A DNA stretch of 64,000 nucleotides from contig NC_092628.1 in the NCBI RefSeq assembly GCF_039555335.1, forward strand, positions 68,204,292-68,268,291, read 5' to 3'. The translations under genes were made by a program, and so were the position numbers. This DNA is from Amphiura filiformis (Eukaryota; Echinodermata; Ophiuroidea; Amphilepidida; Amphiuridae). Below are positions 1-64,000 of this stretch, one piece after another (position 1 is the first letter of the stretch; every line of letters begins with the position of its first letter). The notes under the pieces were generated by a model, which was given only the letters and a program-made list of their open reading frames with translations, was not told the DNA's origin and made no database searches.

Positions 1-479
1 ATGAATTATAGTAATAAATAAATAATAAATAACCTAGAAGAGAGGGATGTGGTGTAGGTTATACATGTACCTGTATGTATTAAACAGTGGACAATAATTA
101 GATAATGTTAATTTTCAATTTTAGTGATCCTAGCATCCTCTTTTTATATCATTTTAGGTAGATATCCCCAAAAAAGGTTATTCCCAAAATTGCAGTTGAT
201 TCCGATTTTGCATTTGCGAGGTATGCATGATTATTTGTTGTAATTTTGTTCTGGTGTACCAGAACATAATTCAAATTTCATGATATTTCTGCTGAACAAA
301 TTAATCTGCAAGAAATTCTTTGTACATAAACATAATGTTGCCAGAGGTTTCCAGTGGTATAAAAATCTTTTTTTTTTTTTTTTTTTTTTTTTTGAAAAGT
401 GGGGGGGGTATGATGCTGTGGATCACAATCACAAAATGCCTTACTTCCAAAAGCAGCAATTTCAACTGCACTGACTACG
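1..479. other. Gene-free AT-rich DNA
   Basis: No coding pattern is visible. The only notable feature is an uninterrupted poly-T run at about 369-393, possibly an old retroposon tail read on the opposite strand. Confidence 0.5.
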
Positions 480-784
480 GAGCCCCCAAAGTGACATGGA
501 AGAAAAAAATCGAGGTCCGGCTTAGTAACTTGGGTCCAAGATAGTAACTCGGGTCCAAGAGTAACTCGGGTCCGAGATAGTAAATTGGGGCCCTGACTAG
601 TAGTTTGGGGACCCCGAGTTACTATTTCGGGGCACGAGTTACTATCTTGGGCACGAGTTACTAAGTTGGGCCCCAAGTTACTATCTTAGACCCCGAGTTA
701 CTAAGTCGGGCCTCGAATTACTATCTTGGACCCCGAGTTACTATCTCAACCCGTTTTTTTCTTCCATGTCACTTCGAGGGCTCT
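480..784. repeat. Fold-back element with internal AGTTACTATCTTGG repeats
   Basis: The outer arms (about 481-510 and 755-782) are reverse complements containing GTGACATGGAAGAAAAAAA and its inverse. Between them about ten degenerate copies of a 15-20 bp unit, GAGTTACTATCTTGG and variants, run first in one orientation (515-590) and then in the other (610-750). The whole block can form a long imperfect hairpin. It looks like a small non-autonomous element whose interior expanded as a minisatellite. No coding content. Confidence 0.7.
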
Positions 785-2580
785 GTATAAATCAGCACAG
801 TCGAAACCTAGATTTCGCCTTGGTTTGCAAGAATCAAAATCCATCCTAGTCACTGCACTTACTGTATGATACAAAGAGAGATTTTGATTCTCGCACCCGA
901 ATCTTACAAGAATCATTACGAGAATCGATTCTGTGATGCTCGTTGAAATCTAGGCCCTGACAGTGATGAGTGATGTACAATTTCATGAAAAGGTGTTCAG
1001 AATTGGCTAGGCCTCTTTGGTCATAGTTTATTAGGGTTGCAGATTGGACAAAAGTTGGGGACGTGGCAACTTTCAAAAATAAGTAAACTGAGTAATCTGG
1101 ATATCAGGTACTTCATGTTAAAAGCAGTTTTATTTCCTCCAATTTTTATTGATTTTTATTAATGCAACTTTTCTTAGTGTATTTTTCAATTAAAATAAAT
1201 TGATGTTTGTTTAAACATTATTGACCATATCAAGTTGTTATCCTTTTTGTATCAGTCATGTGTTAGAAAAATAAAATGAAAAGAAATATAACATGTGCCG
1301 GTTTGATTTATTCGATGTATTCGGTGATACGTTTTCCAGTAAAAAAACACAAACTTGTAAATGTTAGAATTTATAAAATGAAACACAATTTTTCATTAAA
1401 AGAATTAAAATGTGCATGCCTTCTGGTACATCTTACCCCGGACTTTTACCCTCAATTTTGTTACCCCGGCCTCCGCTATTAAGGACTGGTTTTATTCCCC
1501 TTTTTAGAACCCAATATTTTTTGATCCCCCCACATTTTACACCCCCACCAAAGAAGCCATGAACACTCCCTAAGAACATAAGGTCATGAAGACGTGTTTA
1601 CATGAAAAACTCTGCCAAAAAGAAAAACATTTTTAAATGTCAAAATATTTGTATTTTTTTTTTTAAGTTCAAAGTTGAATTTATTTATTAAAACGTTGAA
1701 TGCCCTTTATATAAACCCGATTTTTTTGCGGTTGCTTTTGAGAAATCTTAATGAAGGCATAGGGCAAAATTCTGCAATCAGTTTTGTTGCAATATTTAGA
1801 GACTGATATGAAACAACATCCCTGGACCCTGGTTGAAAGTAGTAGGACTACAGCGTGATATTTTTTCTGGGTTTTTGGGGAATCAGTTAAAGTGAAAGTC
1901 GAGAGAACGGCATTTTGTGATTGGTTTTCTTTTTAACCAAAAAGTAAAAATTAATTTTGCAAAAGTATAAAAAGAAAGTCCCCAAATATCACAATTTGTG
2001 AGCGTAACAAGCCAAAATTCAAGTTTTTAACTTTTGGTCTAAATAAGAAGGTCCAAATCTGGGGTCCAAATTTTAGGAAGAAAGTCCACTTTTCACAACC
2101 CCCCCCTTGGAAAAAAGGTCTACTGATAATGGTAATAAGAAGAATATTAAAGAATAAGAATGATAATGATTTGTGGCAATGAAAGTAAATTGAAAACAAA
2201 AATATTAAACTTAAAAACTTAAACTGTTGCTTTTCCAAAAATCCCCGCAAAAATCAATTAATGCTGTCTATACACCGCTGGCTGCAGTTATGATTGTCCA
2301 GATTTCGACAATATGCAAGCTATGACGCAAACTCATTACTTATTCATGACATAGTCTCCTCAACCCGGGCCTCAGCTGCAATGGTTTGAGCGGAACAAAA
2401 CTGGCGGTGTTGGAGACTATGAGAAAAAGTTTCCTACTGCGCATGCTCGTGGAGCCAGAATTCTGGCTCCAGACGAAAAAAGTGCACCAAAATTTTTCAT
2501 GTTACGAATTCAGGCCCTGAATAAGGCAACGTGAAGGATTGTGGGTAATATAAAGACGCCGCAATTCTGGGCCTGGAAGG
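785..2580. other. Gene-free intergenic DNA
   Basis: No ORF with recognisable domain content on either strand. AT-rich with short homopolymer runs. I see no gene here. Confidence 0.5.
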
Positions 2581-2594
2581 ATTCAGGCTAGGCC

Positions 2595-2810
2595 CGCGCA
2601 CCCGATTGCCTCCCGCGTTGCGGTGCCGACTGCACCGGCCCTCCGACTCCGACGCATGCTCCACTGCACGAGGCCAACCGACACCACACCCGGTAGACTC
2701 CCGCGTATATGGATGCCGACTGCACCGACCACTGCGCGCGGCTCACCACGGACTCCACACCCGGTTGCATCCCGCGTATGGGTGCCGACTGCACCGGCCC
2801 TCTGCACCGA
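2595..2810. repeat. GC-rich direct repeat, three copies
   Basis: Three copies of a block of about 43 bp, with the core CCCGCGT..GGTGCCGACTGCACCGGCCC, lie at about 2601-2643, 2689-2730 and 2760-2802. The island is strikingly GC-rich against its AT-rich surroundings. Overlapping open frames on both strands (2583-2946) are explained by the base composition and repeat, not by a gene. Confidence 0.6.
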
Positions 2811-2954
2811 CAACGACGGCGATACCAGTTACCCAGGGGCGATACCAATCCTAGCCTATAATCATGAATTCATGATGATATTCTCCCAGACGGACCACAG
2901 CGGTGAGGTTCTACAAGTGGGTACGTATAAATTTATTACTATATAATAATTATA

Positions 2955-3190
2955 TTTAAATAAATATCAGGTTAAAATCGGATTAAATTCAGGTTGAAAT
3001 TAGGTTGAAATTTCGGGTTTTAATACAACGTGAAATTCAGGTTGAAATTAGGTTGAAATTTCGACGTTGAATCAACGTTGAAATCAGGTTGAAATCAGGT
3101 TAGAGTCGATTTGCAAATACAACGTGATTTCAACGTCGAAACGTCAACCTGATTTCAACGTGATTTCAACGTCGGGTGTGCCCACTGGGA
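2955..3190. repeat. CAACGTTGA/AGGTTGAAAT repeat ending in CCCACTGGGA
   Basis: Short units such as AGGTTGAAAT and CAACGTTGAA repeat, then appear inverted (GATTTCAACGT) before the end GTGTGCCCACTGGGA. The pattern resembles the end of a non-autonomous DNA element with internal CAACGTTG repeats, a type common in marine invertebrate genomes. The left boundary is not defined. Confidence 0.55.
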
Positions 3191-6165
3191 TAAGCATTAA
3201 GTGTTGGATGCCAAAGTTAGTAAGCATTGGGTATTGGGTTAGTTAGTTAGTGAGCATTTGGTATTAGACGCCCAAGTTAGTAAGCATTAGGTGATGGATG
3301 TCAAATTTAGTAAACGTTATGTGTTGGATGCCAAAGTCAGTAAGCAATAGGTATTGGGTGCTCAAGTTAGTAAGCCTTTGGTATTGGGTGCCCAAGTTAG
3401 TAAGCATTAGGAATTGGAAGCCCAAGTTAGTAAGCATTATGTATTAAGTGCCCGAGTTAGTAAGCATTATGTATTAAGTGCCCGAGTTAGTAAGCATTAA
3501 GTATTGAATGCCCAAATTAGTAAGCATTAGGTATTGGATGCCCGAGTTATTATAAAGCATTAGCTATTTGATACGAAAGTTAGTAAGCATTATATATTGG
3601 ATGCCAACGTTAGTGAGCATTAGGTATTGGGTGCCCAAGTTTGTAAGCGTTATGTATTAAATTCTCAAGTTAGTAACCACTACGTATTGGGTACCCAAGT
3701 AAGTAAGCAAGAGGCATTGGATGCCCAAGTTAGTAACCACTATTTATTGGGTGCCCAAGTTAGTAAGCATTGGGTATTAGTTGCCCATGTTAGTGAGCAT
3801 TAAGCACTGAATGCCCAAATTAGTAAGCATTAGGTATTGGATGCCCGAGTTAGTAAGCATTAACTTTTGGATACCTAAGTTAGTAAGCATTAAATATTTA
3901 TACCAAAGTTAGTGAGTATTAGGTATTGGGTGACCAAGTTAGTAACCACTATTTATTGGGTGCCACAGGTAGTAAACATTAGGTATTGGAAGCCCAAGTT
4001 AGCAAGCATTAGGTATTGAACGCCCAAGTTAGTAAGCATTATGTATTAAGTGCGCGAGTTAGTAAGCATTAAGTATTGAATGCCCAAATTAGTAAGCATT
4101 AGGTATTGGATGCCCGAGTTCGGAAGCATTAGCTATTGGATACCAAAGTTAGTAAGCATTATATATTAGATACCAAAGTTAGTGAGCATTATGTATTGGG
4201 TGCCCACGTTTGTAAGTATTAGATATTGAATTCTCAAGTTAGTAACCACTAGGTATTGGGTACCCAAGTTAGTAAGTATTAGTTATTGAATTCTCACGTT
4301 CGTAAGGTATTATGTGCCCAAGTTATTAGGCATTAGGCTGGATGCCCAAGTTAGTAAGCATTATGTATTGGATACCAAGTTAGTAAGTATTATATATTGG
4401 ATACCAAAGTTAGTAAGCATTAGTAATGTATGCCCAAGTTAGTAAGCATTAGTATTGTATGTCCGAGTTAGGAAGCATTAGCTATTGGATACCAAAGTTA
4501 GTAGGCATTATATATTGGATACCAAAGTTAGTGAGCATTAGGTATTGGTGCCTAAGTTTGTAAGCGTTAGATATTGAATTCTCAAGTTAGTAACCACTAG
4601 GTATTGGGTACCCAAGTTAGTAAGCATTAGGTATTGAATTCTCACGTTCGTAACCACTAGGTTTTGGGTGCCCAAGTTAGTAAGCATTAGGTGCCCAAGC
4701 TAGTAAGCATAATGTCTTGGATGCCCAAGTTAGTAAGCATTAGGTATTGGATACCAAAGTAAGTAAGCATTAAATATTGGATACCAAAGTTAGTAAGCAT
4801 TAGGTATTGGGTGCCCAAGTAAGTAAGTGTTAGGTATTGGGTGCCCAAGTTAGTAAGTACTATGTATTGGATGCCTAGGTTAGTAACCACTATTTATTGA
4901 GTGTCCATGTTTTAAGTATTATATGCACAAGTTAGTAAGCATTAGGTATTTAGGTGTCCAAGTTATATTGGATACCAAAGTTAGTGAGCATTAGGTATTG
5001 GTGCCCAAGTTTGTAAGAGTTAGATATTGAAATCTCAAGTTAGTAACCACTACGTATTGGGTGCCCAAGTAAGTAAGTAATATGTATTGGATGCCTAAGT
5101 TAGTAACCACTATTTATTAAGTATTATATGCACAAGTTAGTAAGCATTAGATATTAGGTGCCCAAGTTATTAGGCATTAGGTATTGGACGCCCATGTTAG
5201 TAAGCATTATGTATTGGATACCAAGTTAGTAAGTATTATATATTGGTACCAAAGTTAGTAAGCATTAGTATTGTATGCCCAAGTTAGTAAGCATTATATT
5301 ATTTTGGATACCAAGCGTTAGGTATTGAATTCTCAAGTTAGTAACCACTAGGTTTTGGATGCCCAAGTTAGTAACCACTATTTATTGGGTGCCCAAGTTA
5401 GTAAGCATTAGGTATTAGGTGCCCAAGTTACTAAGCATGAAGTATTGAATGCCCAAATCAGTAAGCATTAGGTATTGGATGCCCGAGTTAGCAAGCATTA
5501 GCTATTGGATACAATCAAAGTTAGTTAAGTGTACTGAGGTTTTTAGATCAACATCTAGGCGTTGTGCCTGTGCATAGCGCACTATAAATCACTGTTTTTT
5601 TCTTCTTTTTAGTAAGTATTATATATTGGATACCAAAGTTAATGAGCATTAGGTATTGGGTGCCCAAGTTTGTAAGCGTTAGGTGTTGAATTCTCAAGTT
5701 AGTAACCACTAGTTTAGGGTGCCCAAGTTAAAGCATAATGTGCTCTAGTTAGTAAGCATAAGGTATTTTATGCCCAAGCTAGTAAGCATTATGTATTGGG
5801 TACCCAAGTTAATAAGCATTATGTATTGGGTGCCCAAGTTAGTAAGCATTAGGTATTGGATGCCCAAATTGATAAGCATTATGTATTAGGTGCCCAAGTT
5901 AGTATGCAGTAGGTATTGGATGCCCAAGTTAGTAAGCATTATGTATTAGGTGCCCAAGCTAGTAAGCAGTAGGTATTGGATACCAAAGTTAGTAAGCATT
6001 AGATATTGGATACCAAAGTTAGTAAGCCTTGGGTATTGGGTGCCCAAGTTAGTTAGTTAGTTAATTTGGTACACACGTTATTAAGCATTATAGGTAATAG
6101 GTGGCCACGTTATTAAACATTTATAGTATTGGATGCCCAAGTCAGTAAGCATTAGGTATTGGGCG
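3190..6165. repeat. 3 kb minisatellite, unit about 29-30 bp
   Basis: Roughly 100 degenerate tandem copies of a unit like TTAGGTATTGGATGCCCAAG followed by TTAGTAAGCA. Variants (AACCACTATTTATT, GATACCAAAG) recur in blocks, so a higher-order structure is likely. The array is interrupted at about 5530-5615 by unrelated DNA containing GTTGTGCCT.TGC.TAG.GCACTATAAAT, which also occurs at about 38775-38815. A small open frame on the minus strand (4687-4890) is only the repeat read in one frame. Confidence 0.9.
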
Positions 6166-6171
6166 AATTTT

Positions 6172-6620
6172 TGAAAATGTTGTATCATCTTTTATATTGT
6201 GACCCAGTCTCACTGAATGACCCCCTTTTCTGGTAAGATTTCCCCGAGTCTCACGGAAAGACCCCTTTTGGGGCACCTTCTCACTGAAAGACCCCCCTTT
6301 TTCGGTGTCTAGGCATCTGTCGGCACATCCCAGTCACTTCCAAAGTCGAGTGCCCCCGGCGGCGGGGGGACTAGGTGCCCAAGTTAGTTGGTCTCCTAAG
6401 CATTAAAAGTATTGGATGCACAAGTTAGTAAGCATTATACATGTCTCTTCCTTTTGCTTTCTTTTCGCTTTTTTAGGGATCACCAAGGGGGTGTCGCACC
6501 CAAACCCCCATGGCGACGGACCTGCTGGTACCAAGCCGCCCATCAGAGGGGGTCGGGCTCATACACTAATATACAAACTGCGGTATTAAATGATTCAGTT
6601 TATTACTGTTTATCAAAACA
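6172..6620. other. Array flank with short CTCACTGAAAGACCCCC repeats
   Basis: Three imperfect copies of a unit with TCTCACTGAAAGACCCCCTT lie at about 6207-6305. Degenerate minisatellite copies resume at 6375-6435. No gene seen. Confidence 0.45.
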
Positions 6621-6990
6621 CACAACGTTTTTAGAAAAATAACATTTGATATAAAGGGTATAAAACGTTAAAAAACACAAAAATAAAACATTTTTGAAAA
6701 CTTGCTTTCAAATAGAGAATAGCATCGTAGCATAAAGGTTATTAAAGTGTTGACAAAATATTTTTACAAAATGTTTGTCACAAAATATTTTAAAATAACA
6801 ATTTGACAAAAATTTTAAAATAAAATGTTGTTGCAGTGTTTTTCCATAACGTTTTAAAAACATGTTCATCACCTTTATATAATCCGCGGTATATAATCCG
6901 ACATTTAAATATTATTCAAACGTTTTTACCAACACCAAAGCTTGTTCATAACCTGTTTATAACATTAATATTTCTGTGTTTGGTGGGATC
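6620..6990. mobile_element. Degenerate AACGTTTT-rich MITE copy
   Basis: Shares its internal vocabulary (ATAAAGGGTATAAAACG, AACGTTTTAAAAAC, TATAATCCGACATTTAAA) with the intact element at 57957-58646. It ends near TTTCTGTGTTTGGTGGGA, a decayed form of that element's right terminus. The left end is not clear. Confidence 0.55.
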
Positions 6991-7373
6991 TCTGTACACT
7001 TTATCTTGAATTCTGATGTAACATTCTCGAAAAAGGTAATCTGGTGTTATGATTCATCACAACCCTATACTTTATGAACCCTAAAATGCACAATTTTCTG
7101 TATATGACACATTAAGCGTAATTCCATTTCGGTTAATTTTGTACATGACCTTGAACCTGACCGACGTTAGACAATAGTTAATACTCTGTTTTCTTAATTT
7201 GAATAAGAAAAGACTCGTGAACTTTCGCGGTTCAAATTATACCAGTGCACTGGAAGACTACCGGGAGTACACGAGTTTTAGATTATTACTCAGTTATTCT
7301 GTAGTATAGAACTAGATGGAACCATCCTTGATTGGGAACTGAAAGTGACTAAAGAGTAACCTCATAATCGAAG

Positions 7374-7444
7374 ATGTTGGCAAGAATCAGGAATCAATTG
7401 TCAGCTTCATATTTGTTTCTTCTTGTGTTTCTGTCCAGTTTGTT
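7374..7444 (+). CDS. Receptor-like gene, exon 1 (signal peptide)
   Basis: Encodes MLARIRNQLSASYLFLLVFL and continues SSL: basic residues, then a hydrophobic core, typical of a secretory signal. The donor is TT/GTAAGT with two bases carried over. The A at -3 of the ATG favours this start. Without this exon the downstream chain has no signal sequence. Confidence 0.65.
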
Positions 7445-10400
7445 GTAAGTATGATATTATACATGTAATCCCGGGAATGTGATGATCCAATTGTATATTT
7501 TCCGGGTAAAAATAAATTACATTTATGTGTAACAATAGTCCACACTGACATATCCACAAATTCTTATCTAAGTAATTTGAATAAATCTTTTGCTACTTCC
7601 CCTCATCAGTAACTTGCATAGTGGTCGGGAGTTTTAATTATAATTATTAGTAATAATATTATAAACCTTTGCAAACAGGGAGGCAAATAACACTAGAGCT
7701 ACACAAGCCTCGAAATAAGCAGGTACCCAGGAGCCATTTACCCAACGGTCATAACATTTTGGCTCCTGGTTCACACCAAAATCATATGAACCAGACTCTA
7801 CATTTAATCAAACATTAGAGCCTGGTATAGTTAAACCAGTTTAAGTATGTACAATTAAAATCTAAATAACCCCTAGCTCTTTAAAAAATGGCTACTGGTT
7901 CACTGTGAGGTTCTTTTGAAATAGATTTGAAACATGTATGATTTGAAATAAATCCATTTGCCCATTTCAAGTTCTTTAGCATGTAAATATAGCTAAAAGT
8001 ATTTATAATAATAATTTTGGTAATCAATCTACGCTTTAATAAAAGAATCTGTTCTCAGGTGCGTATTTTTTTTTTTGTTAGGGGCCTACTTCTTACACCT
8101 TTTGGCTGATTTTACCTGGTTCCCTATTATTTTTTACAACATTGGAGCCTGCCCAGCAAACACAAAAACGTTTAAAAAACGTTTTAAATAAGTTATATTT
8201 TGGCTTTTGGTTTAGGTAAAAACGTTTTAATAACATTAAAATGTCGGGTTTATATAAAGGTCATGATAACGTTTTAAAACGTTTTGTATGAAAACACACT
8301 ACAACAATATTTTTAAATGTTTTCAAAAAATGTTATAGTAAACTATTTTTGCAAACATTTTTGCCAAATATTGTGTCAATATTTAAATAACACTATGTTA
8401 AAATATTTGAACCCAGCAAACACAGAAATGTTCTTAAAATGTTTTTTTCAAAACCTTTTAATAACATTTAAATGTCGGGTTATATAAATGTCATGAAAAC
8501 GTTTTTAAAACGTTATTGAAAATATTTTGGGCAAACATTTTTCGCAAAATATTTTTTCAACACCAAAATAACATTATGTTTAGAATGTTTTGTATCAAGT
8601 TTTCGAGAATGTTTTTGGAATGTTATTAAAACGTTCTTATACCCTTTATATAACCCGACATTTAAACGTTTTCTGTAAAACATTTTTGTTCGATGAGCAG
8701 TAAATTATCAAAAAAATGTTTTTTAAGGTTATGAAAACGGTTTATACTCTTAATATACCCTTTTTATAACCCGACATTTAAACGTTTTCTGACAACCTTT
8801 TATAACCTTTTGCGAATGATGTCGAAAACGCTAGGTGTATGTTACTTTAATATAAGAATGGGCAAAATAAACATTATAATATCTGGGAAATTTCAATATA
8901 ATTCGGCGGTCATTAGGGGACGTGCAATAATTATGTGTACCCCGGGTTGGTGAATTGTGGGGAGGGAGAGGCAAAGATTTTGTGGCAGACCAAAATGGGG
9001 GTTGGGGGGTAAGCATTATTTTGCAACTCGAAAGGGGGGGGGGGCAAGTGATTTTTGGCAGGTCGAAAGAGGGGAAAACAATTTTTGGCACAGATGTTTT
9101 GGGCACCGTTCTATAATTATTACCCATAAAAAAGGTGTAAGGAAACTTACAGGAACACGTTCAAATATGCAAAATTTCCTGCTCGCTGCGGAGGGGGTTG
9201 GCATGTCGAAAGGAGGGTGGGTGTGGGGGGGGCAAACGATGTTTGGCAGACCATTGTGAGAATTCACCACCCCGGTGTACATAAATATTGCACAGCCCCT
9301 TCTTACTGCCAAATGGCAATTTTGTCCCATACGTCAATGATCATATCTTCTTCCATACGTCAATGATCATATCTTCTTCTTCTTCTTCTTCTCCTTCTCC
9401 TTCTTCTTCTTCTTCTTCTTCTTCTTCTTCTTCTTCTTCTTCTTCTTCTTCTTCTTCTTCTTCTTCTTCTTCTTCTTCTTCTTCTTCTTCTTCTTCTTCT
9501 TCTTCTTCTTCTTCTTCTTCTTCTCCTTCTTCTTCTTCTTCTTCTTCTTCTTCTTTGAGGCATCGAGCGAGGTGAAGTCTCCGCGGGGTCCTTCTTAAGG
9601 GCGTTCCATTTCCTGCTGGTGTGTGGGAAGAAGGAAGCCAAGTAAGTCTGGGAGCTGCAGTATCCGAAATAATGATGTAAATTACATTAAGTAATATAAC
9701 ATAACGATTTCTTATATATTTCCAACAGATTATCATGTTCTTTACAATACATGTATTATAATGCTGGGAGAATGATGTGGAGTAGATTGTTTTCTGCTGA
9801 ATCATGTTATTGTAACGGCGGTGAAAACTCTTATGATGATTATGTGGTAGAGATGTTGAGTTGTGTTTTCTTCTTTGAAGATACTGATGCTGATTTTGGA
9901 CCGGATGGTAATTTTACAATACTTGTTTTCTTTGATGCTTGAATGCACATTTATAGACGAAGAACACCATTTTCTACAATTTCGCGTATGTGTTTTGAAA
10001 AAATTCCCCCCTCTTTTGTGTGGATCGCGTTTCCTTTAGCAGAAATCATCCCATAGTGCGAAATTTCCGACGAGCTTGCTACCGTATCTTACCCACAGAT
10101 ACAAGGAGTGCAGGGTTCAATCACACATTTCTGAAATTGACAAATTGAATTTTACTTATTTAAAAATGGCGAGTTTTGGCGGCCACTCTTGTATTATGAA
10201 TATTTTAAGTGATATAAGTAATTCACATGTTGATATTAATAACGATAATGTTGGCTGATTGTTTACTTTCAGAAACCAGGAATCTTTTCAACCGAAATGC
10301 TAACAGATTGTTTTTGACATCTACTGAAGAGTAAGGAAACTAAAATAATACTCCACGATTTATGTACCAGTGAACAACAACACAACTGCGTTTACAAACG

Positions 10401-13400
10401 CACTTATATAGTGGGTATGCCGGGGGGGGGGTGTCGGGAGGTACCGGGGGGAACAAAGCTGCACTTTTACCAGATAGCAATTGAACCGGCTTTTAGCGGG
10501 GGAAGGTCATAGAACGTTACACAGGGTCAAATTTCAAACTTGCTCAAACTGTGTTAAAACCAATTCCGATGTACTCCTCTAGTCACAAGGATTCAGAAAA
10601 AGTATAGTTTGACCTATCTAGGACCAGAGAAGATGAGTCTCATCTTCTCTGCTAGGACGTACCGTTCTTGAGTCATACCGAAAAGGTCTAAGGTTACGGG
10701 GTTTTTTTTTGGGGGGGTCAAAAGAAAAGGATTCTAGAAAATTGAGAGAATCCCAAAATGGTTCTTTCTGGAATTAACAGAACCTTTTTCATGCACAAAA
10801 TGGTTCTTTATGGCCTTTGCAGAACCTTTTTAGTTCTTCATAAATCTAATTAAGGTTCAACATACATTGCAGTTTAAGAACTTATCGGTTCCACTTGGAA
10901 ACATTTTTCTAAGAGTGTGCAATTTCTTCGATTATCTTCCTTATAGAGAGTGTCTCGAAAATGATGCACATGGAAGTACGTCTGGCATTATTTCTATAGG
11001 AAATGCTATCAGTAAAGGTCAGTATAGTCACTTCCCGACATTTGGACGGTTGACAATTTTGTTTTCAAATTAAAGATCTCCTTCACTCCCAAACTAAACT
11101 CACGGGCCCAAACTACACTCACGCTATATGGTGTTTCGTAAAGATCGTAATAATGGTAAAGCAAGAGGAGGCATTTTTGTTGCTGTCCACACTTCTCTGG
11201 TAGCCAAGGCTGAGCCAATCTTGATAGAAAAATCCAGAAAAAAATTAAATATACAATGATACTTCTGGCGGATGACTGTATCATGTCTAGTGCAGGGCAA
11301 TACATTCAAAAATCGTTTCACCTATCGCTATGGTAATTAATCCTGTTACACCGAATACAATAAGTCATGTAAGTTGTGGAAACAGCGTTTTTGTGACAAT
11401 CAATATTCTTTGGACCATGTAAATGTATGTCAAGGTTTGGAGCTGTTTGGAAATGTTACAAGGTTTTTCTTTGATTTTTAACAGCAAATACATCATGCAG
11501 TGATGATTCGGAACTTACGTTTGAAATCCGAAACACATTAAGGTTAGACCACGAGTTGTCAATGGTGTTCTGCACGTTTGAATATCATGACGATCCCTTG
11601 GATGACGATTACACATCATTAACGGTTCTCTCCGATGGTACATGTCCGACACTAACAGACGAGATTAAACAAAATGGAGTATACTGTCCAGTTGCCAAAG
11701 ACACTGTGATCCCAACTTTGTTGAGCATGTAAGATAAATAAACTCATAATGATGCATAATATCGAGTTCAAATATCTTTGCTTTTTAATTAGAAAATATA
11801 AATGCTAGCCGTATAGTATTAAACATGGGCAATGTGGTAAATGTTTACGTCAATCCGGCAATCATAACATCACGCCTTATATGTTAGAAAAATAATTATC
11901 AAGCACGAATCACATGGTTTTATTCAAAACAAGCTCATATTGACCATAAAACGAATAAAAACAGTCGGCTCTCAACACGCGATATTCAAAATTCCCGCTC
12001 CAAAATTGTCTAAGTGGAATGACGTAATGGTTATTTGTGCTCAATTGTCGTCAGCCTTCATTGTATTACTGGGACGTCATTGCACTCGACAATTTCGAAC
12101 CCCGGGAATTTTGAATATCGCGTATTGAGAGACGGGCGTTTTTTATTCGTTTTTATGGTTACTATGAGTTTGTTTTAAATCAGACCACGTGATTCGTGCT
12201 TGATAATTATTTTTCTTACCTACAAGGAATAATGTTGTGATTGCCGGGGACCCCCTTTTTAAGAGATAGTCACCACAAAAGTGAGCACGGGGAAATTGTC
12301 GGGTCATGAAGTATCGACACCACTTATCTCCGGGACATATCTTTGACAGGTTAGGAATATCGTTTTAGATAATTGCTTCATTATTTTATTTTTCCAGAAA
12401 CGATTCACGAATGGGGACTAGGTAATCTGGCTAAAACCCCATCTGACAGCATGTTTGACCTGTTATACCAGTGTCTCGGTTCAAATTCTGTTTAAATTGC
12501 CCCTATAGGCATAAATAATTGTGTAACTATTTTTGTTCAATTTCAAATATGAATGAGACAGACACGGAATAAATGACGCAAGGCATTGTCGTTATGAGCT
12601 GCGGTGGCGTAGCGTCATAGGGGCACGTGCCCTCCAATCCATTACAAAATTAAAAAAATCCCATAGGAAAATTGCCAAAAAACGGCTTGTGCCCCCAATC
12701 AGACCCGGTGCCCCCCCCCCAATCGGATGACGTCACTGATGAGCTGACTTTTATGAAACATTTGAACCATGCCAGCTCAGATTCCATGGCTATCAGAATA
12801 ATTATCTCGAATTTGTCTCTATTTCCAGAACTCAGACCCCAATGACGTTGATAACGACAAACACGACAGGAGATGCAGATCAGAGTAAGGCCAAGTAAAA
12901 TAAATAACATGTACATATCGTCCCCGCCCTCACCGAGTTTTGGAGATTTTAAAATATTTTTGTTATTTTTCTTATATTTGCTCCCTTACTTTGTCTCTAA
13001 AATTGTTGTTATGAAAAGACATGTAAAGAAGTTCTTGGTTATCATTTATCATGTTTATAAACACATTGCAAACACTATCTTCAATCTAGGGGTAGGGCTT
13101 TGGGGAAATAACAAAAATATTAAGGGCTTCCCCGTTTCACCGATTTTTGAAAAAGTTTGGACGATATAGATGTTATTATTTTTTTACTTGGGCTAATATG
13201 TTTTGTTTTGATTTGTATTCTTTTGTTTTACTTTTTTCATGATGTTGTAAATCTCCTTTCTTTTCACGCTGGTTAACGATAAATAATAGAACAATAAAAA
13301 GTATTTTTAAAACACGATTCATAGTGCAGTTATGCACTATGGCAAACATGATTCGACCTTTGCAGTACTTAAACCTGGTTAACAGGAAATTACTCCAGCA

Positions 13401-16400
13401 AAATCAGTCGATAAAGTCTAGTCCATCCACCACATTGAATGGTGGGCTGCACTTATGCCCAAATATGTCACTTGCCAATCAATAATGACCCACTTGAAAT
13501 CCCCTGACTCTCTCCACTGACCAAAGTTATGGATAGATTTGGGAGTTGTTTTTGCTGTTATCTGTCATTTACATATCAGGTAGGTACGACCATTTGCAGA
13601 TGCCCCACCTACTCGGTTTTTAGCCTACATGTAATGTATACATTATTCTTGATTGACAGCAAGTACAAACAATATCCTTTAAGTGGTTTAGTTTTAATGC
13701 CCTTCGGAATAGAGCGGTCCATAAAATGAGTGATAGTCACTAAAAGTTGCTCTTCCATGCCGTGCTCTTCCTTACTAAAACACAAAAGTACGACATGATG
13801 CAGTCATGTCTACAGTAGAATTCAATTCGACCTTTGCAGGACTCAAACCCCATTAAAAGCTATTAAACCAAGATAACACTCATTGAAAACAGCTCAACTG
13901 ATTAAATCATATCTTCTCTGGTTAAATACACACATCATATGTTTTACACGTACAATGGAGCAATGCGCTGGGATTATAGTTTCAGTTGGGTGAACGATTA
14001 TAAAGCGAGCGCTAGAGAACAATTCTGTATGGTCTTTGTTTACGAAATGAGACAATACGTGCTTATTGTTAACCAGCGTTCTTGAAAATGAGAAACATGG
14101 TGGTTTGCAGACTTAACACGGTTTGGAAATAATTTCTTCATATTTTTGGTGTTATCTGTCGTTTACATATCCTTCCTAAAACACCAAAGTACGAATATTT
14201 CCAAACATCTAAATTAGCTAAAAATTTAGGACATGTTACAAAACTATATTGTCTAGAATTTTAGAAGAGTACTTTTAATATTGGCCGGTTATTTTTCACA
14301 CAGCGACGTTAACTAGGCAATGTACTATTACCTATAACATTAACTAAAACACCAAAGTACGAATATTTCCAAACATCTAAATTAGCTAGAAATTTAGGAC
14401 ATGTTACAAAACTATATTTTCTAGAACTTTAGAAGAGTACTTTTAATATTGGCCGGTTATTTTTCACACAGCGACGTTAACTAGGCATATCCCCATACTT
14501 TTAACGTACGCTATTTGTAGAGGTCACGCGTCAATGGGAAAGAGCACTGTGTATTATGTATAGGAAAACGGACAGTAACTGCAGTATGAATATTTCCAAA
14601 CATCTAAATTAGCTACAAATTTAGGACATGTTACAAAACTATATTTTCTAGAATTCCAGAGAGTACAAAAAATATTGGCCGGTTAGTTTACACACAGTGA
14701 CGTTAACTAGGCAATGCCCTATACCTCTAACATACACTGTCTGTAGAGGTCACACGTCAATGGTGAGAGCACTGTGTATTGTGTATAGGAAAATGGACAG
14801 TAACTACAGTATGAAGTTGTCACCTACATTAATAAGTATAATGTAAAAAATAAAGACAGGCATTGAGGGTACAATCATTATTTTGAACAACGTTTGCCAA
14901 TAATCGTGTAGACTAATCTTAAGGGGGTACTACACCCCTGTGGTAAATTTGTGACTATTTTTTTATTTTTCTCAAAAATTAATAACACACTGGTAACAAA
15001 AGTTATGTATATTATTGGGGCAAGAAAAATCCAATTACTACACTGAAATTTCAGTGAATCAAGACAAGCGGTTCAGTAAATATGATAGGAAATGAGGTAC
15101 ATCCTAGCGGTACCTCATTTTCTATCACAAGTATCAAACTGCTTGTCTTGGGTCACTGAAATTCCAGTGTAGTAATTGGATTCCTTGCCTCTATAATATA
15201 CATAACGTTTGTTACCAGGGTGTAATTAGTTTTGGAGAAAAATGCAAAAATAGTCACAAATTTATTGAGGGGTGTAGTACCCCCTTAACCCATTTCAGCA
15301 ACAGCAAGTAAAATAAAATACAATACACGGTATAATGGTGGGTCAAAATACCTTTGACGATAATAGTAGAGAAGCCACTTTGTGGATACATATGGGGTCC
15401 CGTGCATCAGTTTTGGACAAAGGTGCCAGCTGGGTTAGAATAAACCTTTTTATACTCAGACCCAGAATGACATACATTTGATTGGTGCGCCCGCAGCCCT
15501 GGGTCTATGTCATGGTATTATTTTTAAGTCTCTCAAAATTGCCACCTTTTTATAAAAAAAATTACATAGCTGAAGTATATAATATGCAGAAATGCTATGT
15601 TTACCTATCAGCATTATCAGTGCAATTTCAGACTTGTTCTTACCATGATTACATGGAAGGTACACAATACTAACTAGTTCTCTAAGTATTGTAGAACTTC
15701 ATTGATACCGCAATGTAATTTCGACTACTAAGTATACTAATTGATATATTTTGTACTTTCTGAATACCAGTGGCTTCGAGTCTGTACATTGCCGTTGGTG
15801 TAGGCGTTGGATCAGTTGTTATTTTCATCATTGCTATTATTGTAGTCATCGTATGTTGTCAAAGGAGGTCATATGGTCTCAACCGTAAACAGAGGTAACC
15901 AGTGGTATATTTTACATCAAACAAAAGATAATTAGGCCTACACATATCCATAATTACACATATCCTTTCTTTCTGTTCCTAATCTCAAAGCGTGCACCAA
16001 CATAATTTGTGCATTATACAAAAGCCGGTATTGACGATTCATGTCGTACTATCAAACTACTGAGTTCAGAGCAGCCTCTACAAACCCCATGTACCGGAAT
16101 TTAAAACAAAGGGGATCTAAAACCCACTTAAAGGAATAGTGCAGGCATAGATATTTAAGCGTCATACCGAATAAATATTGACTGATTACGACTTCCTCCT
16201 GCTCATTCTGATTTAAACATTTCTGGCATCCCCCTGAACTTTGTTGATGAAGCTAAAATCTTAGGCGTGTGGATCCAAAATGATCTCCGTTGGAATAAAA
16301 ACATCTCCCAGATCACATCAAAAGCAAACCGAAAACTATACATGCGGCGCATGCTGAAAAAAATTGGCTTTAATGAAGATGAGTTGGTCACCGTATACAA

Positions 16401-19400
16401 AGGCTACATTCGGCCTCTTTTAGAATATGCTGATGTAGCCTGGCACTCCTCACTCTCTGAGTCAGAGTATATAGTGCCCTGGAAAGGCTACAACGTCGTG
16501 CATGCAGGATTACGCTGGGCCAAAATTTCACCTCCTATGCTGAGGCCTTGCGGACTTGCGAGCTTGAGTCCCTGTTTGATAGGAGAGAGAACCATTGTCG
16601 CAGGTTTGCCGAAGGGCTTGCCAACTCATCGCGTACCAATGATCTTCTCCCCCCTACCAGACAGGCGAGTCATGCTCGCAAACTCCGCAATGCCCATCAC
16701 TACTCCCAGCTGCGTTTCAGAACATCCCGCTTCAAAAACAGCCCCATCCCCTATTTCGTTGATGTATTAAACAAGTAGCGCGCCGTTTTTATTCGGGTTT
16801 TCCTGCATGCACGCACATTTCAGCTTTTATATTTATTTATTGTGCAATAATAGTGAGAATTTATCGTATTTAGGGGCCTACTTGTGTCTGCCATTTTATG
16901 TTATTTTATATTATATTTTTTTCACTCATATTTATTATATTGCTTTTACTCTGTACATTGACATGTAATTTGACCTTCGGGTCACAATATGTTGGTTTTA
17001 ATAAATATACTTGAATACATGTTATACCGGTATGCACTTCAATTGGAAGATCGCATATTTGTTGTCCTTTCTTTGGTATAATCATTTTTATGTGTGTTAA
17101 AATTTCAAATGGGTAGGGGAACCACAAAAGTTTATTGGTCAAACAGATGTAAATCATTATCATTGCATATACCTCAAATCTGCCCTTTCCTATTTTTTTA
17201 GGGATACGGAAAATGGAGACCTTTCTCTACCAGATATGGTTGACAACACCGAATACACCAGTAAGTATCTTTGAAAAAAAGAAACAAAATGTGGAAAATA
17301 AATAAAATAGATACCAATCCTTAAATGCACATTCATGCCCCCGATTGACATCCGTGATTGGAGGGGAAAACATTGTTTGGGGTTTTGTTGATTGCGTGGG
17401 GTGGGTCAATCTTGACTTTACATGTGTTCATATGTCAACAAAGATTTATTTTTGTAAGGATATCCTGAGACAGGAAAGAGCACTTTTATATCAATTTTGC
17501 TTTATATACGCACATCAAATATAGCAGCACAGTGAAAGATGTTTGGGGAATTGGTGTTTGTGGGGTGTGTGTGTGGGGGTGCGTTTGTAAATGCCGTCTA
17601 ACGAGGACCTACATATGGATACACACCGTAAAACGAGGACACACCTCCAAACGAGGACGTCCTCGTTTTGAAACTATGCCCAGGATGACGTAAATGATGC
17701 ATCATGCAAATATGCATATAAGATAGCATATAAGATAGGTCCCCCATAGCGGGTATAGGACGGGTCTCAGTTGGATAGTAAGTTGCCTGGTGTGTTTGCG
17801 TGAGGTCCACGGTGTGTCGATTAAAAACGGGTGTGTAAGTCCTCGGTTAGATCCTTCTAAAGTCGAGGTCCTCGTTTGAACGTATTTACAAACAGGGGTG
17901 TGTATGTATGGGATGGAGTGTATGTGGGGGTGGGGGGTGTGGGGGTGTGTGGGTGGGTGGTGATTGTGTATGTATTATGTATATGTGTTAGTGTGTAGTT
18001 TGTGGGGGTGAGCATATTTGTGTGTTCATTATCATCACGAGTACATTTTGTGAGGATATCCTGAGACAGGAAAGAGCACTTTACTATCAAATTTGCTTTA
18101 TTCACACATCAAATATAGCAGGATAGTGAGAAATGTTTGGTGAATTGGTGTTTGTGGTAGCTATTACGCAAATAAACTGTATATATTTTGTAACAATTTT
18201 TAACATAGATTTTCGTTTCTATATCAAATTATTTATCTTTTTCTGCTTTTTTGTGGTCATTTTTATTCTATAAACTGTACATTTGTGGCAAAATTGAGGG
18301 CGCTATTTACATATATTTTAAATTTAAATTAACCAAATAATATGAGTTATACCTAACATTTCATGATAAAAAGTGTTTGGAAAATCCCCTTGTCATTTGT
18401 AAGTCTTTTGGCTGATGTTCTAATATCATTATACAAGTGTTTACCCTTGTAAAGATGCAAACAAGATTTAAGATAAATAGCGCCATCATTGTTCAACTTT
18501 TCTTTAAAATGACCCCGTTTTACAAAGGCTACCATCAAACAACCGGCCAGGTGCAGGGTGTGTGAGGATGGGATGGTATGTGTGGTTAGTGGTAGTGGCG
18601 TGAAGATCCGTTTGTGAGCGTGTTTGTGCATGCTCATTTGTCATCATAACATCACAAGAATTAGTTTTATGTGTGCGTATTATGAAGAGCTTTGTTGCAA
18701 TTGACGCCCTTACATCTACTTTTTGACTTTGAGTATGACTTGTTCTAGTTGGTTCAATTTGGGTTCGGATAAAGTGTTGATGAATAGAAACTAAAAGAAT
18801 AGGTTTGGTACAATTTTCAAGCCTTCCTATTTATTTTATTATTTATTTTATTATTTATTTTATATCGCGCCTTTTGTGGATGCAAGGGCTTTTGCAACAA
18901 AATAAATTTACCCCTTTTCTAGAAACCACCTTTGCAATCAAATTTGAGCCCATTTGTTTGCACTACTTTATGTAATTTGACTAATGGTTTCAAAATCAAA
19001 AAGAAAATTTGAAATATCTCATTTACTTTTTTAATTATGAATTTTCAATTAAATCCGGCAAAATGCCATTTTTGAGTATTTCCGAAGCTACAACTTTTGT
19101 TAACTATATACAATAATGTTTTTCAAGCATAGTGACTCCAAAACAGTTCCTTTTGGTTTTAATAGTTAAAGAACATTCCAGGCTTCTATTATACATCAAA
19201 AAAGTATTTTCCTAAAATTTTATATTCATTTTAAGTTCAGATTTTCGAAATTTCCCTAAAATTTCCCAAATGGGAAATACGCGTACGATATCTCCGGAAG
19301 GGAAGATGGTATGAAGGTCAAACAGCCACCAAAATGTGTACTTTTACCCACACTATAATGTCATGCCAATAACTCAATTTCAGCCAGAGGTGGATATAAG

Positions 19401-22306
19401 GGCTTTTGCAACAGAGCTCTTTATATGTGGTAGTGGTATTATGGGGGTAGATCCGTTTGTGAGTATGATAGTGTGTTCATTTGTCATCACAAGTTAATTT
19501 TTGTAAGGATATCCTGAGACAGGAAGAAACACTTTAATATTTCCTCTATTCACCAATCAAATACAACAGGACAGTGAATTGTGTTTCGTGCAGCTGTGTA
19601 TATGGGGTGTGGGGTGTGGTTGTGTGATTTGTGGGGTGAGGGGTGGGGTAAATGGGTGCGAGTATAATGTAATGTAATGGGGTAGATCGGTTTGAGAGTA
19701 GTTGTGTGTTCATTGTAAACACGAGTACATTTTGTAAGGATATCCTGAGACAGGAAAGAGCACTTTACTATCAAAGTTGCATTATTCATACATCATGAAA
19801 AGCTATGAAAGACGTTTCGTGTATCTGTATGTTTGAATATGTGGAGGTGCATGGATGTGGATATGTAGTGTGTATTGGTGTGGGAATGCGTATATGTGGT
19901 ATTGGTATTATGGGGGTAGATCGGGTTGTGAGTATGTTTGTGTGTTCATTGTCATCAGGAGAACATTTTGTGAGGATATCCTGAGACAGGAAAGAGCACT
20001 TTACTATCAAATTTGCTCTATTCGCACACCAACTTTAACGGGACAGTGAAAGATGGTTTTTGCAGCTGTGTATATGCGGTACGGGATGAGAGGTGTGGGG
20101 TGAGGGCGGGGTGGATGGGTTTTGCGTATATGTATTGTAATGGGGGTAGATCGGTTTGAGAGTGGTAGTGTGTTCATCGTCATGTGCTTTTATTTTGTAA
20201 AGATATCATGAACCAGGAAAGAGCACTTTACTAAGTTGCATTATTCACACATCAAATATATGTGCTTTTATTTTGTAAAGATATCATGAACCAGGAAAGA
20301 GCACTTTACTAAGTTGCATTATTCACACATCAAATATAGTAGCACAGTGAAAGATTTTTCGTGCATCTGTATGTGGGTGTGGAGGATTTGGGGGGGGGTG
20401 GTGCATGGATGTGAATCTTTGATTGCATAGGGCTATGGGTGTGCGTATAATGTGGTAGTGGTATCATGGGTGTAGGTCGGTTGGGAGTACGTTTTTGTAT
20501 TCATTTGTCATCACAATTTAAATATACTAGCGGTCACCCGTCTTTCGCGGTTCGTGACAATTTTACAAATTTATGCATCACTACCATCCAAGTTTTAATT
20601 TTATTGCGAACAATTTTATCAACTACCTTATTTATTACCGATTGATTATTCACATATAGCAAGACATTGAAAGTAACAGTGGGGTGGGGTGTGGTGGGTG
20701 TGTAGGGGTGTATGGATGTGGGTATGGAGTACCGGTATGTATTGTTGTGGGTATGCGTAAGGGTGGTTGTGGTATGGGGTAGGTCGGGTTGTGTGCATGT
20801 TTGTTCACTTGTCATCACAAATATATTTTTGTAAGGATACCATGAGACAGGAAAGAGCACTTTACAACAAAAGTTGCATTATTCACATATTATATATGGC
20901 AGCATAGTGAAAGATGTTCCGAGCAGCTGTATATGCGTATGTGTACACTTGAGATACTCCCCCCCCCCCCCCTGTGTGGGGTGTGTGCGGGTCAGGGGCA
21001 GTCCACGGTGGGGTGTGTATTTTGATGAAGTCCATGGTTTGATAGTAAAATATGGGTCCACGTTTGCGGACTTTTTGTTGTTGTTTGTTTCGGACCTCAG
21101 TTGACACGTCTTTAGTCGGCATTTTTTACCTAGCTCTGAAATACCTTTTATCATTAAAAATCTGTTTCTGTGGTCGTATAGCTGCGACGGAGAGGGCGGT
21201 AAGGAAAGGTTGTGCATATGTAATTAAAAAGGTTTGAGAATTGTTTTTTATGTTGCTCGTTTCAAAAACACGGGAAACACGATTCCTTTAAAAAGGAATA
21301 CAAAAGACAGCCTTCAACAACATTCTTTGCCTTTCTTGCTGTTGTTGTTGTTGTTGTTGCTGTTGTTATTTTTTAAATAAACATATGCATTTCGTAGCTA
21401 GGTAATGATACTTTATTTATACATACATAATTGTGTCCTGGTATCTGAGCAATATGTACGAGAAAATTGCTTAAATTCTTTCAGATTATTGCAATGAATA
21501 TGATGGATTTAGATGTAAGATTTTGAAGAGTGTGCGTTTATTAATATTAAAAAAAGTAACAACGTTCGTGTTTCCTGCTTGTAGGTGTAGCTGTTCAAAA
21601 TGGAGCAACAGATTCTAAGACACCTGTCTATGCCAAACCCAATAAAGGCAATCGTCAAACAAACTCTAGTACTGATGATAGTGGCTACGAGAAAGCACCT
21701 GCCGCAAAACCACGGAATTCCGGTTATGAAGAAGCTACTCTATCTCCCATACCACGATTGGACAACTACGAGAAGGAACCTCCTGCCACTCCACCAAGAC
21801 CACGCTCTGCTGTACGTACATCAACCCCAGCCGCTGGGTATGAAGAGGCTAACCTCATAACGCCACGCGTGGATTCAACTGGATATGAAGACTCAACTCT
21901 CACAGGCACCAAAGACAACTTCAAGACACCAGCAGGTCATTCGACGGGCTACGAAGACAACTTTGTCACACCTGCTACGGGAATGAAGGATACGAGTAGC
22001 GGATATGAGGACAACTTTGTGACACCCAGGGGAGGCTCTGGGTATGAAGATAATTTTGTGACACCTCACACTGGGATTAAAGAATCGGTTAAATATGACC
22101 ACTTGAAGCGTAAGATTGATTTAGATGACACCCATAATTCTGATAGTAATTTAGATGTAGGAGGAGCCGATGGGTATGGTGAAATACGAAAACAATCTGA
22201 GCTGGTAGATGCAGAAGAGTATCAACATCTGAGTCATGATAAAAACCCTAGCAGCGCCGAGCCTGGATATGGGAAGCTTAGAAAAGACAAACAGGATAAA
22301 TCATAA
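7374..22306 (+). CDS. Novel single-pass receptor-like protein with tyrosine-motif tail
   Basis: Ten exons join with compatible phases: 7374-7444, 9729-9907, 10273-10330, 10947-11017, 11485-11728, 12398-12421, 12829-12884, 15771-15894, 17202-17260, 21585-22306. The coding total is 1608 nt, encoding 535 residues plus a stop. Residues 1-23 form a signal peptide. Residues 24-215 are a Cys-containing ectodomain, and 216-234 a Thr-rich stalk with possible N-glycosylation. Residues 240-264 are the membrane span, followed by CCQRR as a stop-transfer. Residues 265-535 form a cytosolic tail with 14-15 tyrosines. Eight GY[ED]-type units (Y330-Y449) include three copies of GYEDNFVTP. Then come four YxxL/I motifs: Y466, with Val at -2 (ITIM consensus), Y493 (DGYGEI, hemITAM-like), Y508 and Y524. 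Phosphotyrosine signalling through SH2 partners is inferred from these motifs. The ectodomain matches no family I can name. A possible AATAAA lies at 22892. The exon chain is by splice signals only; no transcript was available. Confidence 0.75.
8152..8832. mobile_element. CCCAGCAAACAC-type MITE, right end decayed (intron 1)
   Basis: Begins CCCAGCAAACACAAAAACG and parallels 57957-58646 throughout (ATGTCGGGTTATATAAA, CACTACAACAATATTTT, GACAACCTTTTATAACC). The right terminus is mutated to GTCGAAAACGCTAGGTGTAT instead of ending in TTTGCTGGG. An internal second CCCAGCAAACACA at about 8412 suggests a dimeric structure. Confidence 0.75.
8916..9299. mobile_element. Fold-back element with G-rich interior (intron 1)
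   Basis: Inverted termini of about 38 bp (8916-8960, GGGGACGTGCAATAATTATG; 9255-9299) flank a G-rich interior with degenerate repeats of TTTTTGGCAGG.CGAAAG.GG. A related terminus, GGGACTGTGCAATAATAATG, occurs at 63611. No coding sequence. Confidence 0.65.
9374..9555. repeat. (CTT)n trinucleotide tract, about 180 bp
   Basis: Nearly pure TTC/GAA repeat of about 60 units with a few CTC interruptions near both ends, in intron 1 of the receptor-like gene about 170 bp before exon 2. Long GAA/TTC tracts are known to form triplex DNA. The Ser-, Arg- and Glu-homopolymer frames here are artefacts. Confidence 0.95.
9729..9907 (+). CDS. Receptor-like gene, exon 2 (ectodomain)
   Basis: Acceptor TTTCCAACAG, donor GATG/GTAATT. 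Encodes residues 24-83, with C27, C50, C52 and C69 and an aromatic-acidic stretch CVFFFEDTDADF. The frame is open across the whole exon and matches the incoming phase. Some similarity to exon 5 (Cys, Phe and Asp spacing) suggests a duplicated module. Confidence 0.65.
10273..10330 (+). CDS. Receptor-like gene, exon 3
   Basis: A 58-nt exon (acceptor TACTTTCAG, donor GAAGA/GTAAGG) encoding ETRNLFNRNANRLFLTSTEE. Supported by splice signals and by a phase that fits exons 2 and 4. No motif. Confidence 0.55.
10755..10850. repeat. Short direct repeats AATGGTTCTTT..AGAACCTTTTT
   Basis: Two clear copies and one partial of a unit of about 50 bp (ATGGTTCTTT, then CAGAACCTTTTT), which is itself inverted-repeat-like (GGTTCT/AGAACC). 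In intron 3 of the receptor-like gene. Confidence 0.5.
10947..11017 (+). CDS. Receptor-like gene, exon 4
   Basis: A 71-nt exon (acceptor CTTCCTTATAG, donor AAAG/GTCAGT) encoding residues 104-126, ECLENDAHGSTSGIISIGNA and onward. It is required for phase: without it exon 3 would join exon 5 in a frame with an immediate stop. Confidence 0.6.
11485..11728 (+). CDS. Receptor-like gene, exon 5 (ectodomain)
   Basis: The largest ectodomain exon, residues 127-207, with C131, C156, C180 and C194, an NTS glycosylation site at N128 and an acidic segment FEYHDDPLDDDY. Acceptor TTTTTAACAG, donor GCAT/GTAAGA. The internal GATG/GTACAT could be a cryptic donor, but the frame reads on with a sensible Cys-containing sequence. 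Confidence 0.7.
11886..12217. mobile_element. Fold-back element of about 330 bp (intron 5)
   Basis: Long arms: the left begins AGAAAAATAATTATCAAGCA and the right ends with its inverse, TGCTTGATAATTATTTTTCT. Complementarity continues through TTTTATTCG and CGCGATATTCAAAATTCC to a short centre near 12040. A MITE-type hairpin with no coding potential. Confidence 0.8.
12398..12421 (+). CDS. Receptor-like gene, exon 6 (24-nt microexon)
   Basis: A 24-nt exon (acceptor TATTTTTCCAG, donor ACTAG/GTAATC) adding eight residues (INDSRMGT and a shared Arg codon) with an NDS glycosylation site. It is symmetric in phase (2-2), so it could be skipped without breaking the frame. That makes it a candidate alternative cassette exon and also the least certain exon. 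Confidence 0.45.
   Translation, partial: KRFTNGD
12829..12884 (+). CDS. Receptor-like gene, exon 7 (Thr-rich stalk)
   Basis: A 56-nt exon (acceptor CTATTTCCAG, donor CAGA/GTAAGG) encoding RTQTPMTLITTNTTGDADQ. The Thr-rich, probably O- and N-glycosylated stalk directly before the membrane span is typical of type I membrane proteins. Confidence 0.6.
13315..14180. repeat. Degenerate direct duplication
   Basis: ATTCGACCTTTGCAG..CT.AAACC occurs at about 13351 and 13828. TGTTATCTGTC.TTTACATATC occurs at about 13556 and 14150. This suggests an old duplication of about 500 bp in intron 7. Confidence 0.45.
14181..14825. repeat. Tandem repeat, two periods (about 167 and 235 bp)
   Basis: Blocks beginning AGTACGAATATTTCCAAACA recur at about 14188, 14354 and 14584 (the last as AGTATGAATATTTCC). 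The second and third copies carry the additional segment GTAGAGGTCAC.CGTCAATGG..AGAGCACTGTGTATT. Copies are highly similar, so the amplification is fairly recent. Confidence 0.8.
14923..15284. mobile_element. TTAA-flanked palindromic MITE, copy A (intron 7)
   Basis: Nearly perfect inverted halves starting GGGGGTACTACACCCCTGTG and ending in CACAAATTTATTGAGGGGTG followed by TAGTACCCCC. TTAA lies on both sides (14919-14922, 15285-15288). The TTAA target duplication is the hallmark of piggyBac-type insertion. A second copy lies at 42785-43144. Confidence 0.88.
15771..15894 (+). CDS. Receptor-like gene, exon 8 (transmembrane)
   Basis: Acceptor CTGAATACCAG, donor CAGAG/GTAACC. Encodes residues 235-275: a Gly/Val start (IAVGVGVGSVV), then IFIIAIIVVIV, then the cytosolic CCQRRSYGLNRKQR. 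A clear membrane helix with positive residues on the inside. The two cysteines at the inner edge are possible palmitoylation sites. Confidence 0.8.
16194..17015 (+). pseudogene. Non-LTR retrotransposon 3' fragment (CR1/Jockey-like)
   Basis: The C-terminal part of a reverse transcriptase ORF. One frame reads AKILGVWIQNDLRWNKNI, then YKGYIRPLLEYADVAWH, the conserved stretch after the RT palm. After a frameshift near 16490-16540 the frame at 16548-16778 reads LRTCELESLFDRRENHCRRF and ends at a stop at 16776. An A/T-rich 3' region follows, ending AATAAATATACTTGAATAC near 17015. 5'-truncated and frameshifted, so dead. It lies in intron 8 of the receptor-like gene, same strand. Confidence 0.8.
17202..17260 (+). 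CDS. Receptor-like gene, exon 9 (juxtamembrane tail)
   Basis: A 59-nt exon (acceptor TTTTTTTAG, donor CACCA/GTAAGT) encoding DTENGDLSLPDMVDNTEYT. It is acidic with one tyrosine (Y294). Phase 2-in and 1-out link the membrane exon to the tail exon. Confidence 0.65.
18683..19427. mobile_element. Inverted-repeat element inside the repeat field
   Basis: GAAGAGCTTTGTTGCAA..GACGCCCTTAC near 18683 is answered by the inverted ATAAGGGCTTTTGCAACAGAGCTC near 19400. The interior includes TTATTTTATTATTTATTTTA (18830-18862) and another GCAAGGGCTTTTGCAAC. Probably an element that split the surrounding tandem array. Confidence 0.55.
20520..20570. other. Possible Helentron-like terminus
   Basis: ATACTAGCGGTCACCCGTCT resembles the inverted right end (TACTAGTTCACCCGTTGC) of the element at 29519-30781. 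Short, so only suggestive. Confidence 0.25.
21338..21372. repeat. (GTT)n microsatellite
   Basis: CTGTTGTTGTTGTTGTTGTTGC-type tract about 215 bp upstream of the last exon of the receptor-like gene. Confidence 0.85.
21585..22306 (+). CDS. Receptor-like gene, exon 10 (tyrosine-motif tail)
   Basis: The terminal exon, acceptor CCTGCTTGTAG, stop TAA at 22304-22306. Residues 296-535 are hydrophilic and low in Cys. Repeats of the form [SAT]GYE[DEK] occur at Y330, Y343, Y381, Y396, Y418, Y436 and Y449, plus DNYEKEP at Y357. YDHL, YGEI, YQHL and YGKL follow at 466, 493, 508 and 524. PxxP-rich stretches (ATPPRPR) could bind SH3 domains. The frame is open for 240 codons. Confidence 0.88.
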
Positions 22307-22918
22307 TATATTTAGAGTTTAGACATTTTTTGACAATTTTTGACCAATTTTGTCAAATCTTAAAAGTCACTCCCCTTCATTACCCCCTGAAAAGTCCCGC
22401 TACCTCTATTTCTAAAGAAAAATTTAAATTTAAATTTAGACATATCGAGATATTTTATGTTCACAGGGGTTATATTATAACATTTTAAGCAATAGCTTTT
22501 AACTGAGACTTCATGTATATTAGGCGACGAAAAAAAAATGGGCCCAACCGACCCAGATTTTGTGTTGGGAGATTATTTTATGAAATGAATTTAAAAGCAA
22601 CCGTTTTTTGGCCACAGCGGATTTATTTTTCAAGACTATATGAGCTTATATGTTTCAAACTTTTGGCGAGTTTGTAGGAAAAAAACCATCTGCCCGTATA
22701 GAACAGGGTTTGTTCTTCGTCGCCTTTGAATAGTGTCAGATACAGCTATATTGAGCAAGTGTGATAAGTGATGAGATGAGGAGATATTTGGTTTTAAATG
22801 TTTCTTTTTAATTGCGTTGTAAAATGAAACGTTTTGAAGCCTTTTCAAGCCTACAAGACTATTGTTATTACTCAGAAAAGGTATAAATTACAATAAATTA
22901 TAAATATATAATAATCGT
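22307..22918. other. 3' flank of the receptor-like gene
   Basis: Probable 3' UTR and intergenic DNA. The only canonical AATAAA on the sense strand is at 22892-22897. No further coding sequence seen. Confidence 0.4.
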
Positions 22919-23215
22919 GAGAGCACGGTGGCCGAGCGTAACGGGGTCCGACTCATGTTCGGAAGGTTGCGGGTTCGAGCCCCGGCGACGCCATCGTGTT
23001 GTGCCCTTGAGTAAGGCACTTTATCTTGATTACTCCTCTCCACCCAGGTGTATAAATGGGTACAGGCATTCTTAAATACTGGGAAGGTAACAGACTCGCT
23101 GTGGAGGAGGTGTAGCGATCCCCCTATAGCAACATTACATGGAGGAGTCTGGCCCAATCGCCAATGAAAGATAGATGGACACTCCGATACAGGATCGTCT
23201 CCTTTACCTTATATA
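22919..23215 (+). mobile_element. tRNA-derived SINE
   Basis: The head (22919-22995) resembles a Leu/Ser-type tRNA: GGTGGCCGAGCG matches the A box and GGTTCGAGCCCC the B box of RNA polymerase III. It is followed by a non-tRNA body with GTGCCCTTGAGTAAGGCACT and AGGTGTATAAATGGGTAC. The body motif resembles a conserved central domain seen in several animal SINEs; I cannot name the family. It directly precedes the LINE fragment at 23225. Confidence 0.75.
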
Positions 23216-23224
23216 ATAAAGCAG

Positions 23225-25100
23225 AAAGTTTAAGGAGTGCAAAAGTAATGTCCAGAGATCTTTAGCAGAAGCCGTGCAAGAGCTGGCAGAGAGTGGTAAC
23301 TCTCAAGCTTTCTTCACAGCCCTGAAGGAAGTCTATGGACCTAGGCATTCAATTGCCTCTCCTCTTCTCAAGCTCAGGTACAACTCTTCTAACTGACAAA
23401 GATGACATCAAGATCAGATGGCAGGAACATTTTCAGGATCTCCTTAACCGACCCTCTAGCACTGCACCAAATGTCTTGGATAACCTTGTAAAACCATCAA
23501 GCAAAACTGGAATGGAAAAGCCGCCAACCATGCAAGAAATTGAAGATGCTGTCAAGTCTATGAAGAATGGTAAAGCTCATGGAATTGACGGAATTCCCTC
23601 TGAGGTGTACAAGTTTGGCGGGCCTTGCATCATCCAGCTCTGTGCAGTTTTTTCCAAAACTGCTGGGGTGCAGCTGAACTGCCCCAAGAATTTAAGGATG
23701 CAATGATTGTCACCATTTTTAAGAAGGGTGACCGCACTCAGTGTGGTAACTATCGAGGGATATCCCTGCTCTCAACTGCTGGTAAAGTTCTTGCAAATAT
23801 TCTCCTAGCCAGATTACAACAAGTTGCCAGTAAGATACTACCTGAAAGCCAATGTGGGTTCAGAGCCAGTCGATCCACAATTGATCCAATCTTCACCCTG
23901 CGCCAGCTTCAGGAGAAATCAATAGAACAGCAAAGACCACTTTACATGGTCTTCATCGACTTCACCAAAGGATTCGACACCATCGATAGAGAATTACTTT
24001 GGAAACTACTGGAGCATTATGGCTGTCCAGGCATCTTTATCAAGATCATTCGTGAATTTCATTATGGAATGCAGGCAACTGTTCTAGTTGATGGTGATAC
24101 AACTGAGTCCTTCCCGGTTTGTCATGGTGTTAAGTAGGGATGTGTGTTGGCACCAACCTTGTTTGGTCTCTACTTGGCAGCTGTTTTGGAAATGTCATCT
24201 GACAACCTATCAGATGGTCAGCATGGAGTTTTCCTCCGTTCTAGGACAGATGGCAAACTCTTTAATCTAGCCCGTCTACGTGCCAAGACCCGATGTCAAG
24301 AAGTCTGTGTGCAAGAGCTTCTATATGCTGATGACACCGCCCTGGTAGCTGAATCCATTGAAGACCTGCAGAACATGTTGGACTGTTTTGTGACTGCATC
24401 AGTTGCATTTGGCCTTACAATCAACATCAGTAAAACTGAGGTCATTTACCAACCTGCTCTTGGAACTCAGCACCAAGATCCTGATCTCTACATACATGGG
24501 AACCTGTCAAACGGGTCACCAATTTCACCTACCTGGGGAGTGTGATTTCCATGGACAATTCCGTCGATCTGGAGATCACAAGACGAATTCAGAGTGCCAC
24601 CAGTGCCTTTGGATCTCTGGAAAAAAGAGTTTGGTCCCAACGTGGTATAAGACTTGCGACCAAATGTAAACTGTATCGCGTGTTTGTCCTACCCTGTCTG
24701 CTGTATTCTACTGAGACCTACACACTCTATCGGAGACACATCAAGAAGTTAAGTTGGCAGGGCCGAGTCCCTAATGGAGAGGTGCTTCAGAGAGCCAAAA
24801 ATGGAGAGCGTAGAAGCCATCCTAGTGAAAAGCCAACTGCGCTGGGCCGGTCATGTCGTGAGGATGCCTGATGAAAGACTACCGAAAGCTGTGATGTATG
24901 CTGAACTCACAGAAGGAAAGAGAATATGGGAGACGAAAGCTAGTGACCGGGTCAATTGGAGGAAGAAGATCCACGATGCTGGGAAAACAGTGGAGCGGAA
25001 GTGAAAGGAGAAGTACCTTGAAGGATGGAGAAATATCAACTTCGACAACTGAGCCTTCATCGAACTCGATGGGCAGCCGATGATGATGATGATAATAATC
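23225..25100 (+). pseudogene. Dead non-LTR retrotransposon reverse transcriptase
   Basis: A 5'-truncated LINE. Recognisable segments in order: AVQELAESGNSQAFFTALKE; KNGKAHGIDGIPSEVYK; AMIVTIFKKGDRTQCGNYRG; ILPESQCGFRASRSTIDPIF; MVFIDFTKGFDTIDRELLWK; the catalytic LLYADDTALVAES (about 24319-24357); and the C-terminal LRWAGHVVRMPDERLPKAV. At least four frameshifts (near 23370, 23668, 24530 and 24770) and a TAG at 24135 where relatives have the Gln of KQGC make it inactive. The 3' end is a GATGATGAT/AATAAT microsatellite, typical of RTE-like tails. Exact clade unresolved. Confidence 0.92.
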
Positions 25101-25206
25101 ACATGATGTTACAATAAATAATAAATCTCAAACACAATAGCCTTATTTATGATTTACCGGTATGATGATATAAATATATGATTTATATAGTCATATAAAT
25201 ATAATC

Positions 25207-25689
25207 ATCTCAAAAAAAGTAACTGGTCCCCCTTAAATAATGACAATTATTCAAAAACGGGTGATTGTATTACAAATCTGTAAAATGCGTTAGAAGCAGA
25301 ATATATTTCTGCACATTTTGACACCTCATTTGTAGCAATTGACTAAATATTGACGTCGCAGCGTACAATTAAATGAATGCAGCCAAAGATTTGAAAGTTG
25401 CAGTAAATTCTATTGATCTTGCATTCAGTGTAATGGAAGGAAATCTGTGTAATGATATCTGAGTGTTTTTATATTGTAAAAATTTGTATGTAAGTGCAAC
25501 TTTCAAATCTGGACCTCATTACATTAAATTGACCGGTGTTTTATTGTTTTCTAAGCTATCGTATCAAATGAGGTGTCAAAATGCGCAGAAATAAATTCTG
25601 CTTGCAACGCATTTTACAGATTTGCAATACAATAGCCCGTATTTGAATAATGTCCGTTATTTAAGGGGGTTAGTTACTTTTTTTGAGAT
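25207..25689. mobile_element. MITE of 483 bp with arms of about 125 bp
   Basis: The left arm starts ATCTCAAAAAAAGTAACTGG and the right ends with AGTTACTTTTTTTGAGAT. Arms stay complementary through TTATTTAAGGGGG, ACAAATCTGTAAAATGCG and CACCTCATTTG. The interior (25335-25560) lacks coding potential. Confidence 0.85.
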
Positions 25690-28024
25690 ATTTATAATTA
25701 CATTAAAAAACTCTATGCAGATACCGCTGGGGTTAATGTGTTTTTTGAAATATCAAAAATGTACAACCTGTTTCAAAATAATTGGTGCTCGTCAATTTCT
25801 TTGTGATCATGAGCTGTCATGAAAGAGACGTCGAAATGTAAAGTTAGACACCTGATCATCTGCAGCTGAAAGAAGTAAATTCTGGTGATATCCAATGGCC
25901 CATTGTTACATTTGGAAGAGACATGTCGTTTTAATTGACATAATGGGTACCCGTCATTATGATTGATTTTGATATATATCATAGTAGCCTCAAGCACTAT
26001 TCATGATGCGATATTGGTTCGTAAGAATGGCTTAGGAGATATCTAAAAAGATCATTAAAGTGGGTTGTTTTGTTTGGAGAAAATACCTTCGCAATTGGAT
26101 TTTAATATATATCCTAAGATGGTCATTTTCATATTGCTGAAAACGTACAATAAATGAAATGGAATAAAACAAAAGTACTATACTAATGACCTAATCGACA
26201 AGCAACTTATATTGTGGATCGCATTTATTATGTGTACCCCTCCCTTATTTGGTTGGGCTGTAGTTGTAAGATGTTTTTTTTTTTTTATCAACTATTATAG
26301 CCTATATTCTGCATTTTTGCGTGCTAAGGTAACTTATATTTGTTTGAAGTACCGGTAATTTATGATTTGCTTATAGTACTTGTACAGAGTAGTTTATTTT
26401 TTCATTATATTTGATATAGATCGTGTCTTTCGAAATAATAAATGAAACAATGTGCTATATTATGATAAGTTTACGTTAGTCTTGTACATTTTACTTCGTT
26501 TGCAATGTCCATTTCTAAGTTGCTGTATAAAGCTATAAAACCCTAGAAGTTAAAGAGTTTGATATGCTCTTAATCTTATTTCAAAGTATTCAAAGTGTTC
26601 AAATCTTATCAGCAACACTTATAGTACTTTCTATGACATTGCTGCAATGATTGTAAAATTTGGGCATATACTTTCACGGAGATACCTTATGCTAAAAATA
26701 TGTATTTCAAAAAGTTGAATATATTAAATATAAATAATATGTGTATAGAATAGTCTCCGAGCTGAGCTCGGCGAAGCAGAGCAGGCGAGGCAAAAGTTCT
26801 TTTAAACTTTAGCTGAGAGTCATTCTATAGGACTAGCATTTTCAAGTGCATTATTACTGGTAACAAACCTGAATTTTAAAACATATTATTTTCAAAACAG
26901 TAATAATTATATGGTGCAGATGTGAATTTTAGAGTGGCAATCATTTGTCAAGCCTCGGGAGTTAAACATTTGTGCAGGTCATAAAGCGGGAGTTTTGTGT
27001 GACCCTTAAAACCAAGATGCGAGATGCATTTTTATTATTCCTATTGTTTTATTCCTTGATACAAGATTATGTAAGAAGTTACTCAAAATGCACCAGAAAA
27101 AGTACGCCTCGGAGGCATTTTTTTGCCTAAAAAAACAAAAAAAATGTTGCTTGACGCGACACGGTACGTCGGCAATAATGGCAATGCTTGAAATATATCA
27201 CTGAATGCAGAGAAAATGACACAAAATATACACCCACATCCCTAGTGCAATATTTGCACTTTCACATGAAAACAAAAATGGACAGAAAGAAAAAAAATGT
27301 CTACAGCCTGGGATAGATTTTAGATCCGCATGACCAACCACTACATGTACAGCAACACGGACATTGCTTTAAACATTTATATTGTCTAAAAACAATGATA
27401 ACAATAAGAAAACAAAACCCAATTAAATATTGTAGATTCGATATAGTTATGTTTCTATCATTTCCCAAAATTTCACATCAATTGTATCAGATAAAAACTC
27501 TCGGTCCAAAAATATTGGTTGCCATCAAAATATTTACCTAATCTTTGCTAATTGACTTTAGCATGTTTATATAATTTTCGCCTTGTTGAGCATAAACCAT
27601 TATTTAAAAACACATAACTTTGAGCTTCCAGTGAAATGGCGTTAGTAATGAATTGACCAACGTTGCGGAAAGCTTTTAAAAATGGATGGCATAAATTAAA
27701 AGAAGATAGTAGTGCTGTCACGGGCAAAAATTACTGTAATTAGTGAACATGCCGACGGTGAGGAGGAGGAGGAGGATGATGATGATGATAATAATGTTGT
27801 TGTTGTTGTTGTTGATGGTGATAATGATGATGATGATGACCGACATTGGCTATTTTAACATGCCTCCTGGTACATTCGTCAGTGCAGTGAGATAAAAATC
27901 CGTGCAGTGACAATTAAAAAGCCGTGCTTAAAATATGCAGCCTAGAGATGATTTCTCAGTTAACGGTCGCTTTTAGATTTAAAAAAAGCCATTTTTTTGT
28001 TATGCATATACCTTTATAGGTTTT
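25690..28024. other. Gene-free AT-rich intergenic DNA
   Basis: No domain-bearing frame on either strand. Contains a microsatellite complex at 27758-27840 (GAGGAG, GATGAT, GTTGTT and GATGAT blocks in succession). Nothing else stands out. Confidence 0.5.
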
Positions 28025-28770
28025 TGGGCGGGTGCGGCGTGCCGCACCCGCCATGTATTCTCTGACTATTGACCTACTTTCTCACATGCCGCAGTGTTGA
28101 GAAAATATTCGTGCCGGTTATATCCCAAACACCCACAGAGGTGATAGTTTACGGCGAGTTTTGTAATTATTACTTGATTTTGATATGTAAGTAATACGAT
28201 AAAGTCGTCATAGGCAGTAATGTGTTTGTATTAAAAGAAATAACAAAAATAATTATTTAAGTAATAGAAATACTATTTGGAAATTGCAGCAAGATTTGCA
28301 GATGTTTTTATTTGAACAGTACCAGTTCACCAGTTTTGCTAGTTTTCCTAATCTTTGGGCTAAATTAATAGCATCGTGAAGGTCATATATATCATTTTAT
28401 ACTGATAGCTTCGGCATGTACTTTTAAATACAGCTTGTATGTGCATTGTGTTCAGTGTGTACATAGGCTATTTACTTTTCAAATCTTTTGACAAATAGTG
28501 TTTGCTGATGCTTGTATAAGGTATTATAGACAAATTATCAGAATGCATGTACACCAGTAGAAATGGCCCAGGTTGAATAAAATAAATAAACATATGAATG
28601 AATATTTTATTCCCTGGATTATTTTTGTTGGGACAAAATAATGATATTGTTTGACGCTTTGAAATACAGTTATGTTAATCATAATAAAGTTACAAAGTTA
28701 AAAAATAATATCGAAATATTGTAAAATCAAACTTTTCCCCTCATAAGTTGTATCAAAACAACATATTGAG

Positions 28771-28957
28771 GAAATTGATATGACAGATTTTTAAACTTTG
28801 ATATGGAAAGATACCCCAACCCTGTCGTCTCACCAGAGAAGATGAGCAGAAGTCTTTCTATCTGAAATTGATATGACAGATTTTTAAACTTTGATATGGA
28901 AAGATACCCCAACCCTGTCGTCTCACCAGAGAAGATGAGCAGAAGTCTTTCTATCTG
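28771..28957. repeat. 93-bp tandem duplication
   Basis: Two adjacent, near-identical copies beginning GAAATTGATATGACAGATTT (28771 and 28864). The copy-B element (39556) has only one, so the duplication arose after the copies diverged. Confidence 0.9.
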
Positions 28958-29145
28958 ATGATAAAAAAACCTCTAGGTATGATTACGAAAATTTTTTAAC
29001 TATTATCTACAAAAGTTTTATAACAATGTTTTATATAAAATGTTAACATAAAACTGATGTGAAGGGTTAATATAAAAACAAGGAAAATCTGTTCCAACTG
29101 ACCAGCAGAGAATAAAGGATAAGCAATAGATCTTAAGATTAAAAT

Positions 29146-29235
29146 CCAATGGGGGAATAACAAACGTATAAACGTATAAAGTTAAAAACTCTTTTAACTT
29201 TGTTTATACGTTTTGTGTTAATATTCCCCCATTGG
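29146..29235. repeat. 90-nt hairpin inside copy A
   Basis: CCAATGGGGGAATA.. pairs with ..TATTCCCCCATTGG, and AACAAACGTATAAAC..GTTAAAA with its inverse. In copy B the same hairpin (39854-39986) has longer arms, through GAAAATATGACACAAC. Confidence 0.85.
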
Positions 29236-29518
29236 AAATCGATGTTGTGTCATATTTTCCCTGTCTTTAATTGTGAACTGGACTTAGGCCTACTCATTCT
29301 TTCATTTCTCTTGACAATTTTTCATTTGCCCGCCCTATTCCTTTTAAAGGAATTTTTATTCATTTAAGCTTAAACCCATATACAAAGATACAAAGAACAA
29401 GACTTGTTTAGACTTAAATATTTTGCTCAAAATTTTGAAGACTGATTGAACATAATAAAAGTGCTGAAACCATAAAGTACAAGCGTAATATATACGACCG
29501 TATAATAAAGAAAGTGAA

Positions 29519-30781
29519 TATCTACTATACTAAAATAACCAGCGAAGTCTGTCTGTCTGTCTGTCTGTCTGGTTGTCCGGCTATGCGTTTCGCCGCGCTT
29601 CGACGCATCGATCCAATATTTTGGATATGGATATGTATCGGGAAAAGCATGTTGACTGGGTGGTTTTGAAGGTCACCGGAGGTCAAGGTCAAAGGTCAAA
29701 ATTTCAAACTTTGTCCGATCGGGCCCAAACTTGGTGGGTGGAATCCTTGATACGAGGGGAATGTATGCGCGAAATAAAGTCCGAGGTCAACCGAGGTCAA
29801 AGGTCATTACGGAGGGTTCAAATTTCAAACTTTGTCCGATCGGGCTCAAACTTGGTGGGTGGAATCCTTGATACCAGGGGAATATATGCGCGAAATAAAA
29901 TGCGAGATCAACCGAGGTCAAAGGTCATTACGGAGGGTTCAAATTTCAAACTTTGTCCAATCGGGCTCAAACTTGGTGGGTGGAATCCTTGATACCAGGG
30001 GAGTATATGCGCGAAATAAAATCAGAGGTCAACCGAGGTCAAAGGTCATCACGGAGGGTTCAAATTTCAAACTTTGTCCGGTCGGGCTCAAACTTGGTAG
30101 GTGGAATCCTTGATACCAGGGGAATATATGCGCAAAATAAAATGCGAGGTCAGCCGAGGTCAAAGGTCATTACGGAGGGTTCAAATTTCAAACTTTGTCC
30201 GATTGGGCTCAAACTTGGTGGGTGGAATCCTTGATACCAGGGGAATATATGCGCGAAATAAAATGCGAGATCAACCGAGGTCAAAGGTCATTACGGAGGG
30301 TTCAAATTTTAAACTTTGTCCAATCGGGCTCAAACTTGGTAGGTGGAATCCTTGATACCAGGGGAATATATGCGCGAAATAAAATGCGAGGTCAACCGAG
30401 GTCAAAGGTCATTACGGAGGGTTCAAATTTCAAACTTTGTCCGATCGGGCTCAAACTTGGTGGGTGGAATCCTTGATATGAGGGGAACACGTAAAAATAT
30501 AATCGAGGTCATCCGAGGTCAAATGTCATCCAGGGGCTGCATTTTAAACTTCGCCTGATTTCGGGTAAAACTTGGTGAAAGTAATTCTCCATATCACGGG
30601 AGCATGAACAAAATCAAACCGAGGTCACTCGAGGGCAAAGCTCATATGGGGTCAGTATGCCCAACTGGGCTTAAAAGTGGTAGAAAGAATCCTCGAGATG
30701 AGGAGAACGTGTCAAAAAGTCATCAGGGGTCAAATAGCATTGCCATCAGTTACTCTCACAGCAACGGGTGAACTAGTATTT
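29519..30781. mobile_element. Helentron-like element with internal 121-bp array
   Basis: Left end TCTACTATACTAAAATAACC, then (GTCT)n at 29548-29572 and CGACGCATCGATCCAATATT; right end near AACGGGTGAACTAGTATTT. These end motifs resemble those of non-autonomous Helentron/HINE elements (CTATACTA.. and ..ACTAGT). No RepHel protein is encoded here, so assignment is by end resemblance only. Confidence 0.5.
29690..30540. repeat. 121-bp tandem array, about seven units
   Basis: Units with ACGGAGGGTTCAAATTTCAA, CTTTGTCCGATCGGGCTCAA and GAGGTCAACCGAGGTCAAAG recur at a fixed 121-bp step (the GGAGGG core at 29811, 29932, 30053, 30174, 30295 and 30416). Because 121 is not divisible by three, the long open frames on the + strand shift from unit to unit and are not a gene. 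Confidence 0.95.
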
Positions 30782-31261
30782 AATAATAATGATCATGATA
30801 TCTAGTTATCATGTTACACAGCAAAGAGTCAAAAGATATAGGAGTGCATATAGGATTCAATAGAATTTGCATTTATTATTCATCTATCTTCTGAACTTGA
30901 CATCGCAGATAGTAAAAACTATTCTTTTTCTGAATCCCTTGAACTTGAGGAGCAGTTTGCATTCATTTTTACGAAAATCGGAGCAACATTAAATTTTCAC
31001 CCCTGTCATGCAAATTGACCTGGGACCTGTCGAGCCTCATAACTTGGTAACTATAATGTCTTAAGCGCAAATATGTTACATTTTTGTGATTCTTAGACCC
31101 AGACGAATAATTTGACATATTTTTAGTGAATTTGGAGCATGTTTAATTTCCCCCCTATATGGGCATGTAGGGGGGTTTGGGGGTCTGTTTTAATGTTTAA
31201 GGATGGGTCACGGGGTTCCAATATAGCTTGGCAGACAAAAATTTTGAATCCAGCATACCAG

Positions 31262-32045
31262 AATTAATCAAATTGGTTTGGCTTGCCGCTTGATGCTGAA
31301 ATAAGCGCCTATTTCCAAAATAGAACCAGTCTGTTATAGAAATGCGAGGCCAAGATAATCTTATCTACCTCAAAAGTTCATTTTAAAAGACTATAAAATG
31401 AAAAACTTTGAGTAAAAGGTATATGCATAACAAATAAGTATTCTGTACTAAATGGAAGAAAAACTCAAAAAGAATGATGTTATTTTATATCACAACAATC
31501 AATTATTTCATGATTATGTTCATGGTTAATCTGTTATACTTCAACGGAACTAGATCATCTCTCATGATGCATGATATTGTATATAGACATTTTAATCAAG
31601 AGATCAGTGTTTATCAATTTGAACCCTAAAAATATCTTGACGCATAACCCCCGAATTAATCAAATTGGTTTGGCTTGCCGCTTGATGCTGAAATAAGCGC
31701 CTATTTCCAAAATAGAACCAGTCTGTTATAGAAATGCGAGGCCAAGATAATCTTATCTACCTCAAAAGTTCATTTTAAAAGACTATAAAAATGAAAAACT
31801 TTGAGTAAAAGGTATATGCATAACAAATAAGTATTCTGTACTAAATGGAAGAAAAACTCAAAAAGAATGATGTTATTTTATATCACAACAATCAATTATT
31901 TCATGATTATGTTCATGGTTAATCTGTTATACTTCAACGGAACTAGATCATCTCTCATGATGCATGATATTGTATATAGACATTTTAATCAAGAGATCAG
32001 TGTTTATCAATTTGAACCCTAAAAATATCTTGACGCATAACCCCC
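31262..32045. repeat. Recent 392-bp tandem duplication
   Basis: Two adjacent copies starting GAATTAATCAAATTGGTTTG (31261, 31652) and ending ATCTTGACGCATAACCCCCG. I see one single-base indel (near 31397/31788) and hardly any substitutions, so it is very young or an assembly artefact. Confidence 0.93.
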
Positions 32046-33056
32046 GCATTAAAAGATTTTCATCATGTTCATCATGTTCATGATCTACAAGGTGTCACAT
32101 AAAAAGGTTACATTATATACATGTAGGAAATAAGTCACATATACTTCAAAACAATGTCAATTATTTCAGATATTATTTATTCATCCTTCTTGTAATTGTC
32201 TGCTAAGTTTCAACTCCGTATCTTAAGGTTAGTAGCTATTTTAAATTGTTGCGATTTGGTCATTCACATCATCTTGTGAATGGTAGTGAGCTTGGGCAAC
32301 ATTTGCACTGCTCATTTCATAGCGAGAGTGTAGCAGAATTCAAATATCATAGATATACTTTTAGGTCCTATGGTGTTGTAAAGAGGGCTGAAACAACATC
32401 ACCTTTGTAAAACGAACATAACTCATTAACAACAATAAATCAAGTAAATGATTTGTAGACTGAACTTCTGCAAAACATCAAGATGTTATTTTTTAATCAT
32501 TTATTGATTTAGATAATGAAAATCGAGCAGCAGTACCTAGTCAACCATTAAAAGCAGCTTAACGTATGAGCGCAAGATGACATGACAGGCGTGGTGGCTA
32601 ACCATCAAAATATCGCACTGAAAAGTTGAACACGAGCACACCAATATTTTATCTTCATTACTTTTTATTTTATTCTTTTCATGGTTGAACTTATTACACA
32701 AAAGCAACATATTGAAAAATTAAATATTGTACACTGAAAATAAATAAATCAGAGCTTCTGACTCTTGGTGGTAATAAATATAGGAAAATGGTCATTGAAG
32801 AACACGTTTTTGCACTGCTCCGGATGAATTATTCCCCCGGAATTATTCATAAAAGGGTGACAAAGAGGCGCGATGAAGCGGCAGCGATGAGCGCGGAAAA
32901 TTCCACAGTAAAGACTTGCTTGCGATGTGAGTCTAGTTTTGAAGAGCCACGCAGGGCTAGTAAGGTTCCCCGAGTCCCCGCGCTTAATTTCTTTCTGCAA
33001 CCATAATGGGCCGCAATATATCAATAACCACATATTCCGAGGCAAGATTCATTATT

Positions 33057-33176
33057 GTTAGGGTTAGGGTCTTAGGGTTAGGGTTACTTTAATAGGGTTA
33101 GGGTTTAGGGATAGGGTTAGGGTAAGGGTTAGGTTTAGGGTTAGGGTTAGGGGGTTACTGTTAGGGTTAGGGTGAG
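33057..33176 (+). repeat. Interstitial telomeric repeat (TTAGGG)n
   Basis: Imperfect run of TTAGGG with TTTAGGG and TTAGGGG variants. Internal to the chromosome, since genes lie on both sides. Confidence 0.95.
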
Positions 33177-33302
33177 GCAAGGTCCATTATCGGAGATTAT
33201 ATACGTACTTATTAGTACCAATATACTAGTATTGGAATATTGTATGTGTGTATGCACTTTATTCCGTAATCAATAAGTATGACAAACAAACACCTTTCTG
33301 GC

Positions 33303-33365
33303 AAACGACTCATAACACTGGACTATGGACCCATAGATTTTGGGTTCGAACCCCAGGTAAACCGT
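33303..33365 (+). other. Possible tRNA-like fragment
   Basis: TTTTGGGTTCGAACCCCAGG fits a T arm and Pol III B box, preceded by CTATGGACCCATAG, which could be an anticodon stem. The 5' half does not fold into a convincing D arm or acceptor stem. A SINE remnant or chance resemblance. Confidence 0.35.
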
Positions 33366-33504
33366 TGTAGAATTTTAATTCTAGTAAATTTCTTTTTATT
33401 TTATTATAAGAGGAAATAATAATGGTAATAAACTCGTTATCGAGCCTCATATACTTACGTACATGTAGGCTATGTACTATGTGTTATCGTATTGCGGCCC
33501 ATTA

Positions 33505-33720
33505 TGGTTGCAGAAAGAAATTACGCGTCCCGCGCGCGTAATTTTTTTTTCTGCAACCATAACGGGACGCAAAATTTTATTAAAGCCTAACCCTAACCCT
33601 AACACTTACCCTATCCCTAACCCTAACTCTTACCCTAACCCTAACCCTAACCCTAACCCTAACCCTTTCCTATGTGTTCCTATGGGTTATAAAATTTTTG
33701 CGTCCAGTTATGGGTGCAAG
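33505..33720. repeat. Second palindrome enclosing a CCCTAA tract
   Basis: A hairpin at 33505-33556 (GGTTGCAGAAAGAAATTACG against its inverse, loop near GTCCCG) is followed by arms GCAACCATAACGGGACGCAA (33552) and the inverse at 33688-33720. These enclose the CCCTAA tract at 33585-33667. Confidence 0.75.
33585..33667 (-). repeat. Interstitial telomeric repeat (CCCTAA)n
   Basis: About 12 units of CCCTAA with variants, in opposite orientation to the tract 400 bp upstream. The Asn-Pro open frame over it is an artefact. Confidence 0.95.
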
Positions 33721-33818
33721 ACATTAAGCGTCCCGCGCAGCCCCCTTGCGGCATAGTATGCCACCATATCCATTTATTGTCACGACTTTGCCTTTACTTG
33801 TTGCTGCAATAGCTTTTA

Positions 33819-34069
33819 CCCAGCAAACAAAAAATGTTTTTCAAATATTATAAACGTGTTATGGTTTTAGTTAAAACTATAAAACACCTAAATGTCGGGT
33901 TATAAACAGGTCTGAAAACATTTAAAAAAATTTTTTTCAGGATGTTGTCAAAATGTTATTTCAAAATATTTTGTGGCAAACAGTTGTGGAAAAGAATTTG
34001 TCAACGTTTTTAACATTATGTTAGAATGTTTTAAAAATGTTTTCTGAATATTATTATATGTTTGCTGGG
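33819..34069. mobile_element. CCCAGCAAACA-type MITE, 251 bp
   Basis: Ends CCCAGCAAACA and TGTTTGCTGGG, with the family interior (AATGTCGGGTTATAAA, AATATTTTGTGGCAAACA). An internally deleted relative of the 690-bp copy at 57957. Confidence 0.85.
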
Positions 34070-35130
34070 TATCAAATCATTAAGATTCAATTTGGTCGTT
34101 CATTCAAATGCAGCCGCGATATTTTGTGTCCCTAACGATTTTCCGCCCAGTCTAATTTGAAATCATAATAATTGGTTATCTAAATTCATAAAGTTGTATC
34201 AAAGGCGGTATAGTAAAAACACATCAATTAAAGCAAAGTAATTGCTTCTTTCTCGTTGCGAAGGGTTTAATTTGCTATGACAATCCAAACAGACTGTGGC
34301 ATTTAAGGTGAAATATAATTATATTTTATGCACATAATTAAAAGCTGGATTACTGATGTGTAAATTTTAATGAAATTCAATTAGATGCAAGCATTATTAT
34401 TGGAAGCTTTCTGACAAATTCATTGTCAAACATATGGTTTAATGGTCAACCACTTTGCATAGTGTAGAGCTGTGGAGATGGTGAAATATTAAGGTGGCGT
34501 CAATCAGAGGAGTGGATTTGTTTTTTTAAGGGTAGACTCGGTATTGTCGGTCGAAGCAGCCAAAAATCGATTTTTTTACAACAGTATGACAAAACAGGCG
34601 AAAATAGTAACTTTTTGCACAATATTTGCAATTGAAAGAGAATTGGCCATTGCTCATTCTAGTGACGCTAGGAACACTTGAGATTTTGACTTTTAAAATT
34701 AAAACCTACAATTTGGTCAAAAAATGTGCTTGGATAGGTAGTTTTCAACATATTTTCCACATTCGCTTTGCTATAACATTGAATTGCGTTATCTGTTGAC
34801 CTAGTGACGAAAAGTGCTTTTAGGGGGACGTGTTAGCTTTCGTTTGATATAAAAAAAATTCTGATTGGATGAAGGGAACACTTGAGGTTTCAACAAAAAC
34901 CAATCAAAGAGGCCCATTTATCAGCTAGAAGCTCCACAGCTCTTCGATGCTATGCACTCAACCGTGTAGTGTAATCAAAAAATGTGCGGAGACACTGCTT
35001 GCATGAGAGCTTTTGGACGAAAATGTGTGCTCAGGTGTATCGAGGTGGAAACTGTGCGCATGATGGTTTATAAGAGAATCGTTTTTGTATAGAAACCTTT
35101 CCATATGCATATACTTTGAAAACTTGCTTG
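34070..35130. other. Interior of the composite element, no gene
   Basis: A small inverted pair (TGTAGAGCTGTGGAG near 34463; CTCCACAGCTC near 34932) hints at another nested element. No coding sequence seen. Confidence 0.35.
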
Positions 35131-35702
35131 ATTTATAATTTTTCTTAATGAGTTATGTACGTTTTACAAACGTTTTGTTGTTACAACCCTCTTTACAATA
35201 TAACTCAAAGAGCCACAGGACTTACAAAAGTATATCTGTGATATTTGAATTCTTCGACATACTCGCTATGAAATGATCAATGCAATTTTTGTCAAAGCTC
35301 ACTACAATTCACAAGATGCTGTTAACTACCAAATCGCAACAGTTTGAAATAGTTGCTAACCTTAAACACATTGTGATAAGGAACACGTATAAAATAATGA
35401 TTCATAGAAAATAAATCCATAAAACTAACATACCATCAGGACCGCGGTCCAGGGAATGTTGGGTCATAGAATTATGTAACAAATAACTCAAAAAACATTG
35501 TTACATTTTTATCAATTTAAAAAACATTAGCAGTCACAGATCTACTGAAATACAATTAATAATACAAAAATGAGCGTTATTTTACTCTGGAAAAATAAAA
35601 AGGGGATTAGTGGTAGTATATTGTTCGTATTTGTAAGGTGCACCTTAATGCATAATTATTTTAATCATGCCGTTGCTCATGTACGCTACCACTCACGAAT
35701 AC

Positions 35703-35712
35703 TATATATAAA
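35703..35712 (+). promoter_or_regulatory. TATA box of the ASIC gene
   Basis: TATATATAAA, 105-114 nt upstream of the start codon, in the context ATACTATATATAAAG. The paralogous copy has ATACTATATAAG at the equivalent place (63830), which supports a real core promoter. Confidence 0.6.
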
Positions 35713-35816
35713 GCACATTAGGAGCAAGTCATCGAACTATCACCAGTTTGAAACTTATACTTCGTTCACGCGTTCGTCTTGAATTGCCGCAGTTACAATA
35801 TCATTGTGATATCAAA

Positions 35817-36135
35817 ATGCCGTGTAAAGATTGGCATTTCCGAACGTGGGGTACTGAAGATTCTGATATCCACGGTTTAAAGCACATAACGCGACAAAAA
35901 GGAGGCAAACTCCGTAAATTGGTGTGGTTAGTCTGTTTCTTAACAGCGGCGGGATATTTCTTATATTTAGGGTACAATGCGATTTTGAATTTTTTAATGC
36001 GTCATCATATTACAAAAGTGGATATTACGTACGTAAACCAAGTCGAGTTTCCAGCAGTGACAGTGTGCAACTTTAACAAATATAGGGAATCGGCTCTTAC
36101 GGAACATGATATCAAGAATGTTGGATTCCATCTAG
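35817..36135 (+). CDS. ASIC exon 1
   Basis: Residues 1-106: cytosolic N-terminus with SDIHGLKHI, TM1 (KLVWLVCFLTAAGYFLYLGY) and the first extracellular strand with RHHITKVD and FPAVTVCNFNKYRESALT. Donor CATCTAG/GTGAGT. The ATG has AAA immediately before it. Confidence 0.95.
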
Positions 36136-39100
36136 GTGAGTTGTTTACCTTTTATCTTCATAAGTTTCTTGTCGTTTTTCTTGTTTGTGAGTTTTGTTTG
36201 ATTTATTTTGTCTTTTGTATATGGGCATACCAGTTGCTTTTCAAGACGGCACATGCATATAAAAAAACTGAATATGGACAATTATGCGTCTATTTTATAT
36301 ATAATTTGAGACTATGTTGTCTGAAATCGACACCGTCAATAAAACCCAACATGCATCATCTCAAGAGAGTAAAAGCTTTTTATGCGTCTATCATTGTTTG
36401 CAAACGTCACCTACGAGGGTCGGTCAGTATGCAATGAAAGTTGTCTTGTGACCCCATATATGGATTATTTTCAAGGCATTTTTCTATGATCACATAAATA
36501 TTGTACCTTTGTCTTTCAAATAACACATGTAAAAATTATATCGCACACTTGATTACATAACAGCATTGGCATAAAAACAATGGTCTACAGTCACTGGCTC
36601 AAAACGAGTCGATTTATTAAGGGAAATAACATGCTGAAATGAGGTATTGTTGTATTTATTGCATTTTCTAAGGAATTAAAGTATGGAGAGTGCTGCCTTT
36701 TGGAATAGTAGTAGAACACAAACTTCCAGCTCATTAAACTACCTTTGTCGAGCTGTTAAGGTTTTACTTTATTTATGTGTGGTCAGCTATGTGTTATTTT
36801 TGACAAAAACAAGGCTTTTCTTTCTCTAAACAGTTTGATATTGCTAACAATAGCAAACGTGGACATTTATTTTTTGTTTGCCAGTTCTGTTGACTAACCC
36901 CTAAACATTTTAAACGTTTTAAAAAACGGGAGTCTCCCTAGAAAAATACTTGAACCGTGATTAAAATATAATTATTATTCTACTATTGTTACAATTATAC
37001 AAAAAGTAGTAGTATAAAGAGAGGGGTCATCGTTTGAATGAGAATATTATATTTAAAAATTTTCCGTTTTTGAGATCATCAATAAATAATCACATGAATT
37101 ATTAAATTCCTATTTACATAGCATTTTGTAATATTTTGAGCCATATGCGTGAAATTGTGCAATTTTCATACATTTCCAGCATGTTGTATCGACCATACTG
37201 ATCATCCCACATTCAGATTGTTGTTTGATTTGCATCAGTTAACATCGTACTGAGTAGTTTTCCACACGAGACCAGTCATTATAGTTTCCTCTGTTTCGTT
37301 TTGGAGATAATTAATGTCATTTGTAGTAGGCCTAACTGCTTTATCATTTTCGACATTTTTGCAAAATAATGTTACTTCCCTTCAAGTCCTAAAATTATTG
37401 AAGTTCAAATACGTCCCATTTCCACCCAAATATAATGGCAAGTCTCATATTTTACCAAAAGCAGACCCATGACCTAGTATTTACTCCTGCCTAAAACTAG
37501 ACATAATGCACTTTGTACTTTTGCTGTTCTCGAACGTTATAAACACGTGCCTTCGCTGTAATTCAAAAGGCCTGCCTTTTTGCGTGATTTGGCAGTGTCC
37601 CCAGTCTATTGATAGTGATTTTATGCTAATACTATTACATAATCAAGTATATGGTATAACTTGCACATGTGGTTTGAAAGACAAAGGTACATTCTTTATG
37701 TGATCATCAGGAAATCCCATCTAAATATTCATTATAAGGGGTCAAAGGTCAACTTTCATTACATACTGACCGACCCTCGTACATCTAAGCTGGTGAATTA
37801 TATTACATTGGGCTATTCCAGAAAAGAGATGCACACCCCATATAGTGGAGTTCGGATTGTTGGAAATCCACACTTTTAATGTGTCTAAAGGCGAAAAAGA
37901 TCAAACAGAAACATATTTCAAAATCAAAATCCTCAATTAGAGAGGCTCATTTCAACAATTCCATGATTTTTCCAACAGCATTGGCAAGTGGAGTTCCAGT
38001 CAAAACGAACTTTGAAATTCAGACATTTCTTTCTGATCATTCCATCCGAGCTACTGGACCCACTTTTTGGAACAGTATAAATAAAAAAGTAAAGACTTGC
38101 AAATCCGTTAAATATTTTCGTAATCAGCTTAAACGAAATATGATTTCAGTTAACGAATAACTTTTTTTCTTTTATTTTTTTCAGGGCACTGTCCGTCTTG
38201 TCTTATTGACCTTGCATGTTAGGTCTCATGTGATTTTGTTCTTGTTATTTTTGCAACGAATTTTGTTTAGGGTTTGGCTTATTCAGGCCTCTTTGGCCTT
38301 CCGGTCAACTCCTCCATATTGTCTTTTTTGTTTGCTGTTTGTTTTGATGTTCAATTTTTATAAATGTATATGGAAATAAATAAATTTGATTTGATTTGAT
38401 TTTATTGACAAGTTACTCCTCTATATATGGGTGCGCACTTATTATCTGGAATAGCCCTTTATGTCAAAAACCCTTGCGGCCTCTGCACACTTTACAGGTA
38501 GTTGCCGGTCTTGTATTCCATATTTCTAAATACGAATTTAAAAATTCACCATTACACAACACCGTATCAGCAAGAGGTACTAATAGACAAGTGTGAAGTT
38601 CAATTATAGAATGTCTAGGGTGTGAAGGAATATTGTGGAATGTCCAGGGTGTGCGATTCTATTAAAGCAGCAAATTTTCCGAGTTGTTGTTTAATGGTTT
38701 ATGGAATGATGTGAGCTGTATAGTGGTCAACAACAACCTGAAAAGTGTGCTGAGGCTTGTGGATTAACGTTTAGACGTTGTGCCTATGCGTAGTGCACTA
38801 TAAATACGACATTGCGCTTTGTCGCTTTTTGGGTGGGTGCGGCATGCCGCACCCACCCTGTATTCTCTGACTATTGACCTACTTTTTCACATGCCGCAGT
38901 GTTGAGAAAATATTCGTGCCGGTTATATCCCAAACACCCACAGAGGTGATAGTTTACGGCGAGTTTTGTAATTATTACTTGATTTTGATATGTAAGTAAT
39001 ACGATAAAGTCGTCATAGGCAGTAATGTGTTTGTATTAAAAGAAATAACAAAATAATTATTTAAGTAATAGAAATACTATTTGGAAATTGCAGCAAGATT

Positions 39101-42100
39101 TGCAGATGTTTTTATTTGAACAGTACCAGTTCACCAGTTTTGCTAGTTTTCCTAATCTTTGGGCTAAATTAATAGCATCGTGAAGGTCATATATATCATT
39201 TTATACTGACAGCTTCGGCATGTACTTAAATACAGCTTGTATGTGCATTGTGTTCAGTGTGTACATAGGCTATTTACTTTTCAAATCTTTGATGCTTGTA
39301 TAAGGTATTATAGACAAATTATTAGAATGCATGTGCACCAGTAGAAATGGCCCAGGTTGAATAAAATAAATAAACATATGAATGAATATTTTATTCCCTG
39401 GATTATTTTTGTTGGGACAAAATAATGATATAGTTTGACGCTTTGAAATACAGTTATGTTAATCATAATAAAGTTACAAAGTTTAAAAAAATAAGATCGA
39501 AATATTGTAAAATCACACATTTCCCCTCATAAGTTGCAATACAACATATTGAGGGAATTGATATGACAGATTTTTAAACTTTGATATGGAAAGATACCCC
39601 AGCCCTGTTGTCTCACCAGAGCAGATGAGCAGAAGTCTTTCTATCTGATGATAAAGAAAAAAAAAACTCTAGGTATGATTACGAAAATGTTTTAAATAAT
39701 TATTATCTACAAAAGTTTTATAACCATGTTTTATATAAAATGTTAACATAAAACGTCTTGTGTTATGATGTGAAGGGTTAATATAAAAACAGGGAAAATC
39801 TGTTCCAACTGACCAGCAGAGAACAAAGGATAAGCAATAGATCAGATTAAAATCAGGAAAATATGACACAACCTCCAATGGGGAATAACAAACGTATAAA
39901 CGTATAAAGTTAAAAACTCTTTTAACTTTGTTTATACGTTTTGTGTTATTCCCCTATTGGAAATCGATGTTGTGTCATATTTTCCTATTTTTAATTGTGA
40001 ACTTGACTTACTCATTCTTTCATTTCTCTTGACAATTTTTCATTTGCCCACCCTATTCCTTTTAAAGGAATTTTTATTTGCTTATGGCACAAGAATTTTA
40101 GCTAAAACGTGCATACACTAAATCACATAGTGCAAACCATCACAGTTAGGAGGATCAGCATCCAGCATTTCGGACGTACTAAGCAGCAGATTGAAATTAC
40201 AATCTTCGTAAGTTTCGCATTAAAAAATAAAATACTGTTACCTTCTGAGATGTAGTCAGTTATTTCACCATGATTTAAAACATTTAAACTCAAAAATATT
40301 TCTGTGGAAATAAGATTATTATTACTTATTTGGAATTGTTGTAAGAGTCTCTTTAAGCAACTGGAACCGTAGTCTTCTGCCTGTATGTATCGAATGTATC
40401 GAAATACATACTTTCTCCTTAATAGCTTTGTAGTATTACTTGCGAACTATTAGAGATGACAGATTTTACCAGCATTTCCTTTTGTTCATCACTCAGCTCT
40501 TGATATGAAGCACATTTTTCTTGTAACTGGATCTGTTTGTATCGCTGCTAGTCTCGGGTACGTTGTGTCAACAAAACGAATCAACATTATTGTTAAACCA
40601 TTTAACAGTTTTATACAAAATTGCACATTATCATGGTCAAAATTGGGGTTCTAGTTAAAGAAGCTTGTTTCCACATTGGTATTATTTTAAGATTGTATTA
40701 AAGTGATTGTTTGTTTGTTTGTTTGTTTGGTATTTTTTCAAATACGAGACCAATATCAAATGTTGTGCGCAAATATGATTCATTTTTGTGCAAAAGTTTC
40801 TTCATTATGCAGTCACGCCAATCCTCAAAACATTCAGTATTCATGTTCATCATTGTTGATTAGCCGACCTAATTTGGTGAAATTGGGCAGAATAATGTAC
40901 TTCACACAATTTAGGATTAATTTACCCATTTAATGTTTATTGTTTCCAATTTGTTATAATTCCAGCTCGTATTCTGTGAAAAGATGTATGAAACTGTTCA
41001 ATTAGTTCGATGCTCTATTACATTACAGTCAATGTTATTGTGACGAGCTATTCCATAAAAATACACAATGGTTAGTTCCCGCTATATTACCAACACTATA
41101 CAGTATACAAAGACTATGAAACGAAACATGAAAAACCACTTACCTGTGTTGATCTAAGGTGGTGCTCGTGAACAGATCGGAACTTCCCTTGATTGGTGTA
41201 TTGATTAGTGTATTATTTTTAGCAATGGCAATTTTTTGCCAGAACAGTTTGTTACTCGTGATTTGAACTCGCATTTTTATTCTTAGTAGTCATTTTATAC
41301 GACAAAGAGTGTATAGATTTGGATTTAAATATACATATTTTTGAGCTGTCTTTGAACTTTCACAATCTCATCCACGTAGCCTATATTATACCTTTAAATT
41401 ATTCTGTGAAAATAAACATGAAAGTAAGTAACAACTTTATCAATTATTATTTTTGTCGATAACTTTTCTTTCCTCGCCAAATAATAGTTTTGAAAGCTCA
41501 CATATTTATTTCAGCAGTGACTAAAAGCAAAAACACAAACGGAAGTAGAAACAAGTAGATGGGTGCAAAATACATGAAATAGATAACTAGAAAAACTAGG
41601 AATCATTATCACACAGGCTCTTAGAGCCATGTATTTTTGTCATAATGCGTATATGTGATGCGATCAAGCAAAATGAGCCTGATGTCGATCAATATCAAAA
41701 TTCAGTTTTCAAACTCATTATATGAGCCATTCGCAGAGCTTTATTTTGCTGAAAACCCCATTATAATTAGACTTATGGTTCCAGAGATATGGCCATTTTA
41801 GTGTTGCTCTGAACAATACAATACAATACAATACAATACAATACAAAGGAAGGGATACCCAAAATCAATATTCCCGACATCCGAATCATTTTGCTTGATT
41901 GCATCACATAATGTAAGATCGTTAATTGTTCAAATGGAACAAGTTAATAATAAAATAGCCTTTTGTGTGGTTTGGTAATAAGAAATTCGGTATTGTGAAC
42001 TAGAGGGGATTTCTATCCATACGCAAACCAATCATAATGAAATACTATGATAAAGGTGTTGACAGGTTTGAATATGTGCGTCAGAAGTGTAGAGCTGTCA

Positions 42101-45100
42101 GACAAGTAAAAACAACAATGTTAAAATATATTGCATAACACAGAAATCACTGAAAAAAAAAAATTATACAAGAAGCCCCTGTCAACTTTAATATAAACAT
42201 ATACAATTGATGAAATAAGGGATCTAAAACAAATGGAATACAAGGCCTGTGAAACAATGGATGACGTTTCTACCTCTTTCATTGTTTCTGCGTTTAGGAA
42301 TAATTGACAAAGACCACAACCTAATCGATCCTCACCTTTACACGGAAGAATTCCAACGACGCCTGCAGGAAATTGATTGGTCTAAAGTTGATAACGATGA
42401 GAACTACAACATGACTGAATTTCAACTCCGAACTGGACATCAATTGGAAGATATGGTTATCGAGGTAAGAGAATAGAAAGTATTATTATTGGACCAAAGT
42501 TATCAGAACTGCAGGTGGGCTAGCTACAGCAACGTAAATGTCATACGCTGTTGAACTACTCCCTCCCCCACATGTGACCGTGTAACCCGAGGCATATGAT
42601 GATGGTGGTGGTGGTGGTGGGGGTGGGGGCGGTGGAGGTTGTGACCATTTCCCGGGGACCATTTTCAATTAGGCAGGGTTGAAAGAAAGCAAAAATAACT
42701 GGTTTTAAAAAGGGGTATATGAGTAGACTAATTTGAACGTAGAGACGAAGGAATTTGAGTCCACAAAATATCCAATTCCCTTAAGGGGGTACTACACCTC
42801 TGTGGTAAATTTGTGACTATTTTTGCATTTTTCTCAAAAAATAATAACACACTGGTAATCAAAATTATGTATATTATTGGGGCAAGGAATCCAATTACTA
42901 CACTGAAATTTCAATGACTGAAGACAAGCGGTTTAGTATATATGATAGGAAACGAGGTACATGCTAGCTGTACCTTATTTCTTATCATAAATAACAAACC
43001 ACTTGTCTTGGGTCACTGAAATTTCAGTGTAGTAATTGGATTCCTTGCCCCTATAATATACATAACTTTTGTTACCACTGTGTTATTAGTTTTTGAGAAA
43101 AACGCAAAAATAGGCACAGATTTATCGAGGGGTGTAGTACCCCCTTAAACATGGTCGCCAAATGATTTAATGGGTTTCTGCATGGTATCAAGAAAATGGT
43201 AACGGAAGAAGGGTGCACAGAAGTGGTGCTTGGGCAGAAATAACAGTCAAAGATGGCCGATGTCTTGCAACAGTTACAAGTGTTGGGCGACTCAGGAATT
43301 TCAATTGCAATAGTAAAGTCACGTGGTTTCTCCATAAAGGACATACTGACAATTTAAAATTGACACGTCGTGAACACTGAACAGAAGGCAACATTCTGGT
43401 GGGATACAAGGTCATCCGGTGTCTTACGTGGTAGCCACGTCCCGACCACGTCACCTGTCTTTTAAAGTACTAAAGGCACTACATCTGACAATTGACAGAG
43501 TTAGCAGGTGTGCAATTGGTGCAATTATAGCATTACTTTACACAGTAACTTGCAATATACAATTGTAATAAACTGAGGCACTATTTTGGCAATTCCCCAA
43601 AACACTTTCCCACGCTCCTCTTTATTCTAATTGCAATTGTGGCAATAGCAATTCTACTATGGGAAGATCCACTCTAGCTAGTGCAGTTGTGACAATTATG
43701 GCAATTCTGCAATATAACAAGGCTGCACATAAAGTGCAATCGCAGCAATTGTGGCGATTCTACAAAGGGGAAGATCCACTACAGCGAGTGTAATTGTGGC
43801 AATTATGGCAATTCTGCCATAACTATACCAAGTCTATCCGCTAGGTGCAATTGTGGCTATTATGGCAATTCTATAATATAACATGTCTCCACAATGGGTG
43901 CAATTGTGCCAATTATGGTAATTCTAGAATATGAAAGTTCTCTACGTATCTATACATAGTGTGTGCAATTGTGATAATTATGGCAAATCTGTAGGGGCTA
44001 ATTATATTTCTGAATTGCCATAATTGTCACAATTGCACTCATCATATAAATTGTGAAACTGGGTTGATGTCATTATTGATATAATAGAACAAGAAAAAGC
44101 TATTCTAGTAATTGTCACATTACAGAATTGCAATAAGTGTCTTTAATAGTACAAGAGAGTGCTGTTCCAGAAATTGGTACAATACATAATTGTGAAATTT
44201 TGATATTCAGATTTACCATTGTCACAATTGCACACACCATAGAGAATTTCCATGAAACCTAGAATTGCCATAATTGCCGCAATTGACCCCACTTCAGAGG
44301 CTTGTTATATTTCTGAATTGCCATAATTGTCACAATTGCACTCATGATATAACATTGTGAAACTGGGTTGATGTCATAATTGTTATAATAGAACAAGAGA
44401 AAACTATTCTAGCAATAAATTATCACATTGCAGAATTGCAATAAGTGTCTTTTATAGCACAAGATGGCTCTATTCCAGCAATTGTCACAATACATATTCT
44501 TCACTCATACCTACCTGTAATGTAACCCCGGAACAACCCTCCACAATCTCACTCCCGGTGACGTAATCGTGAAGAAGTTTAATTTATTCTAATTCAACGA
44601 GGGCAGTATCAACCGAATACATTTTCAAATTGCCATAATTGTGCAATTTTGATATTCATATTTACCATAATGGCCATAATTGCACACACCATAGAGAATT
44701 TCCATGAAACCTAGAATTGCCATAATTGCCGCAATTGACCCCACTTCAGAGGCTTGTTATATTTCTGAATTGCCATAATTGTCACAATTGCACTCATCAT
44801 ATAACATTGTGAAACTGGGTTGATATCATAATTGTTATAACAGAACAAGAGAAAGCTATTCTAGCAATTGTCACATAATTGCACTCGATGACAAGAAGGA
44901 TGATATTCTGGCAAATATCACATTACAGAATTGCAATAAGTGTCTTAATAGTACAAGAGGGTGCTATTCTAGCAATTGTGTCAGAATACATAATTGCCAT
45001 AATTGTGCAATTTTGATATATAAGTTCAACAATTGCTCTCTCCTGCTATTCTGTGTAACTCTGTTTATGTCATAAATGTGCAATTATGACAAGAAGGATG

Positions 45101-48100
45101 CTATTTTAGCAATTATCACATTACAGAATTGCAATAATTGTCTTAATAGCACAAGAGGATGCTATTGTAGCACTTGTAGAATTGCTATAATTGTGCAACA
45201 TCAACACAAAATAATCATATTTTCATATATAAATCCAACAATAGCTCTCTCCTGCTATTCTGTGCTATTATGGCAATAGACAGATGTAGCGCCTTAATGT
45301 TTATGAGTCCCCCAAACCACGAAGGAAATTTGTATTTCAAGGGTATTAATTTCTTCCACCCGACACATTCATGAATAATTCTTCCGTGACCATTTTCCTG
45401 ATACCTTGCAGAAACCACTTGGCGACCATTAGAATGCATTTGTAGACTAACGTTTCTTCGTCTCTACATTCAAACGAATTTCTGTATTTTCGCCATTGTA
45501 AACGCTGGAAATACTCGCATCCATCCCACGTACTGTGAATTTGTGTGAAATCGACAGGAACAATGTCCAATTATACAGTTTGCTGAATTCTTCTTTTTCA
45601 TTGTTTTTGGAACTGGAAATGGTGGGAGCTGAGGGGTTGAGAAAAAAAAAGCAAAAAAAAAAAAAACAAAAAACCACAACCCCCCCCAGAAAATTTTGGA
45701 GCTCAAATTGTCGAAATCAAAAGTTGGTCAAATTGAAATTCAGGGGTCTTTCCAAGGTGCGCGGACCTAAAGCAGGCGTATTTCGATGGGAAAATGTTTT
45801 TATACCTATATGGTCATTTGTACTTTGTGTTATGTACCTCCTTCCCGAGTTCTCAGGTTATTCCAGGCAAACTAAGTTTTTTTACTTTTTCTTGTTATAA
45901 AAGTAGCTTTAATGTTCACAATATTCTTGGAATCTAGTTATAACATAGATCAGTATTATACTGATCTATGTTTTGAAGTGTTAAGGCGGCTTCAGGCAAC
46001 TAAAATTAAATTGATTTTGGCGAATAGTTATAGTGTTTTAACAGCCAGTGTGCACGAGTTGTATTATACGTCCCAATTATCGTAAGTTATTGTGTTGACA
46101 CCTTAGCATTGGCTAAATATGGCATTGGGGCCATTATAACAGGGAATATAATGGACAAATCATGTTCTGGGTGAGTCGTGTGCTCTTTTAAAGGTACTAT
46201 AGTTTAAGGGGAATCTATGGTCATTTTGTGGTTATATTTTGAATGACCAGGTTAAGAGAGTTAAAAATGCTTGCACACGGGGTTGTTATATATTAACAAA
46301 AAGTATATTAAATGTATTTATTTAAGTATTTATTATAATTTTCAGAAAATGGTATTTCACGTTCATATCGATACGTACATGCAAATGAAATGAGGTCAAA
46401 GGTCAAACATATCAAATTTGGGTTAAGCAAAGTTGCACCCCCACAAAAAAAGTTGCACTGGTAGGGTCATTTTTACAAATTGTTTTATATCCAGGTAAAT
46501 TCTATGGGTAGAGCTTTGCAACCTAATGCGGAGACATTCCAAAAATTTTCACGCGTCTTGCCATGGCAACCGAAAAATTAATTTCCAAGATATAAAACAG
46601 TCTGGTGAAACCATCAGAAGATGGAAATGTATATGGGCTTTATAAACTGAAGAAAAGATGTAAAAAAAACTTAATTATCTGACCATAAACTGTAGAAAGA
46701 GATTTCTATAGACTAGAGTCTATTGTCGGATCCATTGACATAGAAGTACACGGAGGAACGTTAACGTAAGGAGGGAAGTCCAAAGTCACATGAAAGTTTG
46801 TGCTTGGTTCAGGAGTGGTCTTTCGCGATACAAATTAAGGCAGTTTATTTAGCTGTATTATTCCGGAATCGGGACTACTAACGTACAAAGATTTAACTTG
46901 AGGTATTAGCAATAAGTCATTGCTTTGTTTATTTGTAGTGTGATTGGAAAGAGGAGCCGTGTGAACATAAGGATTTTATTCACAGGTTCACACATTATGG
47001 AAATTGCTATACATTCAATGATTGGACGCATGGAGATAATCGACACAACTCATCGACTGCAGGCGCTAGTGAGTATAATAGCACGCACCAAATATTGTTC
47101 TTACCCGTAAAACAGAGAGGAGTTTATTCGTGTACCTTCAAGCTGCTGCCAGTCTAAAAAATTATCTAAAATCTCAATATGATAATGTCACAAAGTACAA
47201 AAGTTAGTCCGGGTCTAAAGTTAGACCTGGTCTAAGTGGAATTTAGTTCCATCAGGAATGGTCTTTTACTCTCATTTCCTTCCTAGAGTAGCAAGCGAAT
47301 TCTAAAGATTTAAATGCAAAGTTAAAAAATAATACAAAATACAAAATTCTCCTGGGACTAAATTCCACTTAGACTTGTTTGTCCATAAGGACCTACGTGA
47401 TTGGCGTTTCTACAATTAAATGCATTAATCTTCAGCTGTACTTTTCAAAATTTACTATTAAATTAAAGGCCCTTTCAGTGATTAAACAAGAACAATAAAA
47501 AAAATGGAAATTTGTCAGAGTTGCTTAGAAATAAAGAATAAGTCTACAGAATTTCATTAAACCACTTTTCCCTGAATACATCGACAAATTAGTCACAAAA
47601 CAGAAGTTTTAGAAAGGTTTTCTACTTCAACTCAGATCGACTCGAGAAAATCGAGATTTTCGTACAGTGCGCCACCAATCGACTGGAAAAACTTCCTAGT
47701 CCAGTGTTTCTAACACGGGGAAGTAGAGTCTAAATTGATTTAAAACAGACGCTTAATTTTTGTAGTAGAAAACAAAATAAGCAATTAAAGGTCACCGAGG
47801 CAAACTAACGGTCAATTCAAATATGAAAAACAGTTAAAATTGTGTATTTTGTTTAAAATAGTAGCTACTGATGTAATAAGTAGTAGAAACAATACGCAAC
47901 GCGTGTTGGTACGTGGAGAGTGAGCTTCTTTCGATCTCGAGTCGGACTTTTTGTACTGTCAGTATCAAAAGTCCAGAATCATGCAAATGCTTTATTTTGT
48001 CTAAAATACACGGCTTTCGACCGAACCACTAGCAGGCTATGTTAGCACATCTATGCCAATTACAAAGGTACCAAAATCTGAATTTTGATGATTTTTACGA

Positions 48101-51100
48101 TCGTCCGGATGAGCAAATCACTGAATGGGCCTTTAATAGCCATATACATATTGAGGGTTTCAACGGTTCGGCATCGGGCATGTATAAAACTGTCAAAACT
48201 GACAAAATCATAGACAATATTACCCGTTGAATTTCTCAATTTATATGATATTTTGTTAAAAGTAAATAAAATAACCCTAGAATTACGAAGGAGGAGAGGG
48301 AGGTGGGGGTGTACCGACCCGCCGCGGTGCGCCCCCGGGGGTGCGCCGTCTAAAAGTTTTTAATACGTCATTAAAAATGCGCATCTTTACGCCCAAACGA
48401 CTTAAGCTAATCGTAGATCTTTGCGCTCATTTTAGTGATACATTTTTACCACAGAACCTTATCCGGGGTAGGACCGACCATCAAAAATGATCATAGAGGG
48501 GGAGGGGTGAGGCCCACAAGAGGTTTCTACAGTAAGATCCATGATTTTCATTTCGCTCTTGTAAAATTATTCCAAGAGAGATTGACTTTTTACTTGTTAG
48601 TTTGAAATAGTTATTTCCTTTTATATTTAAGAGAGAATTCGGTGAAAATCGCATGTTCATAGAATTTTTAGTTGAAAATCAATTTTTCCTATACTTTTGT
48701 ACATGACCAACATTGCCTGATTTTGCAAGAAGCGCTTACAATAAGACGGCATAGCGATACTATGTGGAGAATGTTTGTACTTATTTTGGCATCATTGGGT
48801 AGAGGAGATCCATAGCTATACATTGGTACCATATGTAACGGTGTATGAGTGACGTTTATAAATAATTGGGATTATGTTCTTGTTGTGATTAATGCAAATG
48901 AATAATTACATTCATTAAATCTTTTCTTCATTTGAACCTTTTAAACAATCTTATTAGGTAACGGTTTACGTCTGATCATTGATATCGAGGAGATTGAGTA
49001 CACCCCTACTAATGACCTTGACGCAGCAGGTTTAGATGCAGGTATCAAGGTCATGCTGCATCACCCTACAGAGCCACCTTACATCAAAGAATTGGGCTTT
49101 AGTACCGCCCCAGGAATGCATACTTTTGTCAAAATGAAGCATGAACAGGTAAAGATGCTGCAATATATATTGTTACTGCTTGTCAGAAATTATACCATGT
49201 ACCGTAGTAAACTTGCTTTCATTGAGTTAAGACGCAGTTTATTTTGCTCTGAGCTTGTCTTGTTTACTTCTGAGTTCAATTTGAACTTGCCTTCAGCAGT
49301 ATTCAGATTGTTTTATCGACAGTATGCTTCGACTATTATTTATAAATACGTATTTATAAATACGCACGTGACCAATGGGCACGACATGACCAAATCATCT
49401 TGCCATTGAAAACTCTTTAGATAAATATCATCAAATGTAAATATTAATTGAATAGCAAAATTATTACACATGGGGTGATTCCAAATTATGTTATCAAAAA
49501 CAACATTTTGAATTTTGCTGCACAGTAGTCTGGTGTTGTTTGCCGCCTTAACATTCGAATGTACAGGAACCACCCGCTATGTCTACAAGCTGTTAAGCTG
49601 TTATGGCAGCCCAGAGGTGGTCACGTGCGTATTTTTAAGTACGTATTAAATATAGTCGAAGCATACTGTTCAGTTTTTGACTTGTACTTATTTTTAAACT
49701 ACAGCATATAGTTTTCGCTGTTTGATTCTATATTTTGCTGTGTGTTCCTGAAGAAGAGCAGTTTATCTGCTCGAAACGTCGCGACGCGTCGGGTTTTTTT
49801 TTGTCTATTTGGTGTAGTTTGTCTGCTTAATATGTGCTCAGCGATTTTCATCACTTGTTCCAGTATAACTTCTGTGAGCTCTGGAGTTGGCAATTTTTGG
49901 CCATCAAACTTTGCCTGTTTTTGTGCCTACTTTGGTTGTTAGACTTATCGTGTCTGCTGTTCACATGTCCCTGTGAACATTTGTATTTCCATTGATCTCT
50001 GTTGTTTTTGAAGGTCTAACACTGTGAGCCTTGGAATTGGTAATATGTAGCTATCGAATTTGATCTACACCAGGCACAAAAAGAAACTCGTCAGTTATAT
50101 TCATCCTTGCTGTTCAATAACTTGATAATTTTGGATTATTCTGAAATATACATTTTGTTAATTGGACTTTTCTTTCTCCTTTCTCATTTGACACCATGTT
50201 CGTGAACATTGAGCAAGAATTGACCAAGATATGCGCCTCCAAACTCTCAAACCCCAAAATGAAAAGTTGCCATTTTAACGATTCAATTGTGCCTGTTACA
50301 CTGTGTGCTTTATTGATTGGCCCGTGGTGCTTGTGTGCAATACAACGATGCGTTCCCATTGAAAATCGTTGAAAATGCAAGTTTTGATTTTGGGGTTTGA
50401 GGCTTTGGAGGCGCATATCTTGGTCAATTCTTTTTCGTTTTTCACGACCAGGGTGTCAAATGAGAAAGCAAAGTCAATTAACAAAATGTATATTTCAGAA
50501 TAATCAAAATTATCAAGTTATTGAACAGCAAGGATGAATATAACTGACGAGTTTCTTTTTGTGCCTGGTGTACTCTATGCCTACATTTGTTATTTTTGTC
50601 CCCCTCTGCGTACCATCTAGTTTGTATTTTCTTTGTTTCCCCACGAAGTTGGTGTACCTTGTTCTTTTTCTTTCCAGTTGTTCGTATATTCAAGGTATTA
50701 TTTATTGATCCTTGATGTGTTTTGTGTCCTCGTCCGTTGGACTCACCATTACCCAATTTTTCATGTATGATCGGTGCAAAATTGAATTGTTTTGAAATTT
50801 GAATGTTCCTTCATATACTCAAATTTAACAGATGAAATCGTTTACTGTCTTTCTTACTGATCCGCACCTTTTAAACTGTGCCTATTGTATTAGAAATGGA
50901 AGTTTCTTTACATGCGAAAGAAAGACATTCAATTACGGAAAAAAAACTAGATAGTCTCAATTATTGTATGCTTTCCATTAGATATCCAGTCTTGGCCCTC
51001 CATATACGACATGTGAAACTGACGGTGACGCAGGAATGAAATATTACAGCCATTACTCACTTCAAGCTTGTCGAATTGAATGCGAAACAAATGTCATAGT

Positions 51101-54100
51101 TGAAGAGTGTGGTTGCAGGTTAGCAGAACAACCAGGAGACACTGAAATATGCAATCCAGAAAACACACATCTCTGTGCGCATCCATTACTAGGTAAGTTA
51201 TCTGTGGTCAAAGCCTGTAATACAGGTTAAGTGAACAGGTGACGTTACAACTGTAAAACACACATCATCATGTCGCACATCCACTGTTATTGTGGTCAAT
51301 GGTATATAGAGCTCATAACCTTGAGCAGACTTTGAGATTATGCAATCTAATAAGTACATCTCTGTGCAAAAATACTGCTAGGTGAGTTTATCTGAGGTCC
51401 ACTGAGAGTATTTGTATTAACAACCCCAATATACAGCGGTTTGGCTGGATGGCGATGCTAACCTACCAGATATCAACTGGACATCCAATCAGGTATAGTT
51501 GACCATAAATATCCGCGGGAACTCAATGAATCGTTTCTCAACCTGACCATAGTCATACTAAACAAACGATCAAGCAATCCAACTTAAATGCACTACAGAG
51601 TTGGGAACGCACTTGGCTCATGGAATTCTACCCATGTGAAGAATCACTAACAAGCGCAAACCAATCACCACACCTTACACATCCACGATGAAGCCTGGAG
51701 ACAGCTTCATCATCCAAATAGTTGGGTCTGCATGTGTATTCCAAACTCAATTTCAATGACCAAATCAATGCCTCCACGAAGAAAGCAAACTCAACCAGTG
51801 CCTTTCTAAGGCGCAATTTCCATCACTGTGGCAAAATAATCACAGAGGCTACATACATGACTTAGGTGAGACCACCAGTCGAATATGCTGGTGTGGCGTG
51901 GTGTGCCCACATATCAATGCAATATAAAGACGGTTGTTCAGGTTCAGCGCAGTAGTGTGCGCAAGTTATGTCACTGGAAAATATGACCAAAGGACAAGCG
52001 TAAGCTAGCGTAACCGGCCTACTGAAAGACCGCCAACACAGGAAGACAGACAATGCCAATTACGCAGAATGCCAATGGTGTATTGCTTCTGCTATAACCT
52101 GGTTGATATCAGATGTAAAGAGTACCTCACCGAAGCGAAAACCTGCACCAGAGGTCACAACTCCAGGTCCTGGACAGGTCACTGCAACTCATGGGCCATC
52201 ACTATACCAAGTATGAGCCCCGGGGCTACTGAACTAGAGGAGTGCAAAGAAGTGGTTTTCAGAAGGAAGACGAGTAGGAGAAGAAGAAGAAGAAATATGC
52301 AGAGTATGAGTCACACTGTCGGTGCACCTGGTCAGCCTGAGTTAGTAAATTGTAATGCACTCGGTGTTATTTTCTCTACCAGCCACGCCTACTATATCGG
52401 AAACACTGAAGTTTTGGTTCTCATCAGTTTTCTATGTCGAAATTCCAAACATAATTAAAAGTCATAACGTTTGGACATGTGGTGAGCCACCATTCCTGTA
52501 TACATGTATTTGCAATTATATATGAGCATTTGTGTTGAAATCACCATTTCTTAAAGTTTTCTTTAAAATGTGAGTTTTTTCTTCGTTTTCATGAACAATT
52601 AAGGCATAATTTTAGAAGCCCTGCATCTCACTTCCCTTAAATTATAAATTTGTTTATTTTCACAGTTGATGTAATAAAAGGTACATCAGGTCATGCAGAC
52701 TGCGCATGTCGCAACCCATGTGAGGTGATGCATTACCCATCCACTTTATCTTTGTCAAGATTACGACCAGCTTTCATCCAGAAAATGTTCCACAACACAG
52801 AACACAACATGACAGAGGAATACATCGCGTATGTAAATGAGATTTGATTATCAACCCATTTATACAGCACCCCAAGTGAGGATGTATCCGAAATAATGTC
52901 AAATAATATTTACAGCCCACTATGTTGAACCTTCACTGTGTATGAATGTCAAAGGCACACTATGTCGAAGGTCCGCTATGTCTAATGTGAAATAGGGTTC
53001 GCTATGTCGAAGGTCCGCTGTGAAAAAATTGTGCAAGTAAAAGGCGCCCTCTTTGGCAATTAGAAAATACTGTTGTGACATGATGCTTTACATCAACATC
53101 AAAGGCATAGACTTAGCTCTCGAATGCCGTTTGTTCTGTTCAATTTGATTGTTCTAATGTCGAGATATGTTTAGCTAACAACGAAAAGGTAAAATCACAA
53201 TTGTGCCACTTTTACTAGGGAAGAGGGCTGTAAATGGTAGCATCAAGTTTATCAAGAGTTCCTTCGTGAAATCAAAAGAATGCATCGAATTACAAAACAA
53301 TACAAAATTGGTTTTTTTTTCTGTTTTATCATGGTACAGGTATAATGATTCTCTTTTCCCACTTAAAACAGATTAAATACATATTTCATATTCTGCTGTA
53401 AAATTAAATACATGCACTATGTCAACGACTTTATCATGGTAAATACTGTTCCCTTTGTCATTCAAGACATGTTAAAAGACAGACAACTACCGTAAAACCT
53501 CGTATACAAGCATAGAAAGTGCTTCTGATAAAAATTAAATTAATCCATTATGGAGTTTAAGCAAATAAATTACAGATCCAAGCATAATTATACAAACAAG
53601 TACTTTAGTATTATTGTAAGACCAATCTATTTTATTGGCATATTTACGCATGTATCGTATTAATTTAGCTTTCATCTAAAAACACTATTATATGCTTGTA
53701 GACGAGGTTTTAAGGTATTGCACACTCTGTTGTAAAATTAAAATCATGTCAATAAAATATTGCCCATCATAATTATAATTATGTTTGAAATTTTACACTA
53801 AAGATTTAAAATTCATTGATGATTTTCATCAAATCATAAGCACATTTCCAAGCGTACAGCAGCTGAATCCGAGATTGCTGCTTGAAATCAAGAGTTTAGT
53901 CCATTTTACAGTCTGGTCTTTAACATTAGTGTTCGTGTACATGGGTCACTCAGAGCCCCCTTCCTTTAATTCTTCTGCGTGACCGTCACTTGTAGCAATG
54001 CATCTTGCTGCATGCACTCGTCTTCAATACAATTATACTAAGCAATTGTTACGTAATCATTTCTAATTCTACAAATGAATGTTCTTTTATTAACTGTAAT

Positions 54101-55734
54101 GTACAGGTATTTGGATATAACATTCTATTCAATTTCCTAAAAAGTGGCACAAAAAGGTTTTTATACATTTGTGTTTAATGTAGCAGATCACTGGATTACC
54201 GGTATTTGAAAGCTACGACTGCTCCCTTGACGTTGATGTAAGCATAATGTCACAACAGCATATTCTAAATGCCAAAGATGGCGCTTTCCACTTGCACAAT
54301 ATTTTTTAGACAGGCTGTAAATAAGGTTGCTAGGTCAAAGGCCCTCTAAGTCGTATATGAAATAAGGCTCGCTATGTCAAAGGCCCTAGGTTCGATATGG
54401 CGAATATAAATAAGGCTCGCTATGTCGAATAATATCACTAACCCTAACTTTAACCTTAAACCGTAATACCATAACCCTAATCCTTACCGTTGCCCTAACC
54501 CAATCTAACCCATTTCATATGACATCGCGAACTTTATTTCATATCCAAAACATAACAAACCTAATTTCATATTCGACAGAGCGGCATATCAGGCCTTCGA
54601 TATAGCAATCCATATTCAAATTTGAAATAGCGAACCTTTGGCATGGCTAACCTTATTCACTACATTCAACATAGCAAACCTTATTTGTTCGAAATAGCGA
54701 ACCTTATTTCATATTCGTCATAATCATGATAAGAATATGCGTGTTAATGTGACAACATTATACAGCACAGAGTATGTATAATATTTTCATACCACAAACA
54801 AAGGTATTTTGTCTTTTTTCAGGAAGAATATTGCCGTGATATCCGTATACTACCAAGCACTCAACTACGAAACCATTGAGCAGCGACCGGAAATGGATTT
54901 TTTGTCTCTGTTAGGTAAGAATGGTTTCAAAGTACTTTAGACATCGATTTAATTGTGACAATTGACTCTTTTACTTTTAGACATAGAAATGCCGGTAAAA
55001 GACAGAATATTTTGCACGCTCACGATTTGCCGTAGGAGTGATGATGTGTGTGACGTTGTAACGCAGGGCGATATATTAAAAGTATTAAAAAATTATATTC
55101 ATCTATTGCTATGGTAGTTGCATCACTTCTATGGCGAATTATGTTACCATGCAAGAGGACAATGGCTGTTTTGACCCAATTGACCTTATGAGCTTTTGAC
55201 GTCTTTGCCACGTAACACGTCATAGCTATACAAGCTTATACATCACATCAGACATGCAAACTGTTCTTTTTCTGAATCCCTGAAGCTAGAGGAACCATTT
55301 TAGCAACATTAATATTGTAACCTTTGTACAAATCGATAATCGTTACAGTTAGATAATGATCATGATGATCTATATCTCAAAAATACTCACAAAATTGCAA
55401 TATTTTTTAATCATTTGCAAGTTTTGTATAAAGTAAGCAATCATAAGCAAAGTTAACATATTATAATTTCGTTACAGCAACCATTGGCGGACATCTGGGG
55501 CTTTTTCTCGGTGCAAGCCTTCTTAGTTTTATTCAAATCGTGGAATATCTGTCAGACGAGACTCTATTGTGTCTTGGATGTATGAAGAAGAAAGAAAGAT
55601 CCACATCTAATGGTAGAAGACCATATAATGATCAACAGCTGATGGCGGTACAAAACGGCGGGAAATCGGAGAGCAATAATGGTTTCGGAGTGTCTGTCAT
55701 ATCGGGCACTCCTACACACAATCATAATATGTGA
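35817..55734 (+). CDS. Acid-sensing ion channel (DEG/ENaC family)
   Basis: Eight exons: 35817-36135, 42298-42464, 46939-47068, 48958-49148, 50982-51192, 52666-52828, 54823-54914, 55478-55734. They total 1530 nt, encoding 509 residues, the usual ASIC length. The family forms trimeric, amiloride-sensitive Na+ channels in the plasma membrane. Seen: the HG gating motif (H19-G20), TM1 about 34-58, an HH pair (63-64) just after TM1, FPAVTVCN (78-85), GNCYTFN (183-189), LGFSTAPGMHTFV, a Cys-rich thumb with ACRIECET and ECGCR, CACRNPCEV, NYETIEQ, TM2 about 426-450 and the GAS selectivity filter (436-438). The HH pair sits where proton-gated ASICs carry the two histidines needed for acid gating, so proton sensitivity is inferred. 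The C-tail is basic. Introns hold many mobile elements. A possible AATAAA lies at 56343. An upstream in-frame ATG (35748) exists, but ASIC N-termini fit 35817. Confidence 0.95.
36414..37779. mobile_element. TA-flanked inverted-repeat element, 1.37 kb (ASIC intron 1)
   Basis: The left terminus is CGAGGGTCGGTCAGTATGCA and the right is its inverse. Complementarity extends about 190 bp inward (TGATCACATAAA..GTACCTTTGTCTTTCAAA, ACTTGATTA..TAA). TA on both sides fits a Tc1/mariner-type target duplication. No transposase frame in the interior. Confidence 0.82.
37810..38457. mobile_element. GGGCTATTCCAGA MITE with a nested LINE end
   Basis: The left end GGGCTATTCCAGA (37810-37822) is inverted at 38445-38457. 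Its interior is occupied by the LINE 3' end at 37879-38402, so the LINE inserted into the MITE (or was carried within it). Confidence 0.65.
37879..38402 (+). pseudogene. Non-LTR retrotransposon 3' end
   Basis: A short open frame to the stop at 38158 reads DHSIRATGPTFWNSINKKVK and KSVKYFRNQLKRNM, the typical C-terminus of a LINE ORF2. It is followed by a 240-bp 3' UTR and the tail AAATAAATAAATTTGATTTG with a repeated TTTGA. Heavily 5'-truncated. Confidence 0.75.
38827..40079. mobile_element. 1.25 kb dispersed element, copy B (ASIC intron 1)
   Basis: Same orientation and order as 28025-29357, from GGGTGCGGCATGCCGCACCC to CCTATTCCTTTTAAAGGAAT. Lacks the 93-bp duplication and a few short segments. 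Contains the hairpin at 39854-39986. Confidence 0.85.
40080..42297. other. 3' part of ASIC intron 1
   Basis: No coding sequence. Contains a (TTTG)n tract at about 40705-40730 and the fold-back element at 41653-41909. Confidence 0.5.
41653..41909. mobile_element. Small fold-back element with (AATAC)n
   Basis: ATGTGATGCGATCAAGCAAA (41653) is inverted at about 41887-41909 (TTTTGCTTGATTGCATCACA). The interior carries an AATAC microsatellite of about six units (41815-41846). Confidence 0.65.
42298..42464 (+). CDS. ASIC exon 2
   Basis: Residues 107-162, the finger/palm region ending in QLRTGHQLEDMVIE, the stretch that precedes the conserved first Cys of the family. Acceptor CTGCGTTTAG, donor CGAG/GTAAGA, phase 1-in and 0-out. 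Confidence 0.93.
42597..42640. repeat. (GGT)n microsatellite
   Basis: GATGGTGGTGGTGGTGGTGG followed by GGGTGGGGGCGG, in ASIC intron 2. The poly-Pro frame on the minus strand is an artefact. Confidence 0.8.
42785..43144. mobile_element. TTAA-flanked palindromic MITE, copy B (ASIC intron 2)
   Basis: Same ends and length (360 against 362 bp) as 14923-15284, with TTAA on both sides (42781-42784, 43145-43148). Confidence 0.88.
43151..45429. repeat. Inverted arms flanking a CAATTRTGRCAATT array
   Basis: ATGGTCGCCAAATGATTTAA..TTTCTGCATGGTATCAAGAA (43151-43210) has its inverse at 45379-45429. Between them, about 43540-45260 is dense in CAATTGTGGCAATTATGGCA and inverse units, with larger internal copies (the segments at 44238-44370 and 44688-44820 are near identical). 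Peptides from the arms share MVAKWF..GIRKMVTEE, so the arms may be remains of a coding element; I cannot identify it. Confidence 0.6.
45943..45971. repeat. Perfect 29-nt hairpin
   Basis: Arms ACATAGATCAGTAT and ATACTGATCTATGT with a single-base loop, in ASIC intron 2. Confidence 0.85.
46939..47068 (+). CDS. ASIC exon 3
   Basis: Residues 163-205: CDWKEEPCEHKDF, then YGNCYTFN, the family hallmark. Acceptor TTATTTGTAG, donor CGCTA/GTGAGT. An NSS glycosylation site lies near the end. Confidence 0.94.
47230..47375. repeat. Small inverted repeat in ASIC intron 3
   Basis: TCTAAGTGGAATTTAGTTCC near 47232 and its inverse GGACTAAATTCCACTTAGA near 47355 bracket about 100 bp. Confidence 0.6.
48958..49148 (+). 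CDS. ASIC exon 4
   Basis: Residues 206-269: GLRLIIDIEE, AGIKVMLHHPTEPPYI, LGFSTAPGMHTFV, all conserved palm elements. Acceptor ATCTTATTAG, donor ACAG/GTAAAG. Confidence 0.95.
49321..49667. mobile_element. Fold-back element of about 347 bp (ASIC intron 4)
   Basis: AGTATGCTTCGACTATTATT on the left, inverted at 49650-49667. Complementarity includes AATACG and GCACGTGACCA. Confidence 0.75.
50066..50572. mobile_element. Long-arm fold-back element, 507 bp (ASIC intron 4)
   Basis: Starts TACACCAGGCACAAAAAGAA and ends with its inverse. The arms run about 190 bp (ATTCATCCTTGCTGTTCAAT, ATTGACCAAGATATGCGCCT) to a short centre near 50310. No protein-coding content. Confidence 0.88.
50982..51192 (+). 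CDS. ASIC exon 5
   Basis: Residues 270-339, the thumb domain with six cysteines: YTTCETD, YSLQACRIECETN, EECGCR, EICNPE, HLCAHP. Acceptor TTTCCATTAG, donor ACTAG/GTAAGT. Confidence 0.95.
51420..52340 (+). pseudogene. Decayed non-LTR retrotransposon (ASIC intron 5)
   Basis: Peptide traces in order: WLDGDANLPDINW (endonuclease-like); then LQSWERTWLMEFYP, GLHVYSKLNFNDQINASTKK and ANSTSAFLRRNFHHCGK; EATYMT, RPPVEYAGVAW; and YNLVDIRCKEYLTEA, TRGHNSRSWTGHC. Multiple stops and frameshifts; the palm with its YADD box is deleted. Same sense as the host gene. Confidence 0.8.
52666..52828 (+). CDS. ASIC exon 6
   Basis: Residues 340-393: DCACRNPCEVMHYPSTLSLS, the conserved CxCxxPC segment, followed by the wrist-proximal region. 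Acceptor TTTTCACAG, donor ATCGC/GTATGT. Confidence 0.94.
52920..53035. repeat. CGCTATGTCGAAGGTC repeats, short array
   Basis: Three to four imperfect copies of CACTATGTCGAAGGTCCGCT. The same motif makes up the larger structure at 54320-54720. Confidence 0.7.
53490..53715. mobile_element. Mariner-type MITE, 226 bp (ASIC intron 6)
   Basis: Ends CCGTAAAACCTCGTATACAA and the inverse TTGTAGACGAGGTTTTAAGG, flanked by TA on both sides. Confidence 0.82.
54320..54720. repeat. Inverted GCTATGTCGAA array around a degenerate CCCTAA tract
   Basis: Copies of AATAAGGCTCGCTATGTC on the left (54345-54430) face inverted copies GCGAACCTTATTTCATATTC on the right (54520-54710). The centre (54437-54512) is a degenerate CCCTAA-type tract. 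The layout recalls 32988-33720. Confidence 0.7.
54823..54914 (+). CDS. ASIC exon 7
   Basis: Residues 394-424: KNIAVISVYYQALNYETIEQ, the last extracellular strand before TM2. Acceptor TTTTTTCAG, donor GTTAG/GTAAGA. Confidence 0.94.
55478..55734 (+). CDS. ASIC exon 8 (TM2 and C-tail)
   Basis: Residues 425-509: TIGGHLGLFLGASLLSF, with the GAS filter, then IQIVEYLSD, a Cys pair and a basic tail CMKKKERSTSNGRR, ending HNHNM and TGA. Acceptor TTCGTTACAG. Confidence 0.95.
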
Positions 55735-57555
55735 TTATGGTATAAAGACTTCGACGATTTTGTGTCACAATATATAAAAGAAAACGCAAATTATTGAATA
55801 TGCCAGGAGGAAAGACACCGAGGCACTTCAATATATGTCATATGATCAGAAGCGCCATTTAGGGGACGAATCTCTAGCATTTATTCTGTTACCAATGACC
55901 CCTTCGAAATGAAATCAGATTGGCGCCCTTTTTAAGTTTTGTGTCACTATACCTACCAAATTACTGTTAACCTTTGACGAGCGCATATCACATACTACCA
56001 TGATTTTGCAAAGTTGGAGCTAACAACGCTTACGGCACAAATTGGCGGCGGAACCGGGGGCAGAGGAGTAGGGGCCTGTGGACCCCACTTTTGTGACTGG
56101 GTGACCTGGCCCCCACGTTAATCAAACCCATAATGTGCTGTGTGTCGGATGTCTTGGTGAACATAATCAATTTTCTATTCTAGACCCTGAAAGAAAGTGT
56201 AAAAATGTTGCACCAAATGGCTTCAATTGGACCTTCATTTTGCAAAATTTTCCAACCCCCCTCTGTATGGATAAGTAAACACCCCTTTTTGCTTCTGCTT
56301 TGGACACCCAGCACTATATGTTTAAAGTAATCATTATACAATAATAAAACTTGTCCACGAATGGCTTCAATTTGGGCCTTCATTTGCCCATTTTCGGATT
56401 TTCAAACGAAAACTGTACACAATAATAGTGCCAAAATGGTCCACCAAATGGCTTCAACTGGGCCTACAGTTGGCAAAAGTTCTCACTTCTCAGGGAAGCA
56501 CATCCCCTCAGACACCCCTGCCCCGCGCAAGTGGCCATTAGGCAACAAAAAAAAAACCCTGTTCTACGGGCGCCCGTAGAACAGGGTTTTTTTGTGTCCG
56601 GGCGGACGGACCTTTCAAGTAGGACCGGTCGGTCGGGCATTTTTTCTGGAGGCTAAAATTTCACCTAAGAGATTTTTTGCAAATATATTTTCTGAACATC
56701 AGCTGAAATTAATAAATTTTGGCCCCAAAACGACTGATTTTACAAGATAAATTTTTTAGCAACAAAAGAAATTTTTTCCAAAACGCAAATTTTGGGTCAT
56801 TCGGGCCCGTAGAACAGGTTTTTTTACATTTTCTACATCCGTCATTGACTGGCCCCCACTTTTTTTTCAAAATCGTTCCGCCGCCGCTGTTGAGGACTAT
56901 ATCAAGGCCCTTAATCTGAGCTACCGTGATCATGGAGATGTTGCAAAGTCTGACCTAACATCGCTTACGGCACGAAGTTCATTCATCAATTTCCACTTGC
57001 TTCAGCAGCCAATCAGAGACAAGTGCTTTTCAACGCAGTAAATACGCGATGTACATTTAAAATACGCTCTCGTCAAGAGTTTACAAAGATTATATTTCAT
57101 GTGCTCGTTGGCGCATGACACAATAATAGAGAAGTTGCACTATAAATACGTAGCATGTATTTATAGCAATTTGTGTGTTTGTATCAAAACTGAGACATTT
57201 GCACATTGAAATCCATAGTCAAGCGATCTCGCTGTTTGCTATGTTACAATACTGCGCGATTGGACCCATGCAAATGTACATGGAAAATGAATATTTAACA
57301 AGATTGTCAACCCTCTGTTTGAATTCAAAAGGTCAAATTATACATTTGCTGATCTTCTTGTCCCTTTGTTCATGTGCTCCAAAGATTGCTTACTTATGAA
57401 ATTTACTCCTACTTATGGAACATCTAATTTACATTTCATCAATAAATATAGTAACCGAATCCTAAGGCAGTGGATGTGCAAGGGGTCTGTGGTGGTTAGA
57501 AACCCATCTTGAAGGTCCTCTGTAGCACAGTGTAAAGCTCCTATGTAATTCAGAC
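55735..57555. other. 3' flank of the ASIC gene, no further gene
   Basis: Contains three degenerate copies of CCAAATGGCTTCAATTGGAC (about 56213, 56360, 56443), and GTAGAACAGG.TTTTTT again at 56812. No coding sequence recognised. Confidence 0.5.
56550..56593. repeat. Perfect 44-nt palindrome without loop
   Basis: AAAAAAACCCTGTTCTACGG continues to a centre GGGC/GCCC at 56571/56572 and is mirrored exactly. A G/C-rich stem ending in a T run is formally terminator-like, but this is animal DNA, so no such role is claimed. Confidence 0.9.
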
Positions 57556-57800
57556 TAATACAAGGAATATATTCATCTGATTGGTTCACCAGCCCATCTC
57601 CACCAAGAGATCTCTCTGGACAAAAAGTATCTGGAGCATTCCATACCAGTGGATCATGATGAACGGCCCAAATGTTGGACATAATGATTGCATTCTTTGG
57701 AATGTTGTAACCGTTCAAAGTCGTGTCTTCGGCTCCGCAGTGTGACAATGCGCTGAACTTCCACCAGAGTAGCCGCAGTGTAAGGCAAATGTTCCTTATT
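57556..57800 (-). pseudogene. Cytochrome P450 fragment (CYP2-like)
   Basis: Two adjacent frames on the minus strand. The first (57800 down to about 57748) reads EHLPYTAATLVEVQRIV and carries the K-helix ExxR motif as EVQR. After a frameshift the second reads EDTTLNGYNIPKNAIIMSNI, then WAVHHDPLVWNAPDTFCPER and EYIPCIS. The meander residues of PERF are altered to PERS. The haem-binding Cys segment and all upstream P450 sequence are absent. Some residues between the parts are missing relative to family members. It looks like an isolated broken exon of a CYP2-clan gene. No neighbouring P450 exons were seen. Confidence 0.75.
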
Positions 57801-57956
57801 GGACAGCGGATAGTTATTATAACATGTATAATACACCTAGCTGCTATACCCTATGTTGTATATTTCTTTCTCTGTAGTAGATGCAAGGTTCAAATACATG
57901 CAAGATTAAACAAGCCAGTGTTACCATGGTTAATCTGTATTACGTCTGAGTACAAT

Positions 57957-58646
57957 CCCAGCAAACACAAAAACGTTTTTAAAACATTTCAAATAAGTTA
58001 TGTTTTGGGGTTTGGTTTAGGTAAAAACGTTTTAATAACATTAAAATGTCGGGTTATATGAAGGTCATGAAATCGTTTTAAAACGTTTTGTATGAAAACA
58101 CACTACAACAATATTTTAAAAATGTTTTCGAAATGTCATTGTAAACTATTTTTGCAAACATTTTTGGCCAAATATTTTGTCAACACTTAAATAACATTAT
58201 GTTAAAATATTTGCACCAAGCAAACACACAAATGTTCTTAAAATGTTTTTTACAAAACGTTTTAATAACATTTAAATGTCGGGTTATATAAAGGTCGTGA
58301 AAACATTTTAAAAACGTTATTGTAAATATTTTGGGCAAACATTTTTGCAAAATATTTTTCAACCCCAAAATAACATTCTGTTTAGAATGATTTGTACCAA
58401 GTTTTCAAAAATGTTTTTGGAATGCTATTAAAACGTTTTTATACCCTTTATATAACCCAACATTTAAATGTTTTCTGTAAAACATTTGTGTTTGCTGTGC
58501 AGTAATTACCAACAAATGTTATTTAATGTTATGAAAACGTTTTATACCATTAATGTACTCTTTATATAACCCGACATTTAAACGTTTTCTGACAACCTTT
58601 ATTAACCTTTTGCGAATGACGTCGAAAACGTTTTGTGTTTGCTGGG
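57957..58646. mobile_element. CCCAGCAAACAC-type MITE, intact 690 bp copy
   Basis: Starts CCCAGCAAACACAAAAACG and ends CGTTTTGTGTTTGCTGGG. The interior repeats AAAACGTTTTAATAACATTT and ATGTCGGGTTATATAAAGG in both orientations, so the element is internally repetitive. Relatives are at 6620, 8152 and 33819. Confidence 0.9.
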
Positions 58647-59107
58647 ATATTCTTAAATTTTCATGTAAATGGCTATAAGAACTTCATGATTGTCTGATTT
58701 ATAACCACTTTGATGAAGTTTTTTCTAAAGTGTTAAATGACTATGTTGTCGTATACCAAGGTCGTGACTGAAAAGCACTTTGCTATATGTACCACTTCCG
58801 GTAAAGCGGTAATACCATACTAAATCTATACTCGCCTGTTTATAGTGAGCCAATCTCGGGAGCCAATACCTTTCTGTTTAGAAGGATATCGATGTACGAT
58901 ACATTCCCTATACGCCTTGTGTTTATAGACACAAGACATGTTTTAGAAGGGAAATACTGTAAACTATTTTCCGAGGTACTGGCTACCCCGGCTGGCTACG
59001 GGCCTATCACCCCGAACCTGAACAGAGTGTATTCATTGTTATTCGTGTTTTGTTTAAAAAGGGGCTTATATATTTGTGATCTCACAATGAGCTCAAGAGT
59101 GTTACAA

Positions 59108-59331
59108 TTAAACAAGACAACATATAAACGAAATCCCGGCCAGCGCACAACCCAACTGAAAACAGTTGCCGTATCCATTAGGCTACCAGCTTCCACTGAT
59201 AAACGGATAAGGTATCTGACTAGTAAACGGAAGTTCGTGGGTTCGAATCCCATGCTGGAGCATTTCCTTGCATTTTTTCTTTTTTCAGTTAGGTTGTGCT
59301 CCAGCCGGGATTTCGTATGTTGTTTAGTTTA
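59108..59331. mobile_element. Inverted repeat enclosing a tRNA-like sequence
   Basis: Left arm (about 59108-59162, CGAAATCCCGGCCAGCGCAC) and right arm (about 59285-59331) are reverse complements through AACATA..CGAAATCCCGG and CAACTGAAAA. The tRNA-like core lies between them. The GFEPTN-type peptide on the minus strand comes from the tRNA B-box region and is not a gene. Confidence 0.8.
59184..59261 (+). tRNA. tRNA-Arg-like pseudogene
   Basis: ACGGATAAGGTATCTGACTA and GTGGGTTCGAATCCCAT strongly resemble the D-arm/anticodon and T-arm segments of animal tRNA-Arg. The T arm pairs perfectly. The acceptor (TACCAGC against GCTGGAG) and anticodon stems are mismatched, and the A box is poor. Probably a decayed tRNA or SINE head, not functional. 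Confidence 0.55.
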
Positions 59332-59339
59332 AGGTTGGT

Positions 59340-61172
59340 CTTAACCCAGATTATGGAAACTTTCGGGCCTCATAACTGCTAAGTTGTTGATCTATAGTAC
59401 AAAAAAGTATACATATTTAGAATGGCAATGACTTGATAAATTCATCTGTGAGGTCAAATTTGGGCCAAAATACTCATTTTTGGCCCAAAATCCCCCAAAA
59501 CGGTTTTTGGCCCACTTCTTTTTCGTAAAACGTAAGAAAAAAAATTATTTATACCATTTGGGCGCACTATAGTTTAACTATGGCAAATTGACACTCTTCT
59601 TTTCCACATAATAAAATTTCTTCTCATGTAAACTTTAGGGTTTTGGTGATTAAGGGTACCCACTCTTTACAGGAAGCAAATCTTTTGACAATTCTAAACC
59701 GTCGTCTTTAATATAATACTATGTTGGTATGCCACATTTCCACAGTATAAAATGGTTTCCGCCTTTAGATTTTGGTGTCAATTCAATTCACAAAGCTTTT
59801 TGGTGTCAATTCAAAAGTATACGCATTTAGTAGTAAGGTTGTGGTGTCAATTACATAAAAATGTTTGAAATATTTGTGAATATGAACAGTAAAGTTCGTC
59901 CTTTGATTGATTTGAACTCATTATCATTGCATCTAATGAGGCAGGGTTGGGATGAAGTCTATCGTCTTTAAATATAGCTGCTTACGCTCTGGTAGTTCTG
60001 TTCTTGGACGGAAAGGCTGCACAGTGAGCAATACTGTGCTGCGTGTAGATGAGTGTGAATGGCCATTTGACTACTTTCTCTAAACCATTGAACTGGAAAC
60101 CTGTACAATGTGTCCCATAGAATAAGTTTCGTATGCGAAGTCTGTTCTTAAACTTTCCATTTGCCGGCGTGCAATAATGACTTTTCTATCCTAAAATAGC
60201 CCCTGCTTACATATCCATTTCCTTGCTGGTCCCGTAGCGAAATAAAAACAAATAGTACTTCCACTACTGTGTTCAGGTAGAATTTATCACATTGATTCTT
60301 TATAGCCTCTTTAAGTGCAAATAAATTACAAAAATTAGGCATATCATTGTTGTTACTGTTATTATCATCACGCTATTATTATTTTTATTACTATTATTAG
60401 GGTGGCAACATGAACATTTCAAACCCACCCCTGGAATTACTTTTTCTATCAAGATTGTTCCTTCTGCAAAATGATTTTCAAAACTTTTTGAATCGCCTGA
60501 ATCGGACAATCCGCTGTGACGATACGGCCTTCTAAAGATTCACAAAATTGGCCATTTTGAGGAAAATCCTGATTTTGTCCTAAATTTGCATATTAACGGG
60601 AGCGATAATTGTGGGAATAAAACTAAAAAAGGCATGAGATGTATTATTTTTTGTTTATTTAGTGTTCTTTTATGCAAATATTAAAAATCCAGGGTCATAT
60701 TTGCTATATTTTCTTCTCTACAACATTTTAAAAATGCCTGAAATCATAAAAATAACACTTTTAAGGTAAATATGTGTGATTTTCACCATTGAGGGCGCTA
60801 TTTTGTGCCAATTATGACCTTCAAAGGCCTGTATTTCCTAAACCGCACAACCAAATTGTAATATTTTTGCACATGATTTTGCTCTGAGGGTCCAGATTGT
60901 AAAAATGAATAATTGTACATCTTTGGGAAAATAGTTTTATTTGATGACAAAAAATGATTTTCTGCGTAACTTTTTCATGCGTGACCGTACAAAAATGCTA
61001 TATTGACCTTCATTACGAGCAAAATATTTTCTATCTAATTAGGTAGTCGGGTTTGCACAGAAGTTACAAGGAGACAAAATATATGGAATTCAAAATGCCC
61101 TCTAGTTTCCCAACTGCTGCAGATTCTGTTACATTTCCACCATACATTAGTGTATGTAGGCAGGGGTACACA
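59340..61172. other. Gene-free intergenic DNA
   Basis: No recognisable domain on either strand. AT-rich with runs such as TTATTATTATTTTTATTA (60355-60400). Confidence 0.5.
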
Positions 61173-61174
61173 TA

Positions 61175-62249
61175 CAGGGTGTATCAAAATGATTGGTACC
61201 GGGCTATGTGACATTTTCAAAAATATATAAAAATTATAAAATTGCTAATTAATATAGTTGTTGTACTATAAATAGAAAGGGGCATATGTTAACTTATTGA
61301 TCTATTAATCTGAAGTTAATAGGTTGATGCATCTGGGAGCTATTGTCATTTAAACGAAGATCGACGTAATCATGGTTTGAGTTACACAACACAAGATGAA
61401 TAGGTTCACTGCTTGAACCATTTATTGCATACATATTCTTCAATATCTCACCTCAGTATACATAACATAAAATTGCTTAACGCTGCCTTCCGACTCTGGC
61501 AGTGTGAGGTGAAGCCCTATCGTGAAAGAATTTTTAAGTGGGTCCATTCTGCAACTGCCCATATCAAATATTGAAGCATTGCAAGTTATAGCATGTTTGC
61601 ATGGGATACGCCTTGCTCTTAGAAACTGTCTCCTAAATCTTCTCTGCACTTCTTCATAGCTTCGTGTCGACCAGTGATTCTTAACTATGAATGCACACTG
61701 AAGTGTGGAATATAGTGGACCCATTCCAATAACTTTTACCAGGTCCAAACTAACCTACACTGTCTACAGTCTATGGCCATTCTGCCACACCATCTACTTA
61801 GTAATCTCAAAAATACAATTTAAATTACCGCCCTGGATGGTGTTGATACACAAACTTCTGTCACCCCACCTAAATTATTCAAGTCAATAATATTACTCTC
61901 AAGCAATAAATATTGATTATTACATTAATATATAATTATGAATGAAGAAATAGGCAAGGAAAATATTAAACATTTCCATGACTTTCAACATATCATCCTC
62001 ACAAGGTATTTGCAGTAAAATAGAGCTTTGAAAATGGTGCGCTACTGATCCAGCGTTACGATGAAAAGTGTAGAATCATGTAACTTCTGAATCGAATATG
62101 CTATCTTTATGATCTAAAATTCTTAAAGAAGATAAAACTACTATAATTACAAATATTTAAACAATTAACCCCAAACTGGCGCAAAAAGTAGATAAAAAAA
62201 TCGGCAAAAAATGAGAAGTCTTCGGTACCAATCATTTTGATACACCCTG
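61175..62249 (-). mobile_element. Mariner-like element, 1.08 kb, internally deleted
   Basis: Perfect 27-bp terminal inverted repeats beginning CAGGGTGTATCAAAATGATT (61175-61201 and 62223-62249), each flanked by TA. On the minus strand the interior encodes only the start of a transposase. Perfect TIRs and TA target sites suggest fairly recent mobilisation by a transposase supplied elsewhere. Confidence 0.9.
61440..61748 (-). pseudogene. Transposase N-terminal helix-turn-helix remnant
   Basis: A 102-codon frame. Residues 13-54 read YSTLQCAFIVKNHWSTRSYE and EVQRRFRRQFLRARRIPCKH, matching the DNA-binding N-terminus (DUF4817-type helix-turn-helix) that precedes mariner-like transposases. The catalytic DDE/D domain is missing, so this is a truncated, inactive gene of the surrounding element. 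Confidence 0.75.
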
Positions 62250-62251
62250 TA

Positions 62252-63825
62252 ATAGCCTAGCATTGTGGCAACCCTACTATTATTATTAAAATGGCAGATT
62301 GTTCCAAATGTTTGCAGCTGAAACATGAGGGACATGAAATGATCTGTTTGCCCACTGGTTTCTGGCAACATGGCATTTTAGTACACCACTGTGGAGCAAA
62401 TCACATATTATGGCTTTAATATTTGTTTTATGTCACTCATACATAAATTATATAACTTGGAAATACTATTTAAGGTAGGAACTACAATATTTTCATCAAC
62501 ATTATATCGCCATGTTTTGCCGTGACATTCTTGACTAAATCGGTGAGTCCAAGAGTTAGCACACGGTCTGCCACACGGCGCAACACTATGGTATCACACG
62601 GCACACGGAGAGGCTGATAGAAAAAATGACAAATGAAAATCAGCCAATGAACGTAATGTCTAGAATTTATGTATGTGTGATATAAAATAAAATACTGAGT
62701 CTGTCATGCTATGTATGGGCCAGGGGGTAACATTACATTCACATTTTTATATTAGCAACGCGAATATCGTTGGTTTGCGCAGGATGTACCTCTTGGGGGC
62801 CCTGGGCCAGGCCAAAATTTGGAGGCCCCAAACTCACTGTGAGGAAGGCATGTTCACCCATGTAGGCTCTAGGCAAGATTTCGTTTACGTGTAAGATAGA
62901 TAGTGGCGTCGAATACATCAAAATTTAGAAGGGGCGAGTATTATTTTCTGTTCTGATTTGATATGAGCTGACTAATTCTAACATTAATTTCTGACTAATT
63001 TAGCCCAAATGAAGTTAAAATGAAGGGTCAGTGCGCGCGAAGCGCCCAAAATTGTGCAATTTTACCTTAATTTGGCCAAAAAAATGTAAAAAGGGAAATG
63101 CACAGGGCAATTTTGGGGGCCCATCTGGCCCAATGGTAAATCCGGTCCTGGGTTTGCGATCTACAAAGTGAGGATTGATATTTTTTCACACGAGGACACG
63201 AATACGAACACACGACTTATATGGCGCTACAATGGAAGGTCAGGTGAGGTGTCAAAGATTTTCATGACTTCAAGTACTACTTGCATTATCTGATGACTGT
63301 CACGCATTTACTTTTATTATTGACAGCAAGTCGTAATGTCGACATTACTATAACAAAAAAGTCATTCCCATATCAAATTAGTCGACTTTCTTTGAAAAAC
63401 AAATCACTGCTGTCTGATGGGATCATAGTAGTTTCCGGTATCCAATGACCTTGCTAGAGGGCATTTCTACTTTCTAATGTGAATTTCGTCACTTTGCAGA
63501 AACCAACGGGATTTGTCATAGGTTTGATTGCTAAAAGAATAACCGTGAATTTAGTGCCATCCCCCAGTTCCAATATGTCAGCGCTCAAATCGAACACAAT
63601 AGATGAATAAGGGACTGTGCAATAATAATGAGCACCCGGGGTGGTAACATTTCCAAAAATCGACCCCCCCCCCCATTTCGACTCTCTAAAAATCGATTGC
63701 CTCCCAAAGTTTGGTGTGATAAATTCAGATGGTTTATATTGGGGAAATTAAATGCAACTGTTTTCCCTACATATCTATCACCCTCACCCTCCGTTTGCCC
63801 TATTCCCTTCTAACCACGTAGTATG
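62252..63825. other. Intergenic DNA upstream of the second ASIC copy
   Basis: No gene seen. A terminus of the same family as 8916-9299 (GGGACTGTGCAATAATAATG) lies at 63611-63648 followed by a C12-13 run; its partner end is not evident. Confidence 0.5.
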
Positions 63826-63829
63826 ATAC

Positions 63830-63837
63830 TATATAAG
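63830..63837 (+). promoter_or_regulatory. TATA box of the second ASIC copy
   Basis: TATATAAG, 122-129 nt upstream of the ATG, in the context GATACTATATAAG, matching the first copy's TATA context. Confidence 0.6.
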
Positions 63838-63958
63838 TGATCGTACTGTCCCCAGTTTCTGCAGAAATAATCTGACTTTGGATCGCCCGCAATATACACA
63901 TGCCGGTCGTCTTGAATTGTCGCAGAGGAATATTCATCTTTACAATTGTAATATCAAA

Positions 63959-64000
63959 ATGCCGTGTAAAGATTGGCATTTTCGAACGTGGGGTACTGAA
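63959..64000 (+). CDS. Second ASIC gene, first 14 codons (runs off window)
   Basis: MPCKDWHFRTWGTE is identical to the start of the ASIC at 35817. The 42 coding bases differ by one synonymous change (TTC to TTT). The preceding 5' region also matches (CGTCTTGAATTGYCGCAG, then ATATCAAA before the ATG). This marks a tandem paralogue 28 kb downstream in the same orientation. Confidence 0.93.
   Translation, partial: MPCKDWHFRTWGTE

Follow-up and report, generated by a model that had tools for sequence, protein, structure and literature searches.

The 64-kb window, by which we mean the whole stretch of DNA that was analyzed, carries a ten-exon gene on the forward strand between positions 7374 and 22306. 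Splicing of the ten exons gives 535 codons and a stop in a single open frame, with compatible exon phases and GT...AG boundaries at all nine introns. The prediction that ten phase-matched exons encode a 535-residue type I membrane protein is therefore reproduced by the spliced model, and the ten-exon observation is confirmed from the DNA. Exon 1 (7374..7444, +) contains the start codon and signal-peptide-like residues 1-23; an in-frame TAA starts 9 bases before the ATG, position -3 is occupied by A, and the exon ends at the donor gtaagtat. Part 1 of the ectodomain is encoded by Cys-rich exon 2 (9729..9907, +), the least secure exon of the chain, and by exon 3 (10273..10330, +), which is also weak; both are placed by their GT-AG boundaries and reading frame. 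Exon 4 (10947..11017, +) begins ectodomain part 2 and is followed by the main ectodomain exon, exon 5 (11485..11728, +), with four Cys codons. Exon 6 (12398..12421, +) is only 24 nt long, phase-neutral, and supplies the N-glycosylation sequon at N209, and exon 7 (12829..12884, +) encodes a Thr-rich stalk with a further sequon at N227. The transmembrane segment (approximately residues 240-262) lies in exon 8 (15771..15894, +), where it is followed by two cysteines (263-264) and a basic stop-transfer sequence. The juxtamembrane cytoplasmic segment with Y294 comes from exon 9 (17202..17260, +), whose 59 nt are needed for the frame of the tail, which is broken without them. Exon 10 (21585..22306, +) encodes the cytoplasmic tail and the stop codon, and the first AATAAA/ATTAAA beyond the stop is at position 22892. 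A tblastn search found no paralogs of the gene within the window (best match outside the gene, E=0.55). Neither residues 1-276 nor the tail had a confirmed relative among viral contigs, as expected for an animal gene.

The introns of the gene contain many repeats. An approximately 480-base repeat in three pieces, 88-91% alike, occurs at 8358-8841 in intron 1 and 50 kb away at 58162-58641. A 260-base, MITE-like element is found at 15028-15288 in intron 7 and 28 kb away at 42806-43148; these copies are 90% alike, and there is also an inverted partner (84%). In intron 8, visual inspection of an ORF at 16186-16770 (+) suggests similarity to the C-terminal portion of a LINE-type reverse transcriptase, and no Pfam cut-off was reached with the 103 of its 194 residues that were searched. 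On the opposite strand, none of the four minus-strand ORFs in the gene region that were searched, those of at least 110 aa, has a Pfam match at cut-off, and one of the four is a Glu run from a TTC repeat. In an ORF at 12653-12985 (-), 20 residues of a Gly-rich stretch match IBIN ("induced by infection") below threshold, with E=0.0012 and 19.1 of 27 bits, probably because of composition.

Outside the gene, about 100 tandem copies of a 30-base unit fill 3191-6162 and end 1.2 kb before exon 1. Reverse-transcriptase-like ORFs extend across several frames at 23326-24871, downstream of the gene; 23604-24137 (+), the only ORF of this cluster that was searched, matches Pfam RVT_1 with E=1.1e-18, and the cluster is probably a decayed LINE. 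Farther downstream, a 121-base unit is repeated in tandem about seven times (29699-30529; 93% matches), open in plus-strand frames, and two interstitial telomere-like arrays lie in inverted orientation, with a GTTAGG repeat at 33057-33177 and CCTAAC about 400 bases on at 33586-33666. The remaining protein-coding matches are exons of an amiloride-sensitive sodium channel (ASC) at 35712-36437 and 48945-49409 (+; Pfam E=3.9e-22 and 1.2e-11) and an ORF with a cytochrome P450 exon at 57413-57850 (-; Pfam E=1.9e-13). No RNA families at gathering score and no tRNAs were found in the 64 kb.

Exon 10 is securely coding because its ORF outlasts those of random sequence and its internal repeat copies have diverged only synonymously. 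The stop-to-stop ORF of 248 aa is longer than the longest ORF in every one of 200 Markov-1 windows (maximum, 223). Within the exon, a GYE(K/E/D) series (21683..22066, +) ends in three copies of GYEDNFVTP, containing Y418, Y436 and Y449. Each pairwise comparison of these copies shows 5 base differences, 15 in total, all of which are synonymous third-position changes.

A crude exon chooser was run under four penalty settings with splice matrices and a codon score, the latter derived from exon 10 plus three exons of neighboring genes. Exons 4, 5, 9 and 10 were kept in all four settings, though the choice of exon 10 is not independent, as the exon is itself in the training set. Exon 6 was kept in three of four; the acceptor of exon 7 was retained each time, and its donor was moved to 12894 in two settings. 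For exon 9, the acceptor ranks in the top 0.3% of AG dinucleotides in the window and the donor in the top 2.3% of GT dinucleotides. Exons 1, 2, 3 and 8 were never chosen, with the exon 2 donor being used once, and with identical rescoring at penalty 7 the ten-exon model scored 94.3 versus 152.7 for the chooser optimum. The training set is small and consists mainly of polar exon 10, and the chooser is therefore biased against hydrophobic exons 1 and 8; the acceptor of exon 8 also scores low. Unlike these two exons, which are penalized for hydrophobicity, exons 2 and 3 are simply weak, with slightly negative coding scores (-1.5 and -1.9, respectively). Exon 6 is phase-symmetric (2 to 2), as are exons 2-3 taken together; either could be omitted without a frameshift, so the reading frame does not prove their inclusion. 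By arithmetic, a form lacking exons 2-3 would have 456 residues and is possible.

At the strictest threshold (21 residues with a mean hydropathy of at least 2.8, then at least 4 basic residues in 15), which was set after exon 8 had been seen, exon 8 is the sole transmembrane-plus-basic segment to pass in six frames of the 64 kb. When the settings were relaxed in four ways, the number of passing segments was 1, 2, 5 and 10, and exon 8 was included every time. Searching both strands for signal-peptide-like first exons returned five start/donor combinations from four ATGs, among which exon 1 ranks first in hydropathy but last in donor score; these thresholds were likewise set after exon 1 had been seen. 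A TMEM154 family match was rejected. The protein reached 17.7 bits against a curated cut-off of 30.3 (21.1 bits for the transmembrane piece), still scored 18.4 bits when the transmembrane letters were rearranged, and had no family listed once the segment was removed; the match therefore reflects transmembrane composition.

Residues 24-236, which would form the ectodomain, include nine cysteines and three of the four N-glycosylation sequons of the protein. The original prediction recognized no family here, and this holds against the libraries we searched: no match reached a curated cut-off or an E below 0.01 in Pfam-A or NCBIfam, and no PDB sequence matched below E 0.35. The best sub-threshold matches, from exon 5 or exons 4-7, were DUF7498 (E=0.039) and TIG_plexin (E=0.17). 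Matches to PDB chains were at chance level: the ectodomain drew an outer membrane protein (E=0.35), and portions of it drew antibody chains (0.61-0.75) and an XRE antitoxin (1.7). Neither an Ig nor a sushi family was listed up to E=10 in Pfam-A, where filters drop most matches above approximately 0.1, and the same search listed no EGF, LRR or CUB family for the protein. A CUB domain had been suggested by eye in exons 4-5. With a profile built from eight CUB domains, 60 of 200 shuffles reached the score of the ectodomain and 34 of 200 that of part 2, and reversed copies of the ectodomain outscored the real one. As a control, each of the eight domains was left out in turn and beat all 200 of its own shuffles (98-132 bits), a set that excludes very divergent CUBs. 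We also rejected an internal duplication of the two ectodomain halves, since the best local alignment was reached by 51 of 1000 shuffles. Judged against Pfam-A, NCBIfam and PDB sequences, the ectodomain is thus an orphan, which is not evidence of a new fold.

Two alternatives concern the extracellular half of the model. The exons may have been merged or mis-assigned, such that only exons 4-10 are right and the N-terminal part is either shorter, with exons 2-3 skipped, or different. The slightly negative coding scores and phase symmetry of exons 2-3 fit this explanation, as does the chooser's preference for other upstream exons and its omission of exon 8. However, the chooser was trained on a small and polar set, and its best model at penalty 7 discards the strongest transmembrane-plus-basic segment in the window. 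On balance, we regard mis-assignment as unlikely, though it deserves weight. Slightly greater weight goes to the idea that the ectodomain is a divergent form of a known beta-sandwich (CUB, Ig, TIG or similar), in which case the protein would be an ordinary receptor whose known family sequence search misses. The CUB-like look of exons 4-5 and the weak DUF7498, TIG_plexin and antibody heavy-chain (E=0.61) matches point in this direction, but no ectodomain match reaches a curated cut-off, and the ectodomain does not beat its shuffles as each of the eight left-out CUB domains does, with its reversed copies scoring higher. We therefore doubt this explanation while counting it as a serious possibility.

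The cytoplasmic tail (residues 276-535) contains 14 tyrosines, nine of which are preceded by glycine and nine followed by an acidic residue; in six cases, positions +1 and +2 are both acidic. Its layout is as predicted, a tandem GYED/GYEE series and then four YxxL/I motifs. The tail also has a YxxP site at Y311 and, by eye, a proline-rich stretch, PPATPPRPR. Three database matches of the tail were not credited: Pax7 (E=0.00057) was below the cut-off, covered 13 residues and contained no stretch passing alone, Podoplanin had E=0.083, and a catechol dioxygenase PDB match was at chance level (E 0.75).

The four YxxL/I sites are YDHL (Y466), YGEI (Y493), YQHL (Y508) and YGKL (Y524), separated by 23, 11 and 12 residues. 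VKYDHL (Y466; 22088..22105, +) had been noted as fitting the ITIM consensus, and it does conform to (V/I/L/S)xYxx(L/V/I), the only one of the 14 tail tyrosines to do so. The hemITAM-like label given to DGYGEI calls for revision. The hemITAM pattern consists of an acidic run followed by GYxxL (DEDGYxxL), and the closest candidate in the tail is ADGYGEI, with a single acidic residue and I instead of L. The ITAM consensus is printed as YxxL/I (6-12) YxxL (PMC6433993), and the tail satisfies this rule twice, with YGEI-x11-YQHL and YQHL-x12-YGKL. The last three YxxL/I motifs are spaced within the 6-12 rule, and hence the site at Y493 is better described as the first half of an ITAM-like array, YGEI-x11-YQHL-x12-YGKL (Y493, Y508 and Y524; 22175..22279, +). 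In 20,000 composition shuffles, at least four YxxL/I motifs occurred in 0.79% (1.06% with the tyrosines held fixed), at least one ITAM-spaced pair in 1.8%, and two such pairs in 0.025% (0.06% with tyrosine positions fixed), frequencies that come from a post hoc test, run after the motifs had been seen, in which shuffling provides no phylogenetic control. A single ITIM-like site followed by overlapping ITAM-like pairs therefore appears to describe the tail better than "ITIM and hemITAM" does. Thus, the predicted receptor-like architecture with a tyrosine-motif tail is supported by the signal-like start, the transmembrane-like segment and the motifs, and its motif reading needs to change. Together, these features make it plausible, from DNA sequence alone, that this is a receptor gene, probably one that combines an orphan ectodomain with an immune-receptor-like tyrosine tail.

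We consider it moderately probable that the protein is an SH2-docking, single-pass type I plasma-membrane receptor that works like the known invertebrate ITAM/ITIM receptors. If the gene is expressed and spliced as modeled, a putative ligand or a neighboring cell would engage or cluster the ~210-residue, Cys-containing ectodomain on the cell type that bears the receptor, and Src-family kinases would phosphorylate the tail tyrosines. When SH2 preferences are applied to them, the repeated GYE(D/E) sites may together provide multivalent, acidic docking for SH2 domains. The distal YxxI-x11-YxxL-x12-YxxL array could recruit a tandem-SH2 kinase of the Syk/ZAP-70/Shark type in ITAM fashion, and Y466 (VKYDHL) could recruit an SH2 phosphatase as a possible ITIM brake. 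With the ITAM-like array and Y466 in one tail, both activation and restraint would therefore be possible. A sea-star egg transcriptome has been reported to include Syk, Csk and Src-family transcripts (PMC11593052), and these kinases are therefore not vertebrate-only. By analogy, then, the receptor would operate like ITAM/ITIM receptors, and we do not file it in any ectodomain family.

The same tail could instead belong to an endocytic, scavenger or adhesion receptor, in which the YxxL/I motifs would be AP-2 sorting signals and the GYE(D/E) sites would control the cytoskeleton by binding SH2 domains of Src-family kinases or adaptors, with no ITAM-type recruitment of Syk. YxxL/I is also an endocytic (AP-2) signal, and all four tail motifs are compatible with Yxx-phi; YxxP sites and proline-rich stretches such as those at Y311 and PPATPPRPR are features of adhesion and adaptor tails. 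However, sorting signals require no ITAM-type spacing, and shuffles seldom produce two ITAM spacings in a row, which leads us to judge this alternative improbable. At the other extreme, the gene could represent a hitherto undescribed invertebrate receptor class with its own ectodomain fold, in which overlapping ITAM-like and ITIM sites and an acidic SH2-docking array in one chain make a self-contained activating/inhibitory receptor for immunity or allorecognition; this we hold to be very improbable. If the SH2-docking reading is correct, ITAM/ITIM logic in an invertebrate outside the Ig, LRR, lectin and EGF scaffolds would show the reach of this switch across unrelated ectodomains, and phosphopeptides offer a direct test of a tail that joins three half sites to a docking repeat with synonymous divergence. 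Should orthologs prove common and annotated, the protein would be an ordinary tyrosine-tailed receptor.

Invertebrate ITAM/ITIM receptors have been described in the literature, and none was identifiable as this gene in a search of listings and text passages, which is no proof of absence. The FcγRIIA (CD32A) motif is printed with a 12-residue gap, the same ITAM spacing in the receptor's own tail that separates Y508 and Y524 here (PMC6433993). Unlike FcγRIIA as represented there, our protein has no Pfam Ig domain listed, three ITAM-type half sites rather than two, and the repeat series. Draper/MEGF10 proteins have EGF-like repeats, in contrast to the present protein, for which no EGF family is listed. 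Drosophila Draper is an ITAM receptor phosphorylated by Src42A that serves as a platform for Shark (PMC5138034), and the protein described here resembles it as a candidate invertebrate receptor with an ITAM-like tail. Amphioxus BbLcLRR is, by its title, an LRR receptor, and it is described as inhibitory, whereas no LRR family is listed for our protein; the two share ITIM or ITIM-like tail tyrosines, and BbLcLRR acts through a Src-family kinase, being phosphorylated through Lck (PMC8211107). The fester co-receptors (FcoRs) of Botryllus have IgV, sushi and two C2 Ig domains, none of which is listed for this protein, and the accessible portion of their description makes no mention of a GYE(D/E) repeat series (PMC12065747). 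In the same portion, FcoRs carry ITIM, hemITAM and core YxxI/L/V motifs in their tails (PMC12065747). Like the protein described here, they are type I receptors of similar length (520-610 aa, compared to 535) in whose long tail an ITIM and core YxxI/L/V motifs may occur (PMC12065747).
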